From an uncultured Dysgonomonas sp. (lineage in GTDB: Bacteria; Bacteroidota; Bacteroidia; Bacteroidales; Dysgonomonadaceae), in assembly GCF_900079725.1 (NCBI RefSeq), contig NZ_LT599032.1, positions 2,796,692-2,860,691 of the forward strand: a stretch of 64,000 nt of DNA, read 5' to 3'. The notes under the pieces were generated by a model, which saw only the letters and a program-made list of their open reading frames with translations, was not told the origin of the DNA and ran no database searches. Both the position numbers and the translations under genes were made by a program. The first letter of the stretch is position 1; the number at the start of each line of letters is the position of its first letter. Positions 1-64,000 of the stretch are shown here, piece after piece.

Positions 1-2614
1 CCTGAGATAACTTATCCGACACTTCCGTAATAGGATATATAGGGCTTTCTAAACTTCCTGCAACTTCGGTTAATATGTAAACTACACGTTTTTGATCTTT
101 GCGGTGAATACTCTTTTCCTTTTCACCTTTAGTGACTTTCACTAAATCGCTAACGGGAATTGCCATACCTTGTTGATTCACAACTTTCATGCTTAGTACA
201 TCTTCTATGCTTGATTTCTCTTTTTCTGACAGTTGAAGTACAATACCTACTTGATTGACTGATGAAGGTTGATGCAATATACCGACAGGCATACCCGATA
301 GAGCCGCTCTCATATTCTGAACAACTTGTGCATTTGGAATTCCCAATTTCATAGCTTTGTCTTTATCCACCTCAAACTTATATTCAGTCTGAGCATCTTC
401 TACCGACCAATCCACATCAACAACGTTATCTGTCGCAGTCAGTATATCTTTGACTTGTTTGGCTACAGCTATTTGTTGATCATAGTCAGGACCATATATC
501 TCGGCTGCAATTGTAGACATTACAGGAGGACCGGGCGGTACCTCTACTATTTTTACATTGGCATTGTATTTTTTGCCGATAGCTTGCAAATCGGCACGCA
601 CCGATGTCGCTATATCATGACTCTGTTCGCTACGTTCTCCTTTGTCAACAAGATTAACCTGTATATCAGCTACATTGTCACCCATTCGCATATCATAGTG
701 GCGAACCAATCCATTGAAGCTGATAGGAGCAGAAGTTCCCACATAAGTTTGATAATTGGTTACTTTATCATTTCGGCTGATATATACAGCTAATTCTTTA
801 GCTACGGCGGCAGTACGTTCCAATGTCGTTCCCTCCGGCATATCTATTACCACTTGAAATTCATTCTTATTGTCGAAAGGCAACATTTTTACCGGAACAG
901 ATTTTGTATAAAACAACACAAACGATCCCAGTAAAACGACAGTTAAGCCAATCATAAATGTCCAGCGGCGTTTTCTGTTTTCCAAAAACGGTGTTATTAT
1001 TTTAGCATATAATTTGTATATTTTCGTTTCGTGCAAATCCGTTTCTTTTTCTTCACTTTCATGTTCTTCTCCTTTTTTATCTTTATGTCTTAAGAATAAA
1101 TAGCCGAAATATGGAGTCAAAGTCAGAGCTATCAGTAAAGAGAAAATCATGGCTATGGATGCACCTATAGGCATCGGACTCATATATGGCCCCATCATTC
1201 CCGACACGAATGCCATCGGCAGTACGGCAGCGATAACAGTCAGCGTTGCCAAGATAGTCGGATTCCCTACCTCATTAATAGCATATAGCGCAGCTTGTAA
1301 CGGTGGTAGTTTTTTCATCTTGAAGTGACGGTGCATATTCTCCGCAATCACAATAGAATCATCTACCACAATACCCGTCACAAACACCAACGCAAACAAG
1401 GTGATGCGATTGAGCGTATAACCCAAAAAGTAATAGGCAAAGAGCGTAAGGGCAAACGTTACAGGTACGGAAAGAAATACGACCAATCCTCCACGCCATC
1501 CCATTGCTAACATCACAAACAAGGTTACGACTACGATAGCAATAGACAAGTGGAATAGCAATTCGGATACTTTGTGCGAAGCTGTTTCGCCATAATTGCG
1601 AGTCACTTCTATATTCAGATCCTTTGTAATGACATCTTTTTTCAGGTGATCTACTTTATCAATAACCACCTCTGCCAGTTTCATTGCATCAGCACCTTTT
1701 TTCTTAGCAATAGAAATAGTTACAGCCGAATAGTCGTCGGGCATGCCGGCTTTTTTATCGCCTGACGCAGCTCCATATCCAAACGAAACATATTGTTTGG
1801 GTACTTCGGGTCCATCTTCTACTTCTGCAATCTGATACAGATAGACAGGTTGATTGTCATTTGTTCCTACAATCAGATTCTTCACTTCCTCTACATTCGC
1901 AAAGAAATTGCCTGTCTGCACAGAGTAAACCATATCTCCTGTTACGATATTTCCGCTTTGCATCTGTGCATTATTTGCTTGCAGTGATTGGGCTATTGCT
2001 CCAAAGTCGAGCTTGCTTTGAGCCATCTTGTCTTTGTCGAGCATGACTTTCACTTGTCGGCTTTGTCCACCTACAATATTCACTTGTGCTACATCAGGTA
2101 TTTTTTTTATCTCGTTGCCAACTACTTCTGCTACCTGACGAATCTGATAATCGCCCATTTTGTCACTCCAAAAAGTGAAAGCTAATGCAGGCACATCATC
2201 TATGGCTCGTGATTTTACCAATGGCATAGTAGCACCTTGTGGCATACGATCCATATTCTTCATCATTTCGTTGTAAAGTTTTACTAACGAACGTTCCACA
2301 TCTTCGCCCACATAAAATTGTACGGTGAGCATACCCATACCATTCATAGACGTAGAATAAACATGCTCTACACCTTTGATATTCGATATGATTTTTTCGA
2401 TAGGTTGTACAACACCCGATTCTACTTCCTGAGGTGTTGCTCCGGGATAACCAATCATGATGTCCGCCATAGGAACTTCAATCTGAGGTTCTTCTTCGCG
2501 GGGTATGAAATATATGCTGAACAGACCTAAGAGCATAAAAGCTAGCATGAGTAGGATACTCAATTTAGACTTGATAAACGCTCCGGCTATTTTCCCTGAA
2601 ATTCCGTTTTCCAT
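1..2614 (-). CDS. RND efflux permease (AcrB/CusA superfamily), 3' end outside window
   Basis: Reading leftward from ATG at 2612-2614, the frame stays open to base 1, about 871 residues of an expected 1,000-1,100. The start MENGISGKIAGAFIK leads into a first transmembrane helix, then the periplasmic porter-domain style motif IPREEEPQI. A later helix carries GIVVDDSIVIAEN, the acidic pair of the proton relay in TM4 of RND pumps. This is an inner-membrane proton-driven exporter. It lies 4 bp after the adaptor gene, so the three genes form one operon (channel, adaptor, pump). The substrate, metal or organic, cannot be told from the sequence. Confidence 0.93.
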   Translation of the reverse strand, partial: MENGISGKIAGAFIKSKLSILLMLAFMLLGLFSIYFIPREEEPQIEVPMADIMIGYPGATPQEVESGVVQPIEKIISNIKGVEHVYSTSMNGMGMLTVQFYVGEDVERSLVKLYNEMMKNMDRMPQGATMPLVKSRAIDDVPALAFTFWSDKMGDYQIRQVAEVVGNEIKKIPDVAQVNIVGGQSRQVKVMLDKDKMAQSKLDFGAIAQSLQANNAQMQSGNIVTGDMVYSVQTGNFFANVEEVKNLIVGTNDNQPVYLYQIAEVEDGPEVPKQYVSFGYGAASGDKKAGMPDDYSAVTISIAKKKGADAMKLAEVVIDKVDHLKKDVITKDLNIEVTRNYGETASHKVSELLFHLSIAIVVVTLFVMLAMGWRGGLVVFLSVPVTFALTLFAYYFLGYTLNRITLFALVFVTGIVVDDSIVIAENMHRHFKMKKLPPLQAALYAINEVGNPTILATLTVIAAVLPMAFVSGMMGPYMSPMPIGASIAMIFSLLIALTLTPYFGYLFLRHKDKKGEEHESEEKETDLHETKIYKLYAKIITPFLENRKRRWTFMIGLTVVLLGSFVLFYTKSVPVKMLPFDNKNEFQVVIDMPEGTTLERTAAVAKELAVYISRNDKVTNYQTYVGTSAPISFNGLVRHYDMRMGDNVADIQVNLVDKGERSEQSHDIATSVRADLQAIGKKYNANVKIVEVPPGPPVMSTIAAEIYGPDYDQQIAVAKQVKDILTATDNVVDVDWSVEDAQTEYKFEVDKDKAMKLGIPNAQVVQNMRAALSGMPVGILHQPSSVNQVGIVLQLSEKEKSSIEDVLSMKVVNQQGMAIPVSDLVKVTKGEKEKSIHRKDQKRVVYILTEVAGSLESPIYPITEVSDKLSQ

Positions 2615-2618
2615 AATT

Positions 2619-3701
2619 TTATTTATTTACAGATACTTTTACTCCGTTATATAATTTGCCTTCGGCTTTGGATACAATTTTGTCGTTTTGGCTCAACCCC
2701 GAAAGAACTTCTACCTGATTGCCGATTGTCTTGCCTAAACGTATCCAGCGAAGATTAGCTTGACTTTGGTCGTCTATCACATATACTCCCGTAAGCTGAT
2801 CACGGTATACAATAGAGCTTTTGTCCAGCATGATTTTAGATGTAATATTCTCACTTGTTTTATTCGGTATCAATATATTTACATACATTCCCGGACGTAT
2901 ATTTTCTTTATCTTTGCTGTCAATAGCCAACTTCATCGAGTATTGTCCTCCTGTGCGGAATGCCGACGGACTGAGTTCGGATACTTTTCCATCGATCGTT
3001 ATCCCTAATGATTTCAATTCCATCTTGGCTACATCGCCTACTTTTACATCCTGTATATAGTTTTCGGGGATAGATGCTATAACCTGCAATTCACCATTCT
3101 GCTCAATCGTCAAAATAGGCATTCCCGGATTTGCCATGCTCCCTTCGTCCACCATTTTTTGTGTTACAACTCCCGAAAATGGAGCACGTATATTGGTGTA
3201 GGAAAGCATCGCATTTACTTCGTTCATCTGTTGGCGAGCCATTTGTACTTTCGCATTCATCGAAGTATTCTGCAAAGCCACATTTTCGAGTTCCTTATCT
3301 GATACACTGTTTTGGTTACGCAGTGTTTTGAAACGCTCATAATCACGTTGGGCATTTTTTGCTGCTGCTTCAGCCTCTGTAATCATAGCTTGTACCTGAC
3401 CCTTTTTTGCCAGAATATCATCGCTGCTAATAGATACGAGGAGTTGTCCTGATGCTACCTTGTCGCCTGGTTTTACATATATCTTGTTTATATAGCCCAT
3501 CATTCGGGTGCTGATATTAGCTGTTTGCTTGGCTGTGACCTCACCGCTAAGGTAAAATCCTTCGTTTGTAGATTGGCCCGGAGAGTAAGCTTCTACTTTT
3601 ACTATAGTCTTATCTTTATCCTCTAACTTATCAGAAGAAGAGCAGGAGTAAAGAGTTGATATTCCCACTATTCCTAAAAATGTATTTCTTAAAGTTTTCA
3701 T
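2619..3701 (-). CDS. RND efflux periplasmic adaptor (membrane fusion protein), lipoprotein
   Basis: 360 aa. The N-terminus has a lipoprotein signal ending STLYSC, so it is probably anchored by lipid in the periplasm. A biotinyl-lipoyl-like half motif precedes a coiled-coil hairpin (residues roughly 85-155) and is followed by the second half, NIRAPFSGVVTQK, then the beta-barrel and the membrane-proximal domain. This order is typical of HlyD/AcrA adaptors, which bridge the inner-membrane pump and the outer-membrane channel. It sits between the TolC-like gene (23 bp upstream) and the RND permease (4 bp downstream). Confidence 0.93.
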   Translation of the reverse strand: MKTLRNTFLGIVGISTLYSCSSSDKLEDKDKTIVKVEAYSPGQSTNEGFYLSGEVTAKQTANISTRMMGYINKIYVKPGDKVASGQLLVSISSDDILAKKGQVQAMITEAEAAAKNAQRDYERFKTLRNQNSVSDKELENVALQNTSMNAKVQMARQQMNEVNAMLSYTNIRAPFSGVVTQKMVDEGSMANPGMPILTIEQNGELQVIASIPENYIQDVKVGDVAKMELKSLGITIDGKVSELSPSAFRTGGQYSMKLAIDSKDKENIRPGMYVNILIPNKTSENITSKIMLDKSSIVYRDQLTGVYVIDDQSQANLRWIRLGKTIGNQVEVLSGLSQNDKIVSKAEGKLYNGVKVSVNK

Positions 3702-3724
3702 TATTAATTGATATGTTTGATTTG

Positions 3725-5035
3725 TTACTTAACCTTTGATAAAAAATCGAGATATGCCTTAGTTATATTATATGACATGATGGCCTGTGCCAACAATAGT
3801 TTCTGTTGAGAAAGTTGAGCTTGCGCCATCAGTAAATCTGTGGTACTTACCAGACCTTCCCGATGACGGTTGGAGAGGATACGTAAGGCTTCATCAGCTT
3901 GTTCTACGCTTGCTTTCTGTTTATCGATTTCTATTTGGGAATCGTTCAGATCTCGCTTGGTTTTATCCAGCTCTAATTGTTCTTTTTTGATATGTAAGTT
4001 CAGCTCTTCCTGCATCTTGTAATGTTGGAATTGAGCCGATTTCATCCTACTCCGATTCTGATTTCCCGAAAATATTGTCCAACTTAGATTTATACCGACC
4101 AAGTACGAATCATTTCGAAATTTGAACGCTTTAGAATCATTTAAACCATATGAGCCAAAAGCATTAATTCGTGGCAGGAATGCCATTTGAGAGGATTTCA
4201 CCATCATGTTTGTTGCATCCACAGCTTTGTTTAGTGCCATGATATCGGAACGCAGAGCCGAGAGGTCCCTATCTTGAGGCAACTCTATTTTCTGGGACAA
4301 TGAATCTGTTGTAAAGACATCACCATCAGCCTCAAACCCCATCAATAGGCGAAGTCCATCTGATGCATTATAGATATTACTCTCAGCTTTTGCCAAAGCA
4401 CTCTCAATAGTATTGACTTGTACCTGAGCATTTAACACATCTGATTTCTGAATCAAACCCTGATTATAAAAATTAGTGACAGATTGATGTATTTGTTTTA
4501 CATCTTGCAATGATTTTTGCAAAATAGAATGAGCCTGATAAGACATTTGCAATTGAGTATACGCTTTTCGTACTTCAAACTCGATATATTCTTTGGTACG
4601 TTCTGATTTGTATTTATAGGCTTCCTCGTTAGCTTTTGCACCTTTACGAGCATAAATCATATCCATATTTAATAGTGGCAGCTTAGCTTCTATCTGAGTA
4701 CCATAGTTTTGCCTTGCTCCGGGATGATTCAGCTTTACCGGGTCAAAATCCATTGCTGTTACTGATTCCTGTTGTAAGAGGAAGCCAAAAGCATTCAATG
4801 GATTATTTGTACTTAAAGCTGTATACCCTACCGTAATTTGGGGAAGGAATACGGCATCGGTCTGGTGATAGTTTGCATTCGCTATTTTCCCATCCAAATC
4901 GGAAAGTTTGACATTACTGTTGTTTTTTACTGCCATTTCTACGGCTTTATCAACGGAAATGTATGGTGAATTTTGCGCCTGAATTGATAGGCTAAAACAA
5001 ATCGCACTTAATGTAATAATTATTGCTCTTTTCAT
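3725..5035 (-). CDS. TolC-family outer membrane efflux channel
   Basis: 436 aa with a cleavable signal peptide (ends SIQAQ). It is followed by two repeats rich in long amphipathic helices, as in the outer membrane efflux protein family. It is the first gene of the leftward operon with the adaptor and RND permease. Its 5' flank is the 192-bp divergent region shared with the DUF134 regulator, which carries a long palindrome and several GGAAA boxes. Regulation of this operon by the DUF134 protein is therefore plausible, but this is inferred from position only. Confidence 0.93.
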   Translation of the reverse strand: MKRAIIITLSAICFSLSIQAQNSPYISVDKAVEMAVKNNSNVKLSDLDGKIANANYHQTDAVFLPQITVGYTALSTNNPLNAFGFLLQQESVTAMDFDPVKLNHPGARQNYGTQIEAKLPLLNMDMIYARKGAKANEEAYKYKSERTKEYIEFEVRKAYTQLQMSYQAHSILQKSLQDVKQIHQSVTNFYNQGLIQKSDVLNAQVQVNTIESALAKAESNIYNASDGLRLLMGFEADGDVFTTDSLSQKIELPQDRDLSALRSDIMALNKAVDATNMMVKSSQMAFLPRINAFGSYGLNDSKAFKFRNDSYLVGINLSWTIFSGNQNRSRMKSAQFQHYKMQEELNLHIKKEQLELDKTKRDLNDSQIEIDKQKASVEQADEALRILSNRHREGLVSTTDLLMAQAQLSQQKLLLAQAIMSYNITKAYLDFLSKVK

Positions 5036-5068
5036 TTTTATTATATCCTTATTTATTTCATTTTTTTA

Positions 5069-5140
5069 TTTCCAGCGGAAATATAAGACAAAGGAAAATA
5101 TAATTTTCCAAAGAAACAAATTTCCATAGGAAAATATAAT
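5069..5140. repeat. Cluster of TTTCC/GGAAA boxes in divergent promoter region
   Basis: Within 72 bp there are TTTCCAGCGGAAATATAA (5069-5086), an inverted repeat GGAAAAT-ATA-ATTTTCC (5093-5109) and TTTCCATAGGAAAATATAAT (5121-5140). The two TTTCC-N4-GGAAA units with the same ATATAA tail look like repeated protein-binding sites upstream of the efflux operon. Which protein binds is unknown. Confidence 0.55.
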
Positions 5141-5159
5141 AAAAATATTATTCTCTCTT

Positions 5160-5185
5160 TAATTATGAACATATGTTCATAATTA
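5160..5185. promoter_or_regulatory. 26-bp perfect palindrome, likely operator
   Basis: The half-site TAATTATGAACAT is followed immediately by its exact reverse complement, centred at 5172/5173. It ends 3 bp before a TAnnTTTG -7 box (5189-5196) facing the DUF134 gene, so a bound dimer would cover the space between the -33 and -7 elements. The most economical reading is an operator for autoregulation by the DUF134 protein or for control of the efflux operon. Confidence 0.65.
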
Positions 5186-5188
5186 TAT

Positions 5189-5196
5189 TATCTTTG
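5189..5196 (+). promoter_or_regulatory. Bacteroidota -7 promoter box for the DUF134 operon
   Basis: TATCTTTG matches the TAnnTTTG -7 consensus of Bacteroidota sigma-ABfr promoters. It lies 32 bp before the ATG at 5228, leaving a short leader, and directly abuts the palindrome. Confidence 0.55.
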
Positions 5197-5227
5197 ACTA
5201 TTCTAAAATCGGAATCAAATAATATTT

Positions 5228-5629
5228 ATGGCTCGAATAAAGAAAAAGAGACTTGTACAAATGGCTCCTTGTTTTGGAGGATTCAAACCTTTCGGAATAC
5301 TCAATGAAAAGCAGGGCAGAGTTATGATAAATATTGAAGAATACGAGGCCCTCAAGCTATGTGATTATGAACATTTAACTCAGGCTGAAGCGGCAGAATT
5401 AATGAATATCTCACGCCCTACATTTACTCGTATCTATGAGAGTGTCCGTTCTAAAATTGCACGAGCATTCATTGAAGGATTATCCATTACTTATGAGGGA
5501 GGAGATAGCTTGATTGCTGAATGGTATACGTGCGATAAATGCGAAATTATATTTACACTGAAAGATGGTGGCGAAATGAAATGTCCTCTTTGCTGCAATA
5601 AAGAAATAACATTAAATAAATTCGAGTAG
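5228..5629 (+). CDS. DUF134 family DNA-binding protein
   Basis: 133 aa. The N-terminus (KKRLVQMAPCFGGFKPFG) and the helix-turn-helix QAEAAELMNISRPTFTRIY (residues about 59-77) are typical of DUF134, a family with a sigma-70 region 4-like HTH often linked to NifX-type proteins. The C-terminus adds paired cysteines (CDKC ... CPLCC) that may bind zinc or a metal cluster. It is the first gene of a rightward operon, with its stop touching the next ATG (5629/5630). It is divergent from the efflux operon, so a metal- or redox-responsive regulator is a reasonable inference. Confidence 0.85.
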   Translation: MARIKKKRLVQMAPCFGGFKPFGILNEKQGRVMINIEEYEALKLCDYEHLTQAEAAELMNISRPTFTRIYESVRSKIARAFIEGLSITYEGGDSLIAEWYTCDKCEIIFTLKDGGEMKCPLCCNKEITLNKFE

Positions 5630-5944
5630 ATGATTATTGCGATTTCAACAAATATGAATGATTTAGATCAGCCAGTTTCTGAGAACTTCGGACGAAGTCA
5701 ATGGTTTTGCTTGTACGATACGGATACCGAGAATATGAAGTTTGTTGAAAATATAGCTGGCTCAGCAAAACAGAATGCGGGAGTGAAAACCATAAACTTC
5801 TTACTTGAACAAAATGTAGACACTGTTATATCAGGCCGTTTTGGTACAATAACAATGGTTCTGTTAAGAGAAAAAAATATTCAGATAATCATTCCACAGA
5901 GAACAAAAATATTAAGTGAAATTATCAATCAATTAAAAAATTAA
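5630..5944 (+). CDS. NifX/NifB-type dinitrogenase cofactor-binding domain protein
   Basis: 104 aa covering one NifX/NafY fold. It opens MIIAISTNMNDLDQPVSENFGRS, with the expected beta strand and the 'FGR' loop, and contains VDTVISGRFG near residue 65. In nif clusters this fold binds iron-molybdenum cofactor precursors. Stand-alone copies beside DUF134 genes occur in organisms without nitrogenase and have no settled role. The start is directly after the upstream stop codon, indicating translational coupling. Confidence 0.85.
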   Translation: MIIAISTNMNDLDQPVSENFGRSQWFCLYDTDTENMKFVENIAGSAKQNAGVKTINFLLEQNVDTVISGRFGTITMVLLREKNIQIIIPQRTKILSEIINQLKN

Positions 5945-5949
5945 AAGTT

Positions 5950-6318
5950 ATGAAAATAGCAATACCAACAAGAGTGAATGCTGTTGATGATCATTTTGGA
6001 CATTGTGAATCCTATTCTATATTTACAATCGGAAAAAATAAAAATATAGAAAGTACTGAAACGTTACCTTCCCTTCAAGGATGTGGTTGTAAAAGTGATA
6101 TCGCCTCAGTTCTGCAAAATAAAAATGTAGCGATCATGCTTGCCGGAAATATGGGCACAGGCGCGTTGAATACCCTGACAAAACATGGAATAAAAGTATA
6201 TCGCGGTTGTTCTGGGGATGTTACAGAGCTAGTTAATGATTTCTTGAACGGCAAAGTGACCGACTCCGGAGAAGGGTGCAATCATCATGAAGAAGGTCAT
6301 CAATGCGATCATCATTAA
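5950..6318 (+). CDS. NifX-like domain protein with Cys/His-rich tail
   Basis: 122 aa. A second NifX-type fold (KIAIPTRVNAVDDHFGHCES) has a CGCK motif near residue 46 in LQGCGCKSDIA, then a tail rich in Cys and His (GCNHHEEGHQCDHH) that looks like a metal-binding sequence. It lies 5 bp after the previous gene. The pair probably binds a metal or iron-sulfur species. No nitrogenase genes are visible in the window, so a nitrogen-fixation role is not supported. Confidence 0.85.
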   Translation: MKIAIPTRVNAVDDHFGHCESYSIFTIGKNKNIESTETLPSLQGCGCKSDIASVLQNKNVAIMLAGNMGTGALNTLTKHGIKVYRGCSGDVTELVNDFLNGKVTDSGEGCNHHEEGHQCDHH

Positions 6319-6321
6319 TGA

Positions 6322-6546
6322 ATGAAAGCAACTGTTCTAATCGATAATAATCCGCATCCTCAACTTGAGTTATATAATGAGCACGGCGTAAACATTTATT
6401 TTGAAATCGATGATCAGAGATACTTATTTGACGTAGGAGCTTCAGACAAATTTTATATCAATGCTCTGCAATTAGGTATTGAAATAGAGGATGTTGATTA
6501 TTTAGTAATTTCTCATGGACATAATGATCATGGGTTATATCTTTAG
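6322..6546 (+). pseudogene. Metallo-beta-lactamase-fold hydrolase, truncated to N-terminal 74 residues
   Basis: Starts 3 bp after the NifX-like gene. The translation ends SHGHNDHGLYL just after the HxHxDH metal-binding motif, where a full MBL-fold protein of about 250-280 aa would continue. The remaining ~100 bp to the convergent desaturase shows no continuation, so the 3' part has been lost, probably by a deletion or rearrangement at about 6546. MBL proteins of this type commonly accompany DUF134/NifX operons. Confidence 0.75.
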
Positions 6547-6649
6547 CCGCTATATCATCAAATACAGCACCGAGTGCATCCATTTTTATTGCATCCATCA
6601 AGAATTGTAATTTATAATTATATAGATATGATTACTAAATCGAATGATA

Positions 6650-7645
6650 TTATTTCACAGCAGGTTGCACCCATTTGAAAATATAAGAATCGACTGGAAT
6701 AACCAACCGTTCTGATATTTTAGACATACGCCCAGGAAGCTTCATTAGAAAATCGCGGGCACGTTCTGCCTCGTCTGTTAATCCTGAAATCTTATCTATC
6801 TGCCATTTGTCTATCAGTTTTTGAATAATATCCACATAATCAGTAGCAGTATATACCCCAATGCGCTGTGCAGCATTTGAAAACTGTTCGAAGGCAGTGC
6901 TTATTTTTTCTTTTGATTCCCTGAGGAAGTGAGCGGGCATAACTATCTTTTGTTTCATCATATATTGGAATGCTAGCATCATTTCACTGGGGTCTACCTC
7001 AAATATGCGCTTTACAAATTCGCTGTAAGCATGGTGATGCCTCATTTCGTCACTTGCAATACGTTTACACATTCTAGACAATTTCTCATTACTCATTTTT
7101 TTAGCCATTTCTGCTACCCGATTATGTGAAATGAAGGTTGCCAATTCCTGAAAACTGGTGTATACAAAGTTTTTGTACGGGTCTCTTCCTGTACCAATAT
7201 CAAAACCATCATTTATGAGATGTTGTGTGGTCTGCTCAATCTCTCTCATATTCACTCTACCGGATAAATAAAGGTATTTGTTTAATAAATCGCCGTGACG
7301 GTTTTCCTCCCCTGTCCAGTGCCTGATCCATTTTGACCAACCGTTGCGCTTTTCACCGTCGACATTGTCTATACCTTCTACATCCATTAACCACGATTCA
7401 TAAGTGGGCAAAGCCTCCTCAGTTATGGTGTCTCCTACCAATACGACCCAGAAGTCATAAGGTAGCTCTTTCGCTAGTTCGCGTAATTCTTTTACATCTT
7501 CAAAAAAAGTTTCATTTTCTGAGTTAGGAAGATAATCGGATGGTTGCCATATTTTTTCAACAGGAACCAAAAACTGAGTAATAAAATTATCTACATTCTT
7601 TTCTAAGAAGTGCATGACTTCTAAACGGATATTTGTAATTGACAT
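6650..7645 (-). CDS. Acyl-[acyl-carrier-protein] desaturase
   Basis: 331 aa, ferritin-like di-iron family. It has EENRHG at residues 113-118 and DEMRHH at 199-204, the two ExxRH-type iron ligand motifs of soluble acyl-ACP desaturases, with an earlier Glu in TITEEALPTYE and QE near 166-167. It would introduce a double bond into an acyl chain bound to ACP using O2 and ferredoxin. It is a single gene, not joined to the operon at 8.9-19.3 kb, though a supply of unsaturated acyl chains to that operon is possible. An O2-dependent enzyme suggests an aerobic or microaerophilic lifestyle. Confidence 0.88.
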   Translation of the reverse strand: MSITNIRLEVMHFLEKNVDNFITQFLVPVEKIWQPSDYLPNSENETFFEDVKELRELAKELPYDFWVVLVGDTITEEALPTYESWLMDVEGIDNVDGEKRNGWSKWIRHWTGEENRHGDLLNKYLYLSGRVNMREIEQTTQHLINDGFDIGTGRDPYKNFVYTSFQELATFISHNRVAEMAKKMSNEKLSRMCKRIASDEMRHHHAYSEFVKRIFEVDPSEMMLAFQYMMKQKIVMPAHFLRESKEKISTAFEQFSNAAQRIGVYTATDYVDIIQKLIDKWQIDKISGLTDEAERARDFLMKLPGRMSKISERLVIPVDSYIFKWVQPAVK

Positions 7646-8111
7646 TGTACTATATTAATTAATGCCTTCTGCAAGTGATCTTTCCTTTTTCTCTCAAACT
7701 TCTGAGAGGAGTATATCTTTTACAGTAAAAGGCTGGTGTATTGTAAAGGTAAAATTATTTTCAAGCACTAATAGTAAATTGTTTTATTTTGTCTTTTTCT
7801 ACAAGTTATTAATAGTTAAATGCCTATTATATAATCGGATGAAATAAATTCCCATGAATGTTATTTTACTCGTTTCTTTATGAAAGATTTATAGTAAATT
7901 CTTCTGTTGAATAAGGTTATAAACTATTTGTACTTCAAGCTAGAACTGATAAATATAGTTAGCTAATTTATTTATATATAAATGAATACTGATGTATAGT
8001 ATGAAAGTGGATATGTCTGCCTCTTTTAATTTTGAATATTACCAGTTTTCAGGGTGAGAGTTCCAGTAAATGTCATATTGATTATAACGTAGCTTTAACT
8101 TTAAACTTTTC
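7646..8111. other. Gene-free AT-rich stretch with left copy of a 16-bp inverted repeat
   Basis: No convincing coding sequence. The only structure seen is AATACTGATGTATAGT (7985-8000), whose reverse complement occurs at 8852-8867 on the far side of the RteC-like genes. Confidence 0.6.
7985..8000 (+). repeat. 16-bp inverted repeat, left copy
   Basis: AATACTGATGTATAGT is an exact inverted match to 8852-8867, enclosing about 850 bp that hold the RteC-like remnant and its companion ORF. It could be the ends of a small inserted or invertible segment, or paired binding sites. Confidence 0.6.
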
Positions 8112-8618
8112 TTATTTATTTTTTCTATCAACCTCATCCATACGGTCATTTAATACTCTAACCAATTTATCCAGAAAGGTGGTACGGTTTATTCGGTTAC
8201 GCATTTCTTTAAAGGTTCCATAGTAATCTCCTAAATCTATATTGAAAACAACTTCTATATAAGCAACTATTTCTTTGATATTCAAACTTCCATGATTAAA
8301 GCAACCTGCTTTTCCCCAAGCATAGATAAGTTCAACCAGATCAATTTTGTTTGCAGTCCAAGTTATTCTTGTTTTAGGATATAAGAGTGGAGGATTTTCA
8401 ATTAAGTCCGAATTTAGAAGATTACTTCCCATATTATTATGATAAGAAAGCAAATCTTTCTTTGAATGGGAAAATTTATTTTCAGAAAAACATTTAAGGT
8501 TTTTGTTTGGTGTAGTAATTCGCCATTCAAGTACCTGCATACTCAGCCCAACCAAATACACTGCCTTCATTACAATCTTTAAAGCATTTTTTTCCCTTCT
8601 CACCGGATAATAATTCAC
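8112..8618 (-). pseudogene. RteC-like C-terminal domain, probably truncated or frameshifted
   Basis: The C-terminal ~110 residues match the RteC regulator family: WTANKIDLVELIYAWGKAGC, then NIDLGDYYGTFKEMRNR and a final FLDKLVRVLNDRMDE. RteC of CTnDOT activates the excision operon in that element. The family is about 220-280 aa, and the N-terminal half is not recognisable here. The upstream ORF in another frame (8527-8811) may be its displaced 5' part. It is a remnant of ICE regulation lying 12 kb from the Xis-like genes. Confidence 0.65.
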
Positions 8619-8811
8619 AAAATCCGGTAAGTTTTAAATGAACAAATCCAAGGCTATAATATAATTCCATATGGGTTGTTGCAAATTGGAGCCTGGTTAA
8701 TAGCTTTAAAGCGAATTCGTCACATGATTCTTCTAATTGTGAAATATATTGTTCTTCTTGTGAGGGTTTCGATAATAACCGAAATAACCTCGTTTGCATT
8801 AACTTCTGCAT
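8527..8811 (-). CDS. Unrecognised 94-aa protein overlapping the RteC-like remnant
   Basis: ATG at 8809-8811. Soluble, helical, with several Cys (CFKDC near the end). It overlaps the following ORF by 92 bp in a different frame. That arrangement suggests a frameshift that split one gene, although the sequence is not clearly RteC N-terminus. No function is proposed. Confidence 0.35.
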   Translation of the reverse strand: MQKLMQTRLFRLLSKPSQEEQYISQLEESCDEFALKLLTRLQFATTHMELYYSLGFVHLKLTGFCELLSGEKGKKCFKDCNEGSVFGWAEYAGT

Positions 8812-8851
8812 AATAATTGATTTAAATGTTATAGTAAATAATTTTTAATTG

Positions 8852-8867
8852 ACTATACATCAGTATT
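8852..8867 (-). repeat. 16-bp inverted repeat, right copy
   Basis: ACTATACATCAGTATT is the exact reverse complement of 7985-8000. It lies between the RteC-like region and the end of the AfsA operon. Confidence 0.6.
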
Positions 8868-8930
8868 TTTATCTTTCCATTCATCATAAATATGAAGATT
8901 ACGTGTCATCGTATACATTTAATTATCTCT

Positions 8931-9299
8931 TTATTTCCCAATTCTTTTTATTATTTCCACAATATTAAAAAATAGAGTAATGATGCCGAAGCCAAAAAGG
9001 ATCAGCCATTGGGGTATTTGGAATAAATATTCCTCAAGTATTTGCAAAGTTGTTACAGTAGGCTTGAAAAGCAAGACACCTATTACAAATGTAAACCAGA
9101 ATATAAGGTTGATATATAAGTTTTTTATATATCTATTTGAATCAAATACAAGATATGCCATTAATAGAAAGGAGAAGGTCACTATTAAATTTTCTACTAA
9201 TACAAAGCTATATATCCCTCTACTGTCCTCTATATGTATCTCGAATAAGAGGTGCATGAACGCACATAGAATATTGATGATAATTAATAATATTGTCAT
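8931..9299 (-). CDS. Small four-helix membrane protein, last gene of the AfsA operon
   Basis: 122 aa with four hydrophobic segments at about residues 2-20, 30-50, 59-80 and 95-115. It starts 10 bp after the FabH-like stop. No family was recognised. As the terminal gene of the nine-gene operon it may take part in lipid or signal handling at the inner membrane, but only position supports this. Confidence 0.7.
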   Translation of the reverse strand: MTILLIIINILCAFMHLLFEIHIEDSRGIYSFVLVENLIVTFSFLLMAYLVFDSNRYIKNLYINLIFWFTFVIGVLLFKPTVTTLQILEEYLFQIPQWLILFGFGIITLFFNIVEIIKRIGK

Positions 9300-9309
9300 T
9301 TTATTGGTT

Positions 9310-10284
9310 TCAATATGACCATTTTAAATAGATGCTTCCCCATGTAAACCCTGCTCCGAATGCGGACAAAATTAGATTATCTCCTTTCTTTAATTTCGAT
9401 TCCCATTCATATAAACACAGGGGTATTGTACCTGCACTTGTATTTCCATATTTATGAATATTTACCATTACTTTTTCCGGTTTTAGTCCCATTCTGTTAC
9501 CGACAGCTTCTATTATACGGATATTAGCCTGATGAGGAACCAGCCAATTGATATCTTCGTTTACAAGATTGTTACGCTTCATTATTTGAGTTGACACATC
9601 TGCCATTCGAGACACAGCATGTTTAAATACAATTCTTCCTTCCTGATATACATAGTGCATTTTGTTTTCAATTGTATTATGGGATGCAGGATAAATAGAG
9701 CCGCCTCCTTTCATATTTAAATGTGATGTACCGACGCCATCCACATGTAAGAGAGAGTCTATGATTCCCGTATCATCAAGAGTCGGTTCCAATAATACTA
9801 CTCCCACAGCATCGCCGAACAACGGACATGTAGTACGATCTTCGTAATTGGTAATTGCTGTCATTTTATCTCCGGCAACAACTATAACTTTATTTTTTCC
9901 TGCTTTTATAAAATTAGAACCTAATTCCAATGCATATATGAATCCGGCACAAGCAGCCTGTATATCAAATCCCAAAGCGTTTTTTATATTACATTCTCGG
10001 GCCGTAATAGATGCTGTTGATGGAAATACATAATCAGGGGTTGTTGTCGCAAATATTAATGCTTCGATTTCATCCGGGTTTGTATTTGTTTTTACCAGAA
10101 GTTCTTTTACGGCTTTCACCCCCATATACGAAGTGCCTTTTTCTTTCAGTACTCTGCGTTCTTTAATGCCTACTCTGGTTGTAATCCAATCATCATTTGT
10201 ATCAACCAATTCGGACAAATACTCATTTGTAATAATATCATCAGGATAGTAAGCTCCAATTCCTTTTATTGCTGCTCTTCTCAT
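9310..10284 (-). CDS. FabH-type 3-oxoacyl-ACP synthase III (KAS III)
   Basis: 324 aa from ATG at 10282-10284. This start is preferred to one 57 bp upstream because it clears the preceding gene and matches the family start [15 protein letters not shown]. The catalytic triad is intact: Cys112 in QAACAGF, His251 in VPHQAN, Asn281 in YGNTSAG. KAS III enzymes condense an acyl-CoA with malonyl-ACP. A copy inside a specialised operon rather than a fab cluster suggests it makes the beta-ketoacyl precursor for the operon's product, which is the substrate class used by AfsA in Streptomyces. Spacing of 10 bp on both sides indicates cotranscription. Confidence 0.88.
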
Positions 10285-10294
10285 TGTTAAATAA

Positions 10295-11188
10295 TTAAAG
10301 TGATCTAATATTTTTTCTATAATTTTTAAGTTTCGTCTCATCTACTTTATCAATTATGGTAGAAAGCTCTTTTATCAACCTATCCTTGTCCGTCGGCAAG
10401 AACCCTGTCATTGGTAGAGGGTTAGAAACTGTATTTGCAAAAAAATTGGTGTTTATATTCAAACTTTTAATGAAAGTACGTAATTCCTTGAGCCTTTCAT
10501 GTTCGGTAGCTTCTTTAAAGAATCCTTGTTCAATGTCATTTTGTAACGGAGTATCAGGAAACACGGTCAATGAAACTACCGAAACTATATAAGGATTTAA
10601 CTTATTGAACATATCCGAGGTTGCCAACGCATTTCTCTCTCCATTACCATGCCCTGCTAATCCTGTAAGATAAGATACGTAGTACTCTATTCCGGCTTCT
10701 TCAAATTTTTTCAGATTCTCAATTGTTTGGGCTGCCGATGTTTTTTTATTCATGTATGATAATGTTATATCATCTCCCGATTCGGTTCCAACTGTAATTC
10801 CGTTGAATCCTAAATGACGTAGGTTTTTCAATTCTTCCACACTCTTTTTAGTTATATCTGTAACCCGTGCAAACATACCTATGCTTTTGCATTCAGGAAG
10901 ATATTTACGTATCATAATTCCTATATCCAAAAGCCTGTCATAACTCATTACAAACGGATTTGCTCCGACTAAGAATAGTCGCCGGGCTTTGGGTTGATAA
11001 TGTTGAATGATTTTTAAATCATGTTCAAACTCATCTTTGGGCGACATCTTAAATTTTATATCCGGATATAAACTACAGAATTTACAATTGTGGTGACTGC
11101 AACTTATTGTTGCCTGAATCAGAGCGGAATTTGCTTCATAGGGAGGACGCCATATGGTTCCTGTGAAGTGCATATCATGTACATCCAT
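10295..11188 (-). CDS. Radical SAM protein
   Basis: 297 aa. Near the N-terminus is [16 protein letters not shown], giving Cys30, Cys35 and Cys38 (CX4CX2C spacing), followed by [10 protein letters not shown]. This arrangement occurs in a subset of uncharacterised radical SAM enzymes binding a 4Fe-4S cluster and S-adenosylmethionine. GTESGDD near residue 137 fits the SAM-binding barrel. The enzyme is likely to modify the product of the AfsA/FabH operon, since it lies 11 bp from the TolC-like gene and 10 bp before fabH. The substrate is unknown. Confidence 0.82.
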
Positions 11189-11199
11189 ATTTTTATTTT

Positions 11200-12468
11200 T
11201 TATTGACCTGTAATTTTTTTATAATGAGATAACTTTATTAAATATCTGGTATGCCTATCAACCAATGTGTCTTTTGCCTTTTGCAAAAGTGTTTGAGCAT
11301 CTAATAAATCATTCAGGGTAATAAGTCCTGATTTATAATAGTTGTTATTGAGTCTTAGATTCTCTGAAGCGTTTTTTACAGAACTCTCTGCTATTTGTAT
11401 TTGCTGATAGGCTACTTCCAGTTCTTTATAATAGTTTTTCATCTGGACTATTATTTTTTCTCCAGCATCAATTTTATTGTATTCGGATATTTTTTCATTT
11501 ATCTTTTTTTGTCTGACCGAATGGGTTCCTCCCCACCAACCAGATATGGGTATGGAAACCGAAACAAAAGCCATTCCAACAGTATGTTTTCTGTCTACCA
11601 TATTTTCAAAAAAATAGTTGGCTCCGACTGCTACCGTTGGTAATAATTTCCCTTTTTCAATTTGGGTTTGATATTTGGATACTTCTATACCTTTATCTAG
11701 TAGATTATATGTCTTATTAGCATGCAAAGCGGCATCGGAATTAACAGAAAAAGCGTTTGGATGAATTGCATTTTCAAATGCCACCTCTGTAATTTCTATG
11801 CTGTCTGATATTATTCCTATATGTTGAGATAATAACATTTTAACAGCATCTATATTATTGTAGAGTTCCATTTTACTCGCTTTTACTTCGTCCAGTTTTA
11901 ATTGAACTTGCAATTCATTGTTGTGGGTTATTAAACCTGCCTTTACTGAAGCACTTACTTCTTTGAGGGTTTGACCGACTAGTTCTTCGATGACTTCGAG
12001 AGTTTTTAGTTTTTCTTTAAGTTGTATATATTGCCAATAATATTGTTCGGTGAGCAGTTCTACTTCATCTGCAACAATCTCCGATTGATTTTTCTGAATA
12101 TCAACTAGTTTATCTGCTAGCTTATTGCCATTCATTATTTGCCCACCTGCGAAAATAGGTTGTGTCACACTGATTCCTCCATAAAAACCCTCTCTAATAA
12201 GAGATAAATCCATACCCATTATGCTTGTTTCCAATAAACCGGAATTAGACTTTAATCCGATTCCGTTTGCTTGAACCGAAGGGAAATATTTTGTAAAAGC
12301 ATTCTTTTTCCCATGTTGAGCCTCTTGTATGCTCAATACCGATTTTTTCATCTCATAATTGTTTTGTTTTGCCAACTCCTTACATTCTTCTAGTGTTAGC
12401 TTTTGTTGAGAAAAGCAATCATGGGTACTGACCAACACTAAAATATATATCAGAAAAAATATTTTCAT
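11200..12468 (-). CDS. TolC-family outer membrane efflux channel (AfsA operon)
   Basis: 422 aa with a signal peptide ending CFSQQ and the duplicated long-helix pattern of outer membrane efflux proteins. It starts 7 bp after the RND permease stop and completes the exporter encoded within this operon. With the adaptor and permease it should form a channel from the inner membrane to the outside, presumably exporting the operon's small-molecule product. Confidence 0.9.
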   Translation of the reverse strand: MKIFFLIYILVLVSTHDCFSQQKLTLEECKELAKQNNYEMKKSVLSIQEAQHGKKNAFTKYFPSVQANGIGLKSNSGLLETSIMGMDLSLIREGFYGGISVTQPIFAGGQIMNGNKLADKLVDIQKNQSEIVADEVELLTEQYYWQYIQLKEKLKTLEVIEELVGQTLKEVSASVKAGLITHNNELQVQLKLDEVKASKMELYNNIDAVKMLLSQHIGIISDSIEITEVAFENAIHPNAFSVNSDAALHANKTYNLLDKGIEVSKYQTQIEKGKLLPTVAVGANYFFENMVDRKHTVGMAFVSVSIPISGWWGGTHSVRQKKINEKISEYNKIDAGEKIIVQMKNYYKELEVAYQQIQIAESSVKNASENLRLNNNYYKSGLITLNDLLDAQTLLQKAKDTLVDRHTRYLIKLSHYKKITGQ

Positions 12469-12475
12469 CTCAATA

Positions 12476-15400
12476 CTATTTATTTAGTTCTTTATCCTTG
12501 AATTTGAATATTACAGAATATGCTACGGGTAGTATTGTTGAAATAAATACCATAGTTATTAATGTCCCGAAAAAGATAACCGAACCTAGCGGTGTCCACA
12601 ATGGACTACCGCCGATAACCATAGGTATAACCCCAACGGCTGCGGCTGTAGATGTAAGAAAGATCGGGCGCATTCTACGGCTTCCTGCCTGAATAGCAGA
12701 TTTCTCGACTGTTAATCCTTGCTCTTTTCTGAGAACTTCTGCATAATCGAGCATGATGATACCATTTCGCAATAGAATACCCATTAAACTTACGACTCCC
12801 AATATAGAGGTAACACTGATATCGGAACCCATTATTTGCATACCAATACTTGTCCCTAATAAGCATAACATTGTGGAACCTAGTGTGAGTAAGGCTAAGG
12901 CTATTTTCTTGAAATGGAAGATTAGAATAAATAGCATCAAACAAACCGTAATTAATAAACCATTTACGATTTGGGGCAGTCTTTCTCCGTCAGCTTCTTT
13001 CATACCACCGTAACTTACTTTTATTCCTTCGGGTAATTCAATTTCATCTATTTTGTTTTTTATTTTATTTGTTATGTTTATTTCATTATACCCTCTTTCC
13101 ACTTCGGCTAATATTGACAATGTGCGGACACCGTTTCTTCTTACTATTTGTCCTTCATTCCAGTCGGGAGAGATAGATGCAATTTGTCTTAATGGAATGT
13201 TTGACATGCCACCCATCGTAGGTATATTGACATTACCGATATTTGAAAATGATTCTTCCTGTTTTCTTTCTGATTTTAGTATTACTTTTACAGGATAATC
13301 TTTCTCCCAAATATTCGTAATAGGAAATCCATCTCCCAATTCCAAGGCGGTACTCATTGCAATAATTGATTTGTCGATGCCCAGTTTATTCGTTTCGTTC
13401 TGATTTAGCCTAATTGAAACTCCCGGTAAATTTTCTTCAAAATTGGTTCTTATAAGTAATAACTCCGGCATCTTTTTCATTTCTGCCATAAGTGTTTCGC
13501 TTGCTTGTTTTATTGTGAGAATATCTTCTCCGCTTACTCTGATTTCGACAGGATATCGGGCTTCCGAAAAATCCATCTGCTTAAACTTTATATACGCTTC
13601 AGGAAAATAATCAGAGTATTTACGGCTATATTCATCAAGAATCTCTTTTGTTGCTTTTTTATCAGAAGTATTAACTATAAATTGCGCAAAATTATCCGAC
13701 GGGAATTGTGGCACATAAGTATCATGGAACCTCGGAGAGCTTAAACCTACAAAAGAGGTAACTGATACAACGCGACCATCTTTTCTAAGAATATTATCCA
13801 AACTGTCTGCTATCTCTGTTGTTTGATATATTGATTTTCCATTGGGTAGAAATATTTCTACTGCAAATTGATCTCTTTCAACAAATGGCATTAATCGCAG
13901 CGGTAAATTGAAAAACCAAAACGCACCAATAGCAATGATTAGCACTCCGGTCAATAAAGTCGCGTTCTTATATTTAAAGCATTTGGATAAAAGAAGATCA
14001 TAGCCTACCTGAACAATATCTAAGAAATTTTTTCCTTTTTTCTTTTCCCGATGCAACCCTTTTTTTATAAAAGTGTATTGCATAAATGGAGTGAATAAAA
14101 GAGCTATTAGCAGAGAGAAGCCTAATATAATAGTCATTGCCCACGGATATGTTATAAGAAAATCATTAAACATACCCTTGGTTGTTAAAAGAAAAGGAAA
14201 GAATGTTACACTTATAACTAAAGTTGCCGTCAGAACTGATTTAAAATACTTTCGAGGACTTTGAGCGGTGGCTATAATAGGTTTCTCACCTTCATCCAAC
14301 TTTTCAACATAATTATCAATAATTACGATGGAATCATCGACCACCATTCCTAATGTCACTATTAATGCCGAGAGAATAATAGTATTCAGTTCGATGCCAA
14401 AAGCATAAAACATGGCTAATGCACTGAAAATAGTTATAGGGATTGTTATAGCCGATACTAAAGCTACCCGCATAGGCATAAATGCTATTACGACAATTAC
14501 AACTGCAATTACAGCAATCAACATTTCCAATAAAAATGAATTCACCGAATTATCTACTACTTTGGATAAATCGGCTATTGAATAAAGTTTTACATCTTTA
14601 GGAATATCATGTCGAAAATCATCAAGTATTTCATTAACTTGTTTTCCTTTTTCTACAACATTGACCCCTTTCCTCATTTCTATGGAAAGAAGGATGCATT
14701 TAACCCCATTGTTTTGAATGTAAGGTTCGGAGTCCGGATATTCTCTTGTTATTTCTGCAATATCTTTCAGCCGGACAATATTTCCCGACAGATCTGAATA
14801 AATAATCTGTTCTGCTACATCCTTTTCCCAATTTAGTTCACTTTCAATATGAATGGGAGCAACTAAATGAGAATTTTTGACTTCCCCACTATAAGTTTTA
14901 TATCCTTGTGTCTGTAATTTTGCAATAATCATAGCATTATTAATGCCATAATTTTTTAATTTATCTTGATCAACTCTGATAACGATTTGTTCAGATAACA
15001 ATCCAACGTTTTTTAACCCAGAAACACCATCTACTTTGCGTAATTTATCTTTCAAGGCATCTGAATATTCCTGTAATTCACGATAGGTCTTATCTTCTGA
15101 TTCAATGGTAATCAGAATAGCAGATGTTTCTCCAAAATCATCAAGGGCTTTCAACGCAACTACTCCATCAGGCAAGTTGCTTTTCAGGTCTTCTAGATTG
15201 TGCTTGAATTTGGACCAAAAGGCATCTTTGTCTTTTATATTTTCATTGAGTTCAATATTAATAATTGAAACCCCGTCCTTGCTTTGTGAAAATGTTTTTT
15301 CCTTATTAATTTCCTTATATTCAAATATGAAATTTTCCAGTGGCTTTGTGAGCTGCTCTTCTATTTCGCTTGAAGTTAATCCCGGATAGGCAGCAACGAC

Positions 15401-15550
15401 CAATCCTTGTCGTATTGTGAAGGTCGGAAAATCCTGTTTAGGGGCTACATATAACCCATAGACACCCACCGCTACGAATACAATAACAATCAAAATTACA
15501 ATTCTGTAATATTTTAGGGCTAAATCAATTATATTGCTACCTTTTTTCAT
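12476..15550 (-). CDS. RND efflux permease (AfsA operon)
   Basis: 1,024 aa, full length for the AcrB/MexB superfamily, with twelve expected transmembrane helices and two large periplasmic loops. GMVVDDSIVIIDNY near residue 405 carries the acidic pair of the proton pathway. Its ATG overlaps the adaptor stop by 4 bp (15547-15550), so the two are translationally coupled. It is a second, distinct RND system from the one at 1-5 kb. Its place between tailoring enzymes argues for export of a specific product rather than general drug efflux. Confidence 0.93.
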   Translation of the reverse strand: MKKGSNIIDLALKYYRIVILIVIVFVAVGVYGLYVAPKQDFPTFTIRQGLVVAAYPGLTSSEIEEQLTKPLENFIFEYKEINKEKTFSQSKDGVSIINIELNENIKDKDAFWSKFKHNLEDLKSNLPDGVVALKALDDFGETSAILITIESEDKTYRELQEYSDALKDKLRKVDGVSGLKNVGLLSEQIVIRVDQDKLKNYGINNAMIIAKLQTQGYKTYSGEVKNSHLVAPIHIESELNWEKDVAEQIIYSDLSGNIVRLKDIAEITREYPDSEPYIQNNGVKCILLSIEMRKGVNVVEKGKQVNEILDDFRHDIPKDVKLYSIADLSKVVDNSVNSFLLEMLIAVIAVVIVVIAFMPMRVALVSAITIPITIFSALAMFYAFGIELNTIILSALIVTLGMVVDDSIVIIDNYVEKLDEGEKPIIATAQSPRKYFKSVLTATLVISVTFFPFLLTTKGMFNDFLITYPWAMTIILGFSLLIALLFTPFMQYTFIKKGLHREKKKGKNFLDIVQVGYDLLLSKCFKYKNATLLTGVLIIAIGAFWFFNLPLRLMPFVERDQFAVEIFLPNGKSIYQTTEIADSLDNILRKDGRVVSVTSFVGLSSPRFHDTYVPQFPSDNFAQFIVNTSDKKATKEILDEYSRKYSDYFPEAYIKFKQMDFSEARYPVEIRVSGEDILTIKQASETLMAEMKKMPELLLIRTNFEENLPGVSIRLNQNETNKLGIDKSIIAMSTALELGDGFPITNIWEKDYPVKVILKSERKQEESFSNIGNVNIPTMGGMSNIPLRQIASISPDWNEGQIVRRNGVRTLSILAEVERGYNEINITNKIKNKIDEIELPEGIKVSYGGMKEADGERLPQIVNGLLITVCLMLFILIFHFKKIALALLTLGSTMLCLLGTSIGMQIMGSDISVTSILGVVSLMGILLRNGIIMLDYAEVLRKEQGLTVEKSAIQAGSRRMRPIFLTSTAAAVGVIPMVIGGSPLWTPLGSVIFFGTLITMVFISTILPVAYSVIFKFKDKELNK

Positions 15551-16581
15551 CTTATTTTTACTTTCATTCCTGCACTAACCTTTTGATTACCATTTATGAT
15601 AATTAGATCACCATTACATAGTCCTTCTTTAATAATTACTCCCTTATCTGATAATTTGTCTATTATGACAGATTGTTTGTAGGCAATATCATTCTCTACT
15701 TTCCATACAAATCTATTATTATCGTTATCTATCATTATGGAATTGTTGGGGATGATTATTTCCTCATCTTCATTTTTATCATACATAATTGTAACATCGC
15801 AAATCATTCCCGGCATGAACGTCCCTGTTTCATTATCTAATTCAATTTTAATGTCGTATGTATGTGATAAGGGATTCGCCATTGAACTTTTTTCCGTGAT
15901 AAAAGCTGTATATTCTGCATTTTCGTCAAGAGCCATTATTTTTATTATAGCTTTTTGACCGATACTGATCTGTGATACTTCTTTTTCTGGAATCGCAACT
16001 TTTATCTTTATTTTTTCCAATTTAACCAAGTTAAAAACTGGCACACCGGGCATTACATTGGCACCGACTTCTGTTATTTTCTTAGCTACTACACCGCTAA
16101 ATGGTGCGTATAGATTGCAATTGTCCAAATTATTTTTGGCTATATTCACCATTGATTTTGCATTTTGTAAAGCCGTTTGTGTTTCGATCCATTTTATTTC
16201 GGGAAGGCTGTTATCATCATATAATATTTTTAGCCGATTGTATGCATCTTCCGCTTGTTTATATGTGGAAAGAGCCATATCGTAGCTATTTTGATGAACA
16301 ACTTTATCAAGGTTTGCCAAGAGTGTACCCTTTTTTACATGCTGATTTTCACCACAATAAATTTGTTGTATATTTCCGGTAACTTGAAAGCTAATCATAG
16401 ATGAATATGATTCTTCAATAATACCAGAATAATTATAGATAGGTGAATTGAGAACAGGCTTTATTGATATAATATCAACTGGTACACTTTCATCGTTTCT
16501 GTTTACTTCTTTTTTGCAATTCACTGCTGTAAGTAGTATGAATATCATGGTGATAATTAATATAATATATCTATTTTTCAT
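15547..16581 (-). CDS. RND periplasmic adaptor lipoprotein (AfsA operon)
   Basis: 344 aa. Lipobox LTAVNC after a hydrophobic N-terminus. The hairpin and lipoyl-like halves are visible, with LYAPFSGVVAKKI as the second half motif. It precedes the RND permease with a 4-bp overlap and follows the reductase/epimerase by 34 bp. Confidence 0.92.
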   Translation of the reverse strand: MKNRYIILIITMIFILLTAVNCKKEVNRNDESVPVDIISIKPVLNSPIYNYSGIIEESYSSMISFQVTGNIQQIYCGENQHVKKGTLLANLDKVVHQNSYDMALSTYKQAEDAYNRLKILYDDNSLPEIKWIETQTALQNAKSMVNIAKNNLDNCNLYAPFSGVVAKKITEVGANVMPGVPVFNLVKLEKIKIKVAIPEKEVSQISIGQKAIIKIMALDENAEYTAFITEKSSMANPLSHTYDIKIELDNETGTFMPGMICDVTIMYDKNEDEEIIIPNNSIMIDNDNNRFVWKVENDIAYKQSVIIDKLSDKGVIIKEGLCNGDLIIINGNQKVSAGMKVKIR

Positions 16582-16615
16582 ATTTTTAGCGATGTATTAA
16601 ACTGCTAATTTAACT

Positions 16616-17605
16616 TTACAATGTTATCATTTTCGATTCTTCGGATTTGCTTTCTGTTTTGTAAGCAGACAAAACTTTCTCTATTCCTTCTTCCATATCA
16701 ACCTTAGCTTCCCATCCTAAATTATTCGTTTTCTGTTCTTCCGATAGTTTATAATTTATAGACAGAACATCTACCATTCGTATTGACAGACTGGGACTCT
16801 TCTTAATTCTGAAAAAAGAATACAGCATTTGGAGAATGACAGCTTTAGTCATCAATGTTCGTTTTGAGTATTTCTTCTCTGGTGGATTATTGTTTGTTTT
16901 TTGTGCAATGAGGTTTATAAAATCGTGAATGCCTTTTTCGCTATCCTTAATACCAAAATATTTTTTGCCTACGGACTTTTCATTGTATATTGCCCGGATA
17001 AATAAGTCGCATAAATCATCAATGTAGCTCAATGGAGCATGTTTTTCTCCACCGGTAACAAAGAATAAACTATTATTATTCAAATTTTCGATAATTGTCG
17101 GAATAAATACATTATTCCCCGTTCCGTAAATCATACCGGGTACAATCGTAGTTGCTTTTATATTTGACATAAAGGAATCAACAATTCGGTCGGCAGCTAA
17201 CTTACTTTTGGCATAATCAGTAAATTGCATTTTACAAACTCCTTTAATCCGGTATGCTGCAATTGAAGAACAGTTTATTAACCGACATTTACCATTATTA
17301 TTCAAAATTGCTTTGCAGAGATTTTCGGTGCCCACAACATTAGATAAAATATAATTCTTTTTTGTTGTTCTTGAAACTTGCGCCGCCAGATGAACAATCA
17401 CATCACTCTCTTTCACAAACTCGACGAGGGAATTAATATCTGATAACTCACCATATACTAATTTTACCGCTTCGGGTAATTTGCTTATATTACTACTTTT
17501 ACGAACAAGGCACGTGACAGAATCATTGTTTTTTAATAGCATTTCAATTAACCTACCTCCTAAAAATCCTGTCCCCCCCGTTATTCCAATTCTAAGATTT
17601 TTCAT
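16616..17605 (-). CDS. NAD(P)-dependent epimerase/reductase (extended SDR, 3-beta-HSD-like)
   Basis: 329 aa. The Rossmann motif GITGGTGFLGG spans residues 7-17. The catalytic signature has Ser113/Ser114 in NCSSIAAY and Tyr131-AKS-Lys135. Extended SDRs of this kind reduce ketones or epimerise sugars. In Streptomyces, reduction of the AfsA product is performed by a dedicated reductase encoded nearby, so a similar step is plausible here. It is 22 bp downstream of the IspH-like gene. Confidence 0.85.
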   Translation of the reverse strand: MKNLRIGITGGTGFLGGRLIEMLLKNNDSVTCLVRKSSNISKLPEAVKLVYGELSDINSLVEFVKESDVIVHLAAQVSRTTKKNYILSNVVGTENLCKAILNNNGKCRLINCSSIAAYRIKGVCKMQFTDYAKSKLAADRIVDSFMSNIKATTIVPGMIYGTGNNVFIPTIIENLNNNSLFFVTGGEKHAPLSYIDDLCDLFIRAIYNEKSVGKKYFGIKDSEKGIHDFINLIAQKTNNNPPEKKYSKRTLMTKAVILQMLYSFFRIKKSPSLSIRMVDVLSINYKLSEEQKTNNLGWEAKVDMEEGIEKVLSAYKTESKSEESKMITL

Positions 17606-17627
17606 TGTTTTTTATCTTGAGTGTAGT

Positions 17628-18587
17628 TTATTTACGCATTTTCTCCATTAAGAAAGTGTAGTATGAGTATATATACCCATGCCTTAAATATGCCAGGATA
17701 GGTTTTTCTGCCTGATTAGGTATTGGAGATTTTACCAGCAGGATTTTCTCATATTTGTGAGATTTCTGGAATTTCAAAAAATCCTGTAGACTCCCTATAT
17801 TAACAACTTCTAAACCTTTATCTCTTATTGTCTCTTCTAATGACATCAGTGATTTATTTGTAGAACCGGGTGAGCCGATCAATAGCGCATATTTTACTCG
17901 ATTAAGTTTTTCCTCCGGCATATTTGAGATCTCATCCAAAGGGCTGATTTTACCGTCTGCCCACATACATTGAGTATTAATCATAACATGCTCTTTATCC
18001 GGAAAAGATTCATTTATGAAATCAAATATCTGATTGGAATGTTTCTTTAAGAAAGTTACGTATGAAATAAACTTTATAGGTTTCCCATTCGACTGCTCTA
18101 AAATTCGTTCCTTATAATTCCCCATTTGTATTAATATCATATCTTCAGGGAAAAGCGATGCATAATTCTTTATGATGATATGATTTGGCTCGCATAATAG
18201 TACGTATTGATAAGTACCATCAATATTTTCAAATAATTTACGCAACTTTCGGACAAATGGACAGGGTTTATCTATTATTTTTATACCTCTATGCAACAAT
18301 GCTTTTTCTTCGTGAACAATAGAATCATATCCTGTATTTACTACAATAAAGTCGCTTCCTTTTGGTAAATCATTAAAAGTTTCAACAGCCGGTACTCCAA
18401 GCTTTTTAAACCATTTCAAATCGACACCGACTTTGCCGTTATCATTGCTAATCCAATCAATAATCATATATCTAGTCGGTTCATTGGGGCTTTTCGCAGA
18501 TCTGATCGCTTCTGGAAAAACTTTATTCATCACCTGACTCTCAAGCCATTTGCATCTTCCATCGTTCACAAGCTCTATTACTTCCAT
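17628..18587 (-). CDS. IspH/LytB-like iron-sulfur protein, divergent
   Basis: 319 aa. Features recalling 4-hydroxy-3-methylbut-2-enyl diphosphate reductase are a conserved-type cysteine in IIDKPCPFVRK (Cys109), a second in NTQCMWADGK (Cys207, matching the NxxC position) and an IGSPGSTNKS segment like the IspH phosphate-binding SxN motif. Cys12 (DGRCKW) could be the third cluster ligand. The HGV and HPE active-site motifs of true IspH are not seen. It is therefore probably a paralogue acting in this operon, perhaps on an allylic or enol substrate, rather than in isoprenoid synthesis. Confidence 0.7.
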   Translation of the reverse strand: MEVIELVNDGRCKWLESQVMNKVFPEAIRSAKSPNEPTRYMIIDWISNDNGKVGVDLKWFKKLGVPAVETFNDLPKGSDFIVVNTGYDSIVHEEKALLHRGIKIIDKPCPFVRKLRKLFENIDGTYQYVLLCEPNHIIIKNYASLFPEDMILIQMGNYKERILEQSNGKPIKFISYVTFLKKHSNQIFDFINESFPDKEHVMINTQCMWADGKISPLDEISNMPEEKLNRVKYALLIGSPGSTNKSLMSLEETIRDKGLEVVNIGSLQDFLKFQKSHKYEKILLVKSPIPNQAEKPILAYLRHGYIYSYYTFLMEKMRK

Positions 18588-18598
18588 ACTATTAAATT

Positions 18599-19261
18599 TT
18601 ACTTTTCAATACGACTAAATAACTTCTCATACCCTCTATTCAACATTTGAATATTGGTTGCTGGGATTTTCTCTAAACATGTATTTTTTACCATTTCAGT
18701 TCTACTGTTTAGTCGTACCCTTGTGTATATCTCTTTCTCCATAACAGAGGCGTTAACTTTTACATCTGCGCATAATATCTTATTTTGATATAAATAAAAA
18801 TGCATAAACCGTTCCTGCCTTGATTTTTTATTTTTAAGCATAATATCTTCCATTATCATAATAAGAGGTACATCCAATTCGATGAATTTTAATACATTTA
18901 AGTTTATATTATCCATTATGTTAGAATAGCCAACAGTAGGGACACTATGTATGGTATGGGCTACGGCGATTCCTGCTTGTCTGACAACCTCAATAGCCAT
19001 TATGAAGGGCAGATGATCCAATTCGTGATCAAAGCAAAACAAACAATCGTACTTAGGAAGTGCAATAGAATATAAATAGTGATGCGAATCGATAGTATCT
19101 AGACCTAGATATTCCTTTGGAACTGTTTTTATTTTCGATATTAAAACATAATCTTCATTCTTCTTATGAACATATTTACTATCTATTTTTTCGATAGTGT
19201 TTACATCAATCGTTTCTGTTACTTTATTAATAAAGTCATTCAAATCATAATGTTGCTTCAT
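18599..19261 (-). CDS. AfsA-family hotdog protein (gamma-butyrolactone synthase-like)
   Basis: 220 aa, first gene of the nine-gene operon. Residues 77-97 contain FDHELDHLP, then an Ile-Met-Ala-Ile stretch, then EVVRQAG, matching the DHxxDHxPGM...ExxRQ signature of AfsA/ScbA/BarX proteins. The Gly-Met of that signature is replaced by Phe-Ile. AfsA joins a beta-ketoacyl chain to dihydroxyacetone phosphate, the first step in A-factor synthesis in Streptomyces. Full AfsA proteins carry two hotdog halves (about 300 aa). This one is short, so it may be a single- or compact-domain relative. Its promoter overlaps a putative TetR operator. Confidence 0.75.
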   Translation of the reverse strand: MKQHYDLNDFINKVTETIDVNTIEKIDSKYVHKKNEDYVLISKIKTVPKEYLGLDTIDSHHYLYSIALPKYDCLFCFDHELDHLPFIMAIEVVRQAGIAVAHTIHSVPTVGYSNIMDNINLNVLKFIELDVPLIMIMEDIMLKNKKSRQERFMHFYLYQNKILCADVKVNASVMEKEIYTRVRLNSRTEMVKNTCLEKIPATNIQMLNRGYEKLFSRIEK

Positions 19262-19282
19262 ATCAGTTTGTTTTTTTTATTT

Positions 19283-19300
19283 ATAGTACGTATGGACTGT
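19283..19300. promoter_or_regulatory. Putative TetR operator, site 1 (at +1 of the AfsA operon)
   Basis: ATAGTACGTATGGACTGT has a partial dyad (AGTnnnTAnnnACT). It sits directly downstream of the leftward -7 box at 19302-19309 and 22 bp before the AfsA start codon, so a bound repressor would cover the transcription start. It is identical at 17 of 18 positions to site 2. Confidence 0.6.
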
Positions 19301-19301
19301 A

Positions 19302-19309
19302 CAAATGTA
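19302..19309 (-). promoter_or_regulatory. -7 box of the AfsA operon promoter
   Basis: On the minus strand the sequence is TACATTTG, matching TAnnTTTG. A TTGA element lies about 22 bp upstream as a possible -33 box. Confidence 0.55.
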
Positions 19310-19523
19310 TTTATTTGATTTTAATAATCAATGCTATTTATTATGTTTTTTTGATGTTTTACGTTTAATATTATATATAAGACATTAGCCTTTATTGTAT
19401 TATTGTTTATTTATATTGTTTATTATGAGATATTTAATCGTATGTTAATTGTGTTTTATTTTATTGAATATACATATGATACTCTAAAGTAAATAATGAT
19501 AGCTTTAAATCATTTATTAAATA

Positions 19524-19541
19524 ATAGTACGTATAGACTGT
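19524..19541. promoter_or_regulatory. Putative TetR operator, site 2 (mid-region)
   Basis: ATAGTACGTATAGACTGT is in the same orientation as site 1, differing at one base, 241 bp away. It could allow looping or cooperative binding, or mark a duplicated control segment. Confidence 0.55.
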
Positions 19542-19696
19542 TTTTTATTTATATATATGATTTGTATTTAGTTCAAATAATTGAAATATTCAAAATGTAG
19601 ATGTTCATTATTTCATATTTGAATAATTAGTATATATGTATGTTTTTATAATATATACTATATAACTTATTACCAGAATAATATATATATTAAATA

Positions 19697-19714
19697 AACA
19701 GTATATACAGTATT
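19697..19714. promoter_or_regulatory. Putative TetR operator, site 3 (tetR promoter)
   Basis: AACAGTATATACAGTATT is related to the reverse complement of sites 1 and 2 through a shared ACAGTnnATAC core. It ends at the rightward -7 box at 19714-19721, so it would occupy the space between -33 and -7 of the tetR promoter. Confidence 0.5.
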
Positions 19715-19721
19715 ATATTTG
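19714..19721 (+). promoter_or_regulatory. -7 box of the tetR promoter
   Basis: TATATTTG matches TAnnTTTG and lies 72 bp before the ATG at 19793. Confidence 0.5.
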
Positions 19722-19792
19722 ATTTTTTTAATTTATATATATATATTTGTGAGTCAAAATTCGTATATATTGAATATTAACATTTTAACAAA

Positions 19793-20386
19793 ATGGATAC
19801 TAAAGACTTAGTATTTACTGAAGCATTTAAGCTATTTTCAAAAAAACCATATGATCAGGTTACATACACTGATTTGGAGAAAGCAACAGGTTTAAGTAGA
19901 GGTGCTATTTTGTATCATATAAAAAACAAGAAGAACCTATTTGGGATAGTGGTTAGCGAATTTATTCTAAAAAAAAGTTCCATTCCAGAACTATCTTTCG
20001 AGAATGGAGATAGTCTTAAAAATTTCATAGATCGATTTTTGGAAAATTCCAGATTGGAAAAGAAGTATTTAAAAAAAAGAGGTATAGAGAATATAAATTT
20101 ATCTATGCTAAATCTAAGTTCCCAGGCATTTTATTATTGTCCTGTAATGACAGAAAGATATTCGGAATGGATGAGAAGTCAATTGAGTACTTGGACGAAG
20201 ATTGTCAGAATTGCTATTGATAAAGGGGAGATACGTAATGATATGAGTGCTGATCTAATAGCCTCATTATTTCATAACGTTTATTTTGGGCTTGCTTATT
20301 CGGGTAGTGCACTCCCTAATGGATATGATTTGGAAGTGCTTGAAACAGAGTTCAAGACTATATACAGTTTCATATCTTGTAAATAA
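19793..20386 (+). CDS. TetR-family regulator, divergent from the AfsA operon
   Basis: 197 aa. An N-terminal TetR HTH (residues about 7-52) contains TYTDLEKATGLSRGAILYH and a conserved lysine-rich turn KNKKNLF, followed by an all-helical ligand domain. Gamma-butyrolactone receptors (ArpA, ScbR, BarA) are TetR proteins encoded beside afsA-type genes, so this is the natural candidate receptor. The ligand domain is not visibly closer to ArpA than to other TetR proteins, so this rests on context. Putative operators lie at both promoters, suggesting autorepression and repression of the operon. Confidence 0.85.
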   Translation: MDTKDLVFTEAFKLFSKKPYDQVTYTDLEKATGLSRGAILYHIKNKKNLFGIVVSEFILKKSSIPELSFENGDSLKNFIDRFLENSRLEKKYLKKRGIENINLSMLNLSSQAFYYCPVMTERYSEWMRSQLSTWTKIVRIAIDKGEIRNDMSADLIASLFHNVYFGLAYSGSALPNGYDLEVLETEFKTIYSFISCK

Positions 20387-20966
20387 TAACTATAGAGTAG
20401 ATGTTATAATACGTTTTCTCTTTAATAAATATAGGTAGCTAAATAAGATATAAACTCTTAAAAAAGTCTTAATTGAGAGATCGTTAATTTTCAAATTGAA
20501 ATCTTTCTAAAAAGCAGGTAATAATGGCCATATCTAATTATAAAATAAGCATAGCTTAGTATTTTTATATTTAATCGAATATATAAAATCTCTTATACTG
20601 AAAGAGTAGGAACTTCTCGTTTTTCTTTTCTCCAATATATATATAATCTGTATTCTTATATCCCCCATATTTATTCCATGAATCTTTAATTAATTCATTT
20701 ATTCTATTCTGTAAATAAGTGCATTAATAAACTAAATACTCCCCAGATTAATAGTTAAAAAAATTATTATTCTCTTACATATTTAATACAAAAATACATT
20801 TTAAAGAAATTCTACCCCATTCCTCTCGTCTATTTTTTTATAATTGATAATTTACATTACTTTATGCATCAACCGTTTATATGTATCTATCAAAAATATC
20901 CCACCTAACTGTGGAATATAAGATCTTTTAATCTCAGATCTTTGCATCAAATCAATAGTTAGTAGC
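20387..20966. other. AT-rich gap before the Xis-like genes
   Basis: About 580 bp with no supported gene. It may contain the left end of the ICE, or simply separate the AfsA locus from the excision genes. The only structured part is the AAGATCT inverted repeat near its right end. Confidence 0.6.
20920..20942. promoter_or_regulatory. Inverted/direct AGATCT repeat upstream of the Xis-like operon
   Basis: AAGATCT and AGATCTT are separated by 9 bp. Read the other way, AGATCTTT occurs twice, 15 bp apart. In CTnDOT, RteC binds inverted half-sites upstream of xis2c, so this could be an activator site for excision genes. It lies 24 bp before the first ATG. Confidence 0.4.
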
Positions 20967-21281
20967 ATGAAAGTAATAGTTATAGAATCGGAAGCCTATA
21001 AAAGACTAGTACGAAAAATCGACCGGATTCATTCTTTTATACAAAAACAAGAGAAAGAAAATACTATCATACAACAATCCGATCCATCAGAGGTGTGGCT
21101 AAGTGATCAAGATGCTGCTACCATATTGCGGGTAAGTAAACGCACCATGCAGCGGTTACGCAGTAACGGAGAAATAACTTATTCAATCAGGGGAGGAAAA
21201 GTGTGGTATATGTTGGCAGAGGTCAAACGTCTATTACCGGGACTTGTGGTAAACAAGGATAAGAAAGGAGGTAACCCATGA
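20967..21281 (+). CDS. Xis2c/Xis2d-like helix-turn-helix protein
   Basis: 104 aa. A coiled N-terminus is followed by a winged HTH of the excisionase/MerR-like type: WLSDQDAATILRVSKRTMQR, then RSNGEITYSIRGGKVWY. In CTnDOT-type elements two such proteins open the excision operon and act as recombination directionality factors. Its stop overlaps the next start by 4 bp. The role here is inferred from fold and position at the edge of the ICE. Confidence 0.75.
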   Translation: MKVIVIESEAYKRLVRKIDRIHSFIQKQEKENTIIQQSDPSEVWLSDQDAATILRVSKRTMQRLRSNGEITYSIRGGKVWYMLAEVKRLLPGLVVNKDKKGGNP

Positions 21282-21604
21282 GCAATGACGAAGGATTAAA
21301 AGATTTCATACAAAAGTGGTTCGAGCAATTCATGGGACGTTTTGACCGATTGGATAAATTTATGGATATCATGAGCGGACGCCATAACGTACTAAATGGT
21401 GAACGTCTTTTAGATAATCAAGACTTGTGCCAAATGCTGAACGTAAGCAAACGGACATTACAACGTTACCGTTCGGCAGGCGAACTGACCTACATAACTA
21501 TCCATCACAAGATATTTTACACAGAAAAAAACGTAGAGAAATTTATCCGCGATCATTTTAGAGATAACGATAACATAGCTGGAGTTATGGAAGAAAAAGA
21601 ATAA
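21278..21604 (+). CDS. Second Xis2c/Xis2d-like helix-turn-helix protein
   Basis: 108 aa with the same architecture as the preceding protein: LLDNQDLCQMLNVSKRTLQR then YRSAGELTYITIHHKIFY. ATG overlaps the upstream stop (ATGA-type coupling). It ends just before a strong stem-loop shared with the convergent methylase-helicase gene. Confidence 0.75.
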   Translation: MSNDEGLKDFIQKWFEQFMGRFDRLDKFMDIMSGRHNVLNGERLLDNQDLCQMLNVSKRTLQRYRSAGELTYITIHHKIFYTEKNVEKFIRDHFRDNDNIAGVMEEKE

Positions 21605-21609
21605 AATAC

Positions 21610-21632
21610 GACCGCAGAACTCTTCTGCGGTC
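21610..21632. terminator. Bidirectional stem-loop terminator
   Basis: GACCGCAGAA-CTC-TTCTGCGGTC, a 10-bp perfect stem between the convergent Xis-like (+) and methylase-helicase (-) genes. Confidence 0.75.
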
Positions 21633-21640
21633 ATCTTCAT

Positions 21641-24600
21641 TTAGAGCTTCAGACCTCTTTTTTCTTCTTTTGGAGGACTACTACCCACCGATGCAATAAC
21701 AAATCTATCTCCCATAACCTCTTTCACTCCTTGCAAAGTATTGGGCATAGGAGTATCTTGAACCACTGCCGATTTTGGGCTATTCTGAGATTGAGCCTGA
21801 TTCTTTTCTGAAGTGTTTTCTTGTCCTTCGCTTTGCTCAATAGGCTTTAATGATAACTCTATCTTACGTTCCAAAGCTGTGAGTTCCGTTTTTAAGTCCT
21901 TCAAATCATTCTCTTTCGACCATATGCTTTCCACTACCTGCCTGAGAACAGGTACGTCCAGCATCCGTTTATCGGTGTCTGTCTGGTACTTCTCCAAAAG
22001 TTTGGGCATACTGTCGAGTGCATTCAGAAAATTTAGCGAAGCAGTTTTAGGATCTGCCGCCAAACTCCCGTAATTATAGTTGTAGAGTATCTGTCCCTCT
22101 CCACGCACAAAAAAACGGTTTTGTACCAAATCATAGCCGTCTTTATTGGTAGTCTCTGATTTTACCAATAAATCAAATCCATATAACGAACCGATTTTCT
22201 CGTGAGCTCCATGTGTACGTGCTTTGTCCGATATTTCGTTCAACTTCTTTCCGATAGCAATCGGATCAGTAGCTTGAAAACCATCCAATTTTACAGGATT
22301 GAGCCGTGTCCCATCAGGAGCAATCTGTACCTTGCTATTGAAGGCTTCCACATCTTTGGAAATGCGATCAACATATCCTTTATTGGATTCTACGGTCTGC
22401 ATGATATTTTCTAATTTGTATCGGCTCGATGATTTTCCACGAACAAAAGCCTGCCTTTCACTTTCTAAAGCAGCTATCCTCTTTTCTATCCTTGCTTTTT
22501 CCAGCAATTCAGTATTCCCTGACAGGATAGCCACATATTCAGAAAAGTTCATACCGCTTTTCTCATCCAGACTGCCCTCGTCAATGGTTCGAGTACCCAA
22601 ATTATTGTTTTTAAGCTGTTTGATAAATAGCTGTTTGTTGTGTAGCAAACCAAATTTATATGCATCGAGTGATTTTTCCACGGCATAAATCTTCACATCT
22701 ACCTTATTATCAGCATACAGTTTCGCAATCTCATTGCCTTTGCGTATTGCCCGTCCGTCGCGCTGTTCCAGATCAGACGGACGCCACGGTGCGTCCAAAT
22801 GATGGATGGCTACTGCCCGTTTCTGAGCGTTCACGCCTGTCCCCAACATCTCGGTAGAGCCGAACATCACACGGATTTTTCCTTCGTTCATATCCTTGAT
22901 CATGGCTTTACGTGCTTTCTCGCTACCGGCTTCCTGAATAAATCTCACTTCGGATGCAGGGATGCCGTAATCCTCCACCAATTTGCGTTTTATCTCTGTA
23001 TAAGGGCTCCACTGTCCGGGCTTGTATGTACCCAAGTCCGAGAAAACGAACTGAGTACCCTTTTGAGCATCATATTTTTTGTAATAGTCAGCTATGGATG
23101 CCGCACAATGACTGGCTTTGTTGTCCACATGGTCGCCATATGTATCGGGGTCGATCATCCGCATATCAAGCGACATCTTACGGGCATAATCGGTCGCTAT
23201 CAGCATTTTTGCTTTTTCTTCCCGTTCCGAAAGTGGTTCTCGTCCCAAAAGAGTGGCATCGCCTGTTTTGGCGAACTCCATCAGTTTACCGATAAATTCC
23301 TGCTGGTCAGGTGTGGGTGGTATATTGTGTAGAATCTCATTTTTATCGGGACGGTCTATACCGATATCCTGTGCGGTACGGTAATCGGTAATTTCGGAAT
23401 AAAAAGAAGCCAGTTCCGGCACTTTGATAAAATAGCGGAAACGTTCTTTCTGCACAATCTGATTAGTTACCGAGAACTCGTAGTCTTTTGTTTTCTTGGC
23501 AAAGATAGCTGCCCAAGCGTCGAAAGTATTAATACCCTGCCTTTCCAGTTCTTTGGGACGCAGGTATTTGAATAACAGATATAGTTCTGTTAGTGAGTTG
23601 GATATTGTTGTTCCCGACGAATAAGTAGCTCCTAAGTCCTTACCTGTGCGTTCTTGTATGGTACGCAAAGCAAAAAGCATATTGAGTGCCCGTTGACTAC
23701 CTTCGGTATTTCCTAAGCCTGCTACACGGTCGTGTCGGGTGGTAAAAGTCAGGTTCTTAAATTTGTGAGATTCGTCTACGAACAAGTGGTCTATACCGAT
23801 CATCCGAAAATCAGACATATTGTCCTTACGGTTTTCGATCTGGTGAGCTATTCCTTCCAATTTAGTTTCGAGATTGGCTTTACGTTTCTCACAACCTTTC
23901 AGCATCCCTCTCGAAACCTCTTTGCCCTGCGAACGCAGCACATCGAGGTTTTCTTCTACACTATCAAGTTCAGCCTGTAAGATGCTTCGTTGTATCTCCG
24001 GAGATTGGGGTATCATCCCGAATTGCTCGTGTGTTAAAATCACCGCATCCCAATTGTTGTTTTTCATTTCGTTGAAAATACGATTGCGGTTCTGTGGTGT
24101 AAAATCCTCCTTACCCGGATAGAGTACCTTTGCATCAGGGTATGCCGTACAGAAGGTCTGTGCTATTTCGTGAACATTGGCTTTCAGACCTGTGATAAGG
24201 GGCTTATTCACCAATCCGAGCCGCTTCATTTCCATTGCACCACAACACATAATCAGCGTTTTACCGCCGCCCACCTCATGATCGATGATCCCGCCACCGT
24301 TCAATTTAAGCATCCAGATGGCATCTTTCTGGCTCTTGTATAAGTCGAGAATACCCAAACCTTTCAGGTCGAGTCCGGGAAAAGTTTGGTGTGATCCATC
24401 GTATTCGGGTCGTACAAAACAGTTGAACGTGCGGTTATAGAGGTCTGCAAGCCTGTCTTTAAATTCGGAAGTTTGTTCTCTGAGCCAGTCCGAAAAGCCG
24501 TTACGCATCTCATCTATCTTGGTATTGGCAAGCTGAATAGCTTCTCCATCACGAACCTTTGTTTCTTTGCCGTCTACCCGAATTGTTTTTGTAATATCGG

Positions 24601-27283
24601 GAGTGGTGTCGTGCAAGGCATGACGCATCAGGGCAATGCCATCGAAGGTACGGCTCTCCCCTTTAACAGCATATTGGTCTTTGATTTTGGCGTTTTTAGT
24701 ATCAGAATTTATGCTGAACTCATCTCTGCTGGGAGCATAATGTATATTTACATCCGTTTCAAAAAGGTAGGATGCAAAAGCAGCATAGATACCCGAAGGT
24801 ATCCACCGTTCACCGAAATTGAAATCCAGATCGTCGAAAGCTATCGGTTTGGGTATAGCGTCTTGTAGAGCGGTCAAAGATTCTCTGGCAGCTTCATGGT
24901 CAGGATTGCGGTCGATAAAGTTTTGGACTTCGTCAACTTTTGAAATAACGTTACCCGATACAAACTTGTCTGCAACCTCATAACCCCCGACAAGCGGATT
25001 GAAATAGATCTTCCCTTTCAGCTCATCAAGTATGCCCTCTTGCGTATTATTTGTCAGAGAGACCATGTGATCTAAATTTACCGTTCCGTATTTATTGAGA
25101 CTGGAGACAAGAGCTTCGTATGCGTTATCCACTTTAGAAATCTCATCGGAGTTAAAAGCTACGGGACGTTCAAAAATATCAGCTTTGATCGCTTTACCTT
25201 CCCGGTAGCGTTCTAAGGAGAGTATTTCCCGCCCTGCGGCATCCATCTTGATAAGGTCGAGATTCTTTGCATCGTTCAGATTACCGAATTTTTGTGTAAA
25301 ATCATCGTATAGGCGATTAAGCATCTGCCGTAATGCCGGATTTTCTTTAAGTGTATCGGCTTCGTTGTTATACAAATGATTATAGGTATCACGTATTTCG
25401 ATATAGAGCGATGCCTGTTTTTGCTGGCTCGGTGACAGTTCCAAAGGATGGAACATGGGTTGGTGTCCGTCAATATCCCGCAAATAGCCTATACGATTAT
25501 CTGTATCGGTTACCAATGAGCCATTTTTATAGTGTTTTGGCAATCCGTTTTCGGGTATAGGCATCGGAATAGGCTTCAACCGTTCAGCTCGTTCTTTTTC
25601 CAACCGCTCAGTGCGTTGTTCGGGTGTTTCGGTCGGCTTAGTTGTTGACGGACTTTTAGCTTGTACTCCCTTTTGTTGTGGCATAGGCATACGACGACGG
25701 GAACGTTTGGGCTGTTTAATCTGTGAACGTTCTTCGGCAGAAAAGCCAAACAGGTCGTATAAGGTAACAATCGGCTGTTGCTGGATATCAGGAGGCGATA
25801 CTTTCTGTTGTTCTATAACTTCTCCTGTGTCTGTATTTACAAACAAGCCACTGGCTTCATCCTTGATGATTGTATCTTTTTTTGTTTCAGGTACAACTTT
25901 CGTCTCTTCTTTTGGAGAGTTAATACGTGGCTCCACAACTGCTTTTTTGTCCTGCTCGGACAGTTCAGCCCATACCTTTCGGTTTCTGGCTTCTCCAAAA
26001 GGATAGAAATGGACTAAATCTTCGAGGGTAGGTTCATAAGCTGATTTGGGGCTTAGCTCCACCATATCCGAAACGGAGATTTTTTCTATCGGAGTTACAA
26101 TAGTTTGTTGTTCTTGATTTTGGGGAGCATGAGATAAGTAGTGCTCCAGATCGAGGTATTTGGAAAAATCTTCATTCAGCATCCGGTATAGTGTTGCTGC
26201 AATGGCTTCTGTTCCGCCGGAGTGGGTAAATTCCATTGCAGGTTTGCCGTAAGGATCTGTACCTACTTTTACATCCGTTTGTACCACCCTGTCGAAGTCT
26301 TTGAAGAGATTATTTACGAATATACCGTTGGATAGTTTGCGGGATTCAATAAAATCTTGCTGCCTTTGGGTTGGCAAGATCGTTGAATTCTTGCGTTGCA
26401 GGATAATCAAATCACTGCCGACCTCTGTTCCTGCTTCTTCTGTAAATAAGTTATTGGGTAAACGGATAGCCGATACGACATTGCAACTATTCATCAGGTG
26501 TTCACGGATTGGCTTGTTCTGTTCCGAGTTGAGAACGCCCTGCGAAGTGATAAAGGCTATTAATCCACCCTCGCGTGCAGCCATCACACTTTTGGTAAAA
26601 AAATAATTGTGGATTGCCTTCGTTGATTGACTGACTGCGGGTATCTCATGCTTGGAAAGTAAGGGATCAAATACAGCGACATCCCCGAAAGGAATATTGG
26701 ATGCTATCACATCATAATGCTGTGCATATCGTCCTTCCATTTTTTCGTAACCCTCGATCCGTATTTTATCTTGCGGATGCAGGTGTGAGAGAATCTTACC
26801 TGTCAGCAGGTCTTTTTCAAAGGCTGTAACCTCAGCATCCGGCACGGTTTCTTTGAACGAGGATATAAATGCTCCTGCTCCGGCACTAGGTTCGAGAAAT
26901 CGCACAGGTTTGATACCGTTGTTATTCAAAGCCAGTGTCAAAGCATCGACAACAGGCTTTGGCGTATAAAAAGCAGTCAGCACTGAATTTTTCAGCGAAC
27001 TGATATAGCGTTTGTACTCGGCATCGTCTTTTGCTCCATCCCGTAACACTTGATGTAATTCGGTTACGAGTGAAAACAGATCATGTTCAGAGGCTTTCCA
27101 ATGGGCCATATCTTCCGGTTTGGCGGCGGGATTCAACACGGCTTTTATCCCACCAAAACCAGAATAGGCTGCCAGCTTTTCTTTTTCAGCATTGGTAGCC
27201 TGTCTTTTTTCTCTATCGAGAGCGAATGCAATGCGGATCGCTTCGATATTGTCCCGAAGGTGGGCTTTCTTGTTATAAGCCAT
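21641..27283 (-). CDS. Giant N6-adenine methylase / SNF2-type helicase fusion protein of Bacteroidetes ICEs
   Basis: 1,880 aa. The N-terminal methylase part has motif [12 protein letters not shown] (about residues 131-141) and a variant of the NPPY motif, NIPFG (about residue 197). The middle holds a superfamily 2 helicase, with HEVGGGKT (about residue 1000), DESHKFKN (about residue 1172) and motif [16 protein letters not shown] (about residue 1505). It resembles the DarB-type methylase-helicases of phage P1 and similar ICE proteins thought to protect incoming DNA from restriction. It overlaps the DUF1896 gene by 11 bp. The central region is low in recognisable motifs. Confidence 0.85.
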
Positions 27284-27716
27284 TTTCGAGCAGGATTTGT
27301 ATTTCGCCTGTCAGTTCCGTGTAAAACTGATTGTACTGTGGTGTATCGGCAAAATCATCAGAGAAGGTGTATTTTTGAATCGTATCGGTAAGTCGAGACA
27401 ATAACTCTATGGCTATGCCTTCGGCCCCAGTCGGATTTACTTCTTTGAAAAATTCTTCCCAAAGGATAGTTACAAGAGTTCGGTAGGTAGAGAAATGCAA
27501 GCCTTCATATAAGACTTGCGAAGAGATGACTTCCGCTTCGTCGTGGGTATGACCTGATTTTATGGCTTGGCTATACGCCTCTGCTGCGGCATCACCGCGG
27601 GCAGCAATAAAGTCATAGTCGGTTGCTTTATCAGGATGGGTATCTTGTAAGTAGGATAATAGGGATAGCCGGAAATAGGATAATTCTACGGCTGATGTAT
27701 TTGATTTTGTTGCCAT
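27273..27716 (-). CDS. DUF1896 family protein
   Basis: 147 aa, soluble and acidic, with the family features [19 protein letters not shown] at the N-terminus and an internal [10 protein letters not shown]. It is usually found in Bacteroidetes ICEs between a topoisomerase and the methylase-helicase, as here. Function is unknown. It is preceded by a stem-loop plus CACTAAAAAATCAA leader element. Confidence 0.85.
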
Positions 27717-27718
27717 AT

Positions 27719-27749
27719 CATTGATTTTTTAGTGAGGGTCGAAGCCCCT
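27719..27749 (-). promoter_or_regulatory. ICE leader element (stem-loop + CACTAAAAAATCAA), DUF1896 copy
   Basis: On the minus strand, AGGGGCTTCGACCCT can fold as a small hairpin, then CACTAAAAAATCAATG leads directly into the ATG of the DUF1896 gene. Other copies precede topB, mobA, traE and traN. Confidence 0.6.
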
Positions 27750-27799
27750 TCTGTTATTGCTTTTGTAAGAATGAAACTTACAATCGGAAAAGAAAAAAA

Positions 27800-27849
27800 G
27801 CATCCGGAGCTTAGCCCCGGATGCCACCACTAAAAAATCAATGTTAAAC
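27800..27849 (+). promoter_or_regulatory. ICE leader element, orphan copy facing right
   Basis: GCATCCGG...CCGGATGC hairpin (27800-27824), then CACTAAAAAATCAATGTTAA (27828-27847) continuing AC. No ICE core gene follows. The next gene, 155 bp on, is the GNAT cargo gene. Confidence 0.55.
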
Positions 27850-28004
27850 GACTATTCCGAATCGTAAAACAAAGACCTTTCAGTGGCAAATATAGTGAAA
27901 TTATTATTTCAATGGTCGCTCCTTACTTGGTGTCGTTGCGTATCCGATCACTTATATTTAAATTTGTATGATTCATTGAATCGTAATATCAAACAGCAAT
28001 TGTC

Positions 28005-28655
28005 ATGTCATTACCTGATGTCCGAATAGATAACTTGAAAGAATCTGAATATGAAGAAGCAGCTACTATTTTAGTAGATGCTTTTGAATCGAATCTCGCT
28101 TATGCTTCAATCTTCGTTAATAAGTATAGATTGCGAGACGGATTGTTTTGGTTATTCAAGACCAATCTATTTCTAATAAACAGAAGACAGTCTGTGACAA
28201 AAGTCGTTAGAATGAAAAACTCAATGGAAATAATAGGAGTATTCAGCTTATTACCTCCCAATGGAATAAAATCGGAACTTCGCGATTATTTCAAGATCGG
28301 AATACCTCGATTTATTATCAGTTTTGGATTCTCGGCTTTACGCACAATGCTTAAGATGGATGCTCTTAACAAACAGCTTCTAACCAATGCCATCGGAGCC
28401 AATGAATATTATTATTTATCAATGGTTGCCATAAAAGCAAACTATCAGGGCTCAGGGATTGGTTCTTATATGATCGACAATTGCTTGCAAAAATTGAGAT
28501 CTATAAATCGAATATGCCATATTGTTGGTTTAACAACCCAACTTTCGGAAAACGTCATTTTTTATACCCGATTAGGATTCCAAAAATTGGATGAGGGTGA
28601 AATTCAACTGAAGAAGGGCTGTTATTACAATTATAATATGAAATTGGATCTATAG
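28005..28655 (+). CDS. GNAT-family N-acetyltransferase (cargo)
   Basis: 216 aa. The acetyl-CoA loop YQGSGIGSYM (about residues 149-158) and the following VGLTTQLSENVIFYTRLGF are typical of GNAT enzymes. The acceptor is unknown. It is the only rightward gene among leftward ICE core genes, sitting between DUF1896 and topB. Its stop lies 2 bp from the topB stop, so it looks like an acquired cargo gene. Confidence 0.82.
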   Translation: MSLPDVRIDNLKESEYEEAATILVDAFESNLAYASIFVNKYRLRDGLFWLFKTNLFLINRRQSVTKVVRMKNSMEIIGVFSLLPPNGIKSELRDYFKIGIPRFIISFGFSALRTMLKMDALNKQLLTNAIGANEYYYLSMVAIKANYQGSGIGSYMIDNCLQKLRSINRICHIVGLTTQLSENVIFYTRLGFQKLDEGEIQLKKGCYYNYNMKLDL

Positions 28656-28657
28656 TT

Positions 28658-30766
28658 CTACTTCGATCGCTTCTTCTTGCTGTCACCTTTGCGTGGCGGG
28701 AACTCAAAAACTGTTTTGTAATCCGCATCGAGTTTGATAACTGCATCGAATGTACTTCCGGTCTTGGAACTTACGAAACCTTTTATCAATGAGGTTTTGC
28801 CATTCATAATAAGATCAGTAAGTTGTCCGTCTGTCAGTTCTTTTTTAGCAATGGTACGGAATACTGTCAGTCCACAACTTTCATCTTTGCATTTTACGAC
28901 CTTCGGGTAAAATACCATCTGCCCGTTCTTACACTTGGGGCAGGAACAGGTATTACGGTTATCCGTGCGTTCGATAGTGGTAGAAAGCAGCTCCGTAGTG
29001 ATCTGTGAAGCATAAACTTCTATTCCTTTATGAAATGTAGCGGCATCCATCTTACCCAAAGCAATTTTATTGAGGGCTTCTTCCCATTGCCCTGTCATAG
29101 CGACATCGGCAATTTTCTTATCCTTGACCGCCAGATAAACCACCAATCCTTTATTGGTGGGGACTAGAGACTTTTTCTCTCGGATAATATACTCACGGGA
29201 GAAGAGTGTTTCGATAATGGATGCACGGGTAGCAGGTGTACCGATACCACATTCTTTCATCGCTTCACGCTGTTGTTCATCCTCTACTTCTTTGCCTGCT
29301 GACTCCATCGAACTCAATAAGCTAGCTTCGGTGTGCAGTGGACGAGGTTTGGTTTGCTTTTCCTGAATCTCGCAATCACGAACAGAAAGCTTATCTCCTT
29401 CCAAAAGAGCAGGTAAAGCAATAGAATCCTCTTCATCGTTTGACTCGTCTTTAGCTTCAAATACCGCTCTCCAGCCGGGGACGAGTGTAACACTTCCTTT
29501 GCATGAAAAGTGTACGCCATCGGCATCAAATGATACGGTGGTGTTCTCTTTGATGCATGGTTCGCCAAAGGCTTCCAACATACGTCCGGCAACCATATCG
29601 TAGATAAGTTGTTCATCTTTGGATAGATTGCTTGCAGATTCTTCTGTAATAATGAGGGCATGATGGTCGGTAACTTTTGCATCATTGACCGAACGGGTAT
29701 TGAGCTTGGTATCAAATCGTCCATCGATATAATCTCTAAAATAAGCATGCGAGCGAAGTGTAGCGATCAGGTGCGGTATTTCCTCCAGTACATCTTCGGA
29801 AATATAACGGCTACCTGTTCGGGGATAGGAAATTTTCTTAGCTTCATACAGACTTTGAGCTATCGTCAGGGTTTTATCTGCTGAAAAACCATGTTTGCTG
29901 TTGGCTTCCTTTTGAAGCGTAGTCAGGTCATACAATAATGGTGGTTCTTGCTTAACTTCTTTATGTTCTACCCCTGTAACCTCTATTGCTCCAATAGCTT
30001 TGACCTTTGCCGTAACTTCTTCGATATGGGTTCGACTGTCGTATTTATCTGTCGAATGAACAGCAAATGTTGTAGATTCCTTAGCAGTATGGAGTTTCAA
30101 ACGAAAATAAGTTTGTGGTTTAAAATCTTTGTTTTCCAAATATCTGCTACAAATAATCGCCAGTGTCGGGGTCTGTACTCTTCCGAGTGACCAAACACCA
30201 TAACCTGCGGAGATCGAAAGTGCCTGACTGCTATTGATTCCGACGAGCCAGTCTGCCTGACTTCGGGCTTTGGCAGAAGCATACAGATTGTCATAATCTG
30301 CTCCGGGACGAAGCGTTTTGAAACCATCTTTGATGGCTCTGTCGGTAAGAGAACTGATCCAAAGTCTTTCGAACGGAAGGGTGCATCCTATATATTGGTA
30401 TATATAGCGGAATATGAGTTCCCCTTCACGTCCGGCATCAGCACAATTAATAACTCCATCAGCCTGAGAAAATAACTCCTTGATTACTTTGAGTTGTTTC
30501 ATCACGCCGGGATCGTTCTTATATTCTTTGCCCTCTTTGACTTGTCGGGGCAATAGTTTAAATTCTTGTGGAAGTATCGGTAGGTTCTCTTTCTGAAATC
30601 CTGCAATACCGTAATGCTCCGGCATGGCTAGTCCTACCAGATGCCCGAATGCCCACGTAACGGCATATCCGTTACCTTCCATATAGCCGTCTTTCTTATT
30701 ATTCGCTCCAATTATGGCTGCTATACTCTTAGCCACAGATGGTTTTTCTGCTATTATTATTTTCAT
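28658..30766 (-). CDS. topB: DNA topoisomerase III (type IA), ICE-encoded
   Basis: 702 aa. The toprim start KIIIAEKPSVAKSIA, active-site tyrosine region KISYPRTGSRYIS (about residue 312) and C-terminal zinc ribbon (CSCPKCKNG ... CKDESCG) are all present. ICE-borne copies (called exc in CTnDOT) are linked to excision or transfer. The gene is preceded by a CACTAAAAAATCAA leader element. Confidence 0.92.
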   Translation of the reverse strand: MKIIIAEKPSVAKSIAAIIGANNKKDGYMEGNGYAVTWAFGHLVGLAMPEHYGIAGFQKENLPILPQEFKLLPRQVKEGKEYKNDPGVMKQLKVIKELFSQADGVINCADAGREGELIFRYIYQYIGCTLPFERLWISSLTDRAIKDGFKTLRPGADYDNLYASAKARSQADWLVGINSSQALSISAGYGVWSLGRVQTPTLAIICSRYLENKDFKPQTYFRLKLHTAKESTTFAVHSTDKYDSRTHIEEVTAKVKAIGAIEVTGVEHKEVKQEPPLLYDLTTLQKEANSKHGFSADKTLTIAQSLYEAKKISYPRTGSRYISEDVLEEIPHLIATLRSHAYFRDYIDGRFDTKLNTRSVNDAKVTDHHALIITEESASNLSKDEQLIYDMVAGRMLEAFGEPCIKENTTVSFDADGVHFSCKGSVTLVPGWRAVFEAKDESNDEEDSIALPALLEGDKLSVRDCEIQEKQTKPRPLHTEASLLSSMESAGKEVEDEQQREAMKECGIGTPATRASIIETLFSREYIIREKKSLVPTNKGLVVYLAVKDKKIADVAMTGQWEEALNKIALGKMDAATFHKGIEVYASQITTELLSTTIERTDNRNTCSCPKCKNGQMVFYPKVVKCKDESCGLTVFRTIAKKELTDGQLTDLIMNGKTSLIKGFVSSKTGSTFDAVIKLDADYKTVFEFPPRKGDSKKKRSK

Positions 30767-30768
30767 TT

Positions 30769-30790
30769 TAACGTTGATTTTTTAGTGGTG
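30769..30790 (-). promoter_or_regulatory. ICE leader element, topB copy
   Basis: On the minus strand CACCACTAAAAAATCAACGT ends 6 bp before the topB ATG. The hairpin seen in other copies is absent. Confidence 0.5.
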
Positions 30791-30802
30791 TTAATGATAA
30801 AA

Positions 30803-32353
30803 CTACATCTTACGTCCTTTGCTTTTCTTGGGGGCAGCAGGAGATTGTTTTTGTTCCTGTTGTTTCTGCTCGTTCTTCTCGACTTGTTTGGTGGTGGGCT
30901 GTGTCTGACCTTGCTTTAGCGGCTCCTTAGAATGTTTAGTCGCTTCGTTGGTCTTACCTTCGTTATTGACAGCCACCTGTGTTTTACTCTCGGCAGCAGG
31001 AATAACTTTCTGAGAATCTTTTGCCGCTTGTTTTGCTTCGATGGCTCGTATCTGGTCGGGATGTTTAGAGGTGTGGCGAACTTTGCCCTTGTCTTCATCA
31101 ATCCATACCCATGCATTGTACTTCTGCCCTTTCTGATCGGTAGCTTCTACTTTTTGTGATCCCGAAGCATCGGGTTGTGGTTGTTTGGGACGGGATTGCA
31201 TACCTTCAATAAAAATCGGCTCTTTGTTGCAGAGCTTAGTAAACTCTTCTTTACTAAGTTGTACACCTCCTTGTTTAGAATAAACCCAGACCTCATCCAT
31301 CTTACGGGCTTTGGGAAGTGGTTTTTCTTGCCCTTCTCCCTGTTTAGCTTGTCGCTGCTGATTATGTTGCTGGCGTTGTTCGTCGCTAAATTTAAAATCG
31401 AAGTTTTTATTGACAGCATTGAATTGTACAAAGCGGTCAATCTTCTGAGGTTCTTCTCCCGGCTTTACCTTTTTATCCATTCCTTCAACCCATACGGCTT
31501 TGCCTTCTTTCAAGCCCTGCTGTTGTTCGGGAGAAAGAGGGGCATTCTTCAAGGTCTGCGGAATATTAATTTCGGAGAGTGGTACAGCTTCAAGGCGGTT
31601 CGTTAGTTTGTCAAGCGAGATAACAGAAGGTATTTTCTCTCCATTGACCTCAAGCTCAAATACACGTGCCCCATGCCCTGTTTTTTGGAGTTGTTCTTTA
31701 TCCTGTTCGGTAAAGACCACACCCATAAAAGGTTTGTCAAAATCGGGCTGCTCCTGCTTGGGGTGCGTCACCAACTTGATACTGCCATCTTTCTGTGGTT
31801 CCAATGACAAACGAGCTTGCATCGGAAACTCATTTCCGTCAATGGTAGGTTTGATGTCGACCAGACCGGGAGACTTGTGTCCATAGACCATTGCTTTGAG
31901 GGCATCTTGCAATTTCTCACCAGAGAGTCCCAGCTTTTCACTTTCTTTCCAATCGATCTTATTGAGATCCAAAGGCTGGAACTTGCCTGTAAGCTCAATA
32001 TGTATCTTTACCTTACCATCAAATTTAAGGCGATACGGATCGAGGGCTTTGTCGGTGTGGTCGATGCGGATAAGTTTATCGAGAAAAGCCGCTATTTTAT
32101 CTACGGCGGACATCCCGACGGCATAAACACCGGTGTGTGAGGGATGATTGAACTGTGCTGACATCTTTTTGAAGAAGTTTTCCAGAAAGTTGCTGTTGGT
32201 GTCAACCTTCAAGAACTTGTCGGCATTTTCTTTGGTGGGTTCAACGGTCTTGAGTTTACCGTCCTGTTCCCCTGTGATGACTTTGAGCTTGCCATCTTCG
32301 CCTTGGGTCAGTAAGACTTTAGGCTCTTCGGATTTTACTTTGTTTTGATCCAT
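30803..32353 (-). CDS. DUF3945 domain-containing protein
   Basis: 516 aa from ATG at 32351-32353 (MDQNKVKSEEPKVLL), chosen over an upstream in-frame Met because a degenerate TAAAAAATCA leader precedes it. Repeated DUF3945-type segments contain the pattern 'LSPEQQQGLKEGKAVWVEGM'. The C-terminal 100 residues are rich in Gln and Lys and probably disordered. It is a common ICE core gene next to topB with unknown function. Confidence 0.8.
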   Translation of the reverse strand: MDQNKVKSEEPKVLLTQGEDGKLKVITGEQDGKLKTVEPTKENADKFLKVDTNSNFLENFFKKMSAQFNHPSHTGVYAVGMSAVDKIAAFLDKLIRIDHTDKALDPYRLKFDGKVKIHIELTGKFQPLDLNKIDWKESEKLGLSGEKLQDALKAMVYGHKSPGLVDIKPTIDGNEFPMQARLSLEPQKDGSIKLVTHPKQEQPDFDKPFMGVVFTEQDKEQLQKTGHGARVFELEVNGEKIPSVISLDKLTNRLEAVPLSEINIPQTLKNAPLSPEQQQGLKEGKAVWVEGMDKKVKPGEEPQKIDRFVQFNAVNKNFDFKFSDEQRQQHNQQRQAKQGEGQEKPLPKARKMDEVWVYSKQGGVQLSKEEFTKLCNKEPIFIEGMQSRPKQPQPDASGSQKVEATDQKGQKYNAWVWIDEDKGKVRHTSKHPDQIRAIEAKQAAKDSQKVIPAAESKTQVAVNNEGKTNEATKHSKEPLKQGQTQPTTKQVEKNEQKQQEQKQSPAAPKKSKGRKM

Positions 32354-32436
32354 GATAAATGATTTTTTATTCTGCATTACTATTAATGCAGAGCGAAAAT
32401 ACATTTTACTAATGGACTGATTGCAAGGTTTTAAAC

Positions 32437-32464
32437 AGGAGGTAGCTTGTGTCCGGGATTGTCT
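32437..32464 (-). repeat. ICE repeat with core GCTTGTGTCCGGGATTGTCT, copy 1
   Basis: The reverse complement AGACAATCCCGGACACAAGC recurs exactly at 44065-44084 and with one mismatch at 46150-46169. This copy is intergenic, between the DUF3945 gene and the terminator of the defence module. Confidence 0.6.
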
Positions 32465-32483
32465 GGGGTGGTTTGGAATATGG

Positions 32484-32511
32484 GTATAAAAAAAACCGCC
32501 CGAAGGCGGTT
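32484..32511 (-). terminator. Rho-independent terminator of the defence module
   Basis: On the minus strand AACCGCC-TTCG-GGCGGTT is followed by a run of T (eight As on the plus strand, 32488-32495). It lies 60 bp beyond the DUF4917-like stop, so the two-gene module has its own transcription end. Confidence 0.8.
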
Positions 32512-32574
32512 AAATGAATATTAATTAGAACAATCAATAATTGCAATATATAAAATAAATTGAGATATATAATT

Positions 32575-33621
32575 TTACTGCCAAACATTCGCGGTTTTCG
32601 CATTATACATACGAACAGGGCATTTGAATTTCTTTTCTATCTTCTTGATATGTGCATAGTCGCTTTCAGAATACACCCCAATATAGATGCTGCGCAACCT
32701 ATTTGTTATGGGTTGCTGTGCAGCCTTATTAATAGCATCAATTATGTGAGTATCATTATCGCCAAAATTAAATCCGAATGTTATCAATGAACCTGTTATT
32801 GAAGACAGCTCATCATAACAGAAAGATAAGTATCTATTATGCATTATATGCGTAAGTTTTTCCGTTGCATTGCCCGCCGTCACAAAAATGGGATATTCCT
32901 TCTTTTCCATTCTTGCTTTGATATTATCCAAAAGATAATCTCCGTCGTATTCTTCTTTGATTATATCTATTCCAGCATCAAACAAAGGAAGCGCACCATG
33001 TAAATAAAAAACGGATTGGCTGTCTTTATGTTTTCCCCAACGTAGTTCTGAATACTCGGGTTCATAATCCGGCACATATTCACCATCTTCTAATGGGTTT
33101 TCAACTTCCCGACCAAAACCATCTCCTGCATTTTTAGATGTGTTGCGCATCAACACCCAATAGAGCAATAAATCATAGTTTGATGAAAAGACACAGCCTT
33201 CATTAGCCAAATAATCTTCTAAAAATGCGCAACAAGCGAGGCTTTTTTCTTCTGGTATTTTAAAAACATGTTCAGGATGCATCACTTGAACAGCGTCAAT
33301 CAAACTATCTTTTAGATTTTCACTTGTTTGCTTGATTTGGTCAATCAGCGATTTATCAGCCTTGAAAACGTTAGCGACATCAGCAAAAAGATCTAATTGC
33401 TGCATAATCACCTCGAAATTCTTGGTATTGATACTTTTGAATAACTGTTTCAGCAACTCATTTTCTGAGTTTTCAATGAATGTGCTGAGTGCATTATACG
33501 AAAATATCTTGGCATCATAGGCCATACTAAACCCGTTGCCTAACAACAAATGCTTGGTTCGTTTTTGCTTTGCAAGATGTTTGACAACATCTTGGTACGT
33601 TTGAAGGCTGTCAATACTCAT
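32575..33621 (-). CDS. DUF4917 / SIR2-like protein, probable defence effector
   Basis: 348 aa. Motifs in order are LLLGNGFSMAYD (about residues 26-37), VFSSNYDLLLYW (mid), FYLHGALPLFD, and TFGFNFGDNDTHI near the end. The GNGFS, NYD and LHG elements match SIR2-like fold proteins of the DUF4917 type, several of which cleave NAD+ in phage defence. It lies 48 bp downstream of the YobI-like NTPase on the same strand, suggesting sensor-effector coupling. NADase activity is inferred, not shown. Confidence 0.7.
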   Translation of the reverse strand: MSIDSLQTYQDVVKHLAKQKRTKHLLLGNGFSMAYDAKIFSYNALSTFIENSENELLKQLFKSINTKNFEVIMQQLDLFADVANVFKADKSLIDQIKQTSENLKDSLIDAVQVMHPEHVFKIPEEKSLACCAFLEDYLANEGCVFSSNYDLLLYWVLMRNTSKNAGDGFGREVENPLEDGEYVPDYEPEYSELRWGKHKDSQSVFYLHGALPLFDAGIDIIKEEYDGDYLLDNIKARMEKKEYPIFVTAGNATEKLTHIMHNRYLSFCYDELSSITGSLITFGFNFGDNDTHIIDAINKAAQQPITNRLRSIYIGVYSESDYAHIKKIEKKFKCPVRMYNAKTANVWQ

Positions 33622-33669
33622 GATTTTAATATTTTAATGTGTTATCATTAGCTTCTAAGCGGAACTTTC

Positions 33670-36600
33670 TCAACTGTGCTTTGTATTTACCTTGATTTTA
33701 TCTTCTTTTTCTTTGAAAGACGAAATATAATCTTTCTCTTGAAGTTTATTCACAAGGTCAAAGTTCAATTGATTTTTGGGTAACGATGGTCTTTTTCCGT
33801 TAATTGCAATATCAGAATAAGGCTCTCCGAGAACGTTCAACAATTCCGTCGTTTGTTCGCTGCTCAATTGATGACTTTGCAAAACAAACATTTTTAGTCG
33901 ATTATCCATTGAGCAACCATATTGAAGAAGGCTCTTTAATAAGTCGAAATCCAATTCTATGTATGGGTATGTAGCCAAAATATTACAAACAGCATTACTT
34001 AATTCCCTGTCCCCTATAATCAAATCGTTTTCTATACTTTGTATTAAGAGAATCTTTTGTTGGGAATTAAATTCGGTCGAATCTAAAAGAGACAATACAT
34101 CATTTTTATCTAATGAATATTCAGATAAAGTTTCTATAAACTTCTGTGTATACCTTTTCAGCAAATTAATATGCTTTCCCGAGAAGTGTTCTTTCAGATA
34201 TGCAAAGCGGTCAACTGATAGTTGAAAATAACCATTCTTCATCATCAAATCAACTTTTCTGTCCGATAAGTTTTCAAAATCTAATTCTGAATATACATAT
34301 GGACAGCAAAGTAAAAGGTTTTCAAAACAATTATCAGAAATGGATTCATTAATAATAAGAGCATATGATATTTTTACTTGCAACTTATTTTCTTTGTTCA
34401 ATTTCACTTTTGCAAGTGCTTTATAATTTTCCTCTATATTTAAAAACGACACCAATATTTCATCAATAATATCTTCTTTCAAATTATAGTAGCAAATAAC
34501 ATTATCCCATGTTGCAGCCATTTTGGATTTTTGAACGACTAATTCGATAAGACTATGTTCCATTTCATCAATGTTTGAAAGGATGCTTATGATACAATTT
34601 TGCTTTTCGACAATTTTTTTCCTGTTGATGAGGCTCACAGTGTCTTCCTCTTTGCATAGCAATTCAATAACCAATTCTTCCGATTCTTGTGTGTTCTCAG
34701 GTATTGATAAAAATATATTTGAAATGTATTCGTTAAGGTTGCTATCAACATAGTCCATCAACTGAGTGCAGCCTGATGTTTTTATAGTGGTATAGTTGGC
34801 AATATTCAGATTGTCTTTATTCTCGGAAGAACTTTTCTTTCCGATGAAAAGAGCAATCATTTCTTTATTGATTTTATACAAATCATTTTCATAAATAAAA
34901 TCAAGCAGTTGATTTGTCGCTCCCTGAATTTCTAAGTTCTCAAACTTGACATTTAGGTTTTTCAGTACTTCTTGGATTTTAGGCTCATTATCAAATACAC
35001 TGACAAAATTTTTCTTATGTTGCAAATAACCAGCAATACCTCGATTTGCATTTTGTTTTTTTATCGCGCTAATATCCATGCATTCTATCATCAATTTTAG
35101 ATATTTATCCTTTCTCTCATCAGAATAGCCGGATTCTAAGATGATAAAATCCCAAAAGGTAGTCCACGCTTTACAAATATCTGTGATAAACAAATCTATA
35201 TGCAATCCATTATCTAAAAATCCGTCAATAAATGAAATTGATACTTTGTTTTTGCTACACAATTGCTTTAATAGACTTCCATATTGGTCATCATATTCAT
35301 ACTTTTGGGGAAGTATGTGGTCTATTAGTGAATAGTTCAGTACTTCTTTTGATTCAAATTCTTTTGCCCGGATTTTTTTAATTAGATTCTCTATTTTCGT
35401 CAATTTAAAGTCAAATGGCAAAAACTCACGATTTCTAATACTGAACAAAAATTCTTTGTCATCCCGTGTCATCAGGCCTTCATGGAAGTATGAAATATAG
35501 TCATGATAATTCTCGTTGATGTATCCGTTGCGAATCAGGTAAATAATCAATTTATCATCTTTTATTTTTTCGAAAGAATCGGTAATATCTATATTCTCAG
35601 CAATTTGTTGTAAAGTCCAATATTTTATATCGGCCTTTTCCTTCTTCAATTCTTCTATTCGCTTTTTTAGGTTCTCTATTTTTCCGTTGTCTCTATCAAG
35701 AATTAATTCTTCTCTTTCTCCATAAGTCATTTCAGAATCAATGCTATTTTCAATATCACTGAACGTGAATGATGATTCGCTCACCTCTGTACGTGAATTA
35801 TTGTAATTATAATATTGGGTATAATAATATTTTATCTTTTCTTCACTTTGAGAGAGAATTTCAAAAAAGTCATCTTTCCGCAATTCCGAAAATTGGCATT
35901 GGCTATTGTCTATATTCAGTGATATGGCATTAGATATTTTTAAGCGTATGGCTTCAATATAAATTGCTCGCAATTCTTGTATGTCTTTAGTCCACAAACT
36001 TTCTATCTGCTCTATTCTACGCCTACATCCTTGTATCTCTTTGTCAATTGTATCAATTTTACCTTTGATTAGTGCTGTTTTACTTGAAAAAATATCACAA
36101 ACTTTACCTTTTCCATTGTGTAAATCAACAAAATCAGATGGATACAAATTTTTGTATATAATCATTGCCAACAGATAGTCTGGGTTTAATTTAGAACTTA
36201 ACTTGCATTTATACACAGTGTATTCGTTGCAGATATTTTTCAGTAACCTCATGTCATCTATATACATAGATACATCATCGATAAAATCTGTTGATAGTTT
36301 ATTTTCGTCCTGCGAATCGTCTTGCTTCAACATTCTGTGAAGCATGTCCCCTGAATTGGATGTATTTATAACAGGAATCACAGGGATAATAAAATCAAAG
36401 AATTTTGTTCGATTTTTATCATGGAACATGTCATCCTTAATGGCGTAAAGGAAAACAACCCGTCGGTTTATTTGTCGGGAACTATTTATCAAAATATTTA
36501 ATTCCCGAAGTTTTGTGAATATCTCGGTGTTATTAAACCTGTCTAAATCCTCAATGATAACGACATTGTAGTCCGTTACTTCAAAGAAGTATAAAATTTC

Positions 36601-37404
36601 GTCTAAATGCTTATTAAGGATGGAAGAATCAATATCCTTACTTATTTCTATCTCTCCACTCTGAACGTTGAGCTTATTTAATTTTGAGTTATTCGCTATT
36701 CGGATAGATTTCGCAATAATCATCCCGATTCCTATAATAACAATTGATAGTGAGATATATGTAATAATAGGACTTGATAAATCCAGTTGTTGCCATATTT
36801 CTGTGTCTTGGATAAATTTTGGTTTAAAAAATACAATCAAAGCCAAAATCCAAACAATTAGAGATAATGATTTAAATAGAAGTCCTTTTTTCCCTATACT
36901 TTTAATTCGTTTGAAACGAGAATCAGGTATTTTTTTATGCCTTACATGATAAAACATTTGTTGTAAAATGCTTAGTTCGATAAGCCTATCAATGTTTTTA
37001 TCGGTATTTCCAGAATCATTTTCCAATTCAGGCTCATCTTGTCTTATTGCATTATCAGTAAAGGAAGCAAGCGATATGTTCAAGTAGTGGTATCCCCTAT
37101 GCTCTTTTTGAAAGGTACTAATAATACTACTTTTACCGGAACCATACGCTCCCGTTAAGGCTATGTTTTTTATGTTTTGATTCTCCAATGCCCATTCCAA
37201 TGCAGCAGAATACTGCCTATCTTCATCACCATTATTTGTTGGTGTCAAGTCCTCATATCCATTGAGATTAGCATTCTGAGTATAACGGCTTAAGGCAAGT
37301 TCAAATTCGCTTAGTTTTTTAATCAGGAATACTGTCAATTGAGCAAATAACGACCTTATTTTGCAAATCAATATCTTAAACCATTTTTTAACAACCTTTT
37401 TCAT
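33670..37404 (-). CDS. YobI-like membrane P-loop NTPase, probable defence sensor
   Basis: 1,244 aa. Walker A GAYGSGKSS is at residues 85-93 and Walker B VVIIEDLDRF at 281-290. Between them are two transmembrane segments at about 178-194 and 213-231, the layout of KAP/YobI-type NTPases in which the ATPase domain is split by a membrane hairpin. The remaining ~900 residues are helical and look like a repeat-rich sensor region. It starts a two-gene operon with the SIR2-like protein, inserted between the DUF3945 gene and mobC. Large ATPase plus SIR2-like effector fits the pattern of antiviral systems. Confidence 0.75.
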   Translation of the reverse strand: MKKVVKKWFKILICKIRSLFAQLTVFLIKKLSEFELALSRYTQNANLNGYEDLTPTNNGDEDRQYSAALEWALENQNIKNIALTGAYGSGKSSIISTFQKEHRGYHYLNISLASFTDNAIRQDEPELENDSGNTDKNIDRLIELSILQQMFYHVRHKKIPDSRFKRIKSIGKKGLLFKSLSLIVWILALIVFFKPKFIQDTEIWQQLDLSSPIITYISLSIVIIGIGMIIAKSIRIANNSKLNKLNVQSGEIEISKDIDSSILNKHLDEILYFFEVTDYNVVIIEDLDRFNNTEIFTKLRELNILINSSRQINRRVVFLYAIKDDMFHDKNRTKFFDFIIPVIPVINTSNSGDMLHRMLKQDDSQDENKLSTDFIDDVSMYIDDMRLLKNICNEYTVYKCKLSSKLNPDYLLAMIIYKNLYPSDFVDLHNGKGKVCDIFSSKTALIKGKIDTIDKEIQGCRRRIEQIESLWTKDIQELRAIYIEAIRLKISNAISLNIDNSQCQFSELRKDDFFEILSQSEEKIKYYYTQYYNYNNSRTEVSESSFTFSDIENSIDSEMTYGEREELILDRDNGKIENLKKRIEELKKEKADIKYWTLQQIAENIDITDSFEKIKDDKLIIYLIRNGYINENYHDYISYFHEGLMTRDDKEFLFSIRNREFLPFDFKLTKIENLIKKIRAKEFESKEVLNYSLIDHILPQKYEYDDQYGSLLKQLCSKNKVSISFIDGFLDNGLHIDLFITDICKAWTTFWDFIILESGYSDERKDKYLKLMIECMDISAIKKQNANRGIAGYLQHKKNFVSVFDNEPKIQEVLKNLNVKFENLEIQGATNQLLDFIYENDLYKINKEMIALFIGKKSSSENKDNLNIANYTTIKTSGCTQLMDYVDSNLNEYISNIFLSIPENTQESEELVIELLCKEEDTVSLINRKKIVEKQNCIISILSNIDEMEHSLIELVVQKSKMAATWDNVICYYNLKEDIIDEILVSFLNIEENYKALAKVKLNKENKLQVKISYALIINESISDNCFENLLLCCPYVYSELDFENLSDRKVDLMMKNGYFQLSVDRFAYLKEHFSGKHINLLKRYTQKFIETLSEYSLDKNDVLSLLDSTEFNSQQKILLIQSIENDLIIGDRELSNAVCNILATYPYIELDFDLLKSLLQYGCSMDNRLKMFVLQSHQLSSEQTTELLNVLGEPYSDIAINGKRPSLPKNQLNFDLVNKLQEKDYISSFKEKEDKIKVNTKHS

Positions 37405-37512
37405 ATATAGCGATTTGCTACAAAGGTCGTAAAATTACGGGCATATCCTTAAAAATAATATATTATTTATCAACATATAAGGTAGATACCCGCAAATAAT
37501 CTGAAGAGTGTG

Positions 37513-39528
37513 TTATTCCTCTTTCGGTAACAAATGCCTCAAATTTTCATCATTACGAATACGCTCCAACTCATCAACCACAATCTGTTTGGCTTCTGCT
37601 TTAATGCGGTCGTAATTCTCCTTAATCATTTCTTTTATACGGTTTACACCGTCCTCATCTATAAAGTTGGTGATAACGGGTATTTTCTTGTACGCTTTCG
37701 TTTCAGCGGCTACCCGCTCATTATCGACAACGATTTCACTATGAAAAATCTTTTGTTCTATTCGCTCATCAAAGTTATCTGCTATCGCTCCCACAAACAT
37801 ACCCTGTGTTAAGTTACTTATTTTCGACGCAGGAATCAAACTATCCAATTGCGTAGAAATGGATGTCGATTTATCGTTGCGGTTAATGGTCATAGACTTG
37901 CGTTTCTGCAACACTTTTCCAAAACGCTCTGACAATGTTTTTGCCGTATCTCCGACCACCTGACCCGAAAATATATTCCCGACTGTATTCATTACCACTG
38001 CTGCTTCCTTGTCCCCATAATCACGTTTCAATTGCGAAAAGTCCTGAAAGCCGAGCAATACGGCAACCTTGTTGCTTCGTGCTGTCGCTATCAGATTATC
38101 TAACCCCTTGAAGTAAATCGTAGGTAGCTCATCAATGATAACCGAAGATTTAAGCTGCCCCTTTTTGTTAATCAACTTCACGATACGGGAATTATACAAT
38201 CCGAGTGCCGCACCATAAATATTTTGCCTATCGGGGTTATTGCCTACCACCAACATCTTCGGGTCGTCCGGGTTGTTAATATCAAGGGTAAATTCATCGC
38301 CCGACATTACCCAATAAAGCTGTGGCGAAATCATCCTCGAAAGCGGAATTTTCGCCGAAGCTATCTGCCCTTGCAACTGATCCGCAGCACCGGATTTCCA
38401 CGCATCCATGAAAGGAGAAAGGTAATTCTCAAGGTCGGGATATGAAGTCAAAATCGGAAAAATATCTTCATAGCTTTTATTCAAAAATTCTATGGCATGA
38501 GGAAATGTACAATACCTTCCGTCCTTATAAATTCGCAAGTACCAGATAATTGCAGCGAATAGGATAATTGGAGATTCCACAAAGAAGTCTCCTTGTTTTT
38601 GCACCCACGTCCGATTCAAATTTAACATTATCGTGTATGCACTCTCATAAGCATCCGAGATGTCATCCATAAAAGAAGGGTTAATCGGATTGCAACGATG
38701 TGAACGGGAAGGATCATCAAAATTTATCACATAAAAAGTAGGTACTTTCTCGTAACCTTCTCTATTGTTTAACAAGTGGTTATAGGCAATAGTAGAAAGG
38801 TCTGGAAACTTAAAATCGTAAATATAACCTGTATAACCTTTCTCAATCTGCTGTTTTATGAATTGGTTTACAACGGCATAACTCTTACCTGAACCCGGAG
38901 TACCTAATACAATAGCTGCCCGAAACGGATTCACTACATTTATCCATCCTTTCCATTGCTTCTTTTTGTACCAGAATTTCGTTGGCAGATTTATCGAATA
39001 ATCATTCACCATCAGCTTGGTTTCCTGCATAAAGGATTCGTTTTCGTAATTGAATGGATCATCCATCAAATTATTTTTAAGTAAACGGCTCATCCATGTA
39101 CCTGCCATCAATAATAAAATATAACCAACAGAAATAGTAAAAATGTAAAAACCTGCATTAGCTATTTTAGGAAGTGGCAGATAAAGAAGCCACCAGTTCA
39201 AAAAGAAGAACACAAATCCCAATACAAGACATACGTAGATATGATTCCATGTGATTTTTTCTTCCTTTACACCCTTTGTTCCCAGACAGGAAAGAGCAAG
39301 AAAAATCACAGAAAATATTTTCGTCCACAGGATTGAATTGAATAATCCTGCGGTACGATTAAAATTCATTAGAATTTTATCTACCACTCCTATATTGATT
39401 CCCCACTCGTGTATTGCCTGATAGCAGAACCAATAAATATTCATTAGAACGAATAAAATACTGATCGCCCTCATAAACTCCATGACTTTAGCAAGTCCTC
39501 TCAAATCATCTTCTTGTGACATAATCAT
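37513..39528 (-). CDS. mobC: Type IV coupling protein (VirD4/TraG-like, MobC of Bacteroides ICEs)
   Basis: 671 aa. Four N-terminal membrane helices (about residues 20-38, 68-84, 97-118, 126-147) precede Walker A GTPGSGKS at 209-216. DELPTIYFKG provides the Walker B region. It delivers the relaxase-DNA complex to the mating channel at the inner membrane. It follows the relaxase gene by 27 bp. A start two codons later (MSQEDD) is possible. Confidence 0.9.
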   Translation of the reverse strand: MIMSQEDDLRGLAKVMEFMRAISILFVLMNIYWFCYQAIHEWGINIGVVDKILMNFNRTAGLFNSILWTKIFSVIFLALSCLGTKGVKEEKITWNHIYVCLVLGFVFFFLNWWLLYLPLPKIANAGFYIFTISVGYILLLMAGTWMSRLLKNNLMDDPFNYENESFMQETKLMVNDYSINLPTKFWYKKKQWKGWINVVNPFRAAIVLGTPGSGKSYAVVNQFIKQQIEKGYTGYIYDFKFPDLSTIAYNHLLNNREGYEKVPTFYVINFDDPSRSHRCNPINPSFMDDISDAYESAYTIMLNLNRTWVQKQGDFFVESPIILFAAIIWYLRIYKDGRYCTFPHAIEFLNKSYEDIFPILTSYPDLENYLSPFMDAWKSGAADQLQGQIASAKIPLSRMISPQLYWVMSGDEFTLDINNPDDPKMLVVGNNPDRQNIYGAALGLYNSRIVKLINKKGQLKSSVIIDELPTIYFKGLDNLIATARSNKVAVLLGFQDFSQLKRDYGDKEAAVVMNTVGNIFSGQVVGDTAKTLSERFGKVLQKRKSMTINRNDKSTSISTQLDSLIPASKISNLTQGMFVGAIADNFDERIEQKIFHSEIVVDNERVAAETKAYKKIPVITNFIDEDGVNRIKEMIKENYDRIKAEAKQIVVDELERIRNDENLRHLLPKEE

Positions 39529-39555
39529 TATTTTTAAATTGTTAGAATTCTAAAT

Positions 39556-40461
39556 TTACTGTTGCCTCCCGTACCTGCGTTTCTTCTTTTTCTTACGCTT
39601 CAAGGTCGGCTGTTTGTTGTCTGTTCCCGCAACTTCGGGAGTAAAGACAGAGAATAAGCTCCCTACCGCTTCATTCGTTTCGGAAGGTGCAGATTGTAGT
39701 TGCAGATTGGTCGTTGTGTGCTGATTATCGGAATGTTTCGGTACTGGAGCTTGTATATATCCGCGAGGTGGATTATCCACAAAGCGTTCGTTAAGAACAT
39801 TCGCCGAAAACTCTTTACCTAAACGAGAACCATTAAGAACCGCCCGTTGGTTATGGTCGATAAATGTAGCCCCGTAGATGCGTCCTTCATCGTTGCGACG
39901 TAATACAAGATCAATACCTTTTTCCCGCAAAGCCGCTCGAAACTCGCTCTCTGTACGGGTATTTGCAAAGGACGCAGAAACATTAGCACGGGTTTGTTTG
40001 GTTATGCCTGTGGCTTTGATTGTTTCTTTTGACTTGTCAAATCGTTTTTCTAATCTATCTAAACCAAGATCTTTACCGAATAGGGAGGATTTCAAAGGAG
40101 CTCCGACACGCTTACCTTCATTATTCAACGCTGAATAAACCAATCCCCGATACACCCTGCCCTTATTTTCTCCTTTGATTTCCTCCACTCCTATATTATA
40201 GATGGAGAGTAAAGCACGATATTCTCCTAAAGTCTGAAAGCAATACATCTCCGAGAGCGGTTTGATGACGTTTGCCACCTGTTTCTTTAAGTTCCCCTGG
40301 CTAACGTCTATTGGAGTAAGTTGCCATGCCTCGCCTTGATTTTTCTCTTTGGAGTGCAGACCGTATTTTTGCTCCAAAAGGTCTGTAATCTTTCTGCTGC
40401 GTTCGTAATTTTTGCTGTCGCTGATTATCGAACCATCGGTGCATACACGGGTCGAAACAAT
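39556..40461 (-). CDS. mobB: Relaxase (MobB), 3' exon after group II intron
   Basis: 301 codons plus stop, continuing the relaxase after the intron. Protein resumes at IVSTRVCTDGSIISDS, which joins to the 5' exon to give EHIHIVSTRV, the usual sequence of this MOB family. The C-terminus is basic (LKRKKKKKRRYGRQQ). The spliced product is 417 aa. Without splicing the relaxase stops three codons into the intron, so transfer should depend on intron removal. Confidence 0.85.
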   Translation of the reverse strand: MVSTRVCTDGSIISDSKNYERSRKITDLLEQKYGLHSKEKNQGEAWQLTPIDVSQGNLKKQVANVIKPLSEMYCFQTLGEYRALLSIYNIGVEEIKGENKGRVYRGLVYSALNNEGKRVGAPLKSSLFGKDLGLDRLEKRFDKSKETIKATGITKQTRANVSASFANTRTESEFRAALREKGIDLVLRRNDEGRIYGATFIDHNQRAVLNGSRLGKEFSANVLNERFVDNPPRGYIQAPVPKHSDNQHTTTNLQLQSAPSETNEAVGSLFSVFTPEVAGTDNKQPTLKRKKKKKRRYGRQQ

Positions 40462-42940
40462 GTAGGCTAAGTACCCAGCGCCTTTACATATTTCTATGCT
40501 AGGTTTCCAAGTACTCGCCCCCGAACCGGACTTACACCTTTCGACGTATCCGGCTCTCCACTAATATTATCAGTCTAACCTCCCTGTATGAATCTTCCAA
40601 TGACAATCGTGGCACACCGCAATGGTTTTTCGCCTGCGGGCAATCATGTGTTTTTCCCAGATCTTTTTTCCTTGTAGATCTTTGAGCTTTTTCACATGAT
40701 GCATCGACAATACCGATTCTGTTCCGCATATCTCACATTTATTAGCTTTTATCCTATCGATTAGGCTCGTTCTTGTGATTTTAATAAGCGGTTGATCATC
40801 ATTGAACTTAATTCTACTTAAAGGCTTCCGCTTAAAACCGTCATGATAAAATTCGCATCGTACTGCTTTCCCATTCTTTTTCATATAATCAATCCCAAAT
40901 TCTCCGTTTTTACTGTATTTTCGAAGAATCTTACGAACTGATGATTTATATTTGCAAGCATAGGTTTTGTACATACTGTATTCCATGATATTATAAAAAG
41001 AATCAATAGTATAGCTGTTATTCGCCAATGAATAATAGTTGTAAAAGCCTCGTATTTCACCGTTGTACTGGCAGAGTATTTCTAAGTCATCATTGTTCTT
41101 CATACAAGGTCTTGCCTTGGGATGCCATCTCTCTTTCCCATTATGATAAGTCAGTTTAATAGCGTCATATTCGAAGAGTTTCTTTTTCATTGTATCCATA
41201 GATAGTTTTAAAAAGACTTTTGACCTGTAATATCTTTGAGCGGTACCCTTACCAATCCGTTTTGTTTGATCTGTTTTGTAGATTCCGATTTCATATCCGA
41301 GGAATTTTGCATTCTTCTTTGTGTTGGTTATCAATGTTTTCTCATCGGATAATTCAAGTTTGAGTTTTTCTTCAAGAAAATCTTTGATATCTTTCTTGAC
41401 TTTCACACAATCTGCCTTACTTCCGATTATCCCAATCAAAAAGTCATCTGCATACCGGGTATATTTCAATCTTCTGTAACTACTATCCATTTCATCCAAA
41501 CTTGGGTGGTTATTACGGGCTTTACAGCATTCATTGATGCGATTCAGATAGAACTCCCGTTTCTTTTCATCTGTTTCAGTTTTAAGTTTTCGCTCGGCTC
41601 TGATTTTTCTCAGTGCATATTTTGAATAAACTGTATCGGGTTTGCGTTTTTTGCCTTCATTAAAGTTTTGGATATATTCATTCATATACTTGTCGAACTT
41701 ATCAAGATAGATATTAGCCAATATTGGGCTGATAATTCCACCCTGTGGTGTTCCGCTGTATGTTCTGTGAAATATCCATTCCTCGATGTATCCCGCATTC
41801 AGAAACTTTCTGATTAACCGAATGAATCTGTTGTCAGAAATTCTTTCTTCAAGTATTCTTATCAAAATATCATGATCGATATTATCAAAGAATCCTTTTA
41901 TATCTCCTTCAACAAACCATTTGGAACCAGTGAAAGTATCCTTGATACGGGATAGTGCTGTATGGCATCCTCTGTTTGGTCTGAATCCATGAGAACAACT
42001 CTCAAAGCTGCCTTCATAGATTGCCTCCAAAATCATACGAATGACTTCCTGCACCAGTTTATCATCAAAAGAAGGTATCCCCAAAGGGCGTTTTGTTCCG
42101 TTTTTCTTCGGAATATAAATCCGTTTTGATGATACAGGCTGATACTGCTCACTTTTGAGCAATTCAATCAATTGTTCAATACGGGATATACTCATCTCGT
42201 CAATAGTTTTGCCATCAACACCAGGAGTCATGTTACCTTCCTTTGCATATAGCTTTTGGTAGGCAACATAATATATTTCCTTATTGAACAGAATCCGATA
42301 TAGCCTTTCAAATCTATACATTGCGATTTTACTTTGCTTCGCCAGACTGTTTAATACTCTTTCTGGATCTCTCATAATGTCTCACACATTTTCCGTTAAT
42401 TGTATTAAAAAATATTAGCTGTCTCCCTTTGCCATGTACAAGGCTTTCCCTTGCTCGGACTACTACGGAGACTCCGTTGCCATGCCAAATATTCAAAGGT
42501 CTGAAACCTTATAGCCTTACAACTGGCATTTTGGGTTAGGCAATCCCCATTTAGACATATAATAACTATAGCTCGATAAGTTGTCGGATACGACATCCAC
42601 CTTTTATTGCTTACTGCAATTGCGTTGTGATTAGTTTACGCTTCCACTATGTCCACATGATAACGGAGTATCACAATATGACGCCAGTAACCGTCTTTCG
42701 TCATAGACCCGCATTTGTCCGCTCAGGCTATCGTTTAATCAATACGGATTTTATCCTCATACTTATCATTTCATCTTCCCATTCAGTCGCAACATGACGA
42801 TTAGTTGACTTATGGATTTGCCGGCATGCTACACTCCCCTTTGGGTTTCCCCGCCAGATAAGCCGGTTGATGACAGACTTGTAAACTCGTGTCTGGTATC
42901 GCGCTACCAATACATTTATTATATACCCTTATGGGCGCAC
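40462..42940 (-). mobile_element. Group II intron 1, inserted in the relaxase gene
   Basis: 2,479 bp. The 5' end is GTGCGCCC (minus strand, from 42940), fitting the GUGYG consensus. Domain V is the 34-nt stem at 40523-40556 starting GAGCCGGATACG with its AGC triad, and the 3' end is ...CTTAGCCTAC (AY). Splicing at these points restores the relaxase frame exactly after His116. The region 42376-42940 is the noncoding ribozyme part. Confidence 0.88.
40570..42375 (-). CDS. ltrA: Group II intron reverse transcriptase/maturase with HNH endonuclease (intron 1)
   Basis: 601 aa. Reverse transcriptase motifs include YGSFESCSHGFRPNRGC, GDIKGFFDNIDHD, GTPQGGIISPILANIYLDKF and TRYADDFLIG (catalytic YADD). 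Maturase domain X follows. The C-terminus is an HNH/zinc domain: CEICG ... MHHVKK ... CHDCHWKIH. It should support splicing and retrohoming of the intron. It is clearly different from the proteins of introns 2 and 3. Confidence 0.93.
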   Translation of the reverse strand: MRDPERVLNSLAKQSKIAMYRFERLYRILFNKEIYYVAYQKLYAKEGNMTPGVDGKTIDEMSISRIEQLIELLKSEQYQPVSSKRIYIPKKNGTKRPLGIPSFDDKLVQEVIRMILEAIYEGSFESCSHGFRPNRGCHTALSRIKDTFTGSKWFVEGDIKGFFDNIDHDILIRILEERISDNRFIRLIRKFLNAGYIEEWIFHRTYSGTPQGGIISPILANIYLDKFDKYMNEYIQNFNEGKKRKPDTVYSKYALRKIRAERKLKTETDEKKREFYLNRINECCKARNNHPSLDEMDSSYRRLKYTRYADDFLIGIIGSKADCVKVKKDIKDFLEEKLKLELSDEKTLITNTKKNAKFLGYEIGIYKTDQTKRIGKGTAQRYYRSKVFLKLSMDTMKKKLFEYDAIKLTYHNGKERWHPKARPCMKNNDDLEILCQYNGEIRGFYNYYSLANNSYTIDSFYNIMEYSMYKTYACKYKSSVRKILRKYSKNGEFGIDYMKKNGKAVRCEFYHDGFKRKPLSRIKFNDDQPLIKITRTSLIDRIKANKCEICGTESVLSMHHVKKLKDLQGKKIWEKHMIARRRKTIAVCHDCHWKIHTGRLD

Positions 42941-43288
42941 GTGTATATGTTCCCTGCCAATGTCCTCATGTTTGAAAATCATGTAGGGTTGTCCGCCATA
43001 TCCGAACCGTTCCATATACTCACGCCCGATGTCGGCAAGCTGATTATCGGTCAGTTTATCGTCCGGATGTGGGTTCAACGAAATGTGGATAACAGGTTTC
43101 GATGTCCGGATATGTGAAGGCATAAATCGTTCAAAATCTTGCATACAATCGGATACATTGAAGACTCCATTGGTAGGTTCGATGAGTAAATTAGTAGCCA
43201 AAACTTTACCTAAACCTTCGTCTACCTTCTTTTGATTGTAGGTAAGTGCACCATATAAACTGCTTCCGTGGCTAAATTTGGCAACCAT
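42941..43288 (-). CDS. mobB: Relaxase (MobB), 5' exon
   Basis: 116 codons. The start MVAKFSHGSSLYGALTYNQK and VIHISLNPHPDDKL are typical of Bacteroides-type MobA/VirD2 relaxases. The exon ends at REHIH, between the histidines that bind metal and the next strand. It starts 2 bp after the mobA stop. It nicks oriT and leads the strand into the recipient. Confidence 0.85.
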
Positions 43289-43290
43289 TT

Positions 43291-43722
43291 TTAAAGATGT
43301 TTAGCCTTAAATTGTTCGCACAACTGTAACACTTCGTGCCCGATTCCAGCCAGTTCAATGGTCGCATTTTCCAATTTATAGAGTAATGCCAAGGCTTTTT
43401 TCTCTCCAAAATTGGAATGTAACTCCTTTACAACTTGATTGTAATTGACTCCAATACTTCGTATTTGTGAGTGTAAAGCAGTGAGCTTTGCAATAAATTC
43501 TACTGCCGAGGCATCGGTTTTCACTACACGAAATTCATCCCCAAAGATGCGGGCAGCGATAAACCCGGACAAGGATTGTACGCCTGACTGCTCGTACAGG
43601 GCAAGGAATCCGGCGTGTTGTTCATCTGTCAGGTTCACTGTCAGCCGATGCTTTGCCGGGTCGTTCTTCGGGGGTCTACCTCCTTTTCCCCGATTTTGGG
43701 GATTCCTTTTTTCTTCGTTCAT
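43291..43722 (-). CDS. mobA: Relaxosome accessory protein (MobA of Bacteroides ICEs; MobC-like RHH)
   Basis: 143 aa from ATG at 43720-43722 (MNEEKRNPQNRGKGGRPPK). The longer frame upstream is rejected because the CACTCAAAAAAATCAATG leader sits directly before this ATG. A ribbon-helix-helix part (RLTVNLTDEQHAGF) and a helical C-terminus with SQIRSIGVNYNQVVKEL match relaxosome accessory proteins that bind oriT. It forms an operon with mobB and mobC. Confidence 0.85.
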   Translation of the reverse strand: MNEEKRNPQNRGKGGRPPKNDPAKHRLTVNLTDEQHAGFLALYEQSGVQSLSGFIAARIFGDEFRVVKTDASAVEFIAKLTALHSQIRSIGVNYNQVVKELHSNFGEKKALALLYKLENATIELAGIGHEVLQLCEQFKAKHL

Positions 43723-43743
43723 AACATTGATTTTTTTGAGTGG
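43723..43743 (-). promoter_or_regulatory. ICE leader element, mobA copy
   Basis: CACTCAAAAAAATCAATGTT on the minus strand immediately precedes the mobA ATG. One extra base pair and a C insertion separate it from the consensus. Confidence 0.5.
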
Positions 43744-44445
43744 TTTATGAACGCTATGGACGGTCCATGCCGTCTTTATTTTTCCCGACTTCGGAGAGGA
43801 AAATACCCCTCTGGAAGAGCAAGGGTTGTGTGCTGCAAAATTCATTTTGCGATGCACTCAACATACCTTGCTATTTGCCCAAATGCAAATACTTTTTGCC
43901 CATAGAGGGCATCATCCTATCCCGAAAAATTCGGGATATAAGCCTGATTCCTGTCAGGCAATTTATGAGTGTCGGAACTCTATTTAAAAGAGACATGAAT
44001 ACCCCATAACGTTTCATGCAGTAAAGTTATAATCTAAAATAATCAACTGAAAATCAATAAGTATAGACAATCCCGGACACAAGCCGCCACCTCTCAAAAA
44101 CATACTGCAAGTATGAGAAATATAGATTTTATTTGCTGTCAGAAGATTATTGAATATCTGTTTTTGTAAATATTTTCTTAGATAAATTCTAAAATAAACG
44201 AGAAGTCTAGAAGTCGATTTCGTACAGTCTTAAAACAGTGATGTCGTACAGAAGTAGTGTCGTAGTTTTTCAAAAAAGAAGAAAATTGAAAAAGGAAATA
44301 TTGAAAGAAAAACAAAAGCAATAAATCAAAAATGTATCACAATGAAGCAGCATTTATCTGGAACCATAAAAAAATAATGAATTAAAGATGTTTCGCAGTA
44401 GAGATACGAACAAATAAATATTTAAAAACTAAAACAAATGATGTT
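43744..44445. other. mob-tra divergent region, probable oriT
   Basis: About 700 bp between mobA (-) and traA (+) with no supported gene. Three short hairpins cluster at 43897-43959: TGCCC-ATAGA-GGGCA (43897-43911), TATCCCGAA-AAA-TTCGGGATA (43918-43938) and GCCTGA-N6-TCAGGC (43942-43959). A copy of the AGACAATCCCGGACA repeat is at 44065. Position next to the relaxosome genes and hairpin content fit an origin of transfer, but the nick site is not identified. Confidence 0.5.
44065..44084 (+). repeat. ICE repeat AGACAATCCCGGACACAAGC, copy 2
   Basis: Identical over 20 bp to the reverse complement of 32445-32464. It lies in the mob-tra intergenic region. Confidence 0.6.
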
Positions 44446-45216
44446 ATGAAAAAGGATGAAAGTAAAAATGAAGTGAAGTATGTTGCATTCAGTACACAAA
44501 AAGGAGGAGCAGGAAAAACAACTCTTACTGTTCTGATAGCTTCTTATCTCCATTATGTAAAAGGCTACAATGTGGCAGTGATAGATTGTGACTATCCGCA
44601 ACACTCAATATCTCAAATGCGAGAACGGGATTTTAAGATGTGCGAAAATGACGAATACTACAAAGGGATGTTGTACGAACAGTTTATCCGTTTGGATCAA
44701 AAGAAAGCATATCCCGTAATCGAGAGTAGTACAGAAAAGGCATTGAATGATGCCGATACCCTTTGTGAAAACGCTGAATATGATTTTGTGTTCTTCGATT
44801 TACCCGGAACGATGAATAATCGCGATCTAGTTTTGGCTCTTGCCAGCATGGATTATATTATTGCACCTATCGCTGCTGACCGTGTGGTGATGGAGAGTAC
44901 CCTTAATTATATGATAGCGGTAAGAGATAATATTCTCAACTCCGGCAAGTCGAATATTAAAGCCATGCATTTACTCTGGAATATGGTGGATGGTCGAGAA
45001 AAATCTGAATTGTATGAGGTCTATGAGGGAGTAATTAATGAATTAGGATTTTCTGTGCTCCAGACCTTTATCCCCGACAGTAAGCGTTTCCGAAAGGAGC
45101 AATCTGTCAACCACAAAGCTTTGTTCCGTTCAACCTTATTTCCTGCAGATAAATCACTGGTCAAGGGCAGCAATATAGATACTCTTAGTAATGAAATGTT
45201 GGAGTTGCTAAAATAA
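44446..45216 (+). CDS. traA: TraA, ParA-family ATPase
   Basis: 256 aa. The deviant Walker A KGGAGKTTL lies near residues 19-27 and is followed by NVAVIDCDYPQHS, as in ParA/MinD ATPases. FVFFDLPGTMNNRDLVLA gives the Walker B region. It is the first gene of the transfer operon in CTnDOT-like elements, and a role in element segregation or transfer assembly is presumed. The next gene starts 6 bp after its stop. Confidence 0.88.
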   Translation: MKKDESKNEVKYVAFSTQKGGAGKTTLTVLIASYLHYVKGYNVAVIDCDYPQHSISQMRERDFKMCENDEYYKGMLYEQFIRLDQKKAYPVIESSTEKALNDADTLCENAEYDFVFFDLPGTMNNRDLVLALASMDYIIAPIAADRVVMESTLNYMIAVRDNILNSGKSNIKAMHLLWNMVDGREKSELYEVYEGVINELGFSVLQTFIPDSKRFRKEQSVNHKALFRSTLFPADKSLVKGSNIDTLSNEMLELLK

Positions 45217-45222
45217 TGTGCG

Positions 45223-45657
45223 ATGGCTAAAAAAGTAGATACATCGACGTTTGATGCCGATTTTATCATCGGGCAAATCAAGCCCGACAACCGAGATATT
45301 CTGCCCCCATCGGAATCAGAGCCAATATCGGAAGAGAAGGTTCTGTCCGAACAAGAAGATATTGCGAACCATCCACCGCCAGAGGTAAGAGAATCAGTCT
45401 CTCGTCGTAAACGGGGGCAACAATCGGCAGGCTTTAAAGAAACATTTCTGAAACGCAACGAAATCAAAACTAGGCAGTGTGTTTATATCAGTCATCGTAT
45501 TCATTCACTTATTGTAAGATTGGTCCGGACATTAGTTGAATCGGGAAATGAAGTAACACTTGGTGGCTATATAGATACTGTGCTGGAGGAGCATCTCAAT
45601 CAGAATAAAGAAGAAATCAACCAATTATATCGTCAGGAGCGTGGCGATCTGATATAA
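45223..45657 (+). CDS. traB: TraB, DUF3408 protein
   Basis: 144 aa. A disordered acidic N-terminus is followed by the DUF3408 domain (QCVYISHRIHSLIVRLVRTL, then GGYIDTVLEEHLNQNKEEI). The fold resembles a ribbon-helix-helix DNA-binding domain. Cytoplasmic, with exact role in conjugation unknown. Confidence 0.82.
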   Translation: MAKKVDTSTFDADFIIGQIKPDNRDILPPSESEPISEEKVLSEQEDIANHPPPEVRESVSRRKRGQQSAGFKETFLKRNEIKTRQCVYISHRIHSLIVRLVRTLVESGNEVTLGGYIDTVLEEHLNQNKEEINQLYRQERGDLI

Positions 45658-45673
45658 ATCAAAAAATAAAAAT

Positions 45674-45976
45674 ATGAAAAAGAGAAAAATTAATCGCAAA
45701 ACGATTCTTTGTAAGACTGCTAATGTGGCTGTCCCAACAACAGTTGAACAATATGAAGCTTGTTTTTTCCAAAAAACGGAAATAAAAAGCCGTAGTGGGA
45801 AGACTGTTTACATCCGAAAAGAGTTCCACGAACGTATTATGAAGATTGTACAAGTTATCGGTGAGAACGATTATACCTTGTTCGATTATCTAAACAATGT
45901 ATTGGAGCATCATTTTGATACCTACCAAAACGAGATTACTGAACTATATCGTAAAAAGAACACGGATATATTTTAG
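45674..45976 (+). CDS. traC: TraC, second DUF3408 protein
   Basis: 100 aa and basic at the start (MKKRKINRKTILCK). It has the same C-terminal pattern as the preceding protein: TVYIRKEFHERIMKIVQVIG, then FDYLNNVLEHHFDTYQNEI. The gene pair looks like a duplication. Stop is 2 bp before the next ATG. Confidence 0.8.
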   Translation: MKKRKINRKTILCKTANVAVPTTVEQYEACFFQKTEIKSRSGKTVYIRKEFHERIMKIVQVIGENDYTLFDYLNNVLEHHFDTYQNEITELYRKKNTDIF

Positions 45977-45978
45977 TC

Positions 45979-46716
45979 ATGAAAGAATACATTATTTCAG
46001 CGATCCTACTGTACATATTGTTTGTCGTTTTCTACTTGCTTCGAGAGCGGATACTCAAACGGAAAAAGAATGCATCGAAAAAGCCTGCTTTCAATCTGTT
46101 TCGTGCAGCACCAAAGGAGGATATTATCGGCAAAAGCAAATTTGACCTTAGACAATCCCGGACAGAAGCTACCACTCTGATTAATAACGAAAAAGAGAAA
46201 GAAAATGCTTCTATATTTGTCGAGGAAGAAGAAAGAAGAACCTCGGCGACAATCCCTTTGGATAAACTCGATGAAGTCTTTTCGAATGATGATTTATCAG
46301 ACAAAGATTCAAATGAGATCAATTTAGAGATTGAGAACACTCCCCCCGAATTTGAGCCTGACAATGATTCAGAAGAAATAGACGAAGAGGAAACAGAAGA
46401 AGATACTGAAGGGAGAGCCGGGGTTTCAATGGCATCGGGGCTTGACTTCAATAATTTGGCGAGTATGATGCGAACGGTGGAGACACCCGACAATGCAACA
46501 TCCGAAGAAAAAGAAGAAGCCGGACGGGTATTGGTCGAGATACGCAAGACGGATATGTTTGAACAGGTTGTATCGGGTAAGCCCAAAAAGAAAGTGATCG
46601 TTTCGTCGCTTATGGACGATTACTTCTCAGCCTTCCAACGTAAACAAAGAGAAGCAGAAGAAATAGTGGAGCCGATCGTCAAAGCTCCGACTGATTTTAA
46701 TGTACGCAATATGTAA
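45979..46716 (+). CDS. traD: TraD-like conjugal transfer protein
   Basis: 245 aa. One N-terminal membrane helix (residues about 4-22) precedes a charged, acidic middle (many Glu/Asp, residues 100-160) and a conserved C-terminal segment VLVEIRKTDMFEQVVSGKPK. It occupies the traD position upstream of traE. The coding sequence contains the third copy of the AGACAATCCCGGACA repeat. Confidence 0.7.
   Translation: MKEYIISAILLYILFVVFYLLRERILKRKKNASKKPAFNLFRAAPKEDIIGKSKFDLRQSRTEATTLINNEKEKENASIFVEEEERRTSATIPLDKLDEVFSNDDLSDKDSNEINLEIENTPPEFEPDNDSEEIDEEETEEDTEGRAGVSMASGLDFNNLASMMRTVETPDNATSEEKEEAGRVLVEIRKTDMFEQVVSGKPKKKVIVSSLMDDYFSAFQRKQREAEEIVEPIVKAPTDFNVRNM
46150..46178 (+). repeat. ICE repeat AGACAATCCCGGACAGAAGC, copy 3
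   Basis: Lies inside the traD-like gene. One mismatch in 20 bp to copies 1 and 2. The match to copy 1 continues through CTACC. Confidence 0.55.
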
Positions 46717-46784
46717 AACAAAAAAAGTAAAAATATGAAAGAGCGAGATTATGGTTAGCGTGAATGTGCGTCAGCCAAACAAAA

Positions 46785-46820
46785 GGGTCTGCGACCCCCA
46801 CTAAAAAATCAAAGTTAAAC
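46785..46820 (+). promoter_or_regulatory. ICE leader element, traE copy
   Basis: GGGTC-TGC-GACCC hairpin, then CCACTAAAAAATCAAAGTTA. It is nearly identical to the copy before traN at 59165. A second hairpin follows (46835-46864). Confidence 0.65.
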
Positions 46821-46834
46821 AACATTATTCATTC

Positions 46835-46864
46835 AGTACAGGGGACTATTCCACCCCCTGTACT
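46835..46864 (+). promoter_or_regulatory. Stem-loop in the traE leader
   Basis: AGTACAGGGG and CCCCTGTACT form a 10-bp perfect stem with a 10-nt loop, 16 bp before the traE ATG. It could be an attenuator or a processing site at the boundary between traA-D and traE-Q. Confidence 0.6.
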
Positions 46865-46880
46865 ATTAATCAAAAAACGT

Positions 46881-47183
46881 ATGACAAAGAAAAAATTTCT
46901 TTTGTCAGCAGCCTTCATCATGGTTGCTGTATCATCTGTATTCGCACAAGGTAACGGTATCGGAGGTATTACCGAAGCTACCAATATGGTAACATCGTAT
47001 TTCGATCCGGGAACAAAACTCATCTATGCCATTGGAGCCGTTGTCGGTCTGATCGGAGGTATAAAAGTCTATAACAAATTCTCATCAGGTGATCCGGACA
47101 CCTCTAAAACTGCTGCTTCGTGGTTCGGTGCGTGTATTTTCCTTATCGTAGCCGCCACTATTCTACGCTCTTTCTTCCTTTAA
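46881..47183 (+). CDS. traE: TraE, DUF4134 membrane protein
   Basis: 100 aa from ATG at 46881 (MTKKKFLLSAAFIMV), chosen because earlier in-frame starts run through the leader hairpins. A cleavable-type signal ending VFAQG is followed by two hydrophobic helices, the VirB2-pilin-like layout of DUF4134. Confidence 0.85.
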   Translation: MTKKKFLLSAAFIMVAVSSVFAQGNGIGGITEATNMVTSYFDPGTKLIYAIGAVVGLIGGIKVYNKFSSGDPDTSKTAASWFGACIFLIVAATILRSFFL

Positions 47184-47205
47184 TCCATTTCAAAAACGAT
47201 ACGGA

Positions 47206-47541
47206 ATGGAGTATAATATTAACAAGGGCATTGGCAAGAGCGTGGAATTTAAGGGTTTGAAAGCACAATATCTTTTCATCTTCGCAGGTGGTCTACTGGC
47301 TGTATTCATCGTATTTGTAGTTATGTATATGGCAGGAGTAGATCAGTGGATATGTATCGGTTTCGGTATTATTACTGCTTCTGTACTGGTATGGCTGACT
47401 TTTAACCTGAATACAAAATATGGAGAACATGGGCTCATGAAGTTGCTCGCCAAACGGCAACATCCCCGTTTTCTGATCAACCGCAGAAACTCTCGTCGCT
47501 TGTTTCAATACCGTAAAAAGAAGGAGGTATGGAATGCGTAA
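47206..47541 (+). CDS. traF: TraF, DUF4133 membrane protein
   Basis: 111 aa. Two transmembrane helices (about residues 22-45 and 50-70), then a basic tail ending in NRRNSRRLFQYRKKKEVWNA. VirB3-like position and size. Overlaps the traG start by 8 bp. Confidence 0.85.
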   Translation: MEYNINKGIGKSVEFKGLKAQYLFIFAGGLLAVFIVFVVMYMAGVDQWICIGFGIITASVLVWLTFNLNTKYGEHGLMKLLAKRQHPRFLINRRNSRRLFQYRKKKEVWNA

Positions 47542-48928
47542 TACACTAAAAGCAGCTACCATCGAAAGTAAATTTCCTTTGCTTTCGGTTGAACGCGACT
47601 GCATTATCAGCAAAGATGCGGATATAACGATAGCCTACCGTGTGGATCTGCCGGAACTGTTCACTGTAACAAATACCGAATACGAAGCCATACATTCGGC
47701 TTGGACGAAAGCCATTAAGGTTTTGCCCAATTACTCAATTATCCATAAGCAAGATTGGTTCGTCAAAGAGAACTACAAGCCTGCTACCGATAAAGAGGAT
47801 ATGAGTTTTCTATCCCGCTCATTCGAACGTCACTTCAACGAACGTCCTTTTCTGAACCATACTTGCTTTTTGTTTTTGACCAAAACGACCAAAGATAGAA
47901 TGCGGATGCAAAGTAATTTTTCATCGCTCTGTCGAGGAAACATCATCCCCAAAGAGGTCAATAAAGAAACAGCATTGCGATTTATGGAGGCAGTCGGGCA
48001 GTTTGAGCGAATTTTGAATGATTCGGGATTTATTACGCTGACGCGTATTGCTTCAGACGAGATAACAGGAACGGAAAAAGAAGCGGGGCTGATTGAAAAA
48101 TACTTTGCCCTGTCCCTCGAAGATACGACTTGTTTAAAAGACTTGGAGTTGGGAACAGATGGCTTACGTATCGGAGATAAAACAGTATGCTTGCATACCA
48201 TTTCGGATGTGGAAGACTTGCCCGGAACAGTCGGAACAGATATGCGATACGAAAAGCTATCTACCGATCGTAGTGATTGCCGTCTGTCGTTTGCATCTCC
48301 TGTGGGATTATTGTTGTCTTGTGATCATGTATATAATCAATACATCTTCTTGGACGATTCGGCAGATAACCTGCGGCAATTTGAAAAATCTGCCCGCAAT
48401 ATGCAATCCTTATCGAAGTACAGTCGTGGAAACCAAATCAATAAAGAGTGGATCGACAAGTACCTGAATGAAGCCCATAGTTTCGGGCTTACTTCTGTCA
48501 GGGCACACTTCAATGTGATGGCATGGTCTGACGATGCGGAAGAACTCAAAAATATCCGTAACGATGTGGGTAGCCAATTAGCTCTTATGGAGTGTAAACC
48601 ACGACACAATACAGTCGATGTCGCTACACTCTATTGGGCTGCGATGCCGGGTAATGCGGGTGATTTTCCGAGTGAAGAAAGTTTCTACACATTTATAGAA
48701 CCTGCATTATGCTTCTTCACAGAGGAAACAAACTACAAGAGTTCTCCTTCACCTTTCGGTATCAAGATGGCAGATCGGGTAAGCGGAAAACCCATTCATG
48801 TGGATATTTCCGACCTGCCCATGAAGCAAGGGATTATCACGAACCGCAACAAGTTTATCTTGGGGCCTTCAGGTAGTGGTAAATCCTTTTTTACCAATCA
48901 TATGTGTCGCCAATATTGGGAACAGGGC
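47534..48928 (+). CDS. traG: TraG conjugation ATPase (VirB4-like), exon 1
   Basis: 465 codons from ATG at 47534. It ends 14 residues after Walker A (GPSGSGKS, residues 444-451) with QYWEQG, where group II intron 2 begins. VirB4-type ATPases power assembly of the mating apparatus. Joined with exons 2 and 3 the protein is 830 aa, the usual length for this family. Confidence 0.9.
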
Positions 48929-51308
48929 GTGCGACGAGAAGTTGCATAAGTAATTGTTTAACAACAAGATTAAACCTATTGTTTCGTCAATAGTAGCCTA
49001 AGGATACGTGCATTATGAGTAATTGTTTTGTACGAAGCTATCCTGAGAAAGTAACCCTTCCGAAAGGAGGAGTCGGAACCGTGAGGGAAAGACAACGAGC
49101 GTAAGCATTATATGCTCTGGGGGCGAGGCTGAATGGTATGGCTAACAAATGTGAACTGTCAATAAACATCGTTACGAAAAGAACAAGCTAAAGAATGCTG
49201 ATAAGCTTGAACCAAAAGGTACGCAGCCAGGATAATCCTCTCCCTTGTGGGATTACACGAATATGAGAGCTGCCGGTGGATAGACAGAGCCTAACCCGTT
49301 CGTGTTACTTATGCAGAACTCGGAAAACCCGTACTTCTCCTATTTACTTAGGAAAGTGAGCCGTAAGGCAAGCTGATAGAGGTGCGGATATGGGATAGTA
49401 GAAAAAGCGAATGCCACTTTGTAATGAAGTGGATAGAGGTTTAAACGTTACCTCACACGAAAGTGGGCAGACTTCTACATAAGGTAATTCTTTACAAGAA
49501 ACTTTTAGAACTTTTTAAAGTAGAAAAGCAAATGAACGAAAGTAAAACATCGTGTGCATCAACTGACCGAACAAAATCAATCGCATGGGAATCCATTGAA
49601 TGGAATAAGTGTGAACGTGAGGTTAAGAAGCTACAAGCACGTATTGTAAAGGCTCAAAAGGAAAGTAAACACAATAAGGTGAAAGCCTTACAGTGGGTGC
49701 TTACTCACTCTTTTTATGCTAAAGCATTGGCTGTAAAAAGAGTGTCTTCTAATAAAGGAAAAGCTACGGCTGGGGTAGATGGTAAAATTTTGAATACCCC
49801 AATAGCCAAGGCAAATGCGATTACTGAATTGAAAAGACGGGGATATTCTCCGCAACCATTAAGAAGAGTACATATTAAAAAGAGTAATGGAAAACTACGC
49901 CCGTTAGGAATTCCAACAATGAAAGACAGAGCAATGCAAGCATTATATCTCATGGCATTAGACCCTGTGGCTGAAACAACTGCTGATAACCATTCGTATG
50001 GTTTCCGCAAAGGAAGAAGCACGCAGGATGCTATGAAACAATGTTTTATTGATTTGGCAAAAGATTATTGTCCTAAGTGGATATTGGAAGGAGATATAAA
50101 AGGTTGTTTTGACCATATCAGCCATGAATGGCTTCTGGAAAATATCCCAATGGATAAGGTTATGCTAAAGAAATGGTTAAAAGCAGGATTTGTCTTTAAT
50201 AAAATGTTGTTCCCGACAGACGAGGGTACGCCACAAGGTGGTATCATATCTCCAACACTTGCTAATATGACCTTAGATGGTCTACAAGAACTACTTGCAC
50301 AGAAGTATAAAGCAAGAAGAATCAAAGGTGAAAGGAATAAAAAATATCACCCAAAGGTCAATCTTGTTCGATATGCTGATGACTTCATCATAACAAGCGA
50401 AGACAGAAGTGTATTGGAATCTGAAATCATGCCATTATTAAAAGAGTTTCTCGCAGTAAGGGGACTTACCCTATCTGAAGAGAAAACGAAGATTACTCAT
50501 ATTGATGATGGTTTTGATTTTCTTGGATTCAACTTCAGAAAGTATAACGGAACAATGCTTGTGAGACCATCAAAAGAAAAGGTAAAAGTCTTTTTGGATA
50601 AGGTTCGACATATTATTGAAACAAATAAAATGGCGAAACAAGAGACAATTATAAGACTTTTAAACCCGATGCTTATAGGTTGGGCTAACTATTATAAATA
50701 TAGTATAGCATCAGAAATATTCGGTAGAGCAGATTTTGAAATTTTCAGAAAACTATGGAGGTGGTCGAAAAGACGACATAATGCTAAAGGAAAATATTGG
50801 GTTGCCAATAAATACTATCATAGGGTAAATGGTAGAAGCTGGACTTTTTCAGTAAGTGATAGTCGTAAAAAGAATGGTGAGTACTTCTCGTTAAAGCGAC
50901 TAACCAATACAAAAACAGAATCCTATGTGAAGATTAGATCAGAGGCTAATCCATATGACTCAGAGTGGGCTGAATATTTTGATAAAAGAGAAACTTATCA
51001 GATGCTCAACACCCTTAAAGGCAGAAGGTCACTCCTATATATCTGGGAAAAACAAAACCGTATTTGTCCAATTTGCGAGAATTTAATAAACAGAGAGAAA
51101 GAATGGAGTATCATGGAACAAACCATAGAAAACCATATCAAAAGAACTCTAGTACATGATAGTTGTCGCAGAAGTGTATTACTTAAAAATAGAAGAAATG
51201 AGCCGGTTTCATAATAGAAATTTTGAATTGCTTGAGCCGTATGAGGGGAAACTCTCACGTACGGTTCTTAGAGGGGAAAGGGGCAGTAATGCCCCCGACC
51301 TACTCGAC
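48929..51308 (+). mobile_element. Group II intron 2, inserted in traG near Walker A
   Basis: 2,380 bp. The 5' end is GTGCGACG, domain V spans 51234-51267 (starts GAGCCGTATGAGG), and domain VI with its bulged A ends in CTACTCGAC. Removal joins ...GAACAGGGC to ACGCACATC in frame (EQG-THIVLVD). The RNA part without coding sequence is 48929-49531 and 51215-51308. Confidence 0.88.
49532..51214 (+). CDS. ltrA: Group II intron reverse transcriptase/maturase (intron 2)
   Basis: 560 aa from ATG at 49532, matching the start and length of the intron 3 protein. RT motifs are YGFRKGRSTQDA, GDIKGCFDHISHEW, GTPQGGIISPTLANMTLDGL and VRYADDFIIT. Domain X follows, then a small zinc/HNH-like end (CPICENLI ... 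VHDSCRR). It clearly shares ancestry with the intron 3 protein. Confidence 0.92.
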   Translation: MNESKTSCASTDRTKSIAWESIEWNKCEREVKKLQARIVKAQKESKHNKVKALQWVLTHSFYAKALAVKRVSSNKGKATAGVDGKILNTPIAKANAITELKRRGYSPQPLRRVHIKKSNGKLRPLGIPTMKDRAMQALYLMALDPVAETTADNHSYGFRKGRSTQDAMKQCFIDLAKDYCPKWILEGDIKGCFDHISHEWLLENIPMDKVMLKKWLKAGFVFNKMLFPTDEGTPQGGIISPTLANMTLDGLQELLAQKYKARRIKGERNKKYHPKVNLVRYADDFIITSEDRSVLESEIMPLLKEFLAVRGLTLSEEKTKITHIDDGFDFLGFNFRKYNGTMLVRPSKEKVKVFLDKVRHIIETNKMAKQETIIRLLNPMLIGWANYYKYSIASEIFGRADFEIFRKLWRWSKRRHNAKGKYWVANKYYHRVNGRSWTFSVSDSRKKNGEYFSLKRLTNTKTESYVKIRSEANPYDSEWAEYFDKRETYQMLNTLKGRRSLLYIWEKQNRICPICENLINREKEWSIMEQTIENHIKRTLVHDSCRRSVLLKNRRNEPVS

Positions 51309-51935
51309 ACGCACATCGTGCTTGTGGATACGGGGAACTCCTATCAGGGACTTTGCAATTTCATCAACCGTCGTACCAATGGAGAAGATGGAGTGTATTT
51401 TACATATACGGAAAAAAATCCCATCTCATTTAATCCATTTTATACCGACGATGGGGTCTTTGATATCGAGAAAAGAGAAAGCATCAAAACCCTGATAATG
51501 ACTTTATGGAAGCGGGATAATGAACCTCCCACACGTTCGGAAGAGGTAGCTCTTTCCAATGCCGTGAGCTTGTATATAGAACGTATCAAAATAGACGAAT
51601 CTGTTCTGCCGTCGTTCAATACCTTCTACGAGTTTGTCAAATTGGACTATGCTGCTATCCTCGATGCCAAACGGGTACGGGAGAAAGATTTTGACTTAGC
51701 CAACTTCCTCAATGTGCTTGAACCCTATTATAAGGGTGGTGAATATGATTTCCTGTTGAACTCTGAAAAACAACTCGATTTACTATCTAAACGATTCATT
51801 GTCTTTGAAATAGATGCGATTAAGGATCACAAAATATTGTTTCCTATCGTAACGATTATCATTATGGAAGTTTTCATCAATAAAATGCGTCGCTTACAGG
51901 GAATCAGAAAGATGATATTGATTGAAGAAGCATGG
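51309..51935 (+). CDS. traG: TraG conjugation ATPase, exon 2
   Basis: 209 codons, residues 466-674 of the spliced protein. It starts THIVLVDTGNSYQGLC and ends MILIEEAW with the Walker B acidic pair (Glu671, Glu672). The exon end at TGG (51933-51935) is set by frame: it must join to AAA at 54336 to give EEAWKAIAKEG, the conserved family sequence. Confidence 0.85.
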
Positions 51936-54335
51936 CTGTGACATGTAAGTCTTGTGAGTGATTGTTCAACAGCTATTACTAGCGAGTAATAATCTGATTG
52001 AACCTGTTGTTTCGTCAACAGTAGCCTAGGGCACGTGCGATAGTAAGTAATGAATTCGTATGAGAGCTGTCCTGACAATGAAGCCCTTCCGAAAGGAGGA
52101 GTCTGAACCGTGAGGGGATGACAACGAGTGTAAGCATTATACGCTCTGGGAGCTAGGCTGAATGGTATGAATAATGTAATGTGAACCGTTGATAAACGTC
52201 GTAACTTCGAATGAGCCGCTAATGATGCTGGGCTCTAACCCAAAAGGGATGCAGTCGGCTAACCTTCTCCACGCTAAGGTTACACGAACATAAGCACTGC
52301 CGGCGGATAGACGGATTCTAACCCATTCATTTGTCACTTATAGGGAACATGGTAAGCCCGTATTTCTCCTACCATTGGTAGGTAAGCCGACCGTAAGGAA
52401 CGCCGAATGGGATGCGGGTATAGGAATGTGGAAAAAGCGAATGCCATTCTGTAATGGGATGGATAGAGGTTGAAACATCGCCTCACACGAAAGTGGGCAG
52501 ACTTCCGCAAGGTGACTTTTTTACAAGAAACTTTTAGAACTTATTTAAAGAAGAAAAGCAAATGAACGACATTAAAACATCGTGTGCATCTACTGACCAA
52601 CAGTGGAACACTTGGCTCGATATTGATTGGGACAAGTGCCAAATTGCGGTTGATAAGCTACAGGCGCGTATTGTAAAAGCTCAGAAAGAAGGCAGATACG
52701 GCAGAGTGAAAGCTTTGCAGTGGACGCTGACGCATTCGTTTTATGCCAAAGCATTGGCTGTAAAACGTGTTACATCTAATAAAGGCAGTCGAACTGCGGG
52801 AGTAGATCGTGCAACATGGTCAACTCCAAATGCTAAATTTCAGGCAATCAGTGATCTGAAAAGACGAGGGTACACTCCCCAACCGCTAAGACGGATACAT
52901 ATTAAAAAGAGTAATGGAAAATTAAGACCTCTTGGTATTCCTACAATGAAGGACAGAGCAATGCAAGCATTATATCTGCTGGCATTAGAGCCTGTTGCTG
53001 AAACCACGGCAGACAGTAATTCTTACGGATTCCGTAAAGGAAGAAGTACTGCTGATGCAAGAGAACAATGTTTCTGTGTATTGGCAAAGAGAACCTCTCC
53101 CGAATGGATTATGGAAGGAGATATTAAAGGATGCTTTGACCATATCAGCCATGACTGGCTCATCAACAATATTCCAATGGATAAGCTGATGTTAAAGAAA
53201 TGGCTTAAATGTGGCTTTGTGTTCAATAAAGAACTGTTTCCGACAAACGAAGGAACACCTCAAGGGGGGATTATTTCTCCAACTCTGGCTAATATGACTT
53301 TGGATGGATTGCAAGTTATGCTTGCAAAGAAGTATCATAAAAAGTTCGTAAACAGAACAACAACCTATTATCCAAAAGTTCATTTGGTACGTTATGCAGA
53401 CGATTTTATCATCACAGGCAGAACCAAAGAAGCTTTGGAAGAAATCAAACCATTGGTAGTAGAGTTTCTTCAAGAAAGAGGGCTTACCCTCTCAGAAGAA
53501 AAGACGAAGATGACTCACATAAGCGAAGGCTTTGATTTTCTTGGGTATAACATCCGTAAATACGATAATGGTAAACTTCTGATCAAACCATCTAAGGAAG
53601 GTCTAAAGAAATTCATGAAGAAAATCCGAGGAATTATTGATTCCAACAAGGGCAGTAAACAAGAATCTCTTATACGGCTAATGAATCCTGTAATCGTAGG
53701 TTGGGTAAATTACTACAAAAACTGTGTAGCATCGGACACCTTCAGAAAAGCTGATTACTTGATATACGAAAAGTTGCAGCAATGGGCAAGAAGAAGGCAT
53801 CCCAAGAAAGGAAGAACTTGGGTTTCGGACAGGTATTTTACAAGAATCAAAAACAGAAACTGGTGCTTTGTAGCGAATTTCAAGAAGAAAGGAAAAGATG
53901 ACAGGATCGTCCTTAAACGCTTGTATGATACAAAGATCACTCGCTATGTGAAAGTGAAAGCCGAATCGAATCCATTTGACCCTGAATGGGATACTTACTT
54001 CAAAAAGAGAAAAGAGTACAAAATGCTCAAAAATCTCAATGATACAAAGCCCTTGCTGTATCTATGGAAAAAGCAAAAAGGAATATGTCCTTTATGTGGA
54101 GAGCCAATTGACATAGATGATTCTTGGGGTACTACTGAAAAGAAAACCACCCCGGAAAAGCAGAATTATTTAGTGCATGATAGCTGTCGCAGAAAGAATG
54201 ACCAATTAAAAAGATGTAACAATGAGCTGGTTTCTAGTAAATAGAAATTTTAAGTTGCTTGAGCCGTATGAAGGGAAACTTTCACGTACGGTTCTTAGAG
54301 GGGAAAGCTCCCGAAAGGGAGCTGACCTACTCGGC
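51936..54335 (+). mobile_element. Group II intron 3, inserted in traG at Walker B
   Basis: About 2,400 bp. Domain V is at 54261-54294 (GAGCCGTATGAAGG), nearly identical to that of intron 2. The 3' end is CTACTCGGC. The typical 5' GTGAC start is at 51938, two bases inside the boundary required for the traG frame (CTGTGAC from 51936), so the exact 5' junction is uncertain. Its 5' and 3' noncoding parts align along their length with intron 2. Confidence 0.83.
52562..54244 (+). CDS. ltrA: Group II intron reverse transcriptase/maturase (intron 3)
   Basis: 560 aa. Same motif set as the intron 2 protein: YGFRKGRSTADA, GDIKGCFDHISHDW, GTPQGGIISPTLANMTLDGL and VRYADDFIIT. The C-terminal CPLCGEPI ... 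VHDSCRRK is conserved. By eye the two proteins are roughly three-quarters identical, so they are separate but related lineages rather than a very recent copy. Confidence 0.92.
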   Translation: MNDIKTSCASTDQQWNTWLDIDWDKCQIAVDKLQARIVKAQKEGRYGRVKALQWTLTHSFYAKALAVKRVTSNKGSRTAGVDRATWSTPNAKFQAISDLKRRGYTPQPLRRIHIKKSNGKLRPLGIPTMKDRAMQALYLLALEPVAETTADSNSYGFRKGRSTADAREQCFCVLAKRTSPEWIMEGDIKGCFDHISHDWLINNIPMDKLMLKKWLKCGFVFNKELFPTNEGTPQGGIISPTLANMTLDGLQVMLAKKYHKKFVNRTTTYYPKVHLVRYADDFIITGRTKEALEEIKPLVVEFLQERGLTLSEEKTKMTHISEGFDFLGYNIRKYDNGKLLIKPSKEGLKKFMKKIRGIIDSNKGSKQESLIRLMNPVIVGWVNYYKNCVASDTFRKADYLIYEKLQQWARRRHPKKGRTWVSDRYFTRIKNRNWCFVANFKKKGKDDRIVLKRLYDTKITRYVKVKAESNPFDPEWDTYFKKRKEYKMLKNLNDTKPLLYLWKKQKGICPLCGEPIDIDDSWGTTEKKTTPEKQNYLVHDSCRRKNDQLKRCNNELVSSK

Positions 54336-54806
54336 AAAGCGATTGCTAAAGAGGGTATGGCAGAGTATATTAAGTACCTTTTTAAGACCGTTCGAAAATT
54401 CTTCGGAGAAGCAATCGTTGTCACTCAGGAGGTGGATGATATTATTGCATCACCTATCGTTAAGGAATCCATCATCAACAACTCCGACTGCAAGATTCTC
54501 CTAGACCAGCGTAAGTACATGAACAAATTTGATAGCATCCAAGCTCTTTTGGGGCTGACCGAAAAAGAAAAAAGCCAGGTGCTATCCATCAATATGTCCA
54601 ACAATCCGAACCGAAAATACAAGGAAGTCTGGTTTGGTTTAGGTGGTGTTCAGTCTGCTGTATATGCCACAGAAGTGAGTTTGGAAGAGTATTTTACGTT
54701 CACAACGGAAGAAACGGAGAAGCTGGAAGTTGCACAGAAAACTGAAGAGTCGGATGGTAATATTGAGTTGGCTATTAAACAAATAGCAGAAAGTAAACGC
54801 AAGTAA
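54336..54806 (+). CDS. traG: TraG conjugation ATPase, exon 3
   Basis: 156 codons plus stop. It starts KAIAKEGMAEYIKYL and continues with VVTQEVDDIIASPIVK and ILLDQRKYMNKFD, the C-terminal ATPase motifs of Bacteroides TraG. Only with both introns spliced does a complete Walker A/Walker B ATPase result. Confidence 0.87.
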   Translation, partial: KAIAKEGMAEYIKYLFKTVRKFFGEAIVVTQEVDDIIASPIVKESIINNSDCKILLDQRKYMNKFDSIQALLGLTEKEKSQVLSINMSNNPNRKYKEVWFGLGGVQSAVYATEVSLEEYFTFTTEETEKLEVAQKTEESDGNIELAIKQIAESKRK

Positions 54807-54819
54807 AAAACGAAAAGCT

Positions 54820-55134
54820 ATGTTCAGTCAATGTAATATAACCGATTCTTGTTCCACTTCTACAGATTTTTCCATGCGGGAGATTACGGGGCGTTGGGTA
54901 AGTAGAGAAGGTGCACCTGCGATAAGAATATATCGCAATATCTCCCGAAAGAAAGGAGGCATCCGGCTCTGTCTTACTTACAACAACCCGCAGGTAGTCT
55001 GTGATTGTACGGTCTACAACGTATTTGGTCTGCATTACATTGAACTGTACGAGCGTATCACAATTACTTACGACCGGGAGCAAGAGATATTACATCTTTC
55101 TGCTTTCGGAGAATATGTCCGCCAGGAGAATTAG
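54820..55134 (+). CDS. DUF3876 family protein
   Basis: 104 aa, mostly beta structure, with REITGRWVSREGAPAIRIY near residue 22. It lies between traG and traI, where DUF3876 proteins (sometimes called TraH) occur in Bacteroidetes ICEs. Function unknown. Confidence 0.7.
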   Translation: MFSQCNITDSCSTSTDFSMREITGRWVSREGAPAIRIYRNISRKKGGIRLCLTYNNPQVVCDCTVYNVFGLHYIELYERITITYDREQEILHLSAFGEYVRQEN

Positions 55135-55198
55135 GGCACTAAGGGCTGCCTCCGGCTTCGGACGGTAAACGGGTAATAACAATTAAAAAATAACGAAT

Positions 55199-55819
55199 AT
55201 GAAAAAGATACTTTTCTGTCTTATGGCACTCATGGGGCTATGTACCTATCAGGCAAAAGCACAATGGACGGTGATTGATCCCTCCAATCTGGCACAAAAT
55301 ATATTGACTGTTTCCAAAACGGCTACAACAGCCAGTAATGTGATTAACTCTTTCAAAGAGATGCAAAAAATCTACGATCAGGGAAAACAGTATTACGACA
55401 AATTAGAATCAGTACACAATCTGATCAAAGATGCACGCAAAGTAAAGGAAACGGTAGAATTGGTCAGCGAAATATCGCATATCTATTCTACCAACTTCAA
55501 CAAGATGTTATCCGATAGAAATTTTAGTGTCAGTGAACTGGAAGCGATATCAAATGGATATGCCAAGCTGTTGAACGAAAGTGGCAATCTGCTTGCAGAT
55601 ATAAAGAATGTCGTTTCCATCTCTAACGGGCTTTCGATGACTGATGCCGAGCGTATGTCAATCATAGATGAGATACATGCCAAGATGGTTGAACATCGCA
55701 ATCTTGTCCGCTATTTCTCCAAGAAAAGCATCTCCGTTTCCTTTATCCGCAGTCAGGAGAAAGGCGATTTGGCGAGAGTGAAAAGCTTGTATGGTAATCC
55801 ATCCGATAGATATTGGTAA
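55199..55819 (+). CDS. traI: TraI, DUF4141 protein
   Basis: 206 aa with a signal peptide ending AKAQW, then a long helical stretch (residues about 30-100). DUF4141 proteins are periplasmic parts of the Bacteroides mating channel, VirB5-like in position. Confidence 0.85.
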   Translation: MKKILFCLMALMGLCTYQAKAQWTVIDPSNLAQNILTVSKTATTASNVINSFKEMQKIYDQGKQYYDKLESVHNLIKDARKVKETVELVSEISHIYSTNFNKMLSDRNFSVSELEAISNGYAKLLNESGNLLADIKNVVSISNGLSMTDAERMSIIDEIHAKMVEHRNLVRYFSKKSISVSFIRSQEKGDLARVKSLYGNPSDRYW

Positions 55820-55821
55820 CC

Positions 55822-56823
55822 ATGATACTGCTTGCAATAGATTTTGACAACCTGCATCAGCTTCTTCGGAATCTGTATCAGGATATGATGCCTCTTTGTG
55901 GTGATATGGTAGGTGTTGCCAAAGGGATAGCCGGACTTGGTGCTCTGTTTTATGTTGCTTCCCGTGTATGGCAAGCCTTGGCACGGGCAGAACCGATAGA
56001 CGTATATCCCTTGCTAAGACCTTTTGTTATCGGGCTATGCATTATGTTCTTTCCGACTTTTGTACTAGGTACAATCAACGCTGTTATGTCACCTGTAGTA
56101 AAAGGAACACATACCGTATTGGAGACACAAATGACAGATGTGCATGCCCTGCAAGTGGAAAAAGATCAACTGGAGTACGATGCAAGGCTGCGTGAAGGAA
56201 AGGCATGGCTGGTCGATGACGAGGTGTACGATCAAAAGATGAAAGATCTCGGAATTACTGATGCTGCCGAAATGATCTCTATGTGGGGCGAACGCACCTG
56301 GTACGATATGAAAATGTGGTTTCGCCAACTGATTCGGGATTTCTTCGAACTACTGTTCAATGCCGCAGCTCTTACGATTGATACCCTGCGAACGTTTTTC
56401 CTAGTGGTGCTGTCAATCTTAGGACCGTTGGCTTTTGCCCTCTCTGTTTATGACGGTTTCCAATCCACGCTGACCAACTGGATTTCCCGCTATATCTCAG
56501 TGTATCTGTGGCTCCCCATTTCCGATCTGTTCTCGGCAGTACTGTCCAAAATTCAGGCTCTCATGCTGCAAATGGATATAGACCTGTTAAGAGATCCGTC
56601 CTATGTGCCGGATGCCAGTAACGGAATATATATCATATTCTTCATCATCGGAATTATAGGATATTTCTCTATTCCGAGCGTAGCGGGTTGGGTTATTCAG
56701 GCAGGTGGCGGTAGTGCTACACGCGGAGTAAACACAATGGCGAGTAAAGGGACTGCAATGGCAGGAGGTGTTGCCGGAGCTGCGGCAGGCAATGTAGCCG
56801 GTCGTCTAATGGGGAAAAAATAG
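55822..56823 (+). CDS. traJ: TraJ, VirB6-like integral membrane protein
   Basis: 333 aa from ATG at 55822, two bases after the traI stop. A start 9 bp earlier would overlap traI. It has several membrane helices (for example VIGLCIMFFPTFVLGTINAV and IIFFIIGIIGYFSIP) and a Gly/Ala-rich C-terminus, as in TraJ of CTnDOT. Confidence 0.85.
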   Translation: MILLAIDFDNLHQLLRNLYQDMMPLCGDMVGVAKGIAGLGALFYVASRVWQALARAEPIDVYPLLRPFVIGLCIMFFPTFVLGTINAVMSPVVKGTHTVLETQMTDVHALQVEKDQLEYDARLREGKAWLVDDEVYDQKMKDLGITDAAEMISMWGERTWYDMKMWFRQLIRDFFELLFNAAALTIDTLRTFFLVVLSILGPLAFALSVYDGFQSTLTNWISRYISVYLWLPISDLFSAVLSKIQALMLQMDIDLLRDPSYVPDASNGIYIIFFIIGIIGYFSIPSVAGWVIQAGGGSATRGVNTMASKGTAMAGGVAGAAAGNVAGRLMGKK

Positions 56824-56867
56824 ACAGCCACATTGTATCATTTATTAATTCAAAATAAAACGAACAC

Positions 56868-57491
56868 ATGGAGTTCAAGAGTTTAAAAAATATAGAAACA
56901 TCATTCAAACAGATACGCCTGTTCGGGATTGTCTTTGTCTGTATGTGTGCCGCCATTACGGGTTACTCGGTATGGTCGTCGTACAACTTTGCCGAAGCAC
57001 AACGCCAGCGTATTTATGTATTGGACGGTGGCAAGTCCTTAATGCTTGCCTTGTCCCAAGATATGACACAAAACAGACCTGTGGAAGCAAGAGAGCATAT
57101 CAAGCGTTTTCACGAATTGTTTTTCACCCTCTCACCTGATAAAAAAGCCATCGAGAGCAACGTAAACAGGGCATTATTCCTTGTCGATAAATCGGCTTTC
57201 AAATATTATCAGGACATGGCAGAAAAAGGGTACTACAACCGCATCGTGTCGGGGAATATCAATCAGATCGTACAGGTCGATAGTATTGCCTGTGACTTTG
57301 ATAGCTATCCCTACAAAGCGGTAACCTATGCCAAACAAATGATTATTAGAGAGAGTAACCTCACCGAACGCAGTCTGGTTACCCGTTGCAATCTGATCAA
57401 CTCGGTACGCTCGGACAATAACCCTCACGGTTTCACGATGGAGAAATTCGAGATTGTAGAGAATCGGGATATTCGGATATCGGAAAGGTAG
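56868..57491 (+). CDS. traK: TraK, VirB8-like protein
   Basis: 207 aa. One N-terminal membrane helix (residues about 14-36) and a periplasmic domain of the VirB8 type. It contains the family pattern FSPDKKAI-like TLSPDKKAIESNVNRAL. Confidence 0.85.
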   Translation: MEFKSLKNIETSFKQIRLFGIVFVCMCAAITGYSVWSSYNFAEAQRQRIYVLDGGKSLMLALSQDMTQNRPVEAREHIKRFHELFFTLSPDKKAIESNVNRALFLVDKSAFKYYQDMAEKGYYNRIVSGNINQIVQVDSIACDFDSYPYKAVTYAKQMIIRESNLTERSLVTRCNLINSVRSDNNPHGFTMEKFEIVENRDIRISER

Positions 57492-57499
57492 GTAAAGCT

Positions 57500-57769
57500 A
57501 TGATACGAAAGATAATGAAACACATCAATGAATGGTTGGAGGACGGTCTGCGAGGAATACTCGGCAGGTTGACCCCCGACAGGCGGATTATCCTTGTGAT
57601 AGCGATGTTCCTTGTTTTTGGCGGTCTTTCCATCTATATGACCTTTTCTTCTATTTACAATTTCGGTAAAAACAAGGCAGAAAAGATGCAGATAGAGCAG
57701 ATCGAATCGCTGAGACTACAAGTGGAACAACAGCGAGATAGTATTAACAATCTAAAATCAGTAGAATAA
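57500..57769 (+). CDS. traL: TraL, DUF3989 membrane protein
   Basis: 89 aa with a single membrane helix (residues about 29-50) and a coiled C-terminus. Its stop shares one base with the traM start (TAATG). Confidence 0.8.
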   Translation: MIRKIMKHINEWLEDGLRGILGRLTPDRRIILVIAMFLVFGGLSIYMTFSSIYNFGKNKAEKMQIEQIESLRLQVEQQRDSINNLKSVE

Positions 57770-59151
57770 TGGAACAGGAAGATTTGAATAAAGGAATACC
57801 GCCACAAACGGAGACTATTCCCGAAGAACAGCCATCTGTACCGGATAATAAATCGGAAGCGAAGAAAGAACCTCAGAAACCGCCAAAGCAAGAGCTTTCA
57901 ATGGCGGAGAGACAGAAGCGAAAGAAGTTGTTGATCATGCCTCTATTCTTTCTAATCTTCAGTGGTGCGATGTGGCTGATCTTTGCTCCGTCGGATGATG
58001 GGAAAGAGCAAGCGGTAGGACTCACGGGATTCAATGCCGAACTACCCGTACCCAAAGACGAAGGCATTGTGGAAGGCAAACGGGATGCTTACGAACGGGA
58101 AGCGATGCGACAAAAGGAACGAGAGAAAATGAAGTCTTTACAGGATTTTTCTTCTATGTTCAACGATACCGAGCAAAACAATTATGAACAGAAGGACAAT
58201 GCCTACAATACTTCTTTGCAAGTAGAACAGCCCCGAAGTTCAACACCTCGTGCAATACAATCATCAGCAACGGCTTATCAGGATATTAATAAGCAATTAG
58301 GCGATTGGTACGAAAAGCCTTCCGAAACAGGCAAACAATCGCAGTCAGCTATGGAACAGCGGCTACAGGAATTGGAACGAAAGCAAGAAGAAGCCGAGGC
58401 GAAAAAAGCAGAAGAGGACGAACAGACCGCTTTACTTGAGAAATCCTACCAGATGGCAGCACGCTATATGCCTATGCAGACAGGAGAACAACAGGTAGAA
58501 GAAGCAAGTGTGACACGTACAGGCGATAAGGTTAAGATAAAACCCGTTAAACAAGTGCATCACAATGTTGTATCTCTATTGGCTGCTCCGATGCCCAATA
58601 ATGAATTTATAGCCTCGTACAGCAAGCCCCGAAATAAGAATTTTCTCACTGCCGCAGGCAATGAGGGAATACAGGATAAGAACAGTATTCGTGCTTGTGT
58701 AAACCAAACTGTGACTCTGACTAATGGCAAAGAAGTACAACTTCGTCTTTTAGAGCCAATGCGGGCAGGAAACATCCTGATCCCTGCCAACACTTTGGTA
58801 ACAGGAGCTTGTCGTATCGGTGGAGAACGTCTGGAGGTAATGATCAATTCCATTCAGTATGCAGGAAACATTATTCCGGTTGAACTGCAAGTGTATGATA
58901 TGGATGGTCAATCCGGGATTTTTGTTCCCAACAACGACGAAGTAAAAGCGGCTAAGGAAGTAGCATCTACATTGGCATCATCGGCAGGCACAAGTATTAT
59001 GATTTCGGATAATGCAGGCTCACAGCTGGCTGCCGATATGGGCAAAGGTTTGATACAAGGGGCTTCGCAATACATCAGTAAAAAGATGAGTGTAGTAAAA
59101 GTTACCCTCAAAGCCAATTACAAATTACTTCTGTTACCAAAGTCAGAGTAA
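57769..59151 (+). CDS. traM: TraM, VirB10-like protein
   Basis: 460 aa. One helix at about residues 46-66 is followed by a Glu/Lys-rich coiled region (about 190-220) and the conserved C-terminal domain with IRACVNQTVTLTNGKEVQLR and GNILIPANTLVTG, as in VirB10 proteins that span the envelope. Confidence 0.88.
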   Translation: MEQEDLNKGIPPQTETIPEEQPSVPDNKSEAKKEPQKPPKQELSMAERQKRKKLLIMPLFFLIFSGAMWLIFAPSDDGKEQAVGLTGFNAELPVPKDEGIVEGKRDAYEREAMRQKEREKMKSLQDFSSMFNDTEQNNYEQKDNAYNTSLQVEQPRSSTPRAIQSSATAYQDINKQLGDWYEKPSETGKQSQSAMEQRLQELERKQEEAEAKKAEEDEQTALLEKSYQMAARYMPMQTGEQQVEEASVTRTGDKVKIKPVKQVHHNVVSLLAAPMPNNEFIASYSKPRNKNFLTAAGNEGIQDKNSIRACVNQTVTLTNGKEVQLRLLEPMRAGNILIPANTLVTGACRIGGERLEVMINSIQYAGNIIPVELQVYDMDGQSGIFVPNNDEVKAAKEVASTLASSAGTSIMISDNAGSQLAADMGKGLIQGASQYISKKMSVVKVTLKANYKLLLLPKSE

Positions 59152-59164
59152 CAGAATAATAAAT

Positions 59165-59200
59165 GGGTCTGCGACCCCCACTGAAAAATCAATGTTTAAC
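59165..59200 (+). promoter_or_regulatory. ICE leader element, traN copy
   Basis: GGGTC-TGC-GACCC hairpin, then CCACTGAAAAATCAATGTTT. One base differs in the A-run from the traE copy. It lies 18 bp before the traN ATG. Confidence 0.65.
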
Positions 59201-59218
59201 AAATTTAAGATCACGAAT

Positions 59219-60169
59219 ATGAAACAAATATTTTTTATATTAATGCTTGCTGTAAGTGTATTTACAGCCCATGCACAAGAAGTAGCCCAAGATACTATTG
59301 TGGTGCATACAAAACCGACAACGGGTGACTATTACGAGAGTTTTACTCGTCCGCTGACCTTCGATAGAATGATACCGCCTTATGCTCTGGAGGTTACTTT
59401 CAATAAAACCGTTCATGTCATATTCCCATCGGCTATTCGCTATGTCGATTTAGGGTCGGCAGATCTTCTCGCAGCAAAAGCGGATGGCACGGACAATGTA
59501 TTGAGAGTGAAAGCAGCTTTGCGGGATTTCAGTCGGGAGAGTAACCTGTCCGTTATTACAGAAGATGGTGCATATTATAGTTTCAACGTAAAATATGCAG
59601 ATGAACCTGTAAAACTGAGTATTGAAATGACAGACTTTCTACACGATGGCGAAGCGGTCAACCTCCCGAACAATGCCCTTGCGGTCTATATGCAGGAATT
59701 GGGGCAAGAATCACCCTTGTTGGTCAAATTAATTATGCAGTCTATACACAAGAACAATGACCGTGAGATAAAGCATATTGGTTCGAAGCGTTTCGGAATA
59801 CAGCACACGCTGAAAGGTATTTATACCCATAACGGACTATTGTATTTTCATTTGCAACTGAAAAATTCATCCAACGTACCGTTCAATGTGGACTTTATCA
59901 CATTTAAGATTGTAGATAAAAAAGTAGCCAAACGGACTGCTATCCAGGAGCAGGTGATTTGGCCACTTCGTGCCTACAATAATTTGATGTTGATAGGTGG
60001 ACAACAGACAGAACGCATGATTTTTACTTTGGCGAAATTCACAATTCCCGATGACAAAATGTTGGTTGTTGAACTCAATGAACAGGAAGGTGGACGCCAT
60101 CAGCGGTTTACTTTGGATAATGCCGATCTGATTCGTGCAAAGGTTATTAACGAATTGAAAGTGAAATAA
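59219..60169 (+). CDS. traN: TraN, DUF4138 protein (VirB9-like)
   Basis: 316 aa from ATG at 59219 with signal peptide MKQIFFILMLAVSVFTAHAQ. The ATG 27 bp earlier is part of the leader element and is rejected. PPYALEVTFNKTVHVIFPS and the repeated beta pattern match DUF4138, an outer-membrane-associated channel subunit. Confidence 0.87.
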   Translation: MKQIFFILMLAVSVFTAHAQEVAQDTIVVHTKPTTGDYYESFTRPLTFDRMIPPYALEVTFNKTVHVIFPSAIRYVDLGSADLLAAKADGTDNVLRVKAALRDFSRESNLSVITEDGAYYSFNVKYADEPVKLSIEMTDFLHDGEAVNLPNNALAVYMQELGQESPLLVKLIMQSIHKNNDREIKHIGSKRFGIQHTLKGIYTHNGLLYFHLQLKNSSNVPFNVDFITFKIVDKKVAKRTAIQEQVIWPLRAYNNLMLIGGQQTERMIFTLAKFTIPDDKMLVVELNEQEGGRHQRFTLDNADLIRAKVINELKVK

Positions 60170-60209
60170 AAGTCTCAGACTTTTTTATTAACACATAGAC
60201 GATATAATC

Positions 60210-60791
60210 ATGAGAAAAATAATAATGTTAATAGTTGTGTCGTGCTTCGCCTTTTCGGGTGGAGCATACGCTCAACGTTCACTGTCGGGTATGAGGGGTA
60301 TACAACTAATGGGAGGCATGGTGGATGGAATCTATTCGTCCAAGAACGATAATGAAGCGGGGTACTATTTTGGGGTGGCAATGGCGACTTATGCCAAGAA
60401 CGGTAACAAATGGGTGTTTGGAGCGGAGTATCTGGAACGCTATTATCCTTATCGGGAAAAACGATTGCCAATAGCTCAGTTCACAGGTGAAGGAGGTTAT
60501 TACTACAACTTTCTGACTGATCCGTCCAAAACAGTTTTTCTCTCTTTGGGTGTTTCTGCTCTTGCAGGCTATGAAACATCGAACTGGGGCGAAAAGACTT
60601 TATATGATGGTTCTACACTCCAACATAAGGATGCCTTCATCTACGGTGGGGCTATCACATTAGAGATTGAAACGTACCTGACAGACCGTGTTGTATTGCT
60701 CGTTACAGGGCGGGAACGCATCCTCTGGGGTAACTCTACAGGACATTTTCATGGGCAGTTCGGTGTAGGAATCAAATTTATAATCAACTAA
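60210..60791 (+). CDS. traO: TraO, conjugal transfer protein
   Basis: 193 aa with signal peptide ending GGAYAQ and a beta-rich outer-membrane-like body (GAEYLERYYPYREKRLP). Adjacent to traQ with a 13-bp gap. CTnDOT's traP primase gene, normally between traO and traQ, is absent. Confidence 0.82.
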   Translation: MRKIIMLIVVSCFAFSGGAYAQRSLSGMRGIQLMGGMVDGIYSSKNDNEAGYYFGVAMATYAKNGNKWVFGAEYLERYYPYREKRLPIAQFTGEGGYYYNFLTDPSKTVFLSLGVSALAGYETSNWGEKTLYDGSTLQHKDAFIYGGAITLEIETYLTDRVVLLVTGRERILWGNSTGHFHGQFGVGIKFIIN

Positions 60792-60804
60792 GAGACAATA
60801 CAAA

Positions 60805-61260
60805 ATGAAAAAAATAAAAACTTTCTTCGGAATAACAGCGTGGCTGGCAGTGATAATGCTGCTGGCCTCAGCCTGTAGTAGCGATATGGATATTAATAAG
60901 GTTTACGCATTTGATCTGGTTTGTATGCCAGTTCAGAAAAAGATCGTTCAGGGAGAGGTGGCGGAAATCCGTGCACAGATTGTAAAGGAAGGTAACTTTC
61001 AAGATACCAAATTCTATATTCGGTATTTTCAGGTAGATGGCAAAGGTCAATTACAACTCGATAATGGGACTATCCTTCTACCAAATGACTTGTATCTTTT
61101 GGAAAAAGAAACCTTTCGAATGTATTACACTTCCTATTGTACCGACCAGCAAGTGATAGATGTCTATATCGAAGATAGTTTCGGGCAGGTGGTTCAAAAG
61201 ACGTTTTCTTTCCAAAATGACCGAGGTAACGAGGAAGATTTACCAATAGAAGCGGAATAG
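60805..61260 (+). CDS. traQ: TraQ, DUF3872 lipoprotein
   Basis: 151 aa. Lipobox LLASAC at about residues 19-24, then the DUF3872 domain with VYAFDLVCMPVQKKIVQGE. Last recognised gene of the transfer operon. Confidence 0.83.
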   Translation: MKKIKTFFGITAWLAVIMLLASACSSDMDINKVYAFDLVCMPVQKKIVQGEVAEIRAQIVKEGNFQDTKFYIRYFQVDGKGQLQLDNGTILLPNDLYLLEKETFRMYYTSYCTDQQVIDVYIEDSFGQVVQKTFSFQNDRGNEEDLPIEAE

Positions 61261-61262
61261 CC

Positions 61263-61367
61263 ATGATGACGATGATGGTAATCTCATACATAGCTACTTG
61301 GGTAAATATGATTTATGCCTATGTAACTGCTCCTATAGATGTTGAACTGTGGGGTTATCCTGATTAA
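61263..61367 (+). CDS. Possible 34-aa small protein after traQ
   Basis: ATG two bases after the traQ stop. The translation is MMTMMVISYIATWVNMIYAY, then VTAPIDVELWGYPD. It is mostly hydrophobic and ends in a polar tail. Its tight spacing supports translation, but no family is recognised and it may be the decayed start of a longer gene. Confidence 0.3.
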   Translation: MMTMMVISYIATWVNMIYAYVTAPIDVELWGYPD

Positions 61368-61475
61368 TTTATTATCCAACGTAAGAGTTGTATTTTTCAT
61401 GTAGACCACTGATTAACAAAGTTTATTTTGATAATATTTTATGATAATAATATGTAACTTTTTCTCAGGAAGGCA

Positions 61476-61745
61476 ATGTCGCATTCCGTCAAAAGTGAAC
61501 ATAAAATGATTAAAGATCAAAAAATCAGCTCTCTCATTGAAAATTGTGGGAGAGCTTTAATAGAAAAAGGTTATTCAGATGTTAACATCGAAAAGCATTA
61601 CTGGATCTGGAAAAAAATTAGTAGATACATGGAAGAACATTCAATTGTCACTTATAGTGCAGATGTAGGAAATCAATACCTTGAAACATTACCACCAGAT
61701 TTTCATATTTCCTACTTGAGGTCATTTCGTCGTAGCGTTTTTTAT
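61476..61745 (+). pseudogene. Tyrosine recombinase (integrase) N-terminal remnant
   Basis: Residues LIENCGRALIEKGYSDVNI, then YSADVGNQYLETLPPDF and SYLRSFRRSVF resemble the SAM-like N-terminal core-binding domain of Bacteroidetes tyrosine recombinases. The sequence is cut at about 61745, where the kamA-like gene ends on the opposite strand. The whole catalytic domain (Arg, His, Tyr residues) is missing, so this recombinase cannot be functional. Confidence 0.6.
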
Positions 61746-63098
61746 TCACAGATTATCTGTTTTATGGTCAAACAAGAAAGGCTTTGTATCTATAAGTTTA
61801 TGACGATCTTCTTCAAAGAAAAATTTGTCTTCGCCGAATGCCGGTTTGAGCTGGTTGAACCAGGTCGCTTTAGGATTGTATTCTGCAAAAAAAGGAATAT
61901 CCACCCATTTGGGATTACGTCCCTGGATAAAACGAAGTATAAATATCTTTTCATCTTTAATCTCCTGTACACCTAACACCTGTATCTTTCCGGCATGATC
62001 ACTCATACTCGGGCCTCTTACTGTCCTGCATAAACCACTCACCTGCTGATAAGCTCTGCGGAAGATATTCCAACATCTTTCCAGAGGAATTTCAAAGTAT
62101 TGTTTAGAACCGGTATCCCGGGCGATAAACATATAGTAAGGAATGCAGCCCAGATCGACTTGCTTTCGCCACATCTGCGCCCATATTTCAGGCTTATCGT
62201 TGATATGCTTTAGCAGTGGAGACTGAGTCCGTATTTGTGCTCCGGTACTTCGGATACGCATAATGGCTTGTTTGACTGCTTCGGTCGAAAGTTCTCTGGG
62301 ATGATTGAAATGCGCCTGAATCGACAGGTTCTTTCCCGATTTGTTAATCTCTTCAAATAAACGGATGACATCATCACTATCGGTGTCAGTCAGATACCTG
62401 TATGGCCAGTAGGCTAATGACTTTGTTCCGATACGTATGGTACGGATATGATCAAAATCAGAAGTTAACAAGGGTTTAATATAGCTACTAAGAATGGCTG
62501 CATTCATAACCATCGGATCTCCGCCTGTAAACAGGACATCTGTCACCTCTTTATGGACTCGCAGGTACTTAAGTAATAAGTCCGCTTCTTTCATCGCAAA
62601 TTTTAATCCGCTCATTCCTGAGAATTGAGGCCACCGGAAACAAAAAGTGCAATAAGCATGACAGGTTTGTCCCTGACTGGGAAAGAACAATACCGTTTCA
62701 GGATATTTATGTTGGATACCTTTCAGTTTTATTTCTCCTAACGAAGGTACATTATGCTCCTGCCCTGCCGGATTGGGATTCAAGGACAAGCGGATTTCCT
62801 GTATCTTCTGGTCAAGAAAGGATTTTTCGGTATTTTCATCCAATAATTTTTCAATCATTGCATAATGCTTTTTATCAAGCATCCCTTTTCTTGGAAAGTT
62901 TAATGTGAATATCGGATCAGTTTCGATATTATCCCAATCTATCAGTTCATCTATTACATAATTATTGGTTTTAAACGGTAATACTCTTCCTACGATTTCA
63001 ATATCTCGGACAAACTCTTTGGGGATACCAGCTATCTGAGGTATAGATTGATAATTGTGTAATGTGTACGTTTTTAATTGATTACGGGATTTATTCAT
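61746..63098 (-). CDS. KamA-family radical SAM protein (lysine 2,3-aminomutase-like)
   Basis: 450 aa from ATG at 63096-63098. A start 27 bp upstream would need GTG. The cluster motif CHAYCTFCFRW (CX3CX2C) is followed by DVLFTGGDPMVM, as in lysine 2,3-aminomutase and its relatives. TGSKQYFEIPLERCW and VRGPSMSDHAGKIQVLG fit the C-terminal region. It may be an aminomutase or a related enzyme. The stop codon lies exactly at the junction with the integrase remnant, so the C-terminal residues may have been altered. Confidence 0.82.
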   Translation of the reverse strand: MNKSRNQLKTYTLHNYQSIPQIAGIPKEFVRDIEIVGRVLPFKTNNYVIDELIDWDNIETDPIFTLNFPRKGMLDKKHYAMIEKLLDENTEKSFLDQKIQEIRLSLNPNPAGQEHNVPSLGEIKLKGIQHKYPETVLFFPSQGQTCHAYCTFCFRWPQFSGMSGLKFAMKEADLLLKYLRVHKEVTDVLFTGGDPMVMNAAILSSYIKPLLTSDFDHIRTIRIGTKSLAYWPYRYLTDTDSDDVIRLFEEINKSGKNLSIQAHFNHPRELSTEAVKQAIMRIRSTGAQIRTQSPLLKHINDKPEIWAQMWRKQVDLGCIPYYMFIARDTGSKQYFEIPLERCWNIFRRAYQQVSGLCRTVRGPSMSDHAGKIQVLGVQEIKDEKIFILRFIQGRNPKWVDIPFFAEYNPKATWFNQLKPAFGEDKFFFEEDRHKLIDTKPFLFDHKTDNL

Positions 63099-63439
63099 AT
63101 TTACAGTTAAATTATTAAGATACACTTACTTATATTCCAAGTGCAGGTATTTTGAATTTGTTTTTATGTTGTTTTCGAGCGTACAGAAGGATCAGCTGAA
63201 TATTCATAATCAGTTAAGAGACAAGAAAGCCAACCTGAATAAAGTTCAAGCCATATCAGATAAGATTTAGAAAAAAATTTGATCTTATCTACAAATAAAA
63301 TATGTCACAACGATATATTGACTATCATATCCGGAACAAACACAGGTACAGCTAAAAGGATGCTATTGCGTTTGTATAAATGATTCCGGATTGTAAATAT
63401 ACAAAAAATAATCGGGGTACCGATTACAAAAACAGAAAA

Positions 63440-63463
63440 CGGGTAAGAGAACTCTCTTACCCG
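63440..63463. terminator. Stem-loop, probable terminator
   Basis: A 10-bp perfect stem (CGGGTAAGAG with CTCTTACCCG) and a 4-nt loop. It lacks a long T run, so activity is uncertain. Confidence 0.5.
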
Positions 63464-63496
63464 TCAACTATATTATTTGATTAATAACGATTTCTG

Positions 63497-63619
63497 TTAT
63501 ATGTCCGCTGCTTCTATCTGCTTTTGGACAGGCAACGTTGCACTGATAGGCTTTCTTTCAAAATCAGTTTCGTTTAATTCTGAGATAGCACTTTGTCTGT
63601 CTGCTGCATTATTGGACAT
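63497..63619 (-). CDS. Possible 40-aa protein or gene remnant
   Basis: ATG at 63617-63619; the translation starts MSNNAADRQSAISELNET. It ends just before the stem-loop at 63440-63463. An overlapping frame upstream (starts MIKQDLHRLSQ) stops inside it, which may indicate a frameshifted small gene. No homology recognised. Confidence 0.25.
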   Translation of the reverse strand: MSNNAADRQSAISELNETDFERKPISATLPVQKQIEAADI

Positions 63620-63793
63620 TTCATAGTATCGGAATCCTCATGTCCTTCCATTTTGTCTATCTGTGATAATCTGTGCAGATCCTGCTTTATCATACGACAG
63701 CACTTATCGTTGCGAAAAATTGATATAATAAAAACACCGGTACAATTTTTCGTTTTGTGTTTTAAATAGAACTTTGGTCAAAACAGCCTTTAA

Positions 63794-64000
63794 TCAAGGC
63801 CGAATAAATTGAGACAATATTCTTTCTTCTGAAAATAGACTAGCTGTATTTATCAAAGCTAAATGGGAATATGCCTGAGGGAAATTACCCAATTGTCGCT
63901 TTGTCTCGAAATCCAGATCTTCGCTGAATAAGCCTAAATGATTGGAATATGAGAGCAGCTGATTGAATAGGCCTAAAGCATCGGATTTTTCTCCGACAAC
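63794..64000 (-). CDS. GH15-family glycoside hydrolase (glucoamylase/trehalase-like), C-terminal end
   Basis: The last 68 codons of a gene entering from the right edge. The sequence contains SYSNHLGLFSEDLD and QLGNFPQAYSHLALINTA, the conserved C-terminal part of the GH15 (alpha/alpha)6 barrel. The catalytic residues lie outside the window. Confidence 0.82.
   Translation of the reverse strand, partial: VVGEKSDALGLFNQLLSYSNHLGLFSEDLDFETKRQLGNFPQAYSHLALINTASLFSEERILSQFIRP

Follow-up and report, generated by a model that had tools for sequence, protein, structure and literature searches.

An AfsA-domain operon with an IspH-like gene on a Dysgonomonas conjugative element: probable synthesis and export of a small lipid akin to Streptomyces hormones

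Among the closest described counterparts of the locus reported here are the AfsA/ScbA-ArpA/ScbR gamma-butyrolactone systems of Streptomyces, and several Streptomyces plasmid loci that we examined carry ScbA with ScbR and/or an SDR. AfsA domains beyond the Actinobacteria have already been published (PMC7426152, PMC12114271, PMC7756420), with one of these reports citing 12 phyla; the accessible portions of the three describe no AfsA system from the Bacteroidota. According to the accessible text, the killing cluster with afsA in Ruegeria pomeroyi DSS-3 lies on a mobile replicon (a megaplasmid) with regulators and a transporter, and afsA drives its own cluster (PMC7426152), while Chromobacterium subtsugae expresses AfsA together with a regulator and a tripartite efflux system from an afsA-HAD-MarR-efflux operon (PMC12114271).

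The present locus was found in a stretch of 64,000 nucleotides from an uncultured Dysgonomonas sp., hereafter the window. Like the Streptomyces systems, it combines an AfsA domain with an SDR reductase and a TetR gene. In contrast to these systems, however, it has a single AfsA copy rather than a double one, falls below the ScbA and ScbR cut-offs, and adds an IspH-like protein, a radical SAM protein, its own FabH and its own RND exporter, all on a Bacteroidota conjugative element. R. pomeroyi, for its part, is an alphaproteobacterium, and the available sections of its report do not mention an IspH-like gene (PMC7426152). The C. subtsugae operon has a HAD hydrolase where the window has an IspH-like protein, MarR instead of TetR and an MFS instead of an RND pump, and is described in the accessible text as controlled by AHL quorum sensing (PMC12114271). 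The new point is the IspH-like protein in an AfsA locus.

Operon architecture and mobile setting

Nine genes on the minus strand, running from 19261 to 8931 with gaps of -4 to 34 bp, form a tight operon, from which a TetR-family regulator gene diverges (19793..20386, plus strand; PF00440, TetR_N, 30 bits, cut-off 24). The operon opens with a 220-aa AfsA-family hotdog protein (18599..19261; PF03756, 63.2 bits, cut-off 24), followed by an IspH/LytB-like iron-sulfur protein of 319 aa (17628..18587; PF02401, LYTB, 37.2 bits, cut-off 24.5) and an OleD-like extended SDR of the NAD-dependent epimerase/dehydratase type (16616..17605; PF01370, Epimerase, 103 bits, cut-off 20.9). The RND exporter comes next, as a periplasmic adaptor (15547..16581; TIGR01730, 205.7 bits, cut-off 94.9; HlyD_D23, 70.5), a permease of 1024 aa (12476..15550; PF00873, ACR_tran, 507.4 bits) and a TolC-type outer-membrane factor (11200..12468; PF02321, OEP, 180.3 bits). 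The last three genes encode a 297-aa radical SAM protein with a CX4CX2C motif at residue 30 (10295..11188; PF04055, 51.1 bits), a FabH (KASIII; 9310..10284; NCBIfam NF006829, 375.2 bits, cut-off 249; ACP_syn_III_C, 112.9), and a hydrophobic protein of 122 aa (8931..9299) that is, from its hydropathy, probably a membrane protein and matches no family in Pfam or NCBIfam. The FabH start at 10284 is favoured over that at 10341, and with it the residues C112, H251 and N281, which the initial annotation had called intact, are in exact register. The ORF coordinates and Pfam matches equally confirm the enzymes, the whole RND exporter and the divergent TetR gene of that annotation.

A conjugative element of the CTnDOT type carries the operon as cargo, and its markers rteC, CTnDOT TraJ, TraM and TraG (PF09357, PF07863, PF12508, PF19044) are present, with rteC and TraG broken. 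The rteC-like regulator flanks the operon and is split over two reading frames (8112..8811, minus strand; PF09357, 101 bits for 8112-8618). Backbone genes for two HTH_17 proteins, an N6-methylase/helicase, a topoisomerase and a DUF4099/DUF3945 protein occupy 20967..32404, and conjugation genes for a coupling protein, a TraG cut by an intron, TraJ and TraM occupy 37513..59151. Comparison of the backbone with plasmids returned three short, uninformative matches. The split rteC frame adjoining the operon, together with a relative in a Tannerellaceae MAG (L036) that is broken in all three of its genes, could indicate that the operon is a decaying, functionless passenger in this host. We consider this very unlikely, since all reading frames are open at the coordinates given above, and the nine closely spaced genes and the TetR gene are full length.

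The AfsA-family protein and its relatives

AfsA is the sole Pfam family matched by the 220-aa protein at E<=0.1, which upholds the assignment to AfsA rather than FabZ made at the outset. At the level of profiles the AfsA/ScbA assignment held for PF03756 (63.2 against 24), but not for the ScbA/BarX equivalog NF041195 (38.5 against a cut-off of 200). The conserved H/D/H...E..RQ core of PF03756 is present, and in an alignment with 13 relatives H79, D82, H83, R94, Q95 and Q159 are invariant and E91 is nearly so; the nearly invariant G86, which follows the DHxP motif, is replaced by F both in the window protein and in its L036 counterpart. A second, N-terminal AfsA copy, seen in 4/4 actinobacterial rows of a separate alignment, is missing from the window protein.

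The predicted structure (mean pLDDT 72.1, pTM 0.68, residues 56-78 below 50) comprises four long strands and a central helix, and the modelled fold is a hotdog. Foldseek ranks FabZ and hotdog thioesterases highest among PDB structures (E 3e-6 to 8e-5, probability 1.00, query-length TM-score 0.27-0.47); structure prediction thus bears out the proposed hotdog fold but cannot separate AfsA from FabZ, whereas the sequence does. A PDB sequence search with the protein gave no match at E<=1. FabZ or thioesterase was rejected as the identity of this first gene, as Pfam gives no such match, although the fold search cannot discriminate. As a predicted synthase, the protein would couple a beta-ketoacyl chain with a C3 unit.

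The SDR, a predicted reductase of a ketone or butenolide, carries the motifs GITGGTG and YAKSK, and among NCBIfam models it scores highest with OleD (100.6 bits, below that model's cut-off, 580). This best model, the presence of a thiolase-fold enzyme in the operon and the F for G after DHxP would suit a different lipid pathway (e.g. head-to-head condensation by OleA/OleD chemistry), served by the AfsA-like and IspH-like proteins with the hotdog protein merely borrowed. Such a pathway appears improbable, given that the operon lacks OleB and OleC genes, that FabH is a true KASIII match (375 bits) and that the remaining AfsA residues are conserved.

AfsA was found in one of 393 genomes of the same order, and the window protein alone, used as the query, retrieved no close relative from genome contigs or viral contigs; an AfsA alignment scan of the viral contigs also gave none. 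The Tannerellaceae MAG holds AfsA-IspH-SDR in the order of the window, in decayed form, with identities by piece of 47%, 50-60% and 35-60%. Among 247 Spirochaetota genomes, 14 have an AfsA match and five a strong IspH-like match, and all five fall among the 14 (Fisher p 2.7e-7). The two genes are adjacent and divergent in three of these genomes (L043, L095, L096) and on separate contigs in the other two, where one AfsA gene lies at a contig end. An IspH-like gene is thus located beside AfsA in two phyla. AfsA lineages with an IspH-like gene occupy at least two places in the AfsA tree, on which the count of changes left out seven rows belonging to no group, and the spirochaete SDRs are adh_short_C2, another subfamily than that of the window. 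The exporter, radical SAM, FabH and TetR genes were found beside no relative's locus, and so far are unique to the window, in a neighbour scan that counted RND, HlyD, TolC and FabH rows only from 60 bits up. Therefore, the operon conservation put forward in the initial annotation as a check holds for the recurring AfsA-IspH-like-SDR core, which is the only part that can be called a conserved unit, and not for the remaining genes.

The IspH-like protein and the phosphatase step

The IspH-like protein passes the cut-off of the LytB superfamily (PF02401) and keeps its three cluster cysteines: C12, C109, C207 and H136 are invariant in six aligned family members and correspond to the cluster cysteines and to an active-site histidine of IspH (LytB, 4-hydroxy-3-methylbut-2-enyl diphosphate reductase). 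It is unlike IspH, however, in missing the cut-off of the equivalog TIGR00216 (41.4 bits against 187.9) and in the places of H41, H74 and E126 (E. coli numbering), which we take to be the diphosphate-site histidines and glutamate. These differ from housekeeping IspH in 6/6 members, in a comparison using five rows of seven loci (L089 and L093 left out), three of them without the first ~80 residues and two covering the H41 place. An identity as housekeeping IspH was rejected on account of these three changed positions. The structure model is poor (pLDDT 53). In PDB searches the top row was unrelated and true IspH came next, both for the protein sequence (a GEA2/ARF exchange factor at 0.003, IspH at 0.025) and for the family profile (a designed protein at 0.0003, IspH at 0.0022), and tblastn of the protein against 72,556 plasmid records gave no match. 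We predict that it reductively removes an allylic oxygen or phosphate.

HAD-type genes adjoin AfsA in eight of the nine Spirochaetota loci without an IspH-like gene, as opposed to none of the five genomes with one (Fisher p 0.003, from small counts, with two HAD profiles built from those very loci and a test that ignores kinship). Pfam detected no HAD protein among 16 further neighbours in these five genomes, and Pfam and NCBIfam detected none in the window operon. In three of the eight HAD neighbours (L127-L129) a histidine replaces the first motif-I aspartate, and these proteins may not be phosphatases. The finding of HAD genes beside AfsA mainly where the IspH-like gene is missing suggests that the iron-sulfur enzyme substitutes for the phosphatase step.

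Regulation and the proposed product

The spacer between the AfsA and TetR genes (531 bp) holds two operator-like copies of one 16-mer, one directly upstream of the AfsA start (19285..19300, plus strand) and the other at 19526..19541 (plus strand), which are its only exact copies genome-wide. Dinucleotide shuffling of the spacer gave a 16-mer pair with at least six G/C in 0/300 cases and a pair irrespective of its composition in 33/100, while the repeat pattern, taken from the two sites themselves and allowing up to three mismatches, also gave two matches in 13/100 window shuffles. That the repeat is non-random is supported by its sequence statistics; the TetR protein is the predicted repressor of the operon, which looks self-regulated. 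Among NCBIfam models the TetR protein scores best with ScbR (NF041196, 36.7 bits, cut-off 150), with MtrR (32.1) and AcrR (32.0) close behind, and may thus just as well be a simple efflux repressor. ScbR identity was rejected as a proven assignment, the ScbR cut-off being missed. The "complete signal circuit" initially proposed is hence retained in part: AfsA, reductase, exporter and divergent TetR gene do occur in one tight locus with a spacer repeat, but the ScbA and ScbR cut-offs are missed, the N-terminal AfsA copy is lacking and the rest is not conserved. Product, ligand and signalling role are what we infer from these genes.

The probable function of the operon is to synthesize a small lipid akin to the Streptomyces hormones and to export it. 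The reading that we favour, tentatively and with somewhat less than even confidence, is that the operon produces and exports an AfsA-derived lipid of the butenolide type and is itself under the control of this lipid. FabH, alone or with the host fatty-acid synthase, would supply a beta-ketoacyl chain, which the AfsA-like enzyme, judging from its family, would join to dihydroxyacetone phosphate to give a butenolide with a ring CH2-O-phosphate. At the step taken by a phosphatase in Streptomyces, the IspH-like protein would reductively cleave the allylic C-O bond to leave a methyl rather than a hydroxymethyl group, a proposal made because of the observed linkage of IspH-like and AfsA genes and the exclusion of HAD genes. 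Reduction of the side-chain ketone, or else of the ring, would fall to the SDR and a further change to the radical SAM protein, and the RND pump would export the product. TetR would repress both directions through the spacer repeats and let go as product accumulates, which would make a self-reinforcing switch.

A complete RND pump inside the operon is also what would be expected if the product were an antimicrobial or other secreted lipid rather than a signal; freely diffusing butyrolactones are not known to need such a pump. The AfsA, IspH-like, SDR, radical SAM and FabH proteins would then build the compound, the pump would protect the producer, and TetR, with its almost equal scores to ScbR, MtrR and AcrR, would be an ordinary efflux repressor sensing it. 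In the accessible parts of the reports, the AfsA cluster of R. pomeroyi is required to kill competitors (PMC7426152) and the assembly of an antifungal polyketide in Burkholderia finishes with an AfsA domain (PMC7756420); however, R. pomeroyi afsA is also required for transcription of its own cluster (PMC7426152), and in the Spirochaetota 13 of the 14 AfsA genes have a gene for a signalling protein next to them. We regard a secreted antimicrobial or other non-signal lipid as a real possibility, if a minority one. The spirochaete partners are a giant kinase in the same gene cluster (11 cases), an MCP (one) and a PAS-SpoIIE protein (one), and we found no description of an AfsA-kinase gene cluster of Spirochaetota in the literature.

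Returning to the butenolide lipid, a more far-reaching and rather unlikely version is that a variant of the A-factor pathway, with an IspH-like enzyme in place of the phosphatase and 3-methyl butenolides as products, arose or spread in the Spirochaetota, where giant kinases read it, and reached the Bacteroidota by a conjugative element carrying a TetR sensor and an RND exporter. As the element has its own sensor and exporter, transferable DNA would in that event bring a private chemical language. If true, hormone-like AfsA chemistry would spread to Gram-negative, gut-type Bacteroidota via conjugation, and an IspH-like enzyme would have a new reaction beyond isoprenoid synthesis; the testable prediction is a methyl replacing the hydroxymethyl group on the butenolide. 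Two observations go beyond the initial annotation, namely that a mobile element carries the operon as cargo and that the revealing partner gene is the IspH-like one.

Organization and setting of the operon

The source genome is a single contig of 5.22 Mb, of which the window represents bases 2796692-2860691. The operon (19261-8931, minus strand) encodes, in order, AfsA-like, IspH-like, SDR, HlyD, RND permease, TolC, radical SAM, FabH and membrane proteins, separated by 11, 22, 34, -4, 7, 11, 10 and 10 bp, given a FabH start at 10284. The initial annotation interpreted these genes and the divergent tetR gene (19793-20386, plus strand) as a complete AfsA-type signal circuit comprising synthase, tailoring enzymes, exporter and receptor. 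The operon is real and unusual, its gene order and families are borne out, and such a circuit is plausible, with receptor and product both putative. The radical SAM protein (10295-11188) displays CX4CX2C spacing as opposed to the usual CX3CX2C.

Profile search agreed with the proposed AfsA membership: PF03756 matches the protein at 63.2 bits (Pfam cut-off of 24) and is its sole Pfam family at E ≤ 0.1, while the conserved AfsA positions are kept across 13 aligned relatives. The ScbA/BarX equivalog cut-off was far from reached by this protein (38.5 versus 200). Its predicted structure, a model of middling quality, would adopt a hotdog fold, and FabZ structures were found to match this model in a structure search.

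The 531 bp common to tetR and AfsA harbour two exact copies of AGTACGTATRGACTGT, which are putative operators. No third exact copy is present genome-wide, and at up to 2 mismatches the pattern occurs at 4 places in the genome and the reversed pattern at 13. When the spacer was shuffled, such a pair with at least 6 G/C was obtained in 0 of 300 cases, and some pair of any composition in 33 of 100. A weaker resembling stretch was noted by eye near 19695. The operon and tetR have G+C contents of 34% and 32%, the spacer 16% and the adjoining element backbone 43%.

Judged by gene content, the operon sits in a CTnDOT-type element, since the window contains a split rteC, two HTH_17 genes, an N6-methylase/helicase, a topoisomerase, a coupling protein, TraG, TraJ and TraM. 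The rteC-like gene (8112-8811) is divided between two reading frames that overlap. Within the element are three genes for group II intron-type reverse transcriptases (40570-42375, 49463-51214 and 52562-54244), and TraG is interrupted next to one of them. Also in the backbone is a gene, perhaps for defence, whose 1244 aa product has a YobI-like P-loop NTPase domain (33670-37404).

Distribution of AfsA and conservation of its neighbours

A Pfam model search of 393 genomes from the same order and a protein query of 101 from the same family each detected AfsA in one genome, in both cases the window's own. Across the phylum, 28 of 395 genomes possess AfsA, namely this genome and 27 of one single family. 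Two of the latter (G543 and G616) match contigs of Chlorobium sp. and Chlorobiaceae, so that the GTDB phylum here includes Chlorobiota; the AfsA genes of these 27 genomes are a different set from that of the window. A flavin amine-oxidase-like gene follows AfsA in both Chlorobi-type loci examined (L003 and L026), as well as in a Rickettsiaceae MAG (L044), the call being made by Pfam for L003 and L044. In an Omnitrophota MAG (L038:1528-5654), genes for a HAD hydrolase, AfsA and a 7TM histidine kinase stand in a row, and this AfsA protein carries a long C-terminal part.

An AfsA alignment scan of genomes of 84,980 species yielded 42 loci. When these were searched with ten proteins of the window, only two gave matches other than AfsA (the output excluded weak rows for the exporter and FabH). 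The first, from a Tannerellaceae MAG (L036), lies near a contig end with its upstream side missing, and retains AfsA, IspH-like and SDR genes in the window order, all three being broken; the epimerase-type SDR is common only to this locus and the window. In the second, from a Spirochaetes MAG (L043), an IspH-like gene (28% identity, E 3e-35) adjoins AfsA divergently. Conservation of the operon is thus partial, its AfsA-IspH-like-SDR portion recurring and the remainder being unmatched in the 42 loci.

The available text of PMC7426152, PMC12114271 and PMC7756420 describes AfsA outside Actinobacteria. A Bacteroidota or spirochaete case may already be in print, because Creamer et al. 2021, which was outside the reach of our search, reports such clusters in 12 phyla, as cited in the available text of PMC12114271. 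No publication linking AfsA to an IspH-like protein emerged from our literature search, and this partnership is the part of the operon most worth testing.

The IspH-like protein and its exchange with HAD genes

From its aligned residues, the IspH-like protein (17628-18587, minus strand) is a LytB superfamily member distinct from the isoprenoid enzyme, because C12, C109, C207 and H136 are common to six family members, and the places corresponding to H41, H74 and E126 of E. coli IspH are changed. A two-member profile produced 5 matches at 231-546 bits in 247 Spirochaetota genomes and 7 at 36-41 bits, five of these weak matches being alignable and resembling housekeeping IspH. A six-member profile retrieved nothing from 295 Bacteroidia genomes at E ≤ 1e-15 beyond the window's own gene. 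In one spirochaete a SnoaL-like domain is fused to the IspH-like protein (L098:9128-10477), and in another it occurs in a separate protein encoded nearby (L097:7703-8701).

AfsA is present in 14 of the 247 Spirochaetota genomes, and all five genomes with the IspH-like gene fall among these (Fisher 2.7e-7, without kinship correction). The two genes lie side by side in divergent orientation in three of the five and on separate contigs in two, and the AfsA tree implies at least two changes of IspH-like label on well-supported branches. Of the nine AfsA-positive genomes lacking the IspH-like gene, eight (L123-L130) have HAD-type genes, one or two per locus, next to AfsA, with none there in the ninth (L122). 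HAD kinship was assigned by Pfam for one protein (L124) and, for the other family, by a profile match to HAD structures (E 1.6e-5); three of the eight loci have H in place of the first motif-I aspartate. Neither HAD family was found in the fetched stretches of the five IspH-like genomes (Fisher p 0.003 for exclusion, 14 genomes), and 16 other neighbours there gave no HAD Pfam match. Among these, a distant neighbour in L043 encodes an enzyme of the phosphoglycerate-mutase type.

In the Streptomyces route, a phosphatase takes the phosphate off a butenolide phosphate. HAD or phosphatase-like genes are assigned to butenolide dephosphorylation in the available text of PMC12114271 and PMC7756420. 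The exchange beside AfsA, a correlation in 14 genomes, therefore suggests as our main inference that the IspH-like protein performs this step by reduction.

Signalling proteins and SDRs in spirochaete AfsA clusters

Spirochaetota AfsA clusters (L043, L095, L096, L119 and L122-L130) combine HAD or IspH-like genes with SDRs and either giant kinase-AAA-GAF proteins or an MCP; no description of such clusters was met in our literature search, which did not cover Creamer et al. 2021. By blastp, a giant protein kinase-AAA-GAF protein lies within the gene cluster in 11 of the 14 AfsA-positive genomes (raw count). Pfam analysis of four such kinases, three from these AfsA clusters (L043, L119 and L129) and one beside the IspH-like gene in a fourth genome (L097), revealed a C-terminal histidine-kinase module in L043 and SpoIIE in the others. 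The 8.3-kb contig of L118 holds no signalling protein, an MCP gene overlaps AfsA in L122, and a PAS-SpoIIE-TPR protein is encoded next to AfsA in L130. Finally, 6 of the 14 genomes have SDR genes next to AfsA or to the IspH-like gene; these SDRs are of the adh_short type, whereas the window SDR is of the epimerase type.
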